From contig NC_049983.1 of assembly GCF_000003815.2 (NCBI RefSeq), positions 3,728,706 to 3,792,705 of the forward strand: DNA of 64,000 bases. The letters are read 5' to 3'. A model generated the notes under the pieces. The model saw only the letters and a list, made by a program, of their open reading frames with translations, did no database searches and was not told the origin of the DNA. Shown here in pieces: positions 1-64,000 of this stretch (position 1 is the first letter of the stretch; each line of letters starts with the position of its first letter). A program made the position numbers and the translations under genes. The DNA comes from Branchiostoma floridae. Taxonomy: Eukaryota; Chordata; Leptocardii; Amphioxiformes; Branchiostomatidae.

Positions 1-757
1 AAACTGATATTATGTTGTCAATTTGTTAGTGTGTACTTACATTTGTGTTGGATTCTGTCACAGAAACTGTAGATTTGACACTCGCTGCGTAATATTACTA
101 TACAAAAATTCCTACATGCTACAAAACAAAGCTTGGTAGGAATTTCCTTCTCCTTGGCTTTGTCAGCTCGAATGCACATAAGAATGACAATATCTAAAAA
201 AAAAATCTTACAAGCAAAACACTGCAAAAAATACAGTGACTAATAGATGAAAAAATGCTTCCTCCGGCTTTGCCCTAATAATAGGTTTTGTGTGCTTATG
301 CTACATCTGCCATTATCTGATAGAGTGCTGTGTCCAAATTTCTATCCTGTGTCTTGAAACAAGTTTTTTTTTTATTTCCTATTTGTCTATCATTAGATTC
401 ACTATAACACCTTACAGTATGGTGTTACACAACTTGTACCGACTTTGCAAAACTAGTTACATATAAAAAAAGGTTTACTTGTTGTGCAAAAAAAATATTT
501 ATCAAAGCATAAAATTTAGTCTATTGTCTTAGACAAAGTATATTGTTCTAAATGATAATGGTTAACAAAGTATATTCTACATAGAAAAATAACAAAATAC
601 ATCCAAAGATTCAATCGTTTCCGTCGCAGTTGATGACATCTTTCAATAGATGCATGTTTTGCAACTGTTTCAAAACATTTCTAAATGGCCGGGTGTTTTG
701 AAATACACAAATCATGCCCATGAATATGACTTAAGCCCTTAATTTACATAGCATGAA

Positions 758-1021
758 AGTTCATCTGTGTTGGTAGAATACATTATAGAGAATAGCTAAA
801 CTTTCATTCCAACACAAAGATAATGTAGGGACTTACCCCTAAATTTTCGGTCGATCTCCGTCGACCTTGTTCACAGAATGACCCTTTCTCACTCCAGCAG
901 TGACGTCAGGAAGACGCCACTTTTGCAGGAGGGGGTCATAAATATCAGAAAGTCTATGTCGCCCCCCGTCTCTGTTGAGTGTGGGCCGGTGAGCTCTGAT
1001 GTGCAGGGCCTCCTTCACTCC
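758..1021 (-). mobile_element. Penelope-like element remnant (C-terminal end and 3' flank)
   Basis: Read on the minus strand, 1021 to about 890 translates without stops to a peptide with VKEALHIRAHRPTLNRDGGR followed by a DPLLQKW-type tail. This resembles the end of the GIY-YIG endonuclease region of Penelope-like retroelements (family knowledge, recalled and not searched). The region is cut off at its 5' side near 1021. The adjoining 758-890 matches a second copy at 21045-21230, so it is probably the element's 3' flank. Confidence 0.5.
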
Positions 1022-2151
1022 TTACATTTTGGGGTAACTCAAGAAAAAAAGTAATTCATCTCGGTCGCGTTCCTAAGCGGAATGACATGAAATTAGACAC
1101 AGGTGTGGAGTGGACAAAAACCTGTCTTTAGTGACTATTTGTTGCGAAAAATGTATTTCTGAAAAGTAAAGGGTTTGATACCAATACCAATCTGGTATTA
1201 GCTTAGATATGTATGACGCCATAAAGGTTTCTATTGGCAGCACAACTAGAAAAAAATTTTCTGTATTATCATGTTATCTGCAGTTGTTACATTTTTAAGC
1301 ATACCTTGAAGTTTTTAGGGAATACCCGTTTATAATGGTTCCAGCCAATACACTAAAAATAATACACGTCATAAATACGTCATATTACATTATAATAGCG
1401 TACTCTTTTTACAATATTCAAATATTATGTCTACATGATTCTCTAAAACATTAGTGGTCATATGATGAGTCCTTTGGGAGTTACAGGAGTTACAAATGTC
1501 GTGCCTCAAAAACCATCACCCACCCACCCGCGTCCTACATTTACCCATGTTCCTTTTTCTTGGTCTGCAATGCTGATCTTGTCAGGACCTATCAGGAACT
1601 ATATACTCAGGGTACGAGCTATGCTGATGGTGTTAGGTTTAGTTTTATTGAAGTAATTTGGAAATTGTATGTTTTTATTGCTTTATTACTTTTTTATTAC
1701 CTTCATATGTGCTATATTTTAAAGGTATAGGAACAACATAGATATATTGTGAGGAATCAGCTTGCTAGCTGAAAAGTCGGTTCAGCACCATAGGCAATAA
1801 CAAGTCATAAACTTACCTGTAGTGACAGTTAGATAACATTTTTTTTTTCTTTTCTGGGTGATGCTGATCTTGTCAGGATATCTCATGTTTTAAATAAAAT
1901 GATACCAAAAAATTATGACAATGCATTTTATTGCGTTATTGCCCTTGCAGTTCGTTAGTCCTTGTAGTGTTCTTCATTGATAATAGATTTATATGGTTTA
2001 TTGAGAGGAAAGAAACAAAGTATAGTAAAAATAGAAGTAGTGCCCCCTATCTTAGGAGCGTCTGGAAACCCCAACACTAAGACTTTTTTTTGTAAGAAAC
2101 ACTAGCAACTGATTAATCGGTTTGTCCATACTGTTGGTTCCAAAGCTTTAG
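1022..2151. other. Non-coding stretch, no gene seen
   Basis: AT-rich. No open frame here has both splice signals and protein-like composition. It presumably holds an intron of the glycosyltransferase gene, whose upstream exons I cannot find. Confidence 0.5.
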
Positions 2152-4380
2152 AAGGCCCAGCGGCTGCAGATGACAGCGACAGCGGTGTATCGGAGCCAGA
2201 CGGTGCTGATGCAGACACACGGACGTCACCTAAGGACTCAGGTAAGAAAAACCTAATGTAGACATTCATTGCAGTACTTCATAGGCAAATTCAATCAGAA
2301 TGTTTCAAAATAATTTGTTTCGAAGTCGAATCACCTAGAAGCATAGAAATTCATCGCGTATAATCAAGCTGTATACATTTTTAAAGAAAAGTAACAAATT
2401 CAAAGGAAATTCTTTTTTTTTTCATTTTTCTTATGGACTCAGGATTTTGTCATGAATGGAAACGTCATAGACTTGGACAACATTTGAAATATCAAGTTAT
2501 TCAACCGTTGCCCATTTTTGCACTTTTTCGGCGTCCTTATTTTATTCATCAAGTACGTTAGTATTTTTCCTATGTATCTACAAACTTAGATACAAAGAAC
2601 ACGATTTAGATGTGCTTTCTGTTGCCAAACATTTCTTTTAGCGAAAAGATCAGTTCTGTTGGTCAGCACAGAATATAGCACATCAAAGGGCGGAATCTCC
2701 ACCATCAACCGCCAGGTGGCGCGTATGCTCTCCGCCGCTGGCGCCAAGGTTTACGCTACCGTGTTGGAGACTACTGAACAAGATGAGAGGGAAGCTGAAC
2801 GAGACGGAGTGAAACTCCTAAAACCTCGTCTTGATGCCGACAGCAGCGCGAAGCCGTCCTTAGAGTGGCTGACTGTGTACCACAAACATCACTTTCCACA
2901 CATACCATCAGATGTCTGCTGCATTGTGGGCCATGTTGACGTCACAAGTAAAGCAGCCAGAAAAATCAAAGAAGAGCGATTTCCACACGCTAAGCTTGTC
3001 ATGTTCGGTCATGTGGCACCAGAGGAGACAGAGCACTACAAGAGTGACGAGAAGGCCCTGGGTGTGGGGAGGAAGGAAGCCAGCATCCAGGACGACATTG
3101 GCAAGGCTGATGTCGTCTTCTCGGTAGGACCGCGCATTCACCGCCATTACGACAGGTTCCTCCAACAGCGTCACGTGACTCACCACATCTTCCTACCGGA
3201 GCCTTCAAAGGTGTTCTGTGAAGCAAACGTGACCTTTGGAGAAGAAGATAAAGTCCAAAAACCAGAGAGGGTGGTTCTGTCCATTGGCAGGGTGCGGAAT
3301 GTCGAGATGCTGAAAGGTCACGACCTAGCCGCAGGAGCCATAGACAAGGTAGCACAATGGCTTCACAATCAGTACACACTGAGGCATAGAGTCCGCGGCA
3401 TCGATGAGAACGAATTTAAGAAGAGCAAGAGAATCCTGGATGAGAAGCTAAGATCTGGCCGAGTCAAACCCACCCTGCTTCCGTACGGCACTCAAGAGGA
3501 GATCCGTCGAGACATGGAGGCCTGTCACCTGGTCCTGATGCCGTCACGGGCCGAACCGTTCGGGCTGGTCGGCCTTGAGGCCATCGCGGCTGGAGTTCCC
3601 GTTCTAATCTCAGAGCAATCGGGCCTTGCAGAGATGATAGCAAAGCTATCTTCCTTGCTTGGGCAGACCAAGTTCCGCCACTGTATCGTCAGGATGAAGG
3701 GAAACACCGAGACCGACGCTGATGCAGAGAAATGGGCAGATTCTATCGAGTTAGAGTTTGCAGAAGCACGCGCCTTCAGGGAGAAACTGCTGGCGTCCAA
3801 GTACTGGGAAGAGTCTCACCAGACGTTCCTACAGGCCTGTGGCATCACTGGTAAGAACACTTAACTTCAAGACCGATACTGCTGATGAATTATTCCAACT
3901 AATATTTCAATTGACAGTAGAATGTTTCTAAAATATAATGTTTCATTTTACAGTGCAATATGATTTATCGTTTTTAATTTAGCGAATGATAGTGATGGTT
4001 TTGCATGTTGCATATTGACTGTATTCAACGATCCATTGATTAGGTATCTAGGAATTAAAACTGATACTCTTGACTACGTTTGCTGTTGGTGGGAGCTTTC
4101 ATACGGCATATCTGCTATATTATTTCAACTATGAAGTGTCACAGAAATATGGCGGATGCCGTCTGTAAACGTCTCTCCAGCAGCAAACTAGTCGTGAGAA
4201 TCAGTTTAAGTTCCTAGATTCCTATGGATTCTCTATGGCAGTTTAATCTACACCAAGCAACGTCTTTTACTCGCTCCGTTGCTATCCATACTGATTTTGC
4301 TTATGATATAAATACCCCCAACAGACAGCGGCAGTGCCCAAGCGCAGTGCGGAGGTGCTGAGGCTGAGGACATGGACTGA
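2152..4380 (+). CDS. GT4-type (GT-B fold) glycosyltransferase domain protein, 3' exons
   Basis: Three exons are visible: 2152-2241, 2642-3850 and 4325-4380 (TGA at 4378). All have AG/GT borders and phase-1 junctions. The middle exon holds a whole nucleotide-sugar transferase domain. Its N-terminal half opens with LLVSTEYSTSKGGIS, the usual glycine-rich start of GT4 enzymes. Its C-terminal half has PSRAEPFGLVGLEA, the E-x7-E motif (E299 and E307 counting from the Met at 2659), which in this family contacts the donor sugar nucleotide. The flanking exons encode acidic, low-complexity linkers (EGPAAADDSDSG; a tail ending AEAEDMD). No signal peptide or membrane segment is seen, so the domain should be cytosolic. 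Upstream coding exons and the true start are not visible in 1-2151, so the N-terminal part is unknown and may hold other domains. Acceptor sugar and substrate cannot be told from sequence. Confidence 0.85.
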
Positions 4381-4403
4381 AGATCTGGCGTCACCGGAGA
4401 CCA

Positions 4404-4501
4404 CTGACGTCATGTAATTGTACATACTGACGCCATGTACCTGTTTATACTGACATCATGTCATTGTGTTGACGTCATGTAATTGTAAATACTGGCGTCA
4501 T
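4404..4501 (+). repeat. Degenerate ~23-bp tandem repeat in the 3' UTR, with TGACGTCA cores
   Basis: Four to five copies of a unit like CTGACGTCATGTAATTGTA follow each other between the stop codon and the poly(A) signal. Two copies keep the perfect palindrome TGACGTCA, and the others carry one change. It lies in the presumed 3' UTR. Confidence 0.7.
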
Positions 4502-4892
4502 TTGGACTCATCGACAATGCAGTTGTGTATATATGTAGATATGTCATGTAATTTGTAATGGTGCAGCCATGACATATAGTAGGCTCCAATCTCTGACACT
4601 ATGCTAGCGCTCGACGCTTGCACATTCAGAACAATGGGGGGAGCTTATTGCCAGAATCAGCCGCAGTAGTGACGCTGTTACTGACGCTGTTACTGTCAAA
4701 TGAACTGCGTAACAATTCAGTTATTAAAGACATAAGTAATTAACATGTTGTTCTTAGCATCTAATCTGCATGGTGATTCTGTACGTATGTTTTCACAATG
4801 TCATGTTGCGAGAGTAAGCATTCGACAAGGAAATATGTTTTGTCACGAAGAGTGTTCTACGTGTAACTTTCATTTGATAACCATATTAATGT

Positions 4893-4898
4893 AATAAA
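4893..4898 (+). terminator. Polyadenylation signal of the glycosyltransferase gene
   Basis: AATAAA lies 512 nt after the TGA at 4378-4380, on the same strand, in a non-coding AT-rich stretch. It is the best match downstream. A weaker ATTAAA lies near 4723. Confidence 0.5.
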
Positions 4899-7080
4899 TG
4901 CCTTAATGCCAGCTTACTATCACCTCATCTCACCATTTCTTTAGCCTCATCTATAGATATGATAGGAGAAAATAACATGGAAACCATTTTTGGAAGCCAT
5001 ATATCAATTTTGTATTTGTAATCAATTAACATATAGTGTCATATCACCACCAAAAACCCCACGATCACAGCCTATAGATACAGCACACGATCCTTTACAT
5101 CGGTATGTAAATGATAATCAATGGCCTGCAAACCTATTTGATATAGCCCAAAAAATTGTCATGCGAATTGTTGATGTGAGTAAACTTTTAGCCTAAACTC
5201 TCTAAACTCTTGACCAATGTTTAATATAAATATATCAGATTAAACGTTAGTCTGCACCTGGTCGCTGTTTTGTTTTCTGTATTCTCTGCGTCAATGGATC
5301 AAGGCTGATAAATATGCGCAGTGTAATAAACTGTTAATATGTCAGGATAAAAGCGTAAAGAGGGGAACGACAATACTCACGCGTGTGTCGTGCAGATTGT
5401 GACTGTTGAGAAGAAGACAGCGACAGAACAAAACGCAATTCGAGCAGAAAACACGGCGCAAGTGTAGCAATTAACTGGAAATGTTTGAAAGTTGGCAAAG
5501 AATCACGTTCTTTGCCAAAAAGATAACATAACGCGCCTTCTTCTGCTCGTGTCGTCACTACACTCTGCCGCTCCGGAAATATGCACACGCCCTTTCTAAC
5601 TTGCGAAACATTTGTTGAAACTTTTCAATTTATTGACGAAAGACATTCCTTGATGTAATTTGTGCTCAGGATTCAAGACCACCACAGTGACTGTAAAAAG
5701 ATCAATACAGACCGAATTTTTAACTATATTTTGATCCTTATAACGTTATACCTTTGTGTTGAATGAAAGTTTAGCATTGTACTATGATGACTATTCTCCG
5801 AGCAGAGGTTGTGTTGTGGAGATATAGCAGTAGTCTGGATTTTTACCGGCTCGTTCCACTGAGAGGAGAGAGCCGTAAAAATCCCGACTACTGCTATATC
5901 TCCACAACTCAACCTCTGCTCGGAGAATAACGATTACTACCAACACACATAGGCTTCCATGATAATTTGTTACGTTACAATTGTTACGTCAGACACGCTG
6001 GACAGCCTGCCGCTAAAACCGTGCATCTATGAATTTCCCAACCCCATTCTGTAACCATTACACTTATTTTCAGATACCAGGTGGGGTTTATCCACGCTCG
6101 TACCCAGCGCCGCGAAGAAGCCATAGGTTTAGATTGTGGGCTCAACCAATACACAAATAAAACTATATGGAATCCACAGCTGTCATTTTGTTTTGTTTTG
6201 TGTTTGTCTCAATTACCTTAGCAAATCGTAAGTTGTGTGACTCTTGGGTGCGTCACATACACACTATACAACGTGTGACTGTACCCGTTAGCTAGTATTT
6301 TCTACAGTTACCGAGGCGAAAACAAGACGAAAGTTTACTATTTCGGGGTTAAAATGTTGCCACAATGGTGATACGTTATATCAAAGGGAACTTTAAAATG
6401 TACCTAAATTGGTGGCACTGCGAGGGTGTTAGATTACCCTTCTAGATTGCCGAGAGGGGCGTTATGTCACGGAAGGGTCCCCAGGATACTACCGCCCTCC
6501 CAGCATGCTTCGCGCAGGAAAATACGTTCTCTGTCCCAGGGCTGTCTTTGCGAACAAACCGCTAGTAGCCCTCATGCGGCCAAAAAGTGAATTGCATAAA
6601 AGACTCGCACACGCATATTCAGTGGAACAAGACAATTTATTACGACGCTGTGAAGGAGCGTGGGGTTTATCATTGTATGTTACTTTGTACGCCCATTTGA
6701 CTTCAAGATCCGCCCAGGTAGAAAGTAAGCCTAGCCCTCGATGATAAGTCGCCATCATTTTATGGTTCAATAGCCAGTAAATGGTGTCCTCATGGCGACA
6801 GCAGCATTGTCATTTGATGGGCGAACACCCTAGAAACTTGAACAGCAAGCTGCAAACCAACGTCTGATTCTGGAGAGGACGGCTGGGAAGGTGCCTCTGT
6901 ATACGGAGGAGAATTATCTCTGAAATTCGTTGAGCATCTTTCGAACCCCGCAGTGCCACACCTGTGCCGCAAGTGCAGTGAAATATCACATACGTTATGA
7001 AAAATGATTAGTCATTTTTTTAAGTAAGACATTTTTCTACATGATTACCCCAAATGCTTGAAAATTACATTAAAGAATGG
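4899..7080. other. Intergenic DNA apart from the hairpin; no gene seen
   Basis: Short open frames (for example 6505-6744 and its antisense) lack splice signals and family resemblance. Around 6930-6985 is a fragment with AACCCCGCAGTGCCACACC, matching one end of the small element at 23638-23868. Confidence 0.5.
5792..5929. mobile_element. Foldback hairpin element 1 (CAAGCAGAGG-end family)
   Basis: Arms 5792-5852 and 5870-5929 are near-perfect inverted copies around a 17-bp loop. The outer end reads TATTCTCCGAGCAGAGGTT. The same end, with few changes, bounds the hairpins at 20304 and 22293, but the inner stem sequence is different in each. Flanking 8-mers 5784-5791 and 5930-5937 agree at 6 of 8 positions, a possible decayed target duplication. 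Confidence 0.8.
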
Positions 7081-9260
7081 ATTCGACGTCTTCTGATATA
7101 ACAAATAGCCAATATCCATAAAGACATTCTGCTGACTTCAAAGCCTCTCTTGGTTATTTCGTAAACAGAAGATGAAAGCTCCTCGAAAATTCCACAATTT
7201 TCTCAACGGAGCAGTTAACCAGGTATAATTCAGAGTAGTATGCATGGTTTTGTAGCTTTTACCCAATTTTTCTCAGTCTGTAGCTAAACTGTTTCATCCT
7301 CTAACGTTACAGAGGTGTTTCGTACATATCATAGATCACTAAGTCGCATGATTTGTAATTTATTTCAAGTGAAAAGGGGAACCTTTTTACACCCTTACGC
7401 CCAACCTTTCCACGTCTGCTTGGATATGACACTCACAAAGTTTGGATTTTAGAGTAGTCGATCTCAGATATTACAAATAATCATTATTCATGAAGGCATT
7501 TTTCTGTCTGTTTAAGCCTCCCTTCATTATTTTGTAAACAGAAGATGAAAGATCCCCAAACATGCCACAAATTTCTCAACATGACCCCACATGAATAGAA
7601 AACATCAGCAACAATTTTGTTGTTTCCATCACGGCGTTATTAGTCTGTAGTACCATTAAGCTAAATGATTATTCGAGTTTTTGTCTGCAGTGCACCATGG
7701 GAGGCTGGGTAGTACTAATGCTGTATTTGTTGAGATTGCACATCACATGTACATTCTGTTTTGCGTGCTTGTTACCTTAACTAGAAGGTTATGTTTTCGG
7801 TGGTCTTTGGGGTATGTGTGTGCGCGTGATTGTTAATGGACAGCATAACTTCTGAAGACTATGGTGGATTGTATTTGTTGATCAATATTTATCGGTCTTG
7901 TAGGTCTTAAAAAAAATTTGGCATGATTACATTTTGGTAGTAACATTTTTGGTCCTTAGCGACTTTTTACGTTACGGCAGCAGTACTTGCTGTTTTGATA
8001 TCTGACCGTATCTGATGGACGTAAGTGGTGGATAGCTTTTGGGTCAGAGTGTTAGTAAAGACGGTTTTTTCCCCCTAGTGGCTTTTTTTAACTGCGAAGC
8101 ATATTTAGTTTCAGACTTCTGAATCAATGAGCTGGAGTCCACAAAAGTTATGAGTTTTAGTATGCCGATAGCTAAAGTAATGCTTGATATAATTACGTGG
8201 TAATTTTGTTAATCTAATTTACATAATAAATCAAATGTAATTTTATAAACCCGCTTCGTTCCATAAGATGAGTGTAAAATTGAACATTCAATTTGATGGT
8301 TGGACATAATAAATGACAGAATTAGATAATTCAACAATGGCAAATTACTCGAATGTCATACCTGTGGAATTTAAAAATAACGTTTATGCAACCATCCTAT
8401 TAAACAAAAATAGGAAAATTTGATTTGCATGAGTGCTCTGAAAAATGCTAGTTGATTTATTCATTTGTCACTAGAACGCTCTCAACACATAGAAAATATA
8501 TGTACTTTGTGTCAATTTTTTGGTCTTACTTCTAAGACAATGTGTTAAGTTGGATCTGTTTGTGTAGTTTTCTGTTTACATGAGCACATTAATATGATTG
8601 TTCCCGTCTCGTTCTATTGTTTGATTTCTATTTGTGAGTTTTGTTATTATTACCGGTATTGTCGATGTTTCAAATATGTTTCGTACGTGTTCATCGTAAA
8701 TCATTAAGGTCTCATGATTTTTAAGTGTAAAAGCGGGCACATTCTGTGACGCCAATATATAATTTTCTCAGATGAGGTCACCCTAGTGTTGTTGTTCTGA
8801 GAGCGGCCATCTTTGTCCGCCATCTTTGTTTGTCAAGTATATTTCACTGTATAAAGTTGTGTTCGGTTGTGCACCTAATAAGCAGTCTCCGAGTCGTCCC
8901 TCGCGGTCCAAATTGACACTGCGGCAATATCATCCTTACGTCCTGCCTCCAAAAGTATGTTTGGCGATCTCAATAATTAGTCTGGATCTTAGAGTCGACG
9001 ATCTCTGATATCANNNNNNNNNNNNNNNNNNNNNNNNNNNNNNNNNNNNNNNNNNNNNNNNNNNNNNNNNNNNNNNNNNNNNNNNNNNNNNNNNNNNNNN
9101 NNNNNNNNNNNNNACCTGGTAATCAGGAATTAATCTTCCCTGCATGAATAGGAAACATCAGCAACGATTTTGTTATTCCCACCTGAGAGCTTTATTAGTC
9201 TGTGGCTAGGGTAGAAATGTTGATTATTCAACGTTTTCAGCATGTTAAGGTCTGAAAAAC
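7080..9260. repeat. Locally duplicated non-coding block interrupted by an assembly gap
   Basis: Segments near 7085-7230, 7440-7680 and on both sides of the gap (8960-9013 and 9114-9240) share runs such as GTAAACAGAAGATGAAAG and AACATCAGCAAC. This suggests two to three diverged tandem copies of a few hundred bases. The gap may mark a collapsed copy. No coding signal. Confidence 0.55.
9014..9113. other. Assembly gap, 100 Ns
   Basis: Exactly 100 N characters, the conventional size for a gap of unknown length. The true distance between flanks is not known. Confidence 0.99.
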
Positions 9261-11640
9261 ACTGCTGTAAAACACTGTTGTTCTGTTCGTTGGAATTGCA
9301 TGATATCTTTTTACATACTTTTTTTTAATCATCCAATGAGAAATTACAAAAAATATGCCATTAATTTTTAATTGGTGGTTAATTATTGTGGTATTTTGTC
9401 TCGAGCTTGATACGATGTATAAAGATTTAAGTTGTTTGCTTGCATATTTTGTGTTGTTCCTAATAATATGTGATTTTATTGAGATGCTAGTTCTTTGTTT
9501 TTCTTGTCATCGTCCTTTGAGTACCATGTAGGCGTTTGTCACTCATCAGATCACAAAATTATTAAATTCACAGGATTTGTTTCAAGGGGAGGGGCACTTT
9601 CTGCTACTGAAAATTGTCGCTTCACCCACACATCACAACTTCAAACATACCACACAAATCTGCATAATACTGACAGTTTCTTGTAATTATCAAATGCCAC
9701 TGTTTCTGCCTGATTGGCTATTTGTAGCAGTGCAGTCACGGGTCATTTATTCTTTTTTTTCATTCAACTTATACAAAAAATTAATTTGTTTGTATGTATG
9801 TATGTGTATATTGCAGCATATGCATATATCATGCATCTTTGTTGGCAACAAGCTAAGCTGTTTCTTAAATTTATCAAATAGAGTTATATTGTTTGGCTTA
9901 ACTGATATAGGAAATTTAATGAATAGTTATTTCTTTGCTAAACTGCCATTGGAAAATTTTCATTGGAATAATTAAAACCATTGGAATTATATTTTTTATA
10001 AGTTCTCATCACACACTCTGAATGTACACACAACGCCACAGAACAGTCAGAAGCTGAGCGGTTACAACATTCAGACATTTTATTACAAAACTCCTGTAAC
10101 CTTAACAGTTATTGGCTCTTACGGTACAGTACACAACTGTACATCATGCATGGTGGTTACAGTACTAGTATCCGTCATATTTGGGTTTGTATTGAGTAAA
10201 AAATGTTTACAATTCTAATACTAGTTTTTACAAAATTATGCATTGCTTATGAGAAAGGCAATATTTTTCAGAACATGTAGGTTGTTCCCTTTCAGTAATT
10301 TGCCTTTTGTCAAGCTACACACACAATACAATAACATTAATTAGGCTCTCCACCAAGGCTTCCTCAAAAGAGTGATAGAGGAAGAAGACGTAAGAAAGAA
10401 GAAGAAAAAGAACACACCACGAAAAACAATATTTTCCCAAACGGAAACAAAAATACATAATATGCATTAGGTTTCATCTATTACGCATGTTTGCGTAAAC
10501 ATTACAATATCATTCAATGTCTTACACATTATTTTTCACAGTTTTATATCTTTACTTATCAACATCACCTTATTGGCAAACTATCTTCTACAAGAAATAC
10601 ATTGTAAGAGATCTTCATGAATCAACTCTCATACTTCCACTTAAATAGTAGAATCATTCAATTCCTTGCACATCACATTGACCAGTCCGTATTTGCTGGT
10701 TGCTCCTTGACATATACTTGTATTCATCAACATCAAATTATTTACATCATTGAAGTCCACATTAACTTTGTAGTAGTGCAAGATATCAGTTGTATTAGTG
10801 TTGCCTTGTGAATGTACACACGTATAAGACTAGCTTCTACAAGAACTCACATTTTATCTTGTAAGCATTTAAGACCACAAGACAGATTTCATATACCCCT
10901 CATGCTTACACCATTACAGTATTATTTAATGTATTACACTACACTTTGATCAGTTCAATTTCACTAGTTGTTCCAAAGCATTAAATTGTGTTCATCAACA
11001 TTCATTTACATCATTAAAGTCTTCATGAACATGGCGGCATTGCACAAGATTAACGACACCATGGTCAAAAGTGAGTGGTCAACAGTTCACAATTCTCATG
11101 AGAATTCTCCTACATTTCTTTTAGATGCACTTTGAAAGGAATGACTCATCTGAAAGTCCCAAAGCAACTAAACGTTGAACATGCTGCATGTCACAGTTAA
11201 CATCACAGTATATAGTATGTAGATAGGAATGGAGGGTTTTTAATGGCAATAGCTCACATTGCCTTGTAGTCTATACATGGCACATATGAGACTAACTCTC
11301 TACATTTTTTTGCTTACGAGGGCAAATGTATTCCCTACTCAATGACAAGCATTAAGATGGTGATGGCTGCAAGGTTAATTTATCATTATCTTTGATATGT
11401 TGCTTCACCATGTTTATGACGATTATCATTTAACAATATGCATGTTGTAAAAGATCTGTTGAAGATAATCAGGGCCTTATGAATTGCTACAGTGCATAAT
11501 GGCATTTTGATATACATTGTACGTGGAGCACAGAACAAGGTATATCAGTTGAGGGATCCCAACTTGGCATACAAGTACATGGTTATGGTTTGTTGTCCAA
11601 TAGGTAGTTATCATGTACTATGTTCGGCCTCTGGATTAAC
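9261..11640. other. AT-rich intergenic DNA, no gene seen
   Basis: Contains a purine-rich GAAGAAG tract near 10370-10430 and scattered short frames. The longest (9577-9975) has no splice context and is dominated by low-complexity residues. I see nothing functional. Confidence 0.5.
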
Positions 11641-11730
11641 AGGTCCCGCGTTCGAAACCCATTGGTTGTCGGACTAACAGGTCCCGCGTTCGAAACCTTT
11701 TGGTTGTCGCTCATCCGACTTGCGCGATTC
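11620..11730. repeat. tRNA-B-box-like duplicated segment (SINE fragment)
   Basis: The phrase TAACAGGTCCCGCGTTCGAA occurs twice, about 39 bp apart, followed by matching TGGTTGTCG. GCGTTCGAA-ACC resembles an RNA polymerase III B box, so this is probably a fragment of a tRNA-derived SINE with a small internal duplication. No A box or cloverleaf was found. Confidence 0.4.
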
Positions 11731-11884
11731 ATGGCATGAACGGGTTCCCTACAATTGTTCACATTGCACTTCTGTTGAGGAGCAGGAAGACTTGTCATAA
11801 ATGGAAGTGAGTGAGAGAGAGAGACGGAGACAGAGGGACAGAGAGACAGAGAGACAAAGAGAAGCTTGGTGGAAATCCCCATTA

Positions 11885-12056
11885 CACTAGAAGTCAGTTA
11901 ATTGCACAACAGATAAACGCACACTTCTGTTAATTGCACGGAAACACCAAATCCCGTGGTGGCGTGGTCTAGCTGGAAAGCTTTTTGCACCATCCGGATG
12001 ATTGCACGAAATACGCTTACAATCAAATGGGGTGTGCAATTAAACGGCTTCTACTG
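11885..12056. mobile_element. pogo/mariner-like MITE with TA target duplication
   Basis: 172 bp flanked by TA at 11883-11884 and 12057-12058. Ends are inverted: CACTAGAAGTCAGTTAATTG on the left, and CAGTAGAAGCCGTTTAATTG as the complement of the right end. A truncated relative starts at 22019. TA duplication plus short inverted ends fits Tc1/mariner/pogo non-autonomous elements. No transposase. Confidence 0.75.
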
Positions 12057-12058
12057 TA

Positions 12059-13950
12059 GTAAATACTTTACCTAGTGATTTTCCCTTCTGTACGAACAGT
12101 AGAATGTTAAGTTTGTTAATGAAGCTTAGATTAATCTAGATAAATACTTTGTAGAACTGAATTTCTTTTTTTTCAAACTTGGAGTCCAATTCGTGATGCT
12201 GTCTAACTTCCATATGAGAACATTCACTTTTAAACAAAAGCTGAGTTAGAATAGAATCAAACTCAGTCCATTTAAGGGGTGAAGTATAAAAGAAAGTATT
12301 ACGAGTACAAGGTGTAAAACTTCTTTTCCTGAATTGTGTTTCTGACAATGTACAGTTTCTGTCTTCAAATAATTATGTGAAGTCAAGAGCAGTTTCTGGC
12401 CACAGCTACTTGTAGCTTTACCATTAATTCTTGCAGATGAAGTAGCTCAAGTGACACCCAACTTAGTGACGATAGGAACAAAGAATTTTTGTATCATAAA
12501 ATGTACAGGTCACAGATTTCTTGTTCTTCAGTTTGATGTTGACAAATGCTTCACACATGATTTACACAGCATGTATTATTACGACTAGTAAGACTTTGGA
12601 ATTTCAGAACGCTCCCTTTCTTTTACCAATGAATACCATGAATACAAAATGATGTCAACAGAAGACGGGCATTACCATTACCATTATACAAACAGTAGAG
12701 AAAACGGATCATTTGAAATCACAAACTTCATTTATGATAAAGATTATATATCTTACATCAAATTTCACATAAATTGGAACCACCATATCATTGTCTCATC
12801 GATATCTGTTTGATATCAGTTTGATAATCTGCCTTCAAGTTTGAATGCATTTAACAACATATTACCTTTAACAAGAAGGAGTTTTTTATATAAGATATTT
12901 GACTTTCTCTTGATAAATTAGATGATATAAATGATATACTGTTTCTTTGAGAACACACGACCAGAAAACTAAAATGATTCACACACAGCTGCTAGAGATG
13001 TGCATACAGAGATAGTTATTAGTACCCTGCTATCTTCTTATGTGTTTTTCATCTCTTAAGCTCGGTCCATTTATCCAGGAAAAGTGAACTAGCATTTGTA
13101 CATTGGGTTTTCAATACTCTATTCAGTCTGGATGCTGCCCAGTATAAAAACAATATCACATTTTTAAGGGGAGTGGCATCCAGATAATACTAGCTTTTGT
13201 AAAAGGGTGCAGAGGGTTATGTTTAAAGTCTAACAATTTCTTTTAACGGCCAGGATTTTCTAGAGGGTACAGAATAGTAACATACATGTAGATGTTCAAT
13301 CCACAACATATGTTAAATTATGCAAAAGGACTTCAAGAGAAATTTCCTATCTTTTATCGCAGTCAAATTTGGGTGGTGTGCTTTATATTGAATGTCATTT
13401 GAGCCAAAAAATGTTTGTTTTCATGTTTTAGAACCATGTGTTTTACATGGCAGCTCCATCCAGTCTCATTATGATTAAGATTTTTGGTTTTATACCAAAA
13501 ATCAGACTAGTCATAAATGTTTCCATCTCTATTGAACAATTTTTTTTTCTTCATTTTTTTAAGAAAAAAGAAAATCACACAAAGAAAAGTTCATTACAAG
13601 GGTAACCAAATACTTCATGTTGACAAATACAAATACAAGTACACAGGAGTTCAAAGACCTCATACCTTCTGCAGAATGACATTGCCGACTATAGAGTGAT
13701 TACGCAAAAAGTGCTAATTTCTGATAGATCTTATTTATCAGTCGATCATCTTCTCTATCACATTTATCCAAAGTATGGAATAAGGATATCAGCAAAAATG
13801 CAACTCTTAAAGTAGAGTTTTCTAAGTAATTATGCAAAATGGGGATCTGATTTGCATGATTTATGTCCCATAATCAGCTTCCAAATGCTGCAATTATCCA
13901 TCCACAACTTCTCGAGTTATGCTGTCTCATCTACAAAAAAGATGTACACA
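12059..13950. other. Intergenic DNA, no gene seen
   Basis: AT-rich with no convincing exon on either strand. It lies downstream (3') of the minus-strand LRR receptor. Confidence 0.5.
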
Positions 13951-13973
13951 AAGAAACGGCACCAGCTTTGTTT

Positions 13974-13979
13974 TTTATT
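13974..13979 (-). terminator. Candidate poly(A) signal of the LRR receptor
   Basis: AATAAA on the minus strand, about 190 nt past the TAA at 14171-14169. It supports ending the gene in this exon, but the GTAAGT donor-like site at the stop leaves a further exon possible. Confidence 0.4.
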
Positions 13980-14168
13980 CTGTTACAGAATACCGATGTT
14001 TGTTGCTGGTGATGCCGTTAAAAGAAATAACCGTTACGGTATAGTACAATTTCGTAATTGTGCAAAACTAATTGGTGGAAATGTTAAATGGAAACCTCAA
14101 AATTTGGGAAACAATGGAAAGATTGATGTCTGTCCAATTTTGTTCATCAATCCTTTCTTTTTTTGTAC

Positions 14169-17100
14169 TTACTGAACCTGACAGCGTGCGGATGTCGGTT
14201 CATAGCTGTTTGTCTCGGGGGAGTCTGGGGTGTCAGTTACTGCCTCTCTACGGTCATTCTGGCTGTAGGCCGGAGACCTGTCAGCACTGGCCGCAGTGGA
14301 CGGGCAGATGTAACTGATTCCCCGACCGGTGGCGGCATTGCCACGACCGCGGTCATCATAGATGGCGGACTGAGTACCCGACTCAATACTGGGCAGGGTG
14401 GCAGGCTGGTAGCTATTGGCCACAGCAGGGGACTCTGAGGAGTTGCAGAGTGCCTCACTATGGTCATGCTGGTCATATGTGGTAGACAGGGTGCGCTCCT
14501 GGTCAGTGGTCAGGGCAGGGGAGTTGTAGCAGGTGCCTTCCGGGAACCAGAGCCGCCTTTCTAGGGTCGCGCTGGTCATATGTGCTGGACAGGGTACGCT
14601 CTTGGTCAGTGGCCAGGGCAGGGGAGTTGTAACAACGTGCCTTGCGGGAAGGCTGAGCGGCGCTGGCATTCTGCTGGTAGGCAGAGGACTTAGTAGTACC
14701 CGGGTTTGGGAGAATGGATGGGTGCTGGTAGCACTTTTGGCCGGACTTGTCGCGACCATTGGGGCCATAGGCAGCCAGGACGGCGCCTTCCCTGTTTGGT
14801 GTCTGACGAGGGCGCTCGGTGCTGTAAGGGCGGGACGGCACGGGGTGTGTCTGCGCGCGGGCGCGGCCTGCGTACGCTGCGCAAAGCTTCGCCAATCCGT
14901 ACGGGACGATTTCTGATTGAGAAGAATCTGCCCTGCGCAGATCAGGGTGGTCCTGGAAACCACCCTCAGCGTAAGGGCTGATGACTGATTCTGAATCATT
15001 CAGGCTGTCGTGATCATTAAAACCACCCTCAGCGTACGGACTGATCACTGACTCATCCATGTTGCCTTGATCTCCAACAGGCCACCTGGAGCAGGCAGTG
15101 ATCTGGTTACCGTTACGGGACGGGCCTGTAGGGTTACCGGGGGCTTCGCGCCTGAGCCTACGCCAAATGTACATGGCACATACCCAAACTCCCAACACAG
15201 CAAGTGGCAACAACAGACCAATGACTGCCGACACGATGTACCACTTGAGGTCTTCATAGCCATCATCGCTCACGCCTGTGTACAGTGGTGTAATGCCAAT
15301 GCTTGTCAACGGCAGTGTGGTGCTGATGATGGTTGAGGATGGTGCCGTGTTAGTGAGTGAGAGTTCTGTGGCTTGGGGTGTTGTTATGCCAGAGTGTGCG
15401 CGCTTGCTCGCCATGAAGACGGCACTGTGGGAGCCAGTTTCCGAAGAAACAGTACAAGTGGTGGTCTGGAAGGCCAAGGGCTCGGCGGTCTCAAGCCAAA
15501 GGGTGAATCTAGTCTTCCCTATGTAGTTGGAATACAAGCTATCATTTCCAGATTCCTCCAACAGGTCATAAGATCCCATACATTTCAGCCAGCCCTCGGC
15601 CTTCAGGTCGGTCACCATTCTCACGGTCAGATTGCCTGTCGGCAGAATGTCGTGTGTGGTCGTGTTTGTGTCGTACGTGAAGCTAACCGCATGGTGTAAG
15701 CCGTTAGGGAAAGCACATGACACTACGGGTAACTGCTCCCAATACACGTCGCCAACGGCTTTGTACTTGTACGCAGCGCTGCCTTCAACACTCACGATCT
15801 CTACCAGCGGCGCTGGGCAGGGCAGTGATCTGGGACTGATCGCGGGAGGATTTGGGTTTAATGCCGAGGCGAGGCAGCCTGTGCCGAGGGGAACCCGGAT
15901 TTTCCCGATGAACTGCTGCTTGAACTTCAGGATGTTTCCCTGGTGTTCATACAGCCAGTCGTTCGCGCAGGTGCAGCGCGGAGGATCATCCAGAGGGATA
16001 CCTCCAAATGGTAAAGCCCTTCCTTCCAATGGGATGGTGGCAATCGCATTTCCACGCACAACCATAAAGAATGGAAATGACGATCTGAACCAACCACCAG
16101 ACAGGAAGGTCAACCTGTTGCCCGCCAGATTTAGGAATCGAATTTCCGTGTTTGAGTGAAACGCGCCCGCAGCGATGTGGAAGATTCTGTTACCCTCCAG
16201 GTTCAGGACTTTCAGCCGCTCAAGACCGTGGAACATCCCCGCGCCGATCGCTGTCAGTTTGTTCTCAACAGCGCGGACATGTTCTACGGACTTGATCGCC
16301 TGCAGGGTCCCGGGTGCTACGTTAGAGATACGGTTGGCACTTACGTCAAACCAGCTCGGCTGCACTCCCTGGAACGTGTCAGGTGACAGGGTCAGGATCT
16401 GGTTGTCCACAAGGATGACGTAGGACAAGCTGGGCAACCCATCCAAGCAGCCAGCCTGCATCAAAACGAAACGCAATGGCAATTAAACAAAATGTTGAAA
16501 TACAGAAATATAAATTTTCTTCACTTCAAAAACATATCAAACTGAGGAAGTTATTTACTAGTCAATGTACAAAAATTTATCCAAAACATACCGGCAATAG
16601 AAAACTGGCAAAAAGTGCATGTTCATCTGTTTCTCAAAGCTCACCTCCAGATGTGTCAGCTTGTTCTCCAACAGCAGAAGATACTTCAGACCATCCATCC
16701 CAGCAAACGTGCCGTTCCTCAGAGTATGGAGATTGCTCCGCCAGATAACCAGGGTAGACACCTGTGGCAACTTAGCAAACGCCCCTCCCTCTATCTCCGT
16801 TAGGTTACAACCCACAAACCACAACCTGCAAACTCTACCACAGGGGATCTGAGAGAGGATCTCTGCCTTGTCAGGGTCAAGCTTACCGACGTTGTTGTCA
16901 ACGATCATGATGTTGGTTCTGGCGGGTGGTAGGGAGGGGTTCTGAGTGGGACCCCCCTGGGTCGGATTTGTTTCATTTGAGCAGACCTGACAGGATTGGA
17001 ACACCTGACTCAAAGAAACTGTCTGAAATGGACCTTTGTAGCTGGAAACTTCACGTGGGTATTTGGTCCACTTGTACCGGTACGCTCCAATGTCATACCG

Positions 17101-17256
17101 GTACTCATGACCATCACTACGGCTGTCACCTACACCGCACTTTGCCACGGACACCCTACGGCAGCTTTGCCAGCTATCAGCATCTATACGTGACACCAGG
17201 AGCTGCAAGAGCAGCAACAAGCAGACTTTTGTCGCTAGCTTTCTTACCATGATCAA
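14169..17256 (-). CDS. Leucine-rich-repeat single-pass receptor with tyrosine-motif tail (apparent frameshift)
   Basis: Exon 1 is 17256-16645, exon 2 starts at 16455; the intron is 189 bp, GT-AG, phase 0. Start at 17256 gives a signal peptide (KLATKVCLLLLLQLLVSRIDA); the Met at 17250 is also possible. Order along the protein: a Cys-containing N-terminal region, LRRs from roughly residue 118 to 340 (LVIWRSNLHTLRNGTF, LKVLNLEGNRIFHIAAGAF), an LRR C-cap (RCTCANDWLYEHQ), a further ectodomain, one membrane segment at about 609-635 (YIVSAVIGLLLPLAVLGVWV) with RRLRR after it, then a tail of about 330 residues. The tail has two copies of ESVISPYAEGGF and many other tyrosines. Frame breaks near 14552-14557: one extra base would restore a frame running to TAA at 14171-14169. 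Alternatively the exon is spliced at GTAAGT just before that stop. A type I surface receptor; ligand unknown. Confidence 0.85.
14462..14660 (-). repeat. Tandem duplication inside the receptor tail coding sequence
   Basis: Two copies encode CYNSPAL-TDQERTLS-TYDQ. Matching points are 103 bp apart (14462 and 14565), which is not a multiple of three, so the second copy is in another frame. Copy-to-copy comparison places an extra base in the GCCGCC at 14552-14557. Confidence 0.75.
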
Positions 17257-18034
17257 ATTTAGCCTTCATGCAAGATAGAGATGGGGTACAATGGCAATGC
17301 TATATCATCATAAGGAAACAACTACAAAAGCGTTACCTTTTGTGTATCCCAATTCTGCTCATCGACAGAACCTAGACAGCGCAGAAAACAGACGTTCTCT
17401 CCAGTGGTGCAACAGCGCTCTGACTCAACAAGATTACCTTTCCACATGACTAAATTCTTTGTTTTTTTCAACACGCAAGCGCTGACTTCCCCTGAGAAGA
17501 AAGGCATTCCTAGGTCCCAGGTATTCACGTATGACGTGTTTCGCCATATTTGTTCTTATTAGTCTGAACGAGGAAAACAAGGAACCTATCAATGATATGC
17601 CTTTGATCACATTTTCCCTTGCTGCTACCATGGCCCTGTATTTTCAGTGGATATGGTTAGCTATTATAATCTGTATCATATTGCATATTGTCATTTCAGT
17701 ATAGACATTTGGCGAAACAAATCAGCTAAATGAATGTTAGACCCCATCGGTTGCTAAAATGGGGTAGAAATTTTCAAGACTTGGTAAATGATCTGCTATG
17801 TTTGAAAATAAGATTGTCTAAACGGATATATGACAATCTTTTCTACTGGATTATGTTCAACATAATGCAAAGACTACCCTGCAATTGTATTTATCTTATG
17901 TATGTATTTTGTCGTAATTGCCTATGTTTGTCCTTGGTATTGTAGCGTTTGTATTTTTACGCTAGGAGGCGTTTTTGTAACATATCAGCTACTTTCAGTC
18001 ACAGTACAGACCCCGTGAATCTGTCATGATCTTT
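17257..18034. other. Intergenic DNA upstream of the LRR receptor
   Basis: No gene seen. On the minus strand there is a donor-like AAAAG/GTAACG near 17330 that could end a 5' non-coding exon of the LRR receptor. This is only a possibility. Confidence 0.4.
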
Positions 18035-18038
18035 TTAA

Positions 18039-18250
18039 CCCTATTCAGACGGGGGGGGTGTGCTTTTGAGGCCTGCGCCAACTTTGTTGTCCTACAACGC
18101 CAGAACGGCTTACGCTAGAGCCACCAAATTTGGTGAGTTTTCCTAAAATATTGTTGGCAACAACTTTAAGAAGTTTGACAAATTTTCATTTTTGTGTTGC
18201 CATGGTAACCGTTTGTTGACAGGCAGTTTTGCCAAAAATCACTATTTTGG
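18039..18250 (+). mobile_element. TTAA-family repeat, truncated copy
   Basis: Starts CCCTATTCAGAC after TTAA (18035-18038), then CCTGCGCCAACTTTG and TTGTTGGCAACAA as in the complete copy at 33659-34211. The far end is missing; it runs out beside the SDR pseudogene. Confidence 0.65.
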
Positions 18251-18349
18251 ATCAAGATACTGTCCAATACGTCTTGAGGTAGGTTGCTTATCTTGATTGC
18301 CCTTCTTTTTATGACATCTAGCGAACTAATCATTTCTAGGTGCTCTCCC

Positions 18350-19120
18350 GTATTGAACGGAAAGGCGTCGCTGCAAAGCCAGCAAACGGTTTCAGCAACC
18401 TCCTCCGGCGCTGCTATGCGGCCAGCAGGGTGAATCATCGAAGCCAGCGTCTTCTCAAAGCCTGGCGGCGCCATTTCCAAGGCGCGATACGTCATAGGTG
18501 TAGCGGTGGTAGGGGGCAGACGGCGTTCACGCGTATCCCTTCCTTGGCGTATTCCATGGCAGCGGTTTGAGTGAGACCCAGAATGGCAAACTTGGACGCG
18601 CAGTAGGAAGCACTGATGTTAGGGACGGAGAGAAGACCCGACAGGCTGCTAGCGTTGACGATACTGCCTCGTACCCCGCGGAAGCGACACACGTCCGGCT
18701 TGTCGGCCCATCTAGCCGGGTCGCTCACGACGGGCTCCTGCTGCAGCATCTGTACTTCATACACAGCCACACACCCTTGGCGTTCACGCCCATGACGCGG
18801 TCGAACTCGTCTTCAGGCGCGTCTACGACTCTGTGGTTGTTGGTTCCCATTCCGGCACTGTTAAAGGCGCAGTCGATCCGCCCGAAGCGCTGAATCGCTG
18901 TGGTTACCATGGCTTCCACGCTTGTCGCCATGGTAAAGTCCATATGGACCGCGATCCCCGGAGTTTGGAGCATGCCCAGTGTCTCCTTGGCGCTCTCCTC
19001 GTCGATATCAACCAACTCACAGCTGTACCCGAGCTCAGCAAACCTGACCGCCGAGGCACGGCCGATGCCGCGCCCACCTCCCGTTACCAGGGCAACAAGC
19101 TTACCTCTGACGGCTGCCAT
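18350..19120 (-). pseudogene. Short-chain dehydrogenase/reductase, frameshifted and 3'-truncated
   Basis: The classical SDR layout is spread over three frames. 19120-18751 has VALVTGGGRGIGRA (cofactor loop TGxxxGIG, residues 13-20) and CAFNSAGMG. 18751-18516 has GSIVNASSLSG (catalytic Ser) and ASYCASKFAILG (catalytic YxxxK). 18515-18350 has MTYRALEMAPPG and PEEVAETVCWLCSD. One base is missing at about 18751 (within KYEML) and one in the G5 run 18512-18516. The sequence stops at FNTGEHLE, where the family normally continues to a conserved glycine-rich end, and no donor site follows; a TTAA-family repeat lies just downstream. CTAG/GTAACCATGG precedes the start and looks like an acceptor. Probably an inactivated NAD(P)-dependent oxidoreductase. 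Assembly error in the two indels is possible, but would not explain the lost 3' end. Confidence 0.65.
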
Positions 19121-19255
19121 GGTTACCTAGAAAATAGAAAGACGTAAAGTTTAGATTCGTTAGTTGACTGTACAATTGTTGTTTTGAATACACACGGAAA
19201 ATCAGTATCAACATTAAACCGCAGCTCTACGTCATGACCTAGACAACAAGGCAAA

Positions 19256-19257
<2 letters not shown>

Positions 19258-19308
<51 letters not shown>

Positions 19309-19465
19309 AACACACACACACATACACGTACACAAACGTATACCAATTCACTCAGACACACGCACACACTAAAACACATACAACAACAACATACACACTA
19401 ACACACATACACACTAACACACACGGACACACAAACACACTTTTACACACTATCAAGTCTATTTT

Positions 19466-19500
<35 letters not shown>
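19258..19500. repeat. CA and GA microsatellites
   Basis: An imperfect (CA)n tract covers 19258-19450 and a pure (GA)n tract 19471-19500. The open frames through them are repeat artefacts. Confidence 0.95.
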
Positions 19501-19504
<4 letters not shown>

Positions 19505-19734
19505 GCCATCTGTAAAGGGAAAAAAACAACATATTTGGTGTATGTAGTCTAAATTTTCCCATGCCATGCCCTCCTCTTATCACATACACACATATGAGAC
19601 TTAGACAAACAATATATATATATGTACATATGTATGTATGTCTATGTCTACTCTATACCTTCGAAAGGACTCAATTTCTTACTAAAACATGAAAATTAAC
19701 TAAACGTCACAACATAAACAAACAGCGTGGTCAC

Positions 19735-20059
19735 ATGAATAAGGAGTGCCATAAAAGGTTGAACATAATGGAGACCCTGGAAGAGGTGGAGTCGGCACTG
19801 GTTGAGACCGCGAAGCTGACTGAGGAGTTGGCTGCAAGGGAGCTGGAGGACACCGAGCTGGAGGAAGACGGTAAGAGGTCTTGTCATCTCCGCTGCATCC
19901 CTTTCAAGACGTTTCAGTCCAGCTAGTATATAATTATGTAGAAGACATATTTACTTCACCTGGTCTAAATTATGATGCAAAGGCCTGTGCAAGGTTTTCT
20001 TCTCATATGTGTGTTTTATAATACGAAAATGTATTCAATTTACAGGCGTCAAAAAGTGA
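19735..20059 (+). CDS. Short acidic coiled-coil C-terminal coding exons, function unknown
   Basis: Frame open from 19735 (a later Met at 19768 has a better context), ending at a good donor, GACG/GTAAGA, at 19870. An acceptor TTTACAG at 20045 joins in phase 1 to GVKK and TGA at 20057-20059. The peptide METLEEVESALVETAKL and what follows is Glu-rich and regular enough to form a helix or coiled coil. I recognise no family. It may be a very small protein or, more likely, the end of a longer one whose earlier exons I did not find. The CATAAAAG just upstream could be an acceptor. Confidence 0.45.
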
Positions 20060-20303
20060 AGCAAGCTCCCGGTGACCGTCCGGACGTCCGTAGGCATAGG
20101 GATTGGAACTTCCCATGGCGTCAGCTGGACAAGAGTAGCCATGGGATGATGTTTACTCAAATAAGAAGAACATTTCTGTAGAAAATTCTGTTAGATATTT
20201 CTCCAATCTATCTTATGGTGTGTCGTTGGCTTCCGTTTTGCTACCTCAGGCAAATTTGATTACGGTAGCCAAACTCCCGCGGCAAATCATTTTCCCTGTA
20301 GCC

Positions 20304-20408
20304 TCCTCTCGAAGCAGAGGTTGGTGGGAAAAATCGTGACCTTCTGCTTTCATATTTTTTTTCGACAAAAGGTCACGATTTTTACCACCAACCTCTGCTT
20401 GGAGAGCA
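20304..20408. mobile_element. Foldback hairpin element 2 (CAAGCAGAGG-end family)
   Basis: Whole element is an inverted repeat: left CTCTCGAAGCAGAGGTTGG, right the complement of CTCTCCAAGCAGAGGTTGG, then AAAATCGTGACC in both arms, with a ~35-bp AT-rich loop. Perfect 9-bp direct repeat CCTGTAGCC on both sides (20295-20303 and 20409-20417) reads as a target-site duplication. Confidence 0.85.
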
Positions 20409-20417
20409 CCTGTAGCC

Positions 20418-21044
20418 AGCGTATTAGTCCAGTCAACAACCTCCTTTGTCCAGTCGATAAAGAAATAGATAACCCATATTATCATCTTTGTTCAGAACTA
20501 CTAACCATGACGGCACAGCGACCTGGAGACATGACACGAGTAACCCCAAATTATACTCGACCAACTCCACACTCGCAGAGAAACCTAACAAGTAGCGATA
20601 TTTTCCCCGTTTTGTCAGACCCCAGTAGGGAGAGGGGGGCTGGTTTCAAGCGGACAGGCCTTCAGCCTGGCCCTGAACGACCCAATCATGAGAGCTGCTG
20701 CAACTCAGCCCAGCAGGGCATTCCATTGAGGGTAGTAGGGAGAAGAATGAGTATTTGTTTGCGTTGGTGCAGGTGTACCCCCGGGTACGCCCCTGGGCTG
20801 TGAAGCCTAAAGATTTGAAACTCTCACGCAAACAATTATACAGACAACAGGTCATGGCTGCAAAATGAAGGGGGAGCAATCTTAACGTCTTTCACTTTAC
20901 GAACTTCGACAACTTAGGCCTAGTTAAAAAAAATCGTGTTTCCTGTTTTAGTCCTGAAAAAATTAGGGTTGGTATAAGTAGGGATAATCTTTCTTTTTCT
21001 CAAACATTGGTTAGGCTTTGGACAAAATTCTAACTGATACAATA
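20418..21044. other. Intergenic DNA, no gene seen
   Basis: An open frame at 20321-20803 starts inside the hairpin and shows no family features. Nothing else stands out. Confidence 0.5.
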
Positions 21045-21230
21045 CTGGCATGGAAGTTCATCTGTGTTGGTATAACACATTGTGGAAAAAATTGCTAAGA
21101 CTTTACTTCCAACACTGAATCACTGTAAATTACTTCAGGGACTTACCCCTCTAAATTTTCGGTCAATATCCGTCGACCTTGTTCACAGAATGACCCTTTC
21201 TATCTACAACAGTGACGTCAGGAAATCAGG
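21045..21230 (-). repeat. Second copy of the 758-915 repeat
   Basis: Aligns by eye with 758-915, including the shared run GGGACTTACCCCT and the block around CCGTCGACCTTGTTCACAG. It ends just after the shared CAGTGACGTCAGGAA, short of the coding part seen in the first copy. Probably a 5'-truncated retroelement end. Confidence 0.6.
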
Positions 21231-22018
21231 ATGAATTATTGGCACATTAAACAGGTTTTGTAAAACTTTTTGACCCACAATGAATATGCATTATTTTTTA
21301 TTACAAACTAAGTTCCTTCTAATGCAATTTGTGATATATCTTTATATAAATATGGTGAGTTAAAGCGTAGATTTATTACACTGGACCACATACAGTAACA
21401 TGCGTCTAGAAGAGAGTTTTAATACTCGCCTGGAATGTACCATTGTCTAACTAAGCCATGAAACTCGGCAAGGAAGGAAGGGCCTTCGGAAGGGGCTTTG
21501 GAAGGGCTGGGTTAACAGGTCCATCCATTGAACCATTGAACCATGGAAAAAATCCAGCGGCAAGGCAAGAATTAAACATCTGAAAATCTGACCTTATATC
21601 GCGTGACACAACATGATTATCCGCAGTTAGTTTCAGGGCCTGTCTGTGTCTTTATGACCATCGTAACCAAGTTGTTTTTCCCTTAGATTTCATAACATTC
21701 TGTACATTTGTTCAGGAATAGAACGGACATGTAATAGTAACAATGTTAGCCTAATTAAGTACATAAAATAGAAAATTACAACTACTTTTTTTGATTGCAG
21801 GCCATTAATTTTTGGCGACGACTAAGGGGCTGAGCCTATTCTGTTACTTCTACTCCAAACAAAACTGTACAACGTGCTGTTATATCTTTCCTGTGCTAAT
21901 ATATTCTACGCCTTCTTCCTCTTAGCTTTGACTAATAGTGTCAACTTCTATGACCATGTAAAGGTTGTCCAAACGCGGGCAAAGGATTTTCAATATGAAG
22001 TTGTAATTTTGTCAATAC

Positions 22019-22062
22019 AGTAGAAGCCAGTTAATTGAACATCGGATAAATGCACAATGCAG
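22019..22062. mobile_element. Truncated end of the pogo/mariner-like MITE
   Basis: Begins CAGTAGAAGCCAGTTAATTG right after TA and continues with GATAAATGCACA, as in the left end at 11885-11920. The other end is absent. Confidence 0.6.
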
Positions 22063-22292
22063 GTGCCTCTAAGTTCTAGATTGAAGAGATTCGAGACATA
22101 CTTTGGCGCAGAGCAAAGTTTATATTCTTCTCCTTTCTCTGTTTTCTACACACGCAACACTTTCTCTCTGGAGCTCCTTCCAGACAGTCTGATCTACTTT
22201 TCCCTGACTCCCTCCCCTCTACCCTACTTGCTCTCTCCGAGTCACAGCACCAGAGCAGGTTCATCCTACATTCTAGAGGAAAAGAGGAGACC

Positions 22293-22492
22293 TACTTTTC
22301 AAGCAGAGGTTAGGCTCCGGCTGTTTTTTGTTTACGTTTCTTTGGTAGTTTTTATCGGGCTTTCTATTTTGTATTGTATCTTGTATTGTCAAAACCTAAC
22401 AATACAAGATACAATACAAAATAAAAAGCCTGATAAAAATGACTAAAAAACGTTTAAAAAACAGCCGGAGCCTAACCTCTGCTTGGAGAGTA
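22293..22492. mobile_element. Foldback hairpin element 3 (CAAGCAGAGG-end family)
   Basis: Inverted arms of about 95 bp meet with almost no loop near 22395. Outer ends TACTTTTCAAGCAGAGG and, complemented, TACTCTCCAAGCAGAGG. Inner stems (GGCTCCGGCTGTTTTTT, ATTGTATCTTGTATTGT) are unrelated to those of the other two hairpins. Flanks GGAGACC at 22286-22292 and 22494-22500 suggest an 8-bp duplication with one mismatch. Confidence 0.85.
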
Positions 22493-22500
22493 GGGAGACC

Positions 22501-23637
22501 ATACTGTCTGCATCTTTCCTTGTACAAACGCAATTATAGTTTTAGGCATACAACAATAAACATGTATCGTATTGGATGTTTACTGGATTTATACACCTCC
22601 CCTCTGATATGAAAATTAGCCCCTAACATCTCTGATCATGACTTTGTTATTCCATATACGAGTAATTCGGAACCTGGTTTAGAAATATGCACATTGTGCC
22701 TATAACCCTGTTAACGTCACATAACCCACTTGTTATAGAAAAAAAGTGGGATACTTCGTCTTCCACTGCTTCCGGAAAAGAAGTCAAACCCCCAATACTT
22801 TGCAATTAGCCCATGGGCAAGAACTTGAAAATAAAACTTTAAATGTGGATTGAAATTTCTGCAGCATTGTGACCATTTGAAAATGAGCAGAAAATGATAC
22901 AGAATCAATGGGACAAAAAGTTCATGAAAGATTCCATACTTTCGCCAATGTAACTAAGTTACCCAACAGATAACGTACATCTTATATAAGACCACTATCG
23001 GAAGGTTTAATCCGCTGCCAACCAACCCGCATACTAGACAAATATAGTTGATTCCTACTCACTGTTACCTGCTATACTAAATCAGTCAGAATAAATGGGA
23101 ATTTTCCGGTAGTTGTCAGGCCACAGCAAGATAATTTTATGGATGACATCCTCTGAAGACTTCAAATTTCATACGAAGTGCAAAAAAAGATTGGTTAGAA
23201 AAATATGCCTAAATTTTCAAAATAGACAACATAAACGTTGTAACAACAATTGAATTGTACATGTTGTAACTGTGACAAAATATGGTATCAGTATGAGTCA
23301 ACAAGCGTTTCATTCTTGTATTCAAGAGGTTACACTTGCAGGGTATACTGGTATCACTTACCAAGTTGTAAACTACACTTAAGTACCATATGCTTACCAT
23401 TTGGTGCACGGAACTTTTACATTACTACACTAATGGTTGCTTTACTAGTGAAACTGCTGTAAGCACAATCAAGGCTACCACACGACTTGTTTTCCCATGT
23501 AGGTATTTTGTTGTCATGTCACCATCAATGAATAGAAATATTTATTATCCTTTCTTTCAAAAACAGGCTAAAATGAATGAGCGCGCTGGTGTCATCCATA
23601 AAATTTGCATGCTTGCTATGGCCTTAATTAATAATAA
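22501..23637. other. Intergenic DNA, no gene seen
   Basis: No exon-like frame on either strand and no repeat that I can tie to others in the window. Confidence 0.45.
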
Positions 23638-23868
23638 GGTGGTATCTGGGGCACCGGTGCGGCACTGCGGGGTTTGAAATATACTCAACAAAGTTCAGAG
23701 ATAAAGATTGGAATATCGTTTAAGTTTTGTGAATTTTGTTGTCTTCTGAGTCATGCTTGTACGTATTACGCGATATCTGAATTTTAAAATTAAAAATAGC
23801 ACAATATTGCCGAAGTGAACGAACCCCACAGTGCCGCACCGATGAACCAAGTGCAGTGAGATACCGCC
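23638..23868. mobile_element. Small inverted-repeat element (GGTGGTATC ends)
   Basis: 231 bp. Left end GGTGGTATC then CGGTGCGGCACTGCGGGGTT; right end, complemented, GGCGGTATCTCACTGCACTT then CGGTGCGGCACTGTGGGGTT. Flanked by AT-rich TTAATAA/TTTAATA. Fragments of the same sequence occur near 6940 and at 32846-32910. No transposase. Confidence 0.6.
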
Positions 23869-23907
23869 TTTAATAGCCCCAACTGAAGAGCAGGGGGTCC
23901 TGACTAA

Positions 23908-24223
23908 AGCTAAGGGCACAACCCTCCGTACGTGCAATTTGTCCCTACGTTTTTGTTTTTGTTTTTAAGCCACGTCCGCTACGTATTTCTGAAAACGTTC
24001 AGGCTGTACCGGGCAGGCACGTCGCCCGTACCGGCACGTACTGGGGGCAAATCCGCACCCGATGGCACACAAAGTTTTGCCTGCACGTAAAGTTCTACGT
24101 GTCTGCGTGCTCCAAAATCCGTCGGATTCCCTTTGAGTTCGTACGGAGGCGGTACTTACCACTTACGGAACCCTAAAGATTTTTGGCACGTACTTGCACG
24201 TACAGCGGGTTGTGCCCTTAGCT
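23908..24223. mobile_element. MITE with AGCTAAGGGCACAACCC terminal inverted repeats
   Basis: Left AGCTAAGGGCACAACCC (23908) and right GGGTTGTGCCCTTAGCT (ending 24223) are exact complements, with CGTACGTGCAA-type sequence inside both. It ends 14 bp from the stop codon of the dioxygenase, so it lies in that gene's 3' UTR or just past it. Superfamily unclear; PIF/Harbinger is one option. Confidence 0.75.
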
Positions 24224-24236
24224 TAAAGCAAACCAG

Positions 24237-26580
24237 CTACCCTGTTAGGTAGGTTGTCCCAATCTGCTGCAGAAGATATTCTCGTGCAGAGATCGGCTCG
24301 TACTTGTCCGACCCGTCCAGACACTTCATCTCCACGTCACTGTCGCAGTGGAAGAAGTAGGCAATGGATCTGTGCACGCGCTGTCGCTCCTCCCGGCTGT
24401 CCGGCAAAACCACACGATGCCTCTGTGGGTCAACATGTATGTAAAATAAAAAATTAACACCAGCTATTAATTTTTGGCAATGCCTAAGGGGCTGAGCCTG
24501 TTTTTTTTGTTTTTTTTTACCTCTGCCCCCCACAAAAACTGTATAGTGTGCTGACATATTCAACATGGGTCAACATTGCACATGAATAGCACAATGCTAA
24601 ACGTTCTGTCAACGCAAAGGTATACACAGATCAAGTTCTCAACGTCACTTTCTTCATGATCAAAAATAACTCAGAATTTGAACTCGTGTTAAGGACACGT
24701 GATCTTATTAGCACGTGATATTGCGGATACTTGAAGTCAGCAATTGGTCAAACGTGTACTACGTGTACATGTACGTGTAAAGTAGTATTTTACACTAAGA
24801 TGAGCCACCCTGATGAAAGAAAACAGAAATGAACAAAAAAATAGATAAAATCAAGCGTATCGTACCGTCGACTTGAGTTTGTCGGCTGACCACCTCTGTA
24901 AGGTGTCCGCAATGTTGACCACGATGGTGTCCGGGATAGGCGAGGCCGGGACGTACTCTCCGTCAACGTTCATTACCTGGGAACATAACAGGAGAGTATG
25001 GGTGGGTACCGGTGTGACAGCGATCTCGCCCCCCCGTGATCTCGCCCCCCCGGGGGCGAAACCACTAGCGATCTCGCCCCCCCGGGGCGAAATCACTAGC
25101 GATCTCGCCCTCCCCGGCTAGTGATCTCGCCCCCCTACCTCGCCCCCCTTTAGCGATTTCGCCCCCCCCCCAAAAAAAAACGGGTTTACATGACATTTTA
25201 GAAGTTGATTGGTATAAATCACAAAATGCAGTTTCAGAATGATATAAGTACACGAGTTTGATACATAACTCCATTCATAGTATCAATATTAACGTAATTA
25301 CATGGTAATAAGATAGTTGAACTTGTTTCAGACAAGGAGGGTTGGGTCCCTTGTATTCCCATTATTGCATATACCTGAGTCTTGACATAAGATGTATTTC
25401 ATTGTATTCACCTGTCCTCAAGCAACCTATATATCTCCAATATGAAGTCTCTACCATGAAGTGACCATAAAAGAACTATGTAATGTCTTTATTAATTATG
25501 CAAATATTAGGTATTAATTAGAATAACGCACATTTTGGTATATGCACCTGGCCAAGTGATATCTTCACCTCCAACATGACTGTTTTTCCTAGTATATAGG
25601 ACCTGATGCATTTACCCGTGTTTCTTAAGACTGGTACTTTACCAGTGTTTGCGTAGCATTTAGCAACAGCTATATCAACTTGCGCGTAGATAGTGTTTAT
25701 AATGAGAAACTATTATTCACGTGTGTTTTAGTTAGTGCTTTGGAAATGTTTCCAGCACAAGAAAGAAAACACTGTGACAAATTGAAAACATATAGCTGAC
25801 GTATTCCGTACCATAGACGGTGTTGATTTATACGTTCGCAGTAGCACTGTTTTTATGCCACCTCAGCTGCAAAAATGGTCTTTTTCATTTCAATGTCATG
25901 TTTGCACCGAACAATATAGTACCGACATTCGAGGTATGACATCTTACGGTACGGTAATAAGGTGCCATATAGGTACCAGGTAACACACCATATACGTTAC
26001 TCCCCAGGTGCAGTATAGTACCAGGTAGCGCACCTGTAATATGTAGTAACCAGCTGCTCTTGGGGGGGGGGCGAAAACGCTAAAGGGGGGCGAAAACGCT
26101 AGTGATCTCGCTGTCACACCTGTACCCACCCCTACAGGAGAGTATGGTTACAACTTAGGCAAGTCGTCCGACCTTTCTAACACTAAACTTTCCTGGATAA
26201 CTTTATCAACAATCAGCCTATCTCGGTAAAAACGTCTGAAAAGTTATATAAATTGATGGTAGGAATTTTGTTTTCCGCCAGAAATGTCACAATGACACAT
26301 ATTGATAGATAGTTTTGACCCAATACGGTGGTTTGAGAGTAAAGTACGATGTACTTCAATCCCGCGGACGTGCCAAGGGTAATGTAGTACCTCCGGTTGC
26401 AAAGAGAGGGTAGCCCGCCTACCCAATAGCAATAAAAAGAAGGGGCTCAAAGTTGTCGTTGACCTTCGTCTTCCCAGCCTTCATCCACATACAAAATATC
26501 ATTACAATCCATGCTGACCACAAATGTCCGGAAATACAAATTCACACGCACAGACTCACACACACACAGAAACACACACA

Positions 26581-26652
<72 letters not shown>

Positions 26653-29303
26653 CATACACACACACACACACAAAAACACTTACACATACGCACACTCCTC
26701 ACACACATACAAACACTCACACACACACACAAGGACAAACGCACGCACATACATACACACAAACACACACACACACATAAACACATGCAAACACAAACAC
26801 ACACACACAAAGGCACACGAAAAACTATGACCTCATTTTTCATGGAAGTAATCATATAAGGGAGCAAAGCATATTTACCTCGAGGCCAATGTTGTCTTGG
26901 AACACCAGCGTTAGACAGCCGAAGTCCGTGTGTTCCCCGCACCTGACTTGGTCCTTTTTGACCTCCTCCTTGACGGGAGGGTAGCGGAGGGTTCGCAGGT
27001 TGGTGCCGTTACGACCTTTTCCGACGTACTTGAACTTGTCCAGGAAACCGTTGACATCCTACATGAAAACATGCCATTTAGTTGGCATGGGAACGTATCT
27101 ACAAAGCACGAAGCCCTGGTACACACGTGAAACTTGACATACCCAGGCCTTGTCAAGGAATATACGAGGTTTAACATTTGCAAACAACTGGAGTCAGAAG
27201 AAACTAGCTCGACTGAAGGTTTCGGTGAACAGCGAGCATCGGCCGATTCCTAAAATTCGCCGACGATCCCTGAACATCGCTCGTAAATCGGATATATTAC
27301 TGTCGAAAATGTACGATCGATGTTTGCACAATGTGACAGAGTATAAATGTGCATTCACACAAGCGTGTATATCAAGTCCGTATGAGGTCCGCATCTCAAT
27401 CGGTATGTTTTAGTTTTAGGTACGCAGGCATCCGCAAGTGAGGCTCAGTACGCGTACCAGAATCTGACACAACCTGATCATGAGATGGGTATGAGGTGCG
27501 TTTTGTGCGTAATAAATACCTTATTCGGACTCGATATACGCTTGATATAAGGACCTCATACGGACTCGTGTGAATGAAACTTATTGGTTTAGAATAAGTG
27601 TTAAGCCCTAAGGTGGTTTACAAATATCTTGAGATACAAAATAACATACATCGTTCCTAACCCTCTGACTATCAGTTGCAAAAGGCGCATAGAAATCACG
27701 TGACACTTGTTATAGAAGTCCGTCATGACCGGCTGAAACTCTGGGACTTCCTCCGGGAAAGTCTGTAGGAAGAAAGAAGGAGAACCGAATTGTCACAAAA
27801 GACTTTGATTTCAGACGAAGGCAACTACAACCGTTCTTGCAGCTCAGTAAGGCCTAGAAAAAATTCTGTGTTTCCTAAAACGCCAGTGAATGATTTGGTA
27901 CTAGGTAGGGAAACGAAGAAAATGATTTTAAGGAACTATAAAGGTATTCCCATTCTGAACCTTCCACTGCACGACTCCAATGTGAGGTTTGCGAATACAA
28001 AAGCGCTTCTAGCGATCAATAAAAGAGATGCACCTGTCCTTCAGTAAGAGGCGGATGTATGTTGAAGCACTCCTTGAGGTCACCAGGGGGAGGGTTGTCT
28101 TTATCTTCCTTAGGCAACCTGCAGAGATGATAGGAGGCCACGACCGCTTGTAAAATCTAAAAACACTGAAAATACCAGATCACATAAAACCTGCTTCAAA
28201 ACAAATTCCCCAAGGAATACTCAGGTGATCCTACTACGCACGCGCGAAAATATATATATATATACCTGTACAATTATGGGAATTCTTGACGAACGGACGC
28301 ACTTGTGTGTATACTAAAGTCCGTATGAGTTGCGTATTAACATTTTTTGTCTTAGGTAAGCTTTGCGACCGAAAAAAATGACGTTTTTCTATAACTAGGC
28401 TGCCCAATTGTGGATCAAAGTTAAAAACAACCTCTTACCCGCAAACTTATCCCTGGCCAAAATATGTCAACAAAATATGTAAACTAGGAAGAAAAAAAAA
28501 ATATTCACAAAGTTTCTCTCTCGAGGGCCATCCAGCCGTGCCGTTCAGCCGTATTGTCCAGCGGCCGGGAGTATTTCTCCTTCACCGATTCAGGCAGGAA
28601 ACAGAACTCATCAAAGACATCAAAGACGTTATACACCTGGGAGAGAAAGTAGAAAAGGAAGTCAACTACGATTGAAAAAGATTAAGGGCACGCGACGTAG
28701 CAACACTTATACCTCCTTTACATTGCGTGAAAAATCGATCGAACGACGAGTCGTCGAGCTCTAAAAAAAATGACCTGTACTAATACGTCCGATGTTTTCT
28801 CGACGAGCGCGTGATTCTTTTGTGATCGTCGGCGATTTTTAGGAGTCGGCCGAAACATTTTTATAACATCAGCCAATATAGTCGCTGGTGATCTTTGAGA
28901 TGAAGTCATGTAACTTTGGACAACTTCGTACACTTGCCACCTTTCCTTGCTCACCGTCTGAACTTCGTACAGGTTCGTACACCCTAACTCCGTGCACTCC
29001 ACCCTGATACTAACCATATGTGATGATTTATGATTGTTGACGTCACTCGGAACTTCCGAAGTTTCCCGAACACTGTCTCTAGTTGCCTTTTATTTAACTT
29101 CGTACAACTTCGTACAAGCTACCTTGTACATTTACCCCATTTCTGGACATAACTCCATAAAAGATACTACCGCCCACTAACTTACCTCAGATGTTGGGAT
29201 GCCCGTATTCTTCAGGTACACGAAGCCCACAGTAGTGAAAGCCTGCATGAGTTCGTCCGTGAGCTCCGTTAGGTCAGAATCATCCACGGTCTTGTTATCC
29301 AGG
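24237..29303 (-). CDS. Isopenicillin-N-synthase-like 2-oxoglutarate/Fe(II) dioxygenase
   Basis: Seven exons on the minus strand: about 29303-29186, 28636-28509, 28118-28034, 27762-27670, 27058-26879, 24976-24866, 24422-24237 (TAG at 24239-24237). Phases agree, except that the donor at 27670 (GTCAGA) is weak. The N-terminal domain shows MQAFTTVGFVYLKNTGIP and VKEKYSRP...RHGWMALERE, as in the non-haem dioxygenase N-domain. The catalytic core has RCGEHTDFGCLTLVFQD, giving the iron ligands H-x-D, then DTIVVNIADTLQRWS, then RHRVVLP with the distal iron His and RSIAYFF with the Arg that binds 2-oxoglutarate. The end, LDGSDKYEPISAREYL, is typical of animal/fungal UPF0676-like members. Coding length is about 300 residues, 20-50 short of the family; a first exon is missing and a LINE fragment sits directly upstream. 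Likely a soluble oxidoreductase, substrate unknown. Confidence 0.88.
25001..26133. mobile_element. 1.1-kb inverted-repeat element with a 13-14-bp target duplication
   Basis: The direct repeat ACAGGAGAGTATG flanks it (24988-25000 and 26134-26146; the next base G also matches). Inside, the ends are inverted: GGTGGGTACCGGTGTGACAG on the left and, complemented, GGTGGGTACAGGTGTGACAG on the right. Both ends are followed by clusters of TCGCCCCCC / CGATCTCG motifs. The middle is AT-rich and non-coding. It sits in the intron between dioxygenase exons 24976-24866 and 27058-26879. Confidence 0.8.
26543..26815. repeat. (CA)n microsatellite in a dioxygenase intron
   Basis: About 270 bp of CA repeats with scattered interruptions. 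The Thr-His frames over it are artefacts. Confidence 0.97.
27352..27576. mobile_element. Small inverted-repeat element with CATTCACAC ends
   Basis: CATTCACAC at 27352-27360 is matched by GTGTGAATG at 27568-27576. Inside, both sides carry GTCCGTATGAGGTCC or its complement and a TATATCAAG-type motif. Located in a dioxygenase intron. No coding capacity. Confidence 0.5.
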
Positions 29304-29316
29304 CTATAGGCCACTC

Positions 29317-29853
29317 ATGTTTCCTGCAATTTATAAGACATATCTAAAACTTCAGGCCAGGAGACCACAGAAACACACGTTCGCAGCTCAAATTTCACCT
29401 TCACCTCCCTTGCTGAAGGATATACAAATATGCAAATCAAGCTTCCTTCCGCACGCTTCCCGCCTCTGGAACGAACTCTCACAGGCAACAAAGCAAGCTG
29501 GTAGTCTCAGTGTGTTTAAACGGAGGTTGGCAAACTGAACTGGCAGATTGATATTTTAGATAATATTTGTGGTTTAAATTGTATCTATTTATTATATCTA
29601 ATGTTTTAGTTTACATAGTGTATCAAGTGTGTTTAAACGGAGGTTGGCAAACTGAACTGGCAGATTGATATTTTAGATTATATTTGTGGTTTGAATTGTA
29701 TATATCGATTGTATCTAATGTTTCAGTTTGCCTAGTGTATCAATTTATACATTTATGTTTTCATGTGTGGACCAAGACACCAGCATACCGCTGCCTGTGA
29801 CCCACTTGTAGTTTACCGTCTTGCAATTTTAATAAATCAAATCAAATCAAATT
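29317..29853 (+). mobile_element. LINE fragment: C-terminal peptide and 3' tail
   Basis: 29317-29538 encodes KSSFLPHASRLWNELSQATK followed by AGSLSVFKRRL and a stop, the usual C-terminus of many non-LTR retrotransposon polyproteins. The non-coding tail ends in AATAAATCAAATCAAATCAA (29831-29852), an ATCAA-type 3' repeat. 5'-truncated. Its left edge lies about 10 bp upstream of the first visible dioxygenase exon. Confidence 0.75.
29508..29745 (+). repeat. ~119-bp tandem duplication inside the LINE tail
   Basis: GTGTGTTTAAACGGAGGTTG and the following sequence through AGTGTATCAA occur twice in a row (first from about 29509, second from about 29628), with few differences. The duplication takes in the last codons of the reading frame. 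Confidence 0.8.
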
Positions 29854-30448
29854 AATAAGTAAGTATTAAGTAAAGTAAAGCGTGATCCTAAATTGAGGTG
29901 AAGCGAGTTGCATGCTGTGCAATGCGGCTTTGTAACGGCTGACGTGATTGGCAGACCGGATAGCCCCTATGAGTGGTGATCAGTCCCACCCAGAAATAGT
30001 AAGCAAATTACAAGACGGGGATGCGCCAAGTCTCTCGCCCGGATGAATGATGTAAATCACCATATGGCTAAATACGAGACTGAGGTTCGCCTGGCCTCCG
30101 TCCGGGTGATTTGTAGGGAAAACCCCCAATAGTCCGGTTGCCAAACCCCAGATTTTGGGGTAACCTTGCAATGCGGTCCATACAATGTTTTTTTGCTGTT
30201 TCTATACCTCTGAGGTGTGCTCTATCAGAATCTGGAGTATGCCACTCTGTCATCCTTGGGGAATCCGCACAATATGCAAATTAAGGCGGCCATTAAGGAA
30301 ATTCTTGTTTTCGTCAATATCTCAGTAACCACACATGGTATCAAATTGATTTTGGTGTTTATCCCCATGTTTTGATGGGTAAAGAATCAGATTTCAGTAA
30401 TGATCACACTAATATTTTGTGGTGAATAGACATATACAAACACGGGAT

Positions 30449-30491
30449 CAAGGGACGGCCATAGCCGAAGCTAGGTACTCATTTTCACCTG
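30449..30491 (-). repeat. SINE fragment
   Basis: Complement matches CAGGTGAAAATGAGTACCTA and the CTTCGGCTA that follows in the SINE at 32927-33300. Confidence 0.6.
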
Positions 30492-31111
30492 AATGCCGTA
30501 GTGATAGTCAGGCAACCACTATCAACCCATGCATCGAAAATCTTTGCAATCGCGCAACTCTGGAGATATAGGGCCAGAAACGCCACTTTTAAACACAAAA
30601 GGCAACCTAAAATGTCAAGTTCAAAAACCAGGAGGCCCAAAACCACACCAGAGCATCCGACAACCATTTCCAACTCATGCATTAAAAAATCGTAGAATCG
30701 CGCGATTTGTTCAGGAGATATATCGCTGGAAACGCCCCTTCGACACACTCCCATGCTACTGAAAACTATACCTTCACGCCATGCAGTTTCATCCATAGCC
30801 TACCGAAGTAAATCGGAAATTTAAACATAGACGTACAGATATGCACAAGCACACAAAAAATCAACGTGCTTTTTTTTCTTTCATAGAAAATTATGCAACG
30901 AAACTCTAACAAAAAACTCATCGGAAACGTTGTGCATTGTTCCAAAAATGCAAACTTGCCGCGAATAAGCTAGTTAATATCTGACCTCCAAAAAGCTTGC
31001 TTGTGTCATCTTTGAACAAAATCTTAGTACTTTATGTAGCGTGGCAAGCATTCTATCAATTAATCGTTCGCATGCATCATTTTTGTTATGCGTGGCGGCA
31101 ACAGACAGTTC

Positions 31112-31219
31112 TAAAATGGATACTAGTACTAGTGTATTCTCACCTGTGAGGCACAAATCCGAAGGCAGTACGTCCACCAAGTTTTTTCTAAACGAAATGG
31201 AGTCAAACCTACTTGTTTG
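31112..31219 (+). CDS. Possible isolated exon, unknown protein
   Basis: From a Met at 31116 an open frame encodes MDTSTSVFSPVRHKSEGSTS then FFLNEMESNLLV and meets a strong donor, TTTG/GTAAGT, near 31219. GCGGCAACAG upstream could be an acceptor. I see no partner exon and no family. This may be chance. Confidence 0.2.
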
Positions 31220-32845
31220 GTAAGTTGTCTATGTGTTTAGTGAAGCGTTGTAAAACATAATTACATTTCCCAGGGGTGTAAATGCAATTCGTATGGAAAT
31301 GTAATGGAGGAACCTACAGAAATGATTGATTTTTAAAAGACGTGACTGCAGTGAAAACATTCGTGAAAGGTACAATGTGAGTTGTTAGGGAAATGGGAAC
31401 TATTAAATGTGCTGAAGATAAACATCCAACCTCAATCTGAACTTTTGACATACTTACATGCCATGGCCCTATTCGCTCCTTGTATAGTTGTCTGCGACCG
31501 ACAACGTCCCCTTTCTGTCATTAAAAAATCCCTCCAGTATATTTAAGTACTATTTTGTAATTAATTGTTATTCACATTTCATAATTTCACAAAACATTTC
31601 ATATTTAGTCCTTTATCATACTAGTATATTTGATGAAGTCACGTTTTTTACATTTTTAAAAGTAAGTAAGGCCACAGCCATGTAAATTTTATGGATGACA
31701 TCAGCGCGCTCATTAAATTTTGCCTGATTTCAAACAAAAAAACAATACTTTTTTCCTCTTCGGGAATGGTCAAATAGACTAAAATAGGAAAACATGTTGT
31801 GTTGTAGCCTAATAATCATATAGTTGCCACCAAGGAGGTAGCCATGACTAAAGTTGCAGAAGTGAAACTTGTTGGATAGTTGTAAAAGGGCTACTTATAT
31901 GGAGGCTATGAAATTATAACCATTGTTATGCAGTGAAATATGTAGTAATTTAGACTCGCGTACTGATCCCATATTCCTTCAAGAGATGTGAAATAAAAAC
32001 ATAATAATGCAAATATTTGACGGACATGCAGCCATTCTCTTATTGGTCAATTTTCTAATTTCCATGCTATCATTGGCCAGTTGAACTACTAATTATGATG
32101 GACAGTCTTTTGGTTGCCTCATTGGACTCGTTTTAGATCTATCACGGCCGCCGCGTGAGAAAGGTGTATATAGCATGTGTCTTACTCTAGTCTAAAGCTA
32201 ACTGCTGAGTTGAATTGCTGAGGCCTAAAGTTAACAGAGCTTTACTATAATACTTCACAATATACCCGGTCAACACAACACACCAACAACAATCCACTTT
32301 TGTCTTATCTAAACGGATGACGTGGAATCAGGTGGTACGAATTTCATTTTTTTCTGCAACAATTGGCAGACTGATTTTTGGGAAAAGAAGTTAATCCGGA
32401 CTGTGAAGGAGAAACATCAGAAGGTTGGTACGTGAGAACTGTTTCTGTAGTCATTGATTGCAAGTGGGAAGCCGTTTGCTGGGCTCGCCTATGGAATTTT
32501 GTCACACCATCATTTGAAGCAAAACAACCAATCCGGGCTGTTTCCGAAAACGAAGACTTAAACTTTATGCTAATAATATGCACAAGACATGGTGTTGAAT
32601 AATTTTTGGTACATTTTGTGTTTCTATTGCCTTTTAGGTTCGTCAACGACAGACACCCGTCAGATGTTCGGGTCCTGTTGTGACCCCGGTGGGGTCCGAT
32701 AGGGTAACGTTTGTCTCTCACAGCCCGGTGGGTCAGTCGTAGGGTCCCTGCAGCATGCCCGGCGAATGACGGTCGGGCATCAGGCAGGCTCCTGGTGGGC
32801 ATAATTATTTCGGGGATATAAAAACAAGCACTGTCTGCATTCACT

Positions 32846-33300
32846 TAGGGTGGTATATCACCGCACTTGGGGTACTGGTGTGGTACATCGGGGTTCGTTC
32901 ACTGCGGCACTGTTATTTTTGTCGCGGGTTCGAATCCGGCTGCCGTGTTACCAATCTTGTGCCCTTTACTCAGGTGAAAATGAGTACCTAGCTTCGGCTA
33001 CGGTCGTCCCTCGGATAGGACGTTAAATGGAGGTCCCGTGTTTGGGGAGAACTATACCCCAGGCACGTTAAAGAACCCGTTACACGTGCAATGGTACGGT
33101 GTGAGTGGTTCCAAACCTACAGTACCTTAGCCGCACCTAGCTTCGGCTAGGGTTGTCCCTCGGATAGGACGTTAAATGGAGGTCCCGTGTTTGGGGAGAA
33201 CTATACCCCCGGCACGTTAAAGAACCCACCACACGTGCAATGGTGCGGTGTGAGTGGTTCAAAACCTACAGTACCTTAGCCGCACCTGGGGCAATTACTG
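32846..33300 (+). mobile_element. tRNA-derived SINE with duplicated body
   Basis: A clear polymerase III B box, GGTTCGAATCC, lies at 32927-32937. The body, GGATAGGACGTTAAATGGAG through CACGTTAAAGAACCC, is a block common in invertebrate SINEs. It is present twice as 149-bp direct repeats (32986-33134 and 33135-33283). The part before the B box resembles the GGTGGTATC element at 23638 rather than a tRNA A-box half. Confidence 0.7.
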
Positions 33301-33658
33301 TCGTATTGAGGTCACCTGAGTGGCGCCGAGTGGCGCCGTCTGACCACCTGACGCAATGAAATCAGGTCTTCACCTGTCCAGGCTGATGACGTCATCGTGG
33401 CCGTAAAACCGCGGAGGATAACATGGCAATATTGGCAAGATAGAGACCTCTAGCCCCCAAATTATGGTGCCTGTCCTTTGCCTTCGCCAGGGCTCATTTT
33501 TGGCGACGCCTCAGGGGCTAGCCCAATAGTATAAAGAGCGTCCGTTTGACACGAATTCCCCTCTCCAGACATGTGTAGCTTCACCATCTCTTTTGAGGGG
33601 AATAACTCGAGAATGGGTTGACAGATCTTCATGGTATTTGGAATGTAGATAGTTTTAA

Positions 33659-34211
33659 CCTATTCAGACCGGGGTTTTTTGTTCATCCCTGGACGGGGGG
33701 GGGGAGCTTTTGTGGCCTTCCATTTCTAAGTCCTATAACTCTAAAACGACGTGCCGTAAGGCCACCAAATTTTTTAGGACATGATGTCGACATAATATGT
33801 GACAAATATTTGACGTTTGACGTTACGATGACGTAAGATGACGTAATTATGACGTCATCAATTTGATTATATTGGCCGGACCCACGAAAAAAGGTATTCT
33901 CAGAAAACTTGAAGTTATGCTACAAAAATGTAACAAGTGCAGATAACAGAATAATAATGTTTATTACGACTTGTGTTTCCAATAGCAACATCAATGACAC
34001 GAATTAAAATAAAAAAATAAAATGACGTCATGCACATCTAAGATTTGAGTTGGGCTCCGCCGGTTGAGTGAAAAAACTCCATAAAATTGTTGCCAACAAT
34101 ATTTTAGGAATACTCATTAAATTTGGTGGCTCTAGCGTAAGCCGTTCTAGCGTTATAGGACATCAAAGTTGGCGCAGGCCTCAAAAGCCCCCCCCCCCCG
34201 TCTGAATAGGT
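33659..34211. mobile_element. TTAA-family element, complete copy
   Basis: Bounded by TTAA at 33655-33658 and 34212-34215. Ends are inverted: CCTATTCAGACCGGGG on the left, ACCTATTCAGACGGGG as complement on the right. Inverted similarity reaches about 100 bp inward (CCACCAAATT blocks on both sides). The middle is rich in TGACGTCA/TGACGTAA. No coding capacity. TTAA duplication is characteristic of piggyBac-type transposition. Confidence 0.75.
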
Positions 34212-34370
34212 TTAAGAGATTTCCTTGCTATCACATGCTAATGAGGCAAATCAGGGTTTTATTTGTAATATTAATGAGGACAGTTTATAAATACACTGCA
34301 TTTCATGTTAGAATGCTCAAAAGTATGCCATATGTAACTCACAAATAGAGAAATATTAGGCTTCCTTTTA

Positions 34371-34600
34371 ACCATATCCAGACTTGGGGGGGGGGTAAAG
34401 TGTCTGCGCCAACTTTGATGTCGTATAGCTCCTAAACGGCTTGTGCTAGAACAACCAAACTTTGTGACTTTCCGAAGAATATTCTTGGCAACAATTTACA
34501 ACAAAAAAAAACGTAAGCTTATAATTTTTGGGTTGCCATGGCAACGGGTTTCTGAAAGGCAAATTCTACAAAAATCAATAATTTGGGTTTAAACAATAAA
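34371..34600. mobile_element. TTAA-family element, truncated copy
   Basis: TTAACCATATCCAGAC followed by CTGCGCCAACTTTGATGTC and GTTGCCATGGCAAC, as at one end of the copies at 33659 and 55815. Other end missing. Confidence 0.6.
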
Positions 34601-34937
34601 CAGATTTCACGTCTAAAACTTTTATTCAGTCTTTCACACAGACTGGTTTCACCACTCAGACTGGTTTCACCAGGTCACAAGCTTTGGAGAATAGCAAGAA
34701 AATCTCTATAACTTGGTTCAGGCTTGTTACAAAGGATATTCCATCAACAAATACCAACAGTTCGTCAATAAATACCAACAGTACAGCTGTTTTGTACGTA
34801 TACTAAAACAAAAGGAAGTTTGTCTATTAAAAACAGTGTTTGTACGAAACTTGCAAGAAACAGGCAACACACTTGATGCGGTCAAATTAGCAGATTTCCC
34901 TTTTCTTGAGTTTTGGCATAATGTGAGTTCATGAAAC

Positions 34938-35240
34938 TACGAAACGTACGAATGTTATGGAATGCATGTGACAAACTACTAAGAAACATACGAATTTAAT
35001 GGAATTCATACGATCCACTGCTAAGAGACATACGAATTTTATGGAATCCATGTGACAAACTACTAATAAACAAAAAAAATTAATGGAATTTATGCGAGTC
35101 GCTACTAAGAAATATACGAATTTCATGGAATGCATGTGACAAACTACTTAGAAACATACGAATTTTATGGAATGCATGCGATCCATGGCTAAGAAATATA
35201 CGAATTTTATGGAATCCATAAGACAAACTACTAAGAAACT
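34938..35240. repeat. 42-bp tandem repeat with alternating A/B units
   Basis: Seven 42-bp units in register, each with ATACGAATTTTATGGAAT-like sequence. The last part alternates: TGACAAACTAC in units 1, 3, 5 and 7, but CGATCCACTGC or CGAGTCGCTAC in units 2, 4 and 6. The array is thus an 84-bp dimeric higher-order repeat. 42 is divisible by three, so 14-residue repeats appear in some frames; I see no other sign of coding. Confidence 0.85.
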
Positions 35241-36423
35241 CTGAAGAAGCTTTGTGTCCCATCCAATAACGGTGCACAATAGTTTGTGACTGACAGAATT
35301 AAGGCTTGAAGAATAATAAGTTTATGGACAGCGTGTAGTCTAGCATTTATCAGCTAAACTTTGCAGTTAGATGTTTGATACGTAGATTCGGAAATGGAGA
35401 CCGACATTTCTGCTTCCGACTCCTGTTCAATAACATCACAACCAATTGACAAGTCCAGGGTGGTGTTGGACAAGAGAGTTACTAGCATGCATTTTGTCTT
35501 GAACATGTTCAGAATAAGAAAACGGGGCCAAACCCAGGACAAGATTATTACAATGTTATGTTAAGTTTTGATTGAACCCGTGGCAATTTTGAAAAAAAAA
35601 AGCTATTTCCGAGTCAATTCCAATTTACCGTGAGGGTTTTAATCTAATATATGGAATAAATTTGAACTATTTTAAGTAAAATAACATTTTAGTCACTAAA
35701 GCTCTAAATGAAAGTTTGAACATGTTTGAACCTATTTGTATTGTTGTAAACACTGGGAAAGTAACGTTACAGATATTTCCTTATTCAGAACAAGTTTCAA
35801 ACATATATGTGTTTTTTCAGTGTTGGAACAAGTTCCAACAACTTGCGTCTTGTTTTCCTCCAAGAATAGTTTTATTGCCCTCATATACAAAGATTTAAAT
35901 CTACTGTTAAGTCCTTGTATTTATAGACTTTCTTAAATAGAGACACTGGTGGCTCTTTTGTGGGAAGCTGTCAGACAGACAAAATTTCTTGTACTTGGCA
36001 GGAATGCGTGGATTGCCATTTTCTCACCACACTGTTCCAGTTACAAAACATTGTATTAATGTTCGAACATGCTACAACAAATGATGAATCTATGTTGGAA
36101 CAGTACAGAAACTAACAGAAATAATATATTTGATGATAGAAATGTTTGTAACATGTATCAATACAGCTGAAACTATTTAGAACGTCAAACAGGTGTTATA
36201 GATAGCTCGGAACAGTTACTTAATAACAGTTAGTATGTTAAATGTTAGAAATGTTTAGGTTTCCAAAATGCTAGAACAAAAGGTAAGAAACATCCTCTTG
36301 GTAATGTGGAATTGACTCTAGCTTATTGCTATAATCCAGATTTCGCGTTTCACCGTCAGTCTTACTTAACTGCCGATTCCCGGAGAGTCGCTGTACCGTA
36401 GCGGTGAGAGTTTAACCTGTCGT
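35241..36423. other. Intergenic DNA downstream of the YWTD gene
   Basis: AT-rich, no exons seen. No clear poly(A) signal close to the stop at 36424; the nearest minus-strand AATAAA I noticed is around 35870. Confidence 0.45.
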
Positions 36424-39400
36424 CTATGGACGTCCTGGAAAAAAGAAACAGAATTACCAGGGATGCGTCGATGACCATGCACATCAGTGTCACATTTACA
36501 TAATTTCAGTCTATGAACAACTTATGCTATTAGATAGAGAAGATAAGCAACGGAGACAAATTATGCAAATCAGGACCTGGTTTGCATAATTAATACAAAC
36601 ATTTATATCACTTCACTTAAAAAGGTTGATATCATTCGGTGAAGCCATGAATTCGTGAAAATCTAGTTCGATTCCTGAAATGAAAAATTAATCTTAACCC
36701 CTTGTCTGGCTTCGCACTTTATAACGTTACATGGCGTAAATAAAAATCTATGTATCATATAATCCAAAGCAACATGTTTAAATAGTTTAAAGACCTGAAC
36801 CTGTTGTTTCAGGATGGAGGTACTGTTAATGGTGAATCTGTCAGGAGCTGTACTTACCATTAGTTACGCCAGGAGGCGCTGCCGTGGACAGGTAGATGCC
36901 GTGTGGGTAAACCAGTCCATCCACCAGCACAGTCTTGGTCTTATCAGACTTGGACATCCTGGAGATGTGGAACAAAACATGTCTTTCGTAATATAAATGT
37001 GCATACTTAGATTAAAAATAGAACTTCAAAACGTTAGACATGCATTCTTATACGGATTTTGATTTGCATACAACATGTATATGCATGTATTTTGGGGATA
37101 TGTATTTCATACTCATATTGTAGTATTTCATTTTATTTCATGCATATATCAGTACATCGGCGCACAATACTACTAGATATGTACAAACAAGATTCATACA
37201 TATCGTGTAGATTATAATGCAGAATTTCACCAAGTAATTACAGATTTCTCACTACAAACTGTTTTCAGTAGATAAAGGGGATTTCCTCACTTTCCGATTT
37301 TCCCCTGTCGGGTGGATGATGATGAAGCCCGCCAGCTGGACGACCAGTAGACGAAGTCCTCATCAACCGCGATTCCATGAACCCACTTCTCGTTTTCATA
37401 CAGCACTTGTCGGATATCGTTGCCCAGCAGGTCTGAGCTGTAGATACCATACCGCTGATGACGGTAGTACAGCCGATCCTCTAAAGCGAATGAACAAATA
37501 TACTGATCAATACTAAGTAGATACAGTTTTACTTAAGGGTACAGAGCAGAGCAATTATGCACATGCGTAATGCCTCTATATACACGTAGTGGTATTGCGA
37601 AGATATGACGTCATGCATATCTAACAATCCGCCATTCCACCACCTTGAATTTAAAAAGAAATTGATTTTGCAATAAATAATCACAAAAGACAATGGAAAA
37701 ATACTAAAAACGTTCATTCAACGTTTTTATGAAAAATACAAGATATTTAGAAAATTCTAAGGGATAATAATCTAGTTATTCTTGATCTGGTCATTTTAGA
37801 TTTTGTCCAGTTACGTCATCAAATTAGCATCATGTATGAATATTTGATGATGAAAGATATTTTAGATAACATAAGATTTTATTTATGTAAGAAAATAGCA
37901 GGTATATAGCAAATAAGCGTGAAAGATACATTGGTACACCCGAAATTAGTGATTTTCGTCAAAAAATTCCTGTGAACAAACCGTTGAATAAAAAAATGAA
38001 AAAAAAGGTCACACTCCATGAAATTGTTGCCAACTAAATTTTAGCAAAATTCAACAATTTTGGTGGCTCTCGCGTAATCCGTTCTGGCGTTGTGTGACAT
38101 GAAAGTTAGCGCCGGCCTCAAAAGCCACTCGAAGTCAGGTACCCATTTTTACACCTGGGTGAAGTGAGGAAGGTCGTGTAAAGTGCCTTTCCCAAGGGCA
38201 CAACGTCGGGGGGCACGGCGGGGATCGAACTCAGGACCTCCAGATTCCGAACCGAACGCTCTACCAGTTAAGCCACGCCCGACGCCACAACGCCGACCCG
38301 ACGCCGGGTTGATATACATATAGAATATAACACGGTGTATTCCGTATCACCAGAGGTATCAGCCCGACCGCTGGTCGGATCGCCCGAAGGCGATCCGACC
38401 CGCGGGAGGGCTGGGACCGAGGGTGATGCGGAATGCACCGTGTTGTATTTTATCTATGTCATACCCACTTTAGAAAAAAACATGTTTTGATGCGAAGTGC
38501 GCCAGAAGTTAAACAAATTTGGTGCCCTCGAACAAAAAGTGTTACAATTAAATAGCAATGTACCAACGTCCGAATCAGGTATTCGAATTTTTGACCGTGC
38601 CTCACTCGGCCCGCTCGAAATAGTTCGATTTACTCGAAGGAAGCCTTTGTGATACAACTTAGAACCCCCTGTGAAACAGAAAGTTATCACACGGTCAGGA
38701 ACACCTGTATCGAACATTTTCGCGACCCAGGTATGACTTAGATGATCATATTGGCAACACGTCCCTAACTATAGCTTGTTTCCTCACCATGGAAGTCTAT
38801 TGTCATGGCTCCGGGAACATCCAGACCCGTGACGATGGTGGTTTGGCCACTGCCATCCAGCGCAGCTCGGTCAATCCTGCTATTAGAATAGTCCACCCAG
38901 TACATGAGTCTGTGAAAAAGAGTCCGGCAGACAACATGATTATTATTATATTTCCGCGAAATGTTTGGAAATCTGTTGTTTTATTGTGCATCATCTCATT
39001 AATTATCACATAAAGTCATAATTACCATTTTCTATTTGCACTGATGGTTTTTTCTACCTTAAGTGATGCTGACTTGGTTATGTGAATGACATCCTCTTGG
39101 AACCCCAAAACCGATGCGAGCGTGCGAATAAAAAAAGTTTAGAATAAAAAAACTAGTTGACTTCAGTACAGAATCTAAGTAGCCAAGAAGGCTGCAAATA
39201 ACTAAATACATAGAGTATGGTATACGCAACAATTGATTTTTCATATTCGTTCTTTCATACACATCATCTTCTTTGACGTTTGATTTTACTTTGGCATTCT
39301 ATGACATCCCTGAGTATCCGTTTGCCGATATTTTTTCAATATACGGCATATTTTTCAATTGCTTTGTACGATTTACAGTATAACTAGAGTTCGGCGACTT

Positions 39401-42400
39401 CATACCTCCATGAAATAATAAGAGCTTTTGTAAATTTTATGCAAATGACTTGCACATTTACCTGATTTATGCAGGATGATGTTCATCATTGACTAACATA
39501 CACATGTCACAAGTATAAAATTCCCATCGTTAATCATTTGCGGTTTTGCAATTTTCCAAGATATTATGCAAATTAGTTCCAAGTTAGCATATTTTGTATC
39601 TGCTTATGTTCCATCTATCATAATTTAAATTTGTTACATTTATTGAAGTCCAGTTATTGAAAACAGTGGAATTATGCAATTTCGACATTAATTATGCAAA
39701 TTAAGTCCTCATTTGAAAAACATGCATGTCATTATAAACATCTTTGCTTAAGCTACCCGCATGCCTAAAATGATGTCAATCCGTCATTCTTTTCTGTAGT
39801 TAGCCTCTTTGGAATGTCGTGTCAAAACTGCCCCTGCAGTTCCAAAAATAAATGTTAGGAGGCTGAAACTTGCTATCTACCATTAAAGTACCAAGAAATC
39901 ATGAAATTTCGTTGTTCCCTTCTTGAGTTATCCACTTCAGAAGTTTTTGACAAAAATGCCCCTGCTATCCCAAAATTATTCGCTAGGGGGCCCAAACTTA
40001 TGTGACTTATTTCTGAGCACAAGAGCTATCTAATACTCAAAATTCGTGACCATATCTTATTCAAAGCATGAGATAGCAAAACCGGAAGGTGCACTGCAGT
40101 ACCAAGGGAAGCCGTTAGAAGGGCCAAAACCTAATCATTTCCATCTTTCATCACACCCCACAAACACACCAAGTATGAAACCAATCCATCAAGCTGTTCT
40201 TGTGTTATCTTGTTGACAGACAGACACACACGCACACAAACGCTAGTGAAAACATAACCTCCATGACATTTCATGGAAGTAATGAAATACATTTTACTCA
40301 CCCATTCCTGGAGTCCAGGACCAGGCCGTAAGGATCCTTGATAGCTGGTGACGTCAGAAGTGTCCTGGTGGACGATCCGTCCTTCTTTGCTACAGAGATA
40401 GTCCCTGCGCTGTAGACAGCCCAGTAGATATTCCCCCCAGCGTGATCCAATGCTATGCCATAGACCGCTGCAGAAAAGGTATGAGGACATTATTTGGTAG
40501 TCAACAAGAAATGTTTCAAAGTGTTCAGTTTACTTATTAAATCTTAATCTTAATGATTTATAGATGATCCTGGCATTTGGAGTAGACCATAATAGTATCG
40601 CAGTTCTCACAGATAGCTTTTCCAATGATGTCGGGTTTTTACCGATAGACCGGCACTTTCGACAACAGAAATGCGTAACTAAGACCATCATGCAGTCACT
40701 CCCTTTCTACTAACTATCACTGCATACTAATCTCCAAGCAGATGTAATGATTATATAACATTTGCGGCATTTCAAAGTCGTGTACAGATGATGTCCAAGC
40801 AGATGTAAGGATCTGGTTCATTCTCCGTCTTCTACACCAGTTTTTGCCACATTTATCATTCTTTTCCAGAACTGTATTCTTTTAAAGATTCGCTTTTTCA
40901 AACACAAACAATAGAGCAAATCTGGATCCTTACATCTGCTGAGGTCATCTGGACACTGCTTTCTTAAACTTTTTTTGGGATACGGCAGACCATAAATAAT
41001 GTATAGCATTTTGAAATACATGCTTCTGACATTAAATGGAAGGAATATAATGATAATCTATATCCCACTATATCTGCCGGTATCTATGATGGTCTCCATG
41101 CCACTTCCATCACGACGAGCCCGTTTGATGTTTTTGTTCCGCTGATCTGACCAGTACACATAGTCGGTGAGTGGGTCGTAGTCCAGGACGTAGGGCCGCC
41201 CAGCCAGTGGCAGTGTGACCTTTGACCCGGAAATGATGTCAACCTGGATGATGGTTTCTTCATCACGATCAGCCACCAAGAGGAATGGCTCACTGTTCTT
41301 ATGGGAGTCAGGGTATCCTAATGGGTGGAGGAAATCAGAGTATTGAATAATGTAACGGCTGTTTCCCATACAACTGCAATATTTCAATTTTTTATGACGT
41401 ACAATATCACGAAAAGTTTCACATTAAGGAATTATGATAGTCAATGTGATTATGATGCTGTTTTGGGCGATGCCTCAGGGGTTAGCCGAACTGTGTAGTA
41501 TACGTCCGATTGGCAAAAAATTCCCGGAATTTTGCAGGATATTTTCCGCGTTCGAAGTTGCTCATCCCTTAGAAAGGGAATAACTCGAGAAAGCGTTGAC
41601 GTATTGTCATGATGTTTGTGATATTTGAATGGCTTCAGTGATACGTTACATAAATAAACATTGATTATGCAAATCAAGGACTAACATGCATAATTAATGA
41701 GGACAGTTTATAAATCCACTTCATAGGACAATCAAACATATGACTATGTAACTGAAAAAGTTAGACATGCATTGATTATGCAAATGTTTCCTAATTTACA
41801 TATATCAGAGAGAATGTGTAATACAACATTGATAAATCATAGGAATTTTATTTTTGCTATATTTGGCAGCTACATAAATCATAGAAATTACGATATCATT
41901 ATTACGTATAAGAAAACATACATACGTTATTAGGAAACGATATAATAGCATTAATTGCATAAAACATTCTCTAATACAGCAAGGTTAATTAATATAACAC
42001 AAATACTAAAACATACCAACAACACCAAACGTACATTAACACATAAACCAAACCATTAAGCCGTCACCAAGACAATAATTTTTCATTGCCACCTTTTTAT
42101 ACTAATGATGTTGCCCAGCACACCGTCCCAAATAGCCCACAAAACAACTGAAACCCAACTCACGTGTCGTCTTGCACGTCTCGTCAAGACGCTGCCCCAA
42201 GGCGGCGGTTCGGCTTCGCTCCTTGTCCATGTCACGTTTCAAGGCGTCAACAGTGGTGGACAGTTGGTGTAAGTCGTCTTGGTCGCGCTTCAAGGCGTCA
42301 ACAGTGGTGGACAGTTGGTGTAAGTCGTCTTGGTCGCACTTCAAGGCGTCCACAGTGGTGGACAGTTGGCGTAGGTCGTCTTGGTCGCGTTTCAAGGCGT

Positions 42401-45400
42401 CAACAGTGGTGGACAGTTGGCGCATGTCGTTTAGGTCGCGCTTCAGGGCGTCAACAGTGGTGGACAGTTGGCGTAGGTCATCTCGGTCGTGTTTCAAGGC
42501 GTCAACAGTGGTGGACAGTTGGCGTAAGTCGTCTTGGTCACGCTTCAAGGCGTCAACAGTGGTGGACAGTTGGCGCATGTCGTCTTGGTCGCGCTTCAAG
42601 GCATCAACAGTGGTGGACAGTTGGCGTAGGTCGTCTCGGTCGCGCTTCAAGGCGTCAACAGTGGTGGACAGTTGGCGTAAGTCGTCTCGGTCGCGCTTCA
42701 AGGCGTCAACAGTGGCGGACAGTTGGCGTAGGTCGTCTTGGTCGCGCTTCAAGGCGTCAACTGTGGTGGACATGTCGTCTTGGTCGCGCTTCAAGGCGTC
42801 AACAGTGGTGGACAGTTGGCGTAGGTCGTCTTGGTCGTGCTTCAAGGCGTCAACAGTGGCGGGCAGTTGGCGAATGTCGTCTTGGTCGCGCTTCAAGGCG
42901 TCAACAGTGGAGGTCAGTTCAGATATCTCCTACGTATAAGGTATATATATATATGTACGCCAGAATACCAAACGTTAAAAACAAAATAGAGGAAAGTTCT
43001 AACTTGATGTGCTCAATAAACAGAGCAGAGGCAAGTCGAAAAAATTGCTTTCCAACAGGGTTTTGTGACACAAGAGCGTTTACCTCATTGTTGATGAACG
43101 CCACAAGGGCAAGTCCCATAGCGACCAGACTCAGCAGCACGGCAATGCCCGTGGCGATGTAGGTAAGCCGGGAGCGGATGAAGCTACAGAAGGCATGGCG
43201 GCCACTTACTCCACCCAGATACGTGCGGTCTGTTAGAAAACAAGAAGATTTAAAACGAGGATTTTTTTCAAAACTTTAAACTTTAATTTCCGACACGAAA
43301 ATAAAGCAAGACAGTTTTGACTGTCCAACTCCTGTTGTCAATTCAGCAAACAATCTATTTTTTTTACTCGTGTTTTATCTATTTCTTTTTTTAACATACA
43401 AATGGCTAACCGATCTGGTCGATATTAGAATTATGATTGCATCTTTAAAACAAACAAACAAACAATATTGCTACAGGTCACATTTGACGCCTTGTCACTA
43501 AACATCGTTCTTGAAAGGAAGCCTTCTGCCAAAATTTTAAAAAAAAGATTATTTCATGATGTGCTCTTTGAAGTTTTTGGACCGTTTGTTGTAGTTTGAT
43601 GCTTTAAGATGACGTCGATCGATTGCTTAAGAAATCAAATTTGTCTGTATTGCAGTCGAGTTAGTGTCATAGCGAGATGTCACGACGTCATATCCGTTGA
43701 AGTTTGTCTTACGATTTTGAAGACATAGGGTTATCAAACAGTCTATGACAGAACCGACCACCGACAAGCATCTTAGACAGTCCTTTCGTAACAAGACAAC
43801 TAATGCTTGTATGGCACTTTCGCGACTCAGGAACGTATTCAGTTTGTTATCGTACGGCAATCGTACGAAGAATCTGACACAGGATGATTTACCTGCTCTG
43901 GAGGCGTACATTGGGTTCGGTATACTCGCACCGGCGTGGGCACGTGCCCGCCAATCAGTCTGCTGCATAGGCGTGGTGCCTGGAGGAAAATTGAAATTGC
44001 GTCGACGGTATGAATTAAGGAGAACAGTCACTTCAAGACTTTCTGAAGTCAAAATACAAGATGATGTGAAAAAATGTATATCCATTGACTATGGTAGTAT
44101 CATTTTATTACTGTGGCAAATTGACACCCTTTTCCTGTTGTTGTTCATCGCAGCATTCTTCACACTCGAGTTGTTTTTGTCGCATGGCAGTCTAAGTAGG
44201 ACTTGTGGTGACATCACAGTAAGCGTAGCAACGAGGTTGGAAATTAGAATCTAGGTTCGAAAAAATATTGCACACATTTTACGGCTTTTAACCCTCAAAC
44301 ACCCGAGTGGGGTCCATTTGGACCCCAGGCGCAAATTTTGAAGTGCCATTTAAACATTTTTGATCTGAAGAAAAATTCCTTTCGTGACTTTGTCAGCCAA
44401 AATCTGCTGTACCTTCTTCTAAGTTTTTACGAAGATTGGTACAATATTGTGGAAACTATAAAGAAAGTCTGTTCTTAGTTCGTCTGGGGTCCAAACGGAC
44501 CCCAGCAAAAATGTGCAGTTTTTAAAACAAACTTTTGAGACTTACTCCTGAACTACTTATTGTATGACCACTAAACTTTCAGAGATTGCTAAACATGTTA
44601 AACTAAATCCACACAAAAACTTTTGTGTCATCACCATATGATATGACGACATTATGACGTCATTAATCTTATAAGGGCGGCCATCTTGGATTTTGACCAA
44701 TGACGTTATGAAATTAGCATAAATCATAAATTTGAAATCATGAAAATTACATCAAATTTAATAGAATTTAATTTTTGTTAGAAAACAAGTGTAGATTAAC
44801 AAGAAAACCTTGTTTAAATCGAAATTGGCAAATTTTGGCAAAAATTTGCCTGTCATAATTCCGTTGCCATGGCAACCCCCAAAAATGATGAAATTACTTT
44901 ATTGACTAGACATTTTTTGTAACAATTTTTTGTGATAGATTACCAAGTTTCGTAACTTTAGCTCTAGCCGTTCATGAGTTATACGCCATAAATGTTGCTG
45001 AGGGCCTCAAAATTCCCCTCTCTGGTCAGAATAGGTTTAGTATAAATCTGGTCCTTCTTATCTTTTGCATAAATTATGCTGATAAGCTGGAATTAGCAAA
45101 ACATTGACGATGCAATGCATGTACAATGATCACCGATAGGAATTGGAATTAAGATTTTATGAACAAAACATTTTGGGGTCCGTTTGGACCCCACTCGGTC
45201 ATTTTAGTCGCAAAAAAAGGTCGGGTGCTTGAGGGTCAAGTGTACGTTTTACCTTGAGCAGCGATGCTGGGTTCCAAACTGGTTATATTTTCAGCCCCCC
45301 TACCCTCTATTCTTCTCCATAAGTGAGCTAGGTTCTTTTACGTGCAGAGGTGTGGTGACTATAGACAAACTCATTGTACCTCCGTACCTCCCGACGCTTT

Positions 45401-45658
45401 CTATGTACGGGGATTTACTTCACCATCGGAAATGATGAACTCACCCCGCATTACACCATTCCCCAAGTGGGGTTTGCACTTGAGCTTTATAGATAGGTAG
45501 TCCCCTACCACTTGCCCCCCTCCCACACAAAGAAAAAAAAACTGTCATGAAAATGCATCCTCCAGGCTTAATATATGCTGAAAATGTAAAATAATAGCCT
45601 GACATTTTAAATCTTTACCTGTGTCACCAGTTTGGGACTGCTGTTGCCCTCCCGGCAT
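36424..45658 (-). CDS. Type II membrane protein: tyrosine tail, TM, tandem coiled coil, six-bladed YWTD propeller
   Basis: Ten exons, all GT-AG with matching phases: 45658-45619, 43979-43893, 43229-43084, 42929-42164, 41317-41069, 40467-40302, 38909-38788, 37480-37291, 36958-36858, 36434-36424. They total 1878 nt, 625 residues. N-terminus MPGGQQQSQTGDT with no signal peptide; exon 2 adds PNPMYASRA; exon 3 has CSFIRSRL then one membrane segment (IATGIAVLLSLVAMGLALVAF, about residues 60-85). Basic residues before it put the N-terminus inside. Exon 4 is fourteen 17-residue repeats (STTVDALKRDQDDLRQL), a long coiled coil. Exons 5-9 carry LDLR class B repeats: YVYWSD, NIYWAV, LMYWVD, RLYYRH, FVYWSS plus an opening LLVAD strand, enough for six blades. 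The donor at 41069 (GTGGGA) is weak. Exon 8 has a frame question (see findings). Probably an adhesion or pattern-binding surface protein; ligand unknown. Confidence 0.85.
37588..38127. mobile_element. TTAA-family element, truncated copy in a YWTD-gene intron
   Basis: Shares CCACCTTGAATTT, ACGTCATCAAATTAGCAT and GCGCCGGCCTCAAAAGCC with other members (63453 and 33659 copies). It ends where the SINE at 38130 begins. Confidence 0.55.
38130..38288 (-). mobile_element. tRNA-derived SINE in a YWTD-gene intron
   Basis: On the minus strand it starts with a tRNA-like head: A box TGGCTTAACTGGTA (38275-38262) and B box GTTCGATCC (38230-38222), with GAGCGTTCGGTTCGGAATC between. A conserved body with CCCTTGGGAAAGGCACTTTA follows. 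A real tRNA gene is unlikely, as the head lacks a proper acceptor stem. Confidence 0.8.
39385..40288 (-). mobile_element. Repeat family with CCTCCATGA...TTTCAT ends, copy 1
   Basis: One end has GTTCGGCGACTTCATACCTC, the other AACCTCCATGACATTTCAT. A second copy lies in the opposite orientation at 52226-53345. Both contain ACTTCCGGT-type and TCAAGAACGG-type phrases and a short microsatellite near one end. Lies in a YWTD-gene intron. No coding capacity seen. Confidence 0.6.
42190..42910 (-). repeat. 51-bp coding minisatellite (14 units)
   Basis: Exon 4 of the YWTD gene is built of 51-bp units, very similar at DNA level. The third unit in coding order is short: DQDDM runs straight into STTVDAL, so RQL (9 nt) is missing and the frame is kept. 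Because the units lack stop codons in several frames, long shadow frames also appear on the plus strand. Confidence 0.95.
44292..45235. mobile_element. piggyBac-like non-autonomous element in intron 1 of the YWTD gene
   Basis: TTAA at 44288-44291 and TCAA (one change) at 45236-45239. Ends CCCTCAAACACCCGA and, complemented, CCCTCAAGCACCCGA; both are followed inward by GGGGTCC(A/G)TTTGGACCCC. CCC ends plus TTAA fit piggyBac. The interior (44640-45030) resembles the TTAA family, including GTTGCCATGGCAAC and a GGTCAGAATAGGTTTA end, so this may be a nested or chimeric copy. Confidence 0.7.
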
Positions 45659-46818
45659 GGTGCGACTTGTCAGGTTTCTGCACAGCAAAAATACACGCCC
45701 TGCGTCAGGCGGGGTCCGGGACACAATGTGAAATTTTCAGCAATTAGAAACCAAATATGAAAGAAAACCGTGGGTGACAAACAACGCAAGTTTCCAGACA
45801 AATCAGGTGCACACTTAATTGTTTTCTTTGTTTGTTATATATTGAAAGAGGGGTATCGAAAACACTTAAAGACATTTTATCTTTCTGATCATGTTTGAAA
45901 CCTTATTACATATATTGAATTCATACATATGAGGTCTACCGAAAGTGCGAAAAGGAACGAAAAGGAACGAAAAGGTAAGTACCGAAAGCGCAATAAGGAA
46001 TGAAAAGGAACGAAAAGTTCCTTATCGTTCCTTTTCGCAATTTTGGTACTTTCCTTTTCGTTCCTTTTTGTTCCTTTTCGCAAGTTCGGTACTTTCCTTT
46101 CGTTCCTTTTCGCACTTCCGGTAGCGAAAGTGCGAAAAGGAAGAAAAATTAACGAAGTATGAAGCAAATTAAAATAAATCAATAAGAATATAAGGAAACG
46201 GTACTGCGGGCCTAAAACATGGAGACTGGAGACATTAAAAAAATAATATGTTGTTGCTCGTTTACGACGAAAGAAAAGCTGTGAAAGGATAAACCTGTCT
46301 ATATTGTACCAAGGAGCTTTCATCAAGTTGTACCATGAGTATTCATCTTTTTGGCGGGAAGAAAGGCGTCAACGTGAGGAATTTGTGCAAAGGATATTGG
46401 GAAACTACGGAGATATCGAGCGGGCGACTCACGCCTCCCGTGCGGGTTCGACAAAAAAAGTCTTTGGAACCAGGCCTCGAAATTAACGGGCCTGAGCCAC
46501 TTATTACGTAGGCCGGGACCATTAGAAAACCACTTTGTGACATTTTGGGGACCGTAGAAATAAACTTCTTTAGAATGTCAACCCGTCAAACGTTTTTTAG
46601 GCGCGCTACTCAGCGGCTTTCAAGTTTACTTGCTGTGGCCTTAGATTCAACTAGTTTCCACATGATTATCTGTAGTTGATTTAAGCACTCTCTGTTGTCA
46701 TCGTTACGCAAGTTATTTGGTAAAGTTTAGCATAGTAGGGAATGCTAGAATACAGACTTTTGGGACACAGTATCGAATCAGAAGTGGAGACAGTCTAGCC
46801 AGGACGATCGATCGACAG
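45659..46818. other. 5' flank of the YWTD gene
   Basis: On the minus strand TTTTGCTGTGCAG at about 45682 looks like an acceptor just before the start codon, so a 5' non-coding exon may lie further upstream. No promoter motif is clear. Confidence 0.35.
45936..46124. repeat. Foldback made of CGAAAAGGAA decamers
   Basis: Ends CTACCGAAAGTGCGAAAAGG and its near complement. The interior is about fourteen copies of a CGAAAAGGAA-like decamer, forward in the left part and complemented in the right, meeting near 46019. Low complexity but highly ordered. Located just upstream (5') of the YWTD gene. Confidence 0.8.
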
Positions 46819-47251
46819 TAGGGCTGGGTATCGGTACAGCGTACCGGTACAAAACCGGTTTTTCTTATTGGACCGGTCCAGAAAAACCGGACCTGAAAAA
46901 ATTAGGTGGACCGGATGTTGGACCGATTAGAAAATTAACAGATTATTTCATCAGGCATTCACACGTTTTGGCGCTTGCAGGTGGAAGAAAATAACAAGAG
47001 TGAAGTAGAGTAGAGTTTATAGTAATTTCTACCAAGTTTTACAGCCAATCGTACAGGTGCAGTTAGCGTTGTAGGATTTTAAAAAGCCAGTGCAAGTCTA
47101 ATACTCCACCAAACAGTTTTCTTTGTAGTGAAATGGACCATTAGTATGAGTCATACTGAATCAGGTCCAGGTTCAGGTCCGGACCTGGACCTGATCCTCT
47201 GGACCTGAACCGGACCTGGACCTGAATTTTCTGTACCGGTACCCGGCCCTA
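46819..47251. mobile_element. hAT-type MITE, copy 1
   Basis: 433 bp bounded by perfect 8-bp duplications ATCGACAG (46811-46818 and 47252-47259). Ends TAGGGCTGGGTATCGGTAC and, complemented, TAGGGCCGGGTACCGGTAC. Near one end are repeats of GGACCTGGACCTG. No coding. 8-bp duplications and TAGGG ends fit hAT. Confidence 0.92.
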
Positions 47252-48004
47252 ATCGACAGTCTAACCTAGCGATGCATAGAATTATTAATGCAAAGACGAA
47301 CCGATGCTGCAATACTAAAATAGATTAAAAGGTGGCGCTTTTGATCCATGTACAAACTCTGTTTTGGCAGGTAGTGTATTTACTCATAGTAATGCATGTA
47401 CCTGAGACCTCAAAAGTTGCCTAACATTCACGCGATTGCCACATGAGTGTCCGCAGTTAATCTCAGCACATTTATCTTCATGAAATAACCATCGCAAACA
47501 GTTATAATGAGTGAATTAATGTTATTTCAACATTTTGTCTAATGAGGTGCCACCCATTACATTACGCTCGATGAGTACCCGTACTTACATGTTTCAAAAC
47601 AGTTTTATGACGGAACCTTCATTGTTAGGAAGTAACTATTAATGTGTAATGCACACGTTACCTAACGTTGATACAGTGACATGTGCCTCATGACTTTATC
47701 CAGGAACCTCAAATATACCAGTTGATCTGTATGTTGATGGTGACTCCATTTCACTTGAATCGACGTGATATTTGTTTGTATTGCATGCCCGGTGACCGCC
47801 TCATCGTATAACACCAGGTCTGTGGTAAAAAGTACAAGCTGCAAACCTGGACAGATTTATTTGACCCATTCACATCGGGAATGCCCCCTACTCTTTTCGC
47901 TAATAGTGGTGGCTGTTTTTACGAGTTCAAGGTATGGCTCTCTTCTAACACACGACCTCAAACAATAAACAATAAACATGTAACGTTCTATTCGATACGT
48001 CCAT

Positions 48005-48215
48005 TAAGCCCTTCACATGAGAGCAAGAATCAGCCAGAATGCCGTCTGAATGAAAATTCTTTTCTATTCCTGGCACTTCCTGGCAATTCGTAGTGTGTTC
48101 CAGAAATTCTCACTGTATTCCAGATATGTGTGCCGGTCCTTTTGGCTGGCCCGAAAGTTTTTGACACTGTCGAGGTGAATTCGAAGTGGAGAAATATCGA
48201 ATGGCATTCAGAGTG
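48005..48215. repeat. Dispersed repeat, inverted relative to 59331-59555
   Basis: CACATGAGAGCAAGAATCAG through GTGGAGAAATATCGAA matches the complement of 59331-59555 with moderate divergence. Both lie in the interval between the two type II receptor genes. Confidence 0.7.
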
Positions 48216-48420
48216 GATTCTGAGACTTAGTGGATTCTAACTATTCGAACTGCAGTCTGACTGCATTCTACGGCATTCAAAACATTCTTATCTCATTCGA
48301 TGGGGAACCGAAACGGCAAGCCCCTTCGAAGCATTGCTCAATGAATGGACTCGTCCGTCTATTGCAGCCTCAGTTGAGACGCAAGAATTGCCACGTGCAC
48401 CTAGAGCCCCCGGTGAGATT

Positions 48421-49232
48421 AAAAAAAGCCTTTCTTGGTGGAATTTATGTGAAATCTGGGCATTTGGGGAGTGGCAGTGGTAGGAAAGACCCTATACTTG
48501 AATTAGTTGTAAAAAATTACCTTTCTCCGTCGAGGGTGTTTCTGCACCCCCCTGAAATAGTGGTATCGTCGTCAGATAGCTGTTTTGAGCCAAACGGGCC
48601 AATCCAATGGCCCTAATTAGGGGAGGGGGTGTATCAAAAGACTAGCCGTATAGAAATTCTTGCCAGTGAATTTCATGAGACTGGACATAGTTGGCTATCA
48701 TTCAAGGGTAAGTTTGCATGACTTGAATTCTTTATTCTTGAGATAATTGCATATTTGTTTCCTCAACTCTTCCATTGTTGCATGTAATCACTGGGGGAAA
48801 TTCTAATGGTTGCGTCTACCCAGTAAGTCTATAGGGGTGACTGCAGAATTATATTTTCCCCGGTGATATCTGTAATCCTATGGGGGGATTGGAGAAAACA
48901 AATGTGTCCTTATTTCAAGTATTGAAAATTCACGCCATATAAACTGACCCTTAAATGCTTGCCTACTGTGTCCACTCTCAGCAAATTCATTTGAAAGAAT
49001 CTCTATGCGGCTAGTCTTTAGATACAAAGACCCCACCCCCCTAATCGGAGCACTTGGATTGGTCCGCTTGGCTCAAAACAGCTATCCAGCGATGATACCA
49101 CTATCTTCTGGGGGTGCAAAAAACGTGACGAAGAAAGGTGATTTTTATAACTGATGCAATAAGTATATGGTCTGTCCTACCGCAGCCACCCCAAAACTGA
49201 CCAGATTTAACATTATATCGAAAAGCTTTTTT
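48421..49232. repeat. Long foldback, ~310-bp arms
   Basis: 48421-48730 and 48923-49232 are imperfect inverted copies around a ~190-bp spacer. Shared runs include ATAGCTGTTTTGAGCCAA, AGACTAGCCG and CACCCCC. A transcript through it would fold into a long hairpin. Probably a foldback or long-TIR MITE; no target duplication found. Confidence 0.75.
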
Positions 49233-49330
49233 ATGGTTTAAAGCTGCATATTATATTCTCTCTCGCCTTGAGCTCTAGGCGCAGGCGCTAACTGTGGCGT
49301 CACCCCTCTAGTAAAGACGAGGACCAAGTT

Positions 49331-49514
49331 CCCAGAAGCAAGCGATTTATTCTTGTCCGTACGTTTCTGGCTGATTCAAAGGGGCCAAATCGTCCCTAGG
49401 AGTAAATTGAGTCCACAGAAATCCCAGAAGCAAGTGATTTATTCTTGTCCGGACGTTTCTGGCTGATTCAAAGGGGCCAAATCGTCCCGGGGTGTGAATA
49501 GTGTCCACAGAAAT
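49331..49514. repeat. 92-bp tandem duplication
   Basis: Two consecutive copies starting CCCAGAAGCAAG (49331 and 49423), each ending GTCCACAGAAAT. Few differences, so fairly recent. Confidence 0.85.
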
Positions 49515-50145
49515 CGCACAGTAAGTCCCAAATATTTTACGTTTTTACTCCTCCAGTCATCTAATTAAGTTCTTTCTAAAGCCATTTAATACATTCACCC
49601 ATTATTGTCTTTACTTGGTTTTGTTTGTTTTTAGGTTTGAATTTTTTATTAATTCTACCACAAGACTATGCGTTGGGTCTCTGAAACTACATTGTACGTC
49701 TTAGAAATAAGACAATGTGACGAATATGTGAGGAAAATCTATCAAAAATGTACATACATTGCTAGGACTTTACATAACGTTATATAACGATGATAGGCCA
49801 TATGACAGATATAGAAATATGTTCAGAGAAGATATTGTATAATTGCCATTTTGCATAGTTAGGATAATGTTATCACTGTTGAATACACTTTTCTAATGGC
49901 TTGTTTGGCATGTAACACTAGTTCACCTTTATTCGCAGGGTAACCCTTATCCTTTGTATGTAAAATTGGATTATTTAGGGATATAAATTCAACGGAAGCC
50001 TGTTACAAACTGGAATGCTATGAAAATATTGCAATTTTAAACCAACGTTCCCTACGATATCCCTAAATATCTTTCGTTAAAATAACAACGAATATAGGTT
50101 ACCAAGTGAACTATATTTACGAGCACATTCCATTTGTAGCACGAA

Positions 50146-50372
50146 AAAGGACACGTCAGCAACAGACCCAGCAAGTGAAAATCTACAGTATTTATACATT
50201 TATTCAAAGTCTAGAGATGATTAGTTTGCTTCGTGCTGTATATGCTTTCTTATATGTCTCTTGATCATGCAATGAGTGGACTTTGTTATTTTATTATTTG
50301 TCTGCCCATGATGTTACATATGTAAAAATGCCCATTTTCCAAGGAGCGAAGCAGAAACTATCATGCCCTGAT
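50146..50372 (+). repeat. Local repeat R, copy 1
   Basis: CAGCAACAGACCCAGCA, CTAGAGATGATTAGTTTG and ATGATGTTACATATGTAA are shared with copies at 51721-52070 and 53341-53645. A partial relative lies at 47290-47350. Non-coding. Confidence 0.75.
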
Positions 50373-50388
50373 AAATGTGGGTTCATAC

Positions 50389-51029
50389 CTGCGTATATTT
50401 TCAAGTGCGCATGATTTCCGCATGAAATTCTGTCAATACGCAGCCGTACGCCCAACATTTTGAATTTTTTTTAATAAACTGTATTATACGTCACGTCCCT
50501 CTGCCGAATGATGACTTCAGCCTATCCATTCCGCCTGAAGTGCGTATGATTTGCATTTGAAGTGCGCAACATAATTTTCTTTTCTGCGAATAGCTGCGTT
50601 TGAGTTACGTATGTTGGGCGTACTGTAAATGCAGAAATGTTCGCGGTGGATTAATGTTAGCGTTTTTCGCGGCGACAACTTCACTGCGAATTTAAAACCA
50701 CTGCGAACATTTTTCTACTATAGTATTAGACTGGAGTCTATGGCGTTAACGCGAAATTAAAACCCCCGCGCAAAGTCATTTTTCCCGCTACCGCGAAATT
50801 AAATCCCCGCGAACTTAAATACATTTACAGTATTCCGGACAACGTCTGCAGACCACATGCCCGACGCACCTAATGTCATTCCGTACTGGAAACTTTCAAA
50901 ATACAATTCTGATGCGTTTGAGGTACGTGCGTGTACGTGTACGTGCGTGGTATTGTGCGTGCGACTGCGTATTGAAGAAGTTATCCAAAATATCAATACC
51001 GAACTTACGGGGCTTGAAAATATACGCAG
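50389..51029. mobile_element. Inverted-repeat element carrying a nested MITE
   Basis: Perfect 17-bp ends: CTGCGTATATTTTCAAG (50389) and its complement ending at 51029. Interrupted by the element at 50623-50830. No coding. Confidence 0.7.
50623..50830. mobile_element. Nested Tc1/mariner-like MITE
   Basis: 208 bp flanked by TA (50621-50622 and 50831-50832). Ends CTGTAAATG and CATTTACAG. Both halves carry GTTCGCGG/CCGCGAA motifs. Confidence 0.8.
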
Positions 51030-51720
51030 TGTACAATATTTAGAATTTTGTATCACAACTAATGGACTTATAAAGTCTCTCAACTCCCCCCCCCCCTTCA
51101 GAAAGAAACCTACGAAAGCATCACGCTAGCCTAAATGCAATATATATCACGAAAATTGTACATTTTCCAACAAGTCCCATTGAATATATATTTAAGATTT
51201 CCATTCAACGTTAGTCCTAAAAATAATACAAAACTTCTAACACGTCATCTTTAGGTTCATAACTGCAGTTCTTGAGGGCATGACTTCTTCTTCTTGTTTT
51301 GCAATCTTTCTTCATCCATGTTACGACATAAAACGATAACAATAAATGAAAGACATTTCAGATTCAAACTAGAATCATGTTGCCCCCCAAAACAAAACAA
51401 AGGAAACAGTTTTTTTACTGTAAACCCCATTGCCCATAGTCACTAAGTCATTTTACCGTTATGAATTTTAGTTGCTATTTACCAGAAAATGTCGTATTCA
51501 TTTTCCCCCACTTACCCCTGTGTTTATGTAGTTTACCTTGTCTATGTGCAATATTCAGTTCTAAATAAAAGTAGGAAACAAAATATATAATGGCAGGCAA
51601 CTACAAAAATAAACATCCTCTCTAAAAGAAGAATAGCATTTGGTAGTCTAAAAGCATTTGGTAGAATCTTGTTTTTTTCTGTGGTGGTATACCAGTCAAT
51701 CATTTTGTACATTATGCATA

Positions 51721-52070
51721 GACGGAAAAGAACACGCCAGCAACAGACCCAGCACGTGAAAATCTACAGTATTCATTTATTTTGTTGAAAGGCTAGAGAT
51801 GATTAGTTTACCTCGTGCTGTTTATGCTTTCTTTTGTCTTTTGATCATGCAGTGAGTGTACTTTGCAATTATATTATTCGTCTGCCCATTATGTTACATA
51901 TGTAACTCTACCCATTTTCTAAGAAGCAAAGCAGAAACTATGATTATTGCTGTAAAGACAACCCTATGCTGCAATACTAAAGTGGATGAAAAGGTGGTGC
52001 TTTTAATCTATTTTCCTTCCGCCTTCAAGTGACATCCATTGCGGATTTCTTTTCATTTTTGTGACTCAAG
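51721..52070 (+). repeat. Local repeat R, copy 2
   Basis: Longest alignment with copy 3: from CTAGAGATGATTAGTTTAC through GCTGCAATACTAAAGTGGAT to TTTTGTGACTCAAG. Confidence 0.8.
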
Positions 52071-52225
52071 CACCCCCCCCCCCCTCCCCATAGTTGTTGG
52101 CGCAGAATCTGACAGCTTGGTTCTGCACTCTCTGTACTTTATCTTCGTCTTTCTTTCTCAAATATATTGGCTGTACCTCTTTGATACACCTATTCCCTGG
52201 AAATATATTATACTTCTTTGATATT

Positions 52226-52271
52226 TACCTCCATGAACATGAAATGTCATGGAGGTTATATTTTCAGTAGC

Positions 52272-52305
<34 letters not shown>

Positions 52306-53345
52306 GAACAAGATAACTCAAGAACGGCTGGATGGATTGATTTCATACTTAGTGTGTTGGTAGTGTGTGACGAAAGCTGAAAATGATTAGATTTTGGGTA
52401 ACCTAGCGGCTTCCTTTGGTCCTGCAGCGCAACTTCCGGTGTTGCTATCTCGTGTTCTGAACAAGCTATGGTCACGATTTCAAAGTGTTGGATAGCCATC
52501 GATCTCAGAAATTAGTGACATAAGTTTTAGCCCCCTAGCGGCTAGTTTTTGGATGACATGGGCATTTTTGTCAGCCACTGCAGCCTGCAGCTGGTTTGCT
52601 TCCTTTCCCCTTCTTGCAGCTGGACCTGACAGTTGCCAAGGCCCACCTAACCCCCACGCGCGGACTGTACCAGTCCCAGTTTAGCAAAATGGGTAGGATT
52701 TGTTGATAAAAAGACTTTGTCATAACTCAAGTAGGGAACAACGGAATTTTTATGATTTTTGGTAAGTAGGTATCTTAGACAATGTTGTACAAAATGAAAT
52801 GTTAATTATGCAAAATAGGACATTTGCATATCAATGAGAATATTCTATCATAGCAGTTTTTTATGTATCTCTTGTCCCGGACGTGATATGGTATTGACGT
52901 TTGGGTGGTAGATAGCTTTCAGTGTCATGACAAAGTGGGGCAAGTTATAGCCCCCTAACATTTAATTTCTAAACTACAGAGGGTTTTTTAAGACATTCCA
53001 AAGAGGATAACTGCAGAAAGGATTGACGGATTGGCATAACTAATGAGGAATCTGTATAATTCCATTGTTTTCAATAACTGAACTTCCTTAAATGCAACAT
53101 ATATTAAAGATGATGGGTGAAATATAAGCATATACCAAATATGCTAATGAGGAACTTACTTGCATAATTTATGTCAAAATTGCAAAAACGATTTATGATT
53201 AATGATGGGCATTTCATAATTGTGACATATGTACGTTAGTAACAACATCATGCATAAATTACGTTATTGTATTTGTCTATTGCATGAAATTTACAAAAGC
53301 TCTACATATTTCATGGAGGCATGAGGTCGCCGAACTCTTATCATT
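52226..53345 (+). mobile_element. Repeat family with CCTCCATGA...TTTCAT ends, copy 2
   Basis: Begins ACCTCCATGAACATGAAATG, has a (TGTC)n tract at 52275-52305, and ends TTTCATGGAGGCATGAGGTC then GCCGAACTCTTA. Opposite orientation to 39385-40288. No coding. Confidence 0.6.
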
Positions 53346-53645
53346 TATTTATTCAAAGTCTAGAGATGATTAGTTTGCCTCGTGCTGTTTATGTTTTCTT
53401 GTAGGTCTTTTGATCATGCAGTGAGTGTACTTTCTAATTATATATTATTCGTCTGCCCATGATGTTACATATGTAACACTACCCATTTTCCAAGACGCAA
53501 AGTAGAAACTATGATTATTGCTGCAAAGACAAACCTATGCTGCAATACTAAAGTGGATTAAAAGGTGGCGCTTTTGATCCATTTTCCTTCCGCCTTCAAG
53601 TGACATCCACTGTGGATTTAGTTTCATTTTGGTGACTCAAGTAAG
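53341..53645 (+). repeat. Local repeat R, copy 3
   Basis: Close to copy 2 over its whole length. It begins right after the CCTCCATGA element (52226-53345). Confidence 0.8.
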
Positions 53646-54375
53646 GTTTTTGTTTTCCTCACGACATGTTGGCAAGGCATTCACATATTGAAGTTTTCTT
53701 TTTTTTAACTGCCATACAACATAAAATTTGCTCATTTGATATGAACTCAGATAACCTTTCATGCTAATGCAAGGCATTCAACTTTGTTGGGTTTGCACAA
53801 AAATGGCGTTATATCCCTCCTGTTTAGCCTTAGTTGTTATTTTGTTAACATGTAACTCTTGTTCACATTTATCCGCTCATTAATGCTATGTTCATTGTAT
53901 TCGAAATTTAGTATCTAGGGATGCCAAGTCGGCGGAAGGTGGTTTCAAATGGCAATGTATTCGAAATATCGCATTTGGAGCCACAGTCTGAGGACTTTGC
54001 ATCTCTAAATACTAAAACGGATATAGGTTACCCAGCGAATAAAGGTAAACTAGCGTTACATGACCCCTCTTCGTTATTGTACTTAATGTGTCTCGAAGGT
54101 GCGAATGTTTTTTGTTGTTGCTGTTGCTAGAGCCTGACAGGAAAACTGGTAGGTGGTTGCATTTGGGGCTTGTTTGATAGATGCATAATGTTGATCCCCT
54201 AATCAGGGGAAGGACCGGCTACTTACATGTACTTGCTCACAAAATATTCAATTACAACCTAAGATAATGACAAAGCAAACTAGTACAAGATACGATAAAA
54301 TGTGACGAGTATTATAAAGCTTAAGACACAATGAGCTATTTAGAATCTTAGGGTATCTAATAGTCTAGGCTATCG
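53646..54375. other. Intergenic DNA, no gene seen
   Basis: A frame at 53921-54130 has no splice support or family resemblance. Likewise 54829-55810 between the hAT copy and the next TTAA element. Confidence 0.45.
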
Positions 54376-54383
54376 TATGCAAT

Positions 54384-54820
54384 TAGGGATGGGTACCGGT
54401 ACAGAAAATTCAGGTCCAGGTCCGGTTCAGGTCCAGTGGATCAGGTCCAGGTCCGGACCTGAACCTGGACCTGATTCAGTATGACTCACACCATTGGTCC
54501 ATTTCACTACAAAGAAATCTGTTTGGTGGAGTATTAGACTCACACTGTTGTTTTAAAATCCTACAACGCTAACTGCACCTGTACGGTTGACTGGAAAATT
54601 TTGTAGAAATGACTATAAACTCTGCTCTACTTTACTCTTGTTATTTTCTTCCACCTGCAAGCGACAAAACGTGTGAATGCCTTATCAAATAATCTGTTAA
54701 TTTTCCAATAGGTCCAACATCCGGTCACTTAATTTTTTTCCGGTTCGGTTTTTCCGGACCGGTCCAATAAGAAAAACCGGTTTTGTACCGGTACGCTGTA
54801 CCGATACCCAGCCAGCCCTA
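54384..54820. mobile_element. hAT-type MITE, copy 2 (opposite orientation)
   Basis: 437 bp, same family as 46819-47251 but inverted. Perfect 8-bp duplications TATGCAAT at 54376-54383 and 54821-54828. Ends TAGGGATGGGTACCGGTAC and, complemented, TAGGGCTGGCTGGGTATCGG. Confidence 0.92.
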
Positions 54821-55814
54821 TATGCAATAATGCACAAAGGCAGTTTTGCGGCATCAAACACTGGGAGTTTTATTTTCACACAAGACAAAGGTTCTCCCGC
54901 ACACAAAGGTTTCTATCTATACAAGGGTTATGTCAGTACAATACTATGCTAATTTACGTATTATATTACAAAGTGTAACGTTTCATCTAAACACAGTACA
55001 TTCAGTAACACTTTTTTTTTGGAAGATGATTATTGTCGCAAACAAATATGACAAAAAAGGAAGCCAATACAATTGATATGACTTCGCAGAAATTAGGGTC
55101 GGGTGGGACTAAGGTGCAGTTTGAATTGCAAAGCGTGGCTGCGTGCTTGAGTGTCTGAGAGCAGAGTATCTCTAACGACGGGCGTTATCTATTTATAAGA
55201 CAGAAGGAGCTGGCTTCTTCCCGTTGACTCATCTTTACAACTTACTGAGTCAGGATAGATTGGGGATGTTCCCTGCTGATATCTTCCGGTATCCATTCGA
55301 AGTGGACCCGCTGGTGCGTTCTGAGAAGCTGGAGTCATTCGGAATTCAAAACTCAAATGAACAATACATCCATCTGCACCTAAATTGATATCCTGTTTTG
55401 TCTGTTAGGTTGTCTGCTAGGTTTGGAAATACCCTTCGTTCTGCAGTGTCCAATATCTTCCACTACTGAGTCACAGTCTGGATCGATTTCATTTTCAGAA
55501 GGTACCCAATTGGTGTAGCAACCTTAAGCTTTCTTTGAAGCTTATTATCATGAAATGGCGTTGGTACCTTTCTGAAAAGGTCATTTTAGACAGTAATAAA
55601 TCACAAATTGACGCCCCTAGAATTTGTTTACAAATTCTATACCGCTTGCATTTAGATTTAGATTAAAATTCAGATAATACCAATACATGGTAAACCCAGG
55701 CAGGTTAGCTAAAGGTGGGTGCCAAAACACATTACATACATTTACACTTCTCATGGAACACACATGGTTTATTAAAACGGTTAGCTTATGCTTTAACAAA
55801 AATAAGAAGATTAA

Positions 55815-56735
55815 CCCTATCCAGACTGGGCTTTTTGTGCCTTCCTTTCCATTCGACCCCCCCCCCCCTTCGTATTTTCAAAACGGCTTACTGCACGATC
55901 ACCAAATTTGCAGGGGGGGGGGGGGTGTGCTCATCGAGTTTTATCATTCCTAAAATTTTTATATCATTATGAGTCTTATGACGTAATATGACGTAATTAT
56001 GACGTCATTAATTGATATTTTTGGCTAAAACGGGGAATTCCCATAATACCTAAATATATCACTCGAAAAGTTACCAATAAAGGTTTCTTATTAACATTTA
56101 AGTGTTATAAGACTTCTGTTGTCAAAAGCCGACACAACGACGTCAAAATGTCGTCATAGAATGACGCCATCTGTAGCTAAGGTATCCGCCATCTTGGATT
56201 ATCAACTTTAAATTTTTCAACATACATTTTTTTAATATATAACGCTAAAACCCCATGGAAATGGATTAAAAACGTTCACATGAATGTTTTCTGTAAGAAA
56301 ATAACACGTAGTGATGAAATGTGAGTGAAAATAAGCTTGTTATACTTTAAATCATGATATTGTAGGCCATCTTGGAATCTGACCAATAACGTCATCTCAT
56401 TAGCATAATCTATGAATATCTAATGCTAAATGTTCAACTAAGATGTGTTAGATATTAAAGATATATGAAAAGAAGTTTAGTTTAGCAAGAAAATCTTAAA
56501 ATCCCATGGTTTAAACCAAAATTAGTGATTTTTTTAAAATTTGCCTTTCAGAAACCCGTTGTCATGGCAACACGAAAAATCATAAACTTATCTAATTTGT
56601 TTTTTAAATTGTTGCCAACAATAGTTTAGGAAAACTCACCAAGTTTGGTTGTTCTAGTACAAGCCGTTTGGGAGCTATTGGAGGTCAAATTTGTCGCAGG
56701 CACTTTTAGCCACCCAACCCTTGTCAGCCTGATAA
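55815..56735. mobile_element. TTAA-family element, nearly complete copy
   Basis: CCCTATCCAGACTGGGC after TTAA (55811-55814). The interior has TGACGTAATTATGACGTCAT and ATCTTGGA-type blocks; the right part has GTTGTCATGGCAAC and GTTGCCAACAATAGTTTAGG. The right end has decayed and lacks TTAA. Confidence 0.65.
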
Positions 56736-58345
56736 CTAGGGAACGCGTGAATGGATGGTTTTGATATTTGGTATGTGGGTAGGATTAGACATGACGAAGG
56801 AATGGCAGGAATTGCGTTACGGCAGGACGCTCTAGCGGCGTGTTATGGTATGGCAGCGGAACTTCCGGTTTTGCTATTTTTTGTTTGGGACTTGTTTGGG
56901 TGATGATTTTTTAATGGTAGGTAGCTGTGTGAAATCCTAAAAAGGTGTGTAAGTTTTGGCCACCTAGGGTTTCGCAGGGGCGGTGAAAGTAATTCTTGTT
57001 TTAGGTTTTGAGAAGAAATAATGCGAGAAGGGGTTGATGAATGTTAAAGACTGTAGGTATACAGATAGCTGACGTAATGATGTACATACTTGTATGCTTG
57101 TTATACAAATTAGCTGGTTATTTGCATAATGCGATAGGTATGTGTAGAAACCCTCAAAACTCTGTGTCTGTGAACAGAACAGCTCCTTCACGCCAACACA
57201 GATTGATCTGATATTTGGTATGTGGGTAGCTCTTGAGAAGGAGAAGAAACGTACGAGGCGTTTTTTTGTCTAGTGGCTTTTGACGGTTTTGCAGGGGATG
57301 TTTGTACTTGAAAAATAGTGTGTAGTGTGGTAAGTGTGGCGATTACGCCGTATTATATTTAGGAGTTACGTCATTCTGTGTGGGCTGGAGTTGTGGGCCC
57401 GTCCCCACAGGAAGTGACCCCAAAGGTCATAGTTGCGCAATAGAGGACAGCACGACTTATATATGCCAGACGATTACAAGACAATGGTACTATAGGGACA
57501 GTACATTATACATGATGGGGTGTAAACGTTTCCTATAAGTTTTGATAATCTGTAGATTAAGGGCAATGAATAAGGGCAATGATGATATTGTTTACAGGGG
57601 CCTATATTATACGTTTTAAAAGGGTTGTACATGTAACAGTTACTACCGGTACAATACATTGGTGAACAAAGCAGGGTTTGTTTTTCATAGTTAGTTGTAG
57701 CCATTGATGAGATTGTTTATAGGGATTGTACATTAGACATATAGGATGCACAATGTAGTGGACTGCATTGTGAAACCAAGAATGCTACATCATCATTGTT
57801 GCAAGCAACAAGTCGGCAATAATGATATGTAAAGGGGCTGTACAAAGAAAAACTATAATTTATAACATCACTTTGTAGAAACGTCCATGCAATGTATCAA
57901 GTCGTCAATATTGACAATATTGATCCGTCAACCCTTCCCTTGTTATTACCATCTAAAGGGATGATTCGATTGCGTACGCGCGGAACACTTGCTGTCAATT
58001 CCGGGATTTTTTACCAATCGGACATACTAGTACACAACTCAGTTAGGCTAATATTTCTCTCTTTGTTAGTTAGAGTCCATTCCAAGTCATCGTGCGGATG
58101 TTTGTTGTCATTGTTTAGAAATGATTTCAAAGTTTTAAAATTATATGTCTAGATTCGACATTTGATACTTCAGAAATATTTTAAACATTATTTCAATTTT
58201 ATAAATATTTCCCCGGTCCTGTAAAACTTTGGAAATATTCATGGTTTGGAATTAGATACTTCTAATGGTTTCTAAATAATTATAACAGCATTAAACCATT
58301 ATTCACCATTTTCTACCATTTTTGTAACATTTTGTAAATGGGTCA
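56736..58345. other. Intergenic DNA, repeat-like, no gene seen
   Basis: The part to about 57250 has phrases (GGAACTTCCGGTTTTGCTAT) resembling the CCTCCATGA family. Nothing recognisable after that. Confidence 0.4.
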
Positions 58346-58618
58346 GTGGGCTGGGAAGATAGCAATTCACATATCCTTGCAAAGTATCCTTATGCAACAC
58401 AACATTGGAATGGTCTTGACATTGCTGTTCGTTCACTTAACTTTTCACTGTATAAAAAACATTTAGTTAAATTAGTACGTCCCTCCGTCAATAAACATTT
58501 AAGTTACGGTCCTCGATACACCTGCGCCCTCCTTACACGCCTTCGCATCGGCACCTGCAGTCTGAACCATTGTTTATTCATCCGCAATTTACTAATTTTA
58601 CCATTTGGCAAAGTTTAA
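58346..58618 (+). mobile_element. LINE remnant, C-terminal part
   Basis: The frame holds RPSVNKHLSYGPRYTCALLT followed by RLRIGTCSLNHCLF, the pattern found near the end of non-LTR retrotransposon ORF2 before its zinc knuckle. The knuckle itself is not in frame. Degenerate. Confidence 0.5.
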
Positions 58619-59330
58619 ATGTGAAAGAATGACACAGAGGTTTCACAATTATTCTAAGAAATATTTTGTACAGTTAACTAGTTACTTTCAAAATGTTTCT
58701 AAACTTTTTAAATGAATTCAAATAGATGAATATTTTCTTAGTCAATTTAAAAAAAAAATCAATTATTGTGGCCTAGATACTAGTATTCTTTTACTCCACA
58801 TAATTCAGACTTATTACAAATATCACCTAAAACCCTCATGGTGACTTGGAATTGACTAATGTGTCTTATCTTTGAGTATCTGCTATTATGAAATGAAGTA
58901 GGCGTATAATTTGGGTACCTACTGGCTCGCAAAATATACCTAGTTATTATTATTGATATAAACTGTCCTCATTATATATGCAAATTAGCCCCTGATTTGC
59001 ATGATAAAAATTGATTATGTAAGGCATCTCCAAAGCTATCTCACTCGCTCGCTCACGGCCCATGACAAAAGCTATCTGCATTCCAAATACCATGACAATC
59101 TGTCAACCCAAACTATTCCACTTCAAAGGGATGATGCAGCTAACGTTACATAGGCGCGAAAAAAGTTGTAGAATTCCGAGAATTTTTGCCAATCGAACGT
59201 ATCATTTTCTGTAAGGCTAGCCCCTGAGATGTCTATAAAAATCACCCTCCAACCACCACACCCTCGCCCATTTCACGAAGGTTGAGCTCTGCGAACGCTT
59301 GTTAGAATTGTGAAAATACAGTAAGAATAC

Positions 59331-59555
59331 ACTTTCAACGCCGTTCGATATTTCTCCACTTCAAATGCACCTCGAACGTTTTGAGCATGTCAAAAACTTT
59401 CGGGCCAGCCAAAAGAACGGGCACAAATATCTGGAATGCGGTGAGAATTTCTAGAATACAGTACGAATTCCTAGGAATAGAAGAAGAAAAAAGAGGATTT
59501 TCATTCTGATGGCATTCCGGCTGATTCTTGCTCTCGTGTGAAGTGGCCTTAAAGC
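59331..59555. repeat. Dispersed repeat, inverted partner of 48005-48215
   Basis: Complement aligns with 48005-48215 (GAGCAAGAATCAGCCGGAAT versus GAGCAAGAATCAGCCAGAAT). Confidence 0.7.
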
Positions 59556-60700
59556 AGACAGTGTAGCATATAGTAGACAACAGTTTCAGATGGCGAACCG
59601 CAGGAACACACTTTGTCTTTTATTCTCATTGTATGAAAAGTGGCATTTAATGGACTCCGATCCATTCTAAGCCTAGGACTGAGTAGTGTCGGATACCGTC
59701 TGTGGTGTTGTATTGGAGTTAAAAGGAAGTCCTTGCTTCTCTTGAAGATGTTTATGTTGTCTCTGTGAATTTTGGTTCCAGATCTAGAGGGTTGATGCAT
59801 GGGGGATGAAACTGGCCCTGTACAACTTTACAACTTTGTTCTGCAGCAGGGTACATGAAGATGAGTTGTACGTACATGTGTTACGGAGCTGAAGTCAATT
59901 ATTCTCTGTTCACCTCTTACTGAGGGGATGAGTGATCATGAGTGCAGTCGAGCTGGTACTTAAGTCCATCCATGGGCTTGTACATCATCACCATGGAAAG
60001 ATAGTGTCTTCTCGTGGCTAAACTAAGTATTCAAGTTATTGTGCAAGGTTTATACTGGGGTTCCCTTCATGACTACGGTTACAAGACAGCCTGTATGGTA
60101 TTAGACACTGTCAAACATCTTGGCTGCTTTGGTACTGAGGTATTCCAGTATTGTTTAAGCGTATTCTAGCTCTGATCGTATCATGTTGCTGTGCATGTAT
60201 GCTAACTCAAGGGTCTCCCTGCTCAGCTTCCCCTTAAGTTTACAAAGGCCTCCTAAGAGTTTCCTGACTCTGCTAGTTTGTGCCTACGTACACGTTCATT
60301 ACATCTTAGAGACTGATGAATAGTGACTCCAAGATGAGTGTATGACGACACTAATGTTCGACTACGTTTTTATCAAGAATGTAAATAGGTGAAAGCTGCA
60401 CGTTATTTCGGTCTGCCTTAATTCAAACCTTGCATTTGTCTGGGTGAAGGTCGAGACTCCGGTCTGGAAATTAAACCAGGCAAAGACAGTTTGGAGGTCT
60501 GCATTACTGGTGCAAGCTTTCTCCCGCGTGGTTTTAGCTGAGTTGTACAAGGCGGTTTCGCCTCACGGCAAGTAACGTTTGACTTGCAATGAAGGTCTTT
60601 GATGTCGTTGAGGTATACGAGAAAGAGTAGAGGTCCAAGTGTCGTTACTTTCTTAAGCTTGTTTTTACCATTGTGACAAAAATGTGGTGGCCTAAAACGA
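59549..60700 (-). mobile_element. Decayed LINE (jockey/CR1-like) on the minus strand
   Basis: Reverse-transcriptase fragments appear in order in shifting frames: TLGPLLFLVYLNDIKDL (about 60640-60590), ALYNSAKTTREKAC then DLQTVFAW (about 60550-60480), KLLGGL-KLKGKLSRETLELA (about 60270-60200), and near the end SPRLRMDRSPLNATFHTM and CSCGSPSETV (about 59650-59570). Frameshifts and stops separate them, so it is inactive. Confidence 0.75.
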
Positions 60701-61265
60701 GCAAGTAACTTACAGGGTACACATACTGAGCGATTGTATGCAGAGAATTCACAATTAGAATTGGGCGAAAGTGCAGTTAAGTTGCCGACAAACACCAAAC
60801 ATGTTTTGTTTACCGCATGGGGATAATGATATAAGGGTATTATTAATAAAATTGACTCATATCTTAAAAGTCTAAACTTCAGTTTTTGACGAAAACACTA
60901 TGAATTGAGAGAACAATTAGTCGGCCGCCATGTTGACTCATTTGCATATCATCAGAGTTGAGCCGTCTTGAATCACGGGAGAAAATATACGAACTGTTTA
61001 TTCATGCAAACAGTACAAGACAAACATTCCAATAGATGGTATACTTGCTTGTTACCTTCAATCTGTTTCTGGTAATCTGTTTCGCTCGGCAAAAGTGATC
61101 ATGTAAATTTTCTACTATGAAACGTACCACGAATCTAATAATTTTGAGCTTCTGTCTCTTTATTTCTTCCCACAGCGTCTGCATCGAAAACATTCCTTGT
61201 CATACGTACCCGTTCCTTATGGCCCACTTGCTTTCTTCCTATTTTTCATTCAGAGCAAAGCTATA
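60701..61265. other. Upstream region of the 61.3-kb receptor gene
   Basis: No gene seen. It should contain the promoter; I see no convincing TATA box. Confidence 0.35.
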
Positions 61266-61292
61266 ATGGTGGACAAGGATTGTAAACGCTGA
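61266..61292 (+). promoter_or_regulatory. Short upstream open frame in the 5' leader
   Basis: ATG at 61266 opens an 8-codon frame (MVDKDCKR) ending in TGA at 61290-61292, 24 nt before the main start. If it is in the mRNA it would be expected to lower translation of the receptor. Confidence 0.35.
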
Positions 61293-61316
61293 AAGAAACA
61301 CCAAGCCAGACAGACA

Positions 61317-62013
61317 ATGGCATCAAGTGTCGTAGATGATAAAAGTGACATTGACCAAACCCCGTATGACCTTCAACAGAATCCGGCTAGGGAACCAAAT
61401 CCAGTGTACGCTCAAAATATTCATCAGAGCCCGACCCAAACGCACCCCTACTGTGTCCAAATCAAACCAATCAAGTCCGTCCGAGAAGAAGTTTTTCCAA
61501 ACCCGATATACGAGCATAACGCCGGCGAGAACCAGATTCCGATGAGCGAGGTAAACGTTCAACCAGAACCCATCCACAACGTAACTGCTGATGGTGGTAA
61601 TAACGGTGGCGACCTGGAGCCGTATGCTGTCAGATATCACAGAGATAGTGAGGTTGATGCTGGCAAACCGTATGCTGTCCGTTATCATGAATACGACATA
61701 ATTCCACAAAGTGGTGCTGAAAACAGCAAAGAAACAACCGAAATCGGTACCCATAATGATAGCGCCTCAGGCCAAGAAGAGGTTCGAGCAATGGCTCCAA
61801 ATCCTAGCAGTGAAATTCCGACTAACGTGACAGGGTCAGACTCATCCCACGGTGATGTTGGTACTTCAGCCATTACCAGCGATAACAGTGACATACAAAA
61901 CATCGGGCAGTCCAGACAAACAGTCGATCCCGTGGCCAATCAGCAGCCTGGAGAAGACGGACTACTGCCTAATCCAAAATACGTCCCGAATGTTCCCCAG
62001 CAAAAAGCTTGTG
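61317..62013 (+). CDS. Type-II-receptor-like protein, first coding exon (cytoplasmic tail), partial
   Basis: Starts at ATG 61317 in a good context (GACAATGG) with no signal peptide. It runs 232 codons to a donor TGTG/GTAGGT at 62013, phase 1. The exon is hydrophilic and Pro/Asn-rich. Tyrosine motifs: PNPVYAQN, PNPIYEHN and PNPKYVPN (each YxxN), the pair EPYAVRYH and KPYAVRYHEYD, plus TPYDLQ and HPYCVQ. YxxN is the consensus for Grb2-type SH2 domains. PNPxY also occurs in exon 2 of the YWTD gene at 43893, which is likewise followed by a phase-1 donor. I infer a cytoplasmic N-terminal tail with the membrane and extracellular exons to the right of the window; none is visible up to 64000. The extracellular domain is unknown. 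Confidence 0.75.
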
Positions 62014-63448
62014 GTAGGTTGGATATTCTTTATAAATGGGCCCAGAGCGATTTTTAGAGCATCAAAATTGGAAATATTCAGAATCAGACAATTGGCACGA
62101 TATTGTCATTTATAATTACTTCACATTACTAGCACATTTGTATCAATATTTCGTACTTTCTGCGTTTAAAAGGACGCACCAACATGCCGCAAACGGACTC
62201 TTGAAATATTTTTTTTTTATAAATCAGCACAGGACAATTGAATCTGATTCGCCCTTTTGTAAATCGAAACCTGATTTGAACAAGTGACGATATCTCCGGA
62301 AGCGTTCGAGACTAGTTGGTTATGTTTGTGTTCGTTCCAAAATTTTGAAATAATGGCCGCCCGCGCAGAGTTCAGATTTTGAATAAGATCTCATCACCCA
62401 ATCACGCCTCATCTTTGCTCAATGAAGATCGATATGCAAAGAAATGGTGTTATTCAACCTTACCGTGTGTAAAAATTACTTATACATTGAATTTGAAAAA
62501 AAACGTACAAAATTACCCTGGGTGCCTCTAAGACAACATGGCCTTCATTAGCAATTGGCTGACATGCACTTTACCAAAATGTGTCTGAAATATCCTGTTC
62601 ATTTGACTATGGAGCTGCATTCTGTGCGAAGTTGACCAGTTGTTACGTTCACAAGTCGTCTACGAATTTCCATCGTGATGACATAGCATTATTGGAGGCG
62701 CGGTTTATCAGGGCAAGGTCCAAGAATTGTCCCTTGTGGAAGGGCACAGACTACAACAGAAGCCTCGTATTTAAATGAATAGAAAAAATGTAAGAAAAAG
62801 GCTGTCAAAAGTTACCTACCTGAGGTTTAGTTGGTGAAAATCTCACATTGGCAGGGAAGTCCGACTTCTAAAGGGTGCATATGGCGATTTTAAAGACATT
62901 TTGTTCAACAGAATAGGAAACTATGGTGACCTTTGAGTTCCCTGAGCCTCCCTAATCACACCCAAACTATACTTACTCTAGACTGTCTACGACACTCCAA
63001 ACATGATAAAAAGCCCATTTTCTCACAACTGAAATAGCCAGAATACCTACCGATAGTTTCCAGCTCCAAAATGCTAAAATTTCCCAACAAATAGGCTTCT
63101 TACACATATTGTTGCAAGCCATGTCATCAAAATACTGATTCTGAGCATGTCTGTAATGGTGACCTTTCACCTGGAAGGCCGCATGACGTCACGTTCAAGT
63201 CCAAAAAGGGGTCGGAAATAATTTTTAGCTAGTTGCACTTAATTGATGCTGAGGTGCTCAGCAAACCAATTGTTTATTTACCAACTAATTTTTTCATTGA
63301 TATCTTATGAACGTCTAATGATAAAAAGATGGCTTTCTTTTTTACATGTTTCTAGTTATAAAACTTAACATTGAAAGTTCTTTTTTTATTGTACAGTCGT
63401 AAGTTTTCGTTTACTTCTAATACACTTCAGTTGGGATGTCTGTCCCTC
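62014..63448. other. Probable intron of the 61.3-kb gene, no exon seen
   Basis: I looked for a phase-1 exon with a hydrophobic stretch on the plus strand and found none. The frame at 62581-62778 lacks both. Confidence 0.4.
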
Positions 63449-63452
63449 TTAA

Positions 63453-64000
63453 CCCTATTCAGACCGGGCTTTTGAGACCCTCCACTTCTAAGTCCTATAA
63501 CTCTGAAACAGCGTGCCGAAGGGCCCCCAATTTTTTAGGACATGATGTCGACAGAATAGCTGACAAGTAATTGACGTTTGACGTTACTATGACGTAACAT
63601 GGCGTAATTATGACGTCATCAATTTGATTATATAGGCCGGACCCATGAAATAGGGGTATTCTCAGAAAACTTCAAGTTATGCTACAAAAATGTAACAGCA
63701 AGTGCAGATAACAGAATAATAATGTTTATTACGACTTTTGTTGCCAAAAACAACATCAATGACGTCAAAATGACGTCATAAATTGACGTCATGCACATCT
63801 TAGATATCAGTTGGGCTCCTCCATATTATATCCACCACCTTGAATTTGTAAAAATCCTTTTTTTTTGGCAACAAATAATCACAAAGGGCAATGGAAATAT
63901 ACTAAATTCATTCATTTAGATGGTTTTTGATTAAAAAAATACCAGGTAGTTACAATTTTTAAGGGATAATTAGCTTGTTATTCTTGATCTGGCCATACGG
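63453..64000. mobile_element. TTAA-family element, cut by the window end
   Basis: CCCTATTCAGACCGGGC after TTAA (63449-63452). The following sequence closely matches 33659-34100, including ACATGATGTCGACA and GTTATGCTACAAAAATGTAA. Confidence 0.75.

Follow-up and report, generated by a model that had tools for sequence, protein, structure and literature searches.

Hairpins with unrelated stems and a common tip in Branchiostoma floridae: probable foldback MITE families

How can three hairpins lying close together share their outermost bases and nothing of their stems? The question arose in a window of 64,000 nt (the whole stretch of DNA analysed here) of Branchiostoma floridae contig NC_049983.1, part of a 513-Mb genome assembled in 431 contigs. 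A first-pass annotation made from the sequence had proposed two answers, a transposase that needs only the terminal cap, or a mechanism that takes up arbitrary sequence and duplicates it in inverted orientation. In this work we compared the window elements with each other and with cap-bearing loci elsewhere in the genome. The hairpins are very probably non-autonomous foldback MITEs from families that have the same tip, and a transposase recognizing this tip would move them by cut and paste.

Three hairpins and their shared ends

The three elements and their flanking duplications are listed below.

5784..5791, + strand: left target-site duplication of the family C element, ATGATGAC (by eye; 6/8 match)
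5792..5929, no strand assigned: foldback MITE of family C, 138 bp; tips TATTCTCCGAGCAGAGGTT, stem GTGTTGTGGAGATATAGCAGTAGTCTGGATTTTTACC
5930..5937, + strand: right target-site duplication of the family C element, ACGATTAC (by eye)
20295..20303, + strand: left 9-bp target-site duplication of the family B element, CCTGTAGCC, perfect
20304..20408, no strand assigned: foldback MITE of family B, 105 bp; caps CTCTCGAAGCAGAGGTT / CTCTCCAAGCAGAGGTT, stem GGTGGGAAAAATCGTGACC
20409..20417, + strand: right 9-bp target-site duplication of the family B element, CCTGTAGCC
22285..22292, + strand: left target-site duplication of the family A element, AGGAGACC (by eye; 7/8 match)
22293..22492, no strand assigned: foldback MITE of family A, 200 bp; tips TACTTTTCAAGCAGAGGTT / TACTCTCCAAGCAGAGGTT, stem AGGCTCCGGCTGTTTTTT...TTTATCGGGCTTTCTATTTTG
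22493..22500, + strand: right target-site duplication of the family A element, GGGAGACC (by eye)

Inverted-repeat arms, folding z-scores and cap matches all confirmed the three near-perfect hairpins of the first-pass annotation. The first is an inverted repeat at 5792-5929 with 55-bp arms (96% complementary), the second an inverted repeat at 20306-20406 with 41-bp arms (93%), and the third, at 22291-22494, has outer arms of 39 bp (95%) and inner arms of 63 bp (83%). Their DNA folding z-scores were -21.9, -11.2, and -19.4, respectively, and 0 of 200 shuffles was equally stable in each case. The cap CTCTCCAAGCAGAGGTT was found seven times in the window when up to 3 mismatches were allowed (0.07 expected), and six of the seven matches fall on the hairpin ends. 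All of these ends are variants of TACTCTCCAAGCAGAGGTT. The shared terminus extends two bases beyond the cap, to TA in two elements and to TC/CA in the second (20304). The perfect 9-bp duplication claimed for at least one element is that of the second (CCTGTAGCC); the duplications of the first and third elements are imperfect and by eye fit 8 bp. After ∼21 terminal bases had been trimmed from each element, no interior matched another below E 0.06. The claim of a shared end on unrelated stems thus holds, with an end two bases longer than the cap. No Rfam family matched the window at gathering score.

Recurrent stems, inherited arms and target-site duplications

Exact matches to the 11-mer AAGCAGAGGTT number 4548 on one strand of the genome and 4552 on the other, vs 112 and 99 for the reversed control. 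As the main sample we took 75 exact sites on both strands of contig C1 up to 1.8575 Mb, which form an apparently complete run (C1 has 100 sites among the matches listed; those on the reverse strand end at 1.8575 Mb and forward ones reach 2.93 Mb). The second set consisted of 20 loci with 21 of the 25 forward sites listed past 1.8575 Mb on C1. All cap-bearing loci sampled outside the window come from the first 2.9 Mb of this one contig.

Stems could be assigned at 73 of the 75 sites (two were unreadable): 48 belong to family A, 9 to B, 7 to C, and 9 are other, of which at least four resemble decayed A or B arms by eye. An A, B or C stem is therefore present at 64 of 73 readable sites, compared with 18 of 279 random 55-mers from the same loci (300 drawn, those containing N dropped). 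In a loose test allowing up to 5 mismatches, 62 of the 73 sites had an inward mate within 800 bp. When up to 2 mismatches were allowed and the window was added, 102 of 105 arms were readable, and these were 62 A, 17 B, 10 C, and 13 other. The second-set arms were 22 A, 3 B, 2 C, and 7 other (34 readable of 35), so that 27 of 34 carry an A, B or C stem. Instead of the many unrelated stems under one cap that the first-pass annotation would have taken as support, a few recurrent stems dominate the sample.

A 12-bp core of the tip gave 62 inward pairs and 21 outward neighbors. The reversed core gave 0 and 16, respectively, and a second control word gave none of either kind. Clustering placed 50 of the 62 tip-pair elements in multi-member clusters, with groups of 37, 11 (D), and 2 (C), and left 12 alone. 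The group of 37 contains A and B together, linked by elements with mixed arms. Some of the 12 unclustered pairs look C- or E-like by eye. One small hairpin (locus L048, 763-857) has a private stem and clusters with nothing else in the sample.

Approximate element lengths are 190 bp in family A, 140 bp in B, and 130 bp in C. A fourth hairpin family, D (TAATCTCCAAGCAGATCCTACGGTAGCATAAGATAGTATCAAAAGCTGGC; 12 compared copies of 132-181 bp), and a less inverted family, E (TATTCTCCAAGCAGATGTAAGGATCYGG), are also bounded by TAHTCTCCAAGCAGA and have only this tip in common with the other families. Most elements measure 80-230 bp, too short to encode a transposase, and have inverted tips. They have the features of MITEs: short and non-coding with inverted tips, present in high copy with a family interior, and flanked by 9-bp duplications. 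The statement of the first-pass annotation that normal MITE families share their interiors applies to A, B, and C as well. It had also reasoned that a common interior in most copies would refute its idea; most sampled copies do share interiors, three main ones instead of one.

By stem assignment the window elements sort one to each family, 5792 to C, 20304 to B, and 22293 to A, and the family interiors were hidden in the window because its three elements represent one family each. The family A interior matched 30 loci (best E 5e-35). The family B interior matched two, L019 (89% over 35 bp, E 2e-6) and L012, and the stems of L067 and L069 are closely similar to it. The family C interior matched one (L029 1673-1766, 75% over 97 bp, E 6e-13). 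In the same search 5 of 20 random control pieces of the window had some match, as expected in a repeat-rich genome. A further part of the window also proved to be related to these elements:

40728: second, lone tip TAATCTCCAAGCAGATG near the family E relative
about 40789..40947, no strand assigned: decayed family E member, TGATGTCCAAGCAGATGTAAGGATCTGG, inverted at the right end (end set by eye)

The interior of 40728-40960 gave 9 matches in 5 loci (best E 6e-10), which assigned it to family E, and no target duplication was seen at the flanks of 40789-40947. Judged by these matches, 40789-40947 is a fourth, older relative in the window. The stretch 40728-40960 also weakly matches the interior of the third element (63% over 93 bp, E 5e-4).

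Inverted copying at every insertion would leave the two arms of an element more similar to each other than to any other arm. We compared the arms of elements assigned to A (n = 33), B (n = 5), D (n = 12), and C (n = 3), leaving out 10 mixed or unassigned elements. Mean arm identities within and between copies were 0.752 and 0.733 for A, 0.772 and 0.738 for B, and 0.706 and 0.746 for D. When each copy was tested against the best-matching arm found elsewhere, its own arms were mutually closest in 0 of the 50 A, B, and D copies; this best-of-many comparison is biased toward other copies, and the mean identities carry the argument. Since the arms in A, B, and D are about equally alike within and between copies, the hairpin is inherited in the sampled copies, not remade at each insertion. 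From these arm sequences we concluded that it is an old shape in the better-sampled families. For the three family C copies the values were 0.874 within and 0.721 between, and in two of them, the window's included, the arms are closer mutually (0.90) than to other copies. Re-inversion may have occurred within the family C lineage.

The first-pass annotation had pointed to target duplications beside cap pairs, and these were found. Duplication lengths of 6-12 bp were scanned at offsets 0-4, and then 7-11 bp at the chosen offset. The best fit was 9 bp, with the element taken to end in TA two bases outside the cap (TA was present at 52 of 70 left ends and 59 of 70 right ends). Mean 9-bp flank identity over 70 elements was 0.524, vs 0.258 for mispaired flanks. 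A match of at least 8/9 was seen in 22 of the 70 (15 of them perfect), compared with 0.04 expected from mispaired flanks, and was absent in the other 48; three further elements have a perfect 8-bp duplication, and 45 have neither the 8- nor the 9-bp form. The 22 duplications are biased to G at the first position and C at the last. This pattern is the behavior of a cut-and-paste transposon. The length of 9 bp falls in the range of 8-11 bp given as the target-duplication criterion of the MULE superfamily in the part of PMC6446971 consulted.

The partner transposase and competing explanations

The preferred reading can be set out as follows. Families A, B, C, and at least two more (D, 130-180 bp; E) have the terminal inverted repeat TAHTCTCCAAGCAGA in common. 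A single transposase, or a small set of related enzymes, would recognize the ∼15-bp tip and tolerate any interior. At the origin of each family there would have been a single event that formed a small palindrome, such as the duplication in inverted orientation of one end of a larger element, followed by amplification of this founding palindrome as a unit. A Mutator-like (MULE/Phantom) enzyme is suggested, and favored only because of the 9-bp duplication and the long inverted repeats, as in Tm1 and Muta1 (see below).

A search of the genome gave 27 MULE-domain matches (best E 3e-19). The consulted part of PMC6446971 states that MULE transposases were undetected in B. floridae, despite an earlier report for that species, in contrast to the 27 matches in the present genome. 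We read 13 of the 27 loci, each over 3.8-4.7 kb or about 2 kb on either side (five with 100 to 744 unread bases), and found no full tips bounding the MULE domain within that distance. The 13 loci contain seven cores with up to 2 mismatches, where we estimate about four by chance: one each in L070 and L079, two in L073 (one with 1 mismatch), and three in L082. Those of L082 flank the domain in inward order; they lack both the outer TA and the sequence that usually follows, and were rejected as element tips. Another MULE locus, L072, carries inverted repeats of its own.

Merlin and KDZ/Zisupton transposons also make target duplications of 8-9 bp. There were three Merlin-type matches, of which two were read to about 1 kb on either side, and the sole good tips were those of a D element at L084; this element is complete, lies 0.8 kb from the domain, and by eye has its own duplication (GCCAAAACT/GCCAAAACC), which marks it as a separate insertion and not as the Merlin ends. 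KDZ domains gave 12 matches at 8 loci. At the one locus read, a perfect cap stands about 360 bp before the KDZ domain. The reading of KDZ as the partner, first suggested by this cap, was dropped: KDZ-like coding stretches, recognized by a motif in ORFs inspected by eye, also lie upstream of the cap, which thus apparently stands between transposase exons, with the element ends beyond the read. An inverted partner of this cap arm within L083 scored 22.5, vs 15-21 for ten shuffles, and none is claimed. The gene with the same ends that the first-pass annotation proposed to look for, i.e., an autonomous element with the shared tips, was not found within the stretches read at 16 transposase loci (13 MULE, 2 Merlin, 1 KDZ).

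Several explanations can be weighed against these results. If the cap drove the capture of any adjacent sequence and its copying in inverted form, each insertion would have its own stem. The three mutually unrelated window stems, the private stem of the L048 hairpin, and the two family C copies with mutually closest arms agree with that expectation, but A, B or C stems recur at 64 of 73 sites and in 27 of 34 arms of the second set, every window stem was matched elsewhere, and arm identity is about the same within and between the 50 copies of A, B, and D. We consider capture very improbable. Families that share a short end, probably recognized by one enzyme, need no sequence-capturing mechanism, and what looked like a new mechanism reduces to a set of tip-sharing MITE families with 9-bp duplications. 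The other proposal, a transposase needing only the cap, is plausible insofar as at least five families share just the ∼15-bp tip; its enzyme was not found at the 16 loci. That a single such transposase moves at least five hairpin or near-hairpin families and accounts for the thousands of genomic tips is a tentative idea, possible but doubtful. If it is true, any short palindrome gaining two tips could become a family, and the L048 hairpin would be a newborn one.

Two further readings are compatible with the foldback-MITE explanation. A and B could be sister derivatives of one large autonomous element instead of unrelated passengers, one MITE having been folded from its left subterminal region and the other from its right. 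The element at L025 1703-1933, with an A-like left arm and a B-like right arm, and that at L047 2669-3070, with an A right arm and a left arm that by eye is not A, are what such an origin would leave, although both may be chimeras from recombination or nesting; the sample contains no large element with one A end and one B end, and C, D, and E would need additional parents. We regard this origin as rather unlikely. Alternatively, the enzyme may belong to another superfamily with 8-9 bp duplications, such as Merlin or KDZ/Zisupton, or the parent may have been lost from the genome. The 13 MULE loci without full tips (of 27 matches) and the presence of KDZ and Merlin domains in the genome argue for it; on the other side, tips were not at the transposase gene ends in the one KDZ and two Merlin loci, where the ends may lie beyond the read. 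For this alternative the balance is about even.

Under the foldback-MITE explanation, hairpin families with different interiors and one tip form a natural series for the minimal sequence need of a transposase and for the origin of palindromic elements. The partner enzyme, once found, would make these questions testable.

Comparison with known systems

High-copy amphioxus MITEs named LanceleTn-1 to -4, probably from the same species, were reportedly described by Osborne et al. in 2006. By this description they resemble A to E, and they may be identical with them. The name 'LanceletTn-2' occurs in the part of PMC5802833 consulted. The word 'LanceleTn' and four cap pieces of 14 or 15 bases matched no paper in a literature search.

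As far as the consulted sections of PMC3169594 go, the Mutator/Foldback family Tm1 of root-knot nematodes resembles the amphioxus elements in that a single set of terminal motifs encloses internal regions of more than one type, among them an abundant MITE-like class that has inverted repeats between its ends, and in having 9-bp target duplications as the commonest. The Tm1 ends are of composite build, tandem repeats of ∼14 bp combined with asymmetric outer motifs, whereas the amphioxus tip is a simple ∼15-bp repeat; and a Phantom-like transposase lies inside the same ends in Tm1, whereas no parent of the amphioxus families was found at the loci read. The Muta1 MULE of Aedes aegypti likewise makes 8- or 9-bp duplications, and its non-autonomous members have the same ends as the parent (PMC5225508, sections consulted). 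The Muta1 transposase is known and tested, in contrast to the amphioxus families, which were linked to none among the loci read, and according to the same sections Muta1 has no apparent target preference, whereas the amphioxus duplications lean to G first and C last. We concluded that several foldback MITE families with one tip are a known kind of thing.

Caps in direct and back-to-back order

At L026, a locus elsewhere in the genome, three caps lie within positions 6302-6464 in direct rather than inverted orientation, spaced 62 and 84 bp apart, and every one of them is followed by AGGCGGGATGA and a G-rich stretch; the interval is a short tandem array of a single cap-bearing unit. At two further loci, L052 (180-215) and L057 (194-229), a pair of caps stands back to back with one TA common to both (GGAGAGTACTTTTCAAGC). 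No duplication was found between the paired caps, and the sequence downstream of the right cap is identical at the two loci. The paired caps are a multi-copy composite element.

Other repeats in the window

Window 48539-49122, 34084-34497 and 45937-46091: long inverted repeats, arms 75-140 bp, 75-85% complementary
Window 42231-42919: tandem repeat, unit 51 bp, 13.7 copies
Window 34936-35239 and 32986-33287: tandem arrays, 42/84/168-bp and 149-bp units

The cap is absent from the three long inverted repeats, which are probably unrelated elements. The 51-bp repeat has an open reading frame on both strands, and its minus-strand reading is RQLSTTVDALKRDQDDL, repeated.

KDZ- and MULE-type transposase loci

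G000:C15:16404400-16412400 (L083): perfect lone cap at 2670
G000:C19:2134300-2138400 (L072): MULE-domain locus

The L083 cap, which is followed by the A-like AGGCTAAGGCTG, apparently interrupts a gene for a KDZ-type transposase, with coding sequence on either side. L072 contains TCGGCAAAAATATCT repeatedly, together with an inverted repeat of 26 bp. Whereas an excerpt of PMC6446971 gives MULE transposases as not detected in Branchiostoma floridae, our genome-wide search returned 27 matches to the MULE domain.
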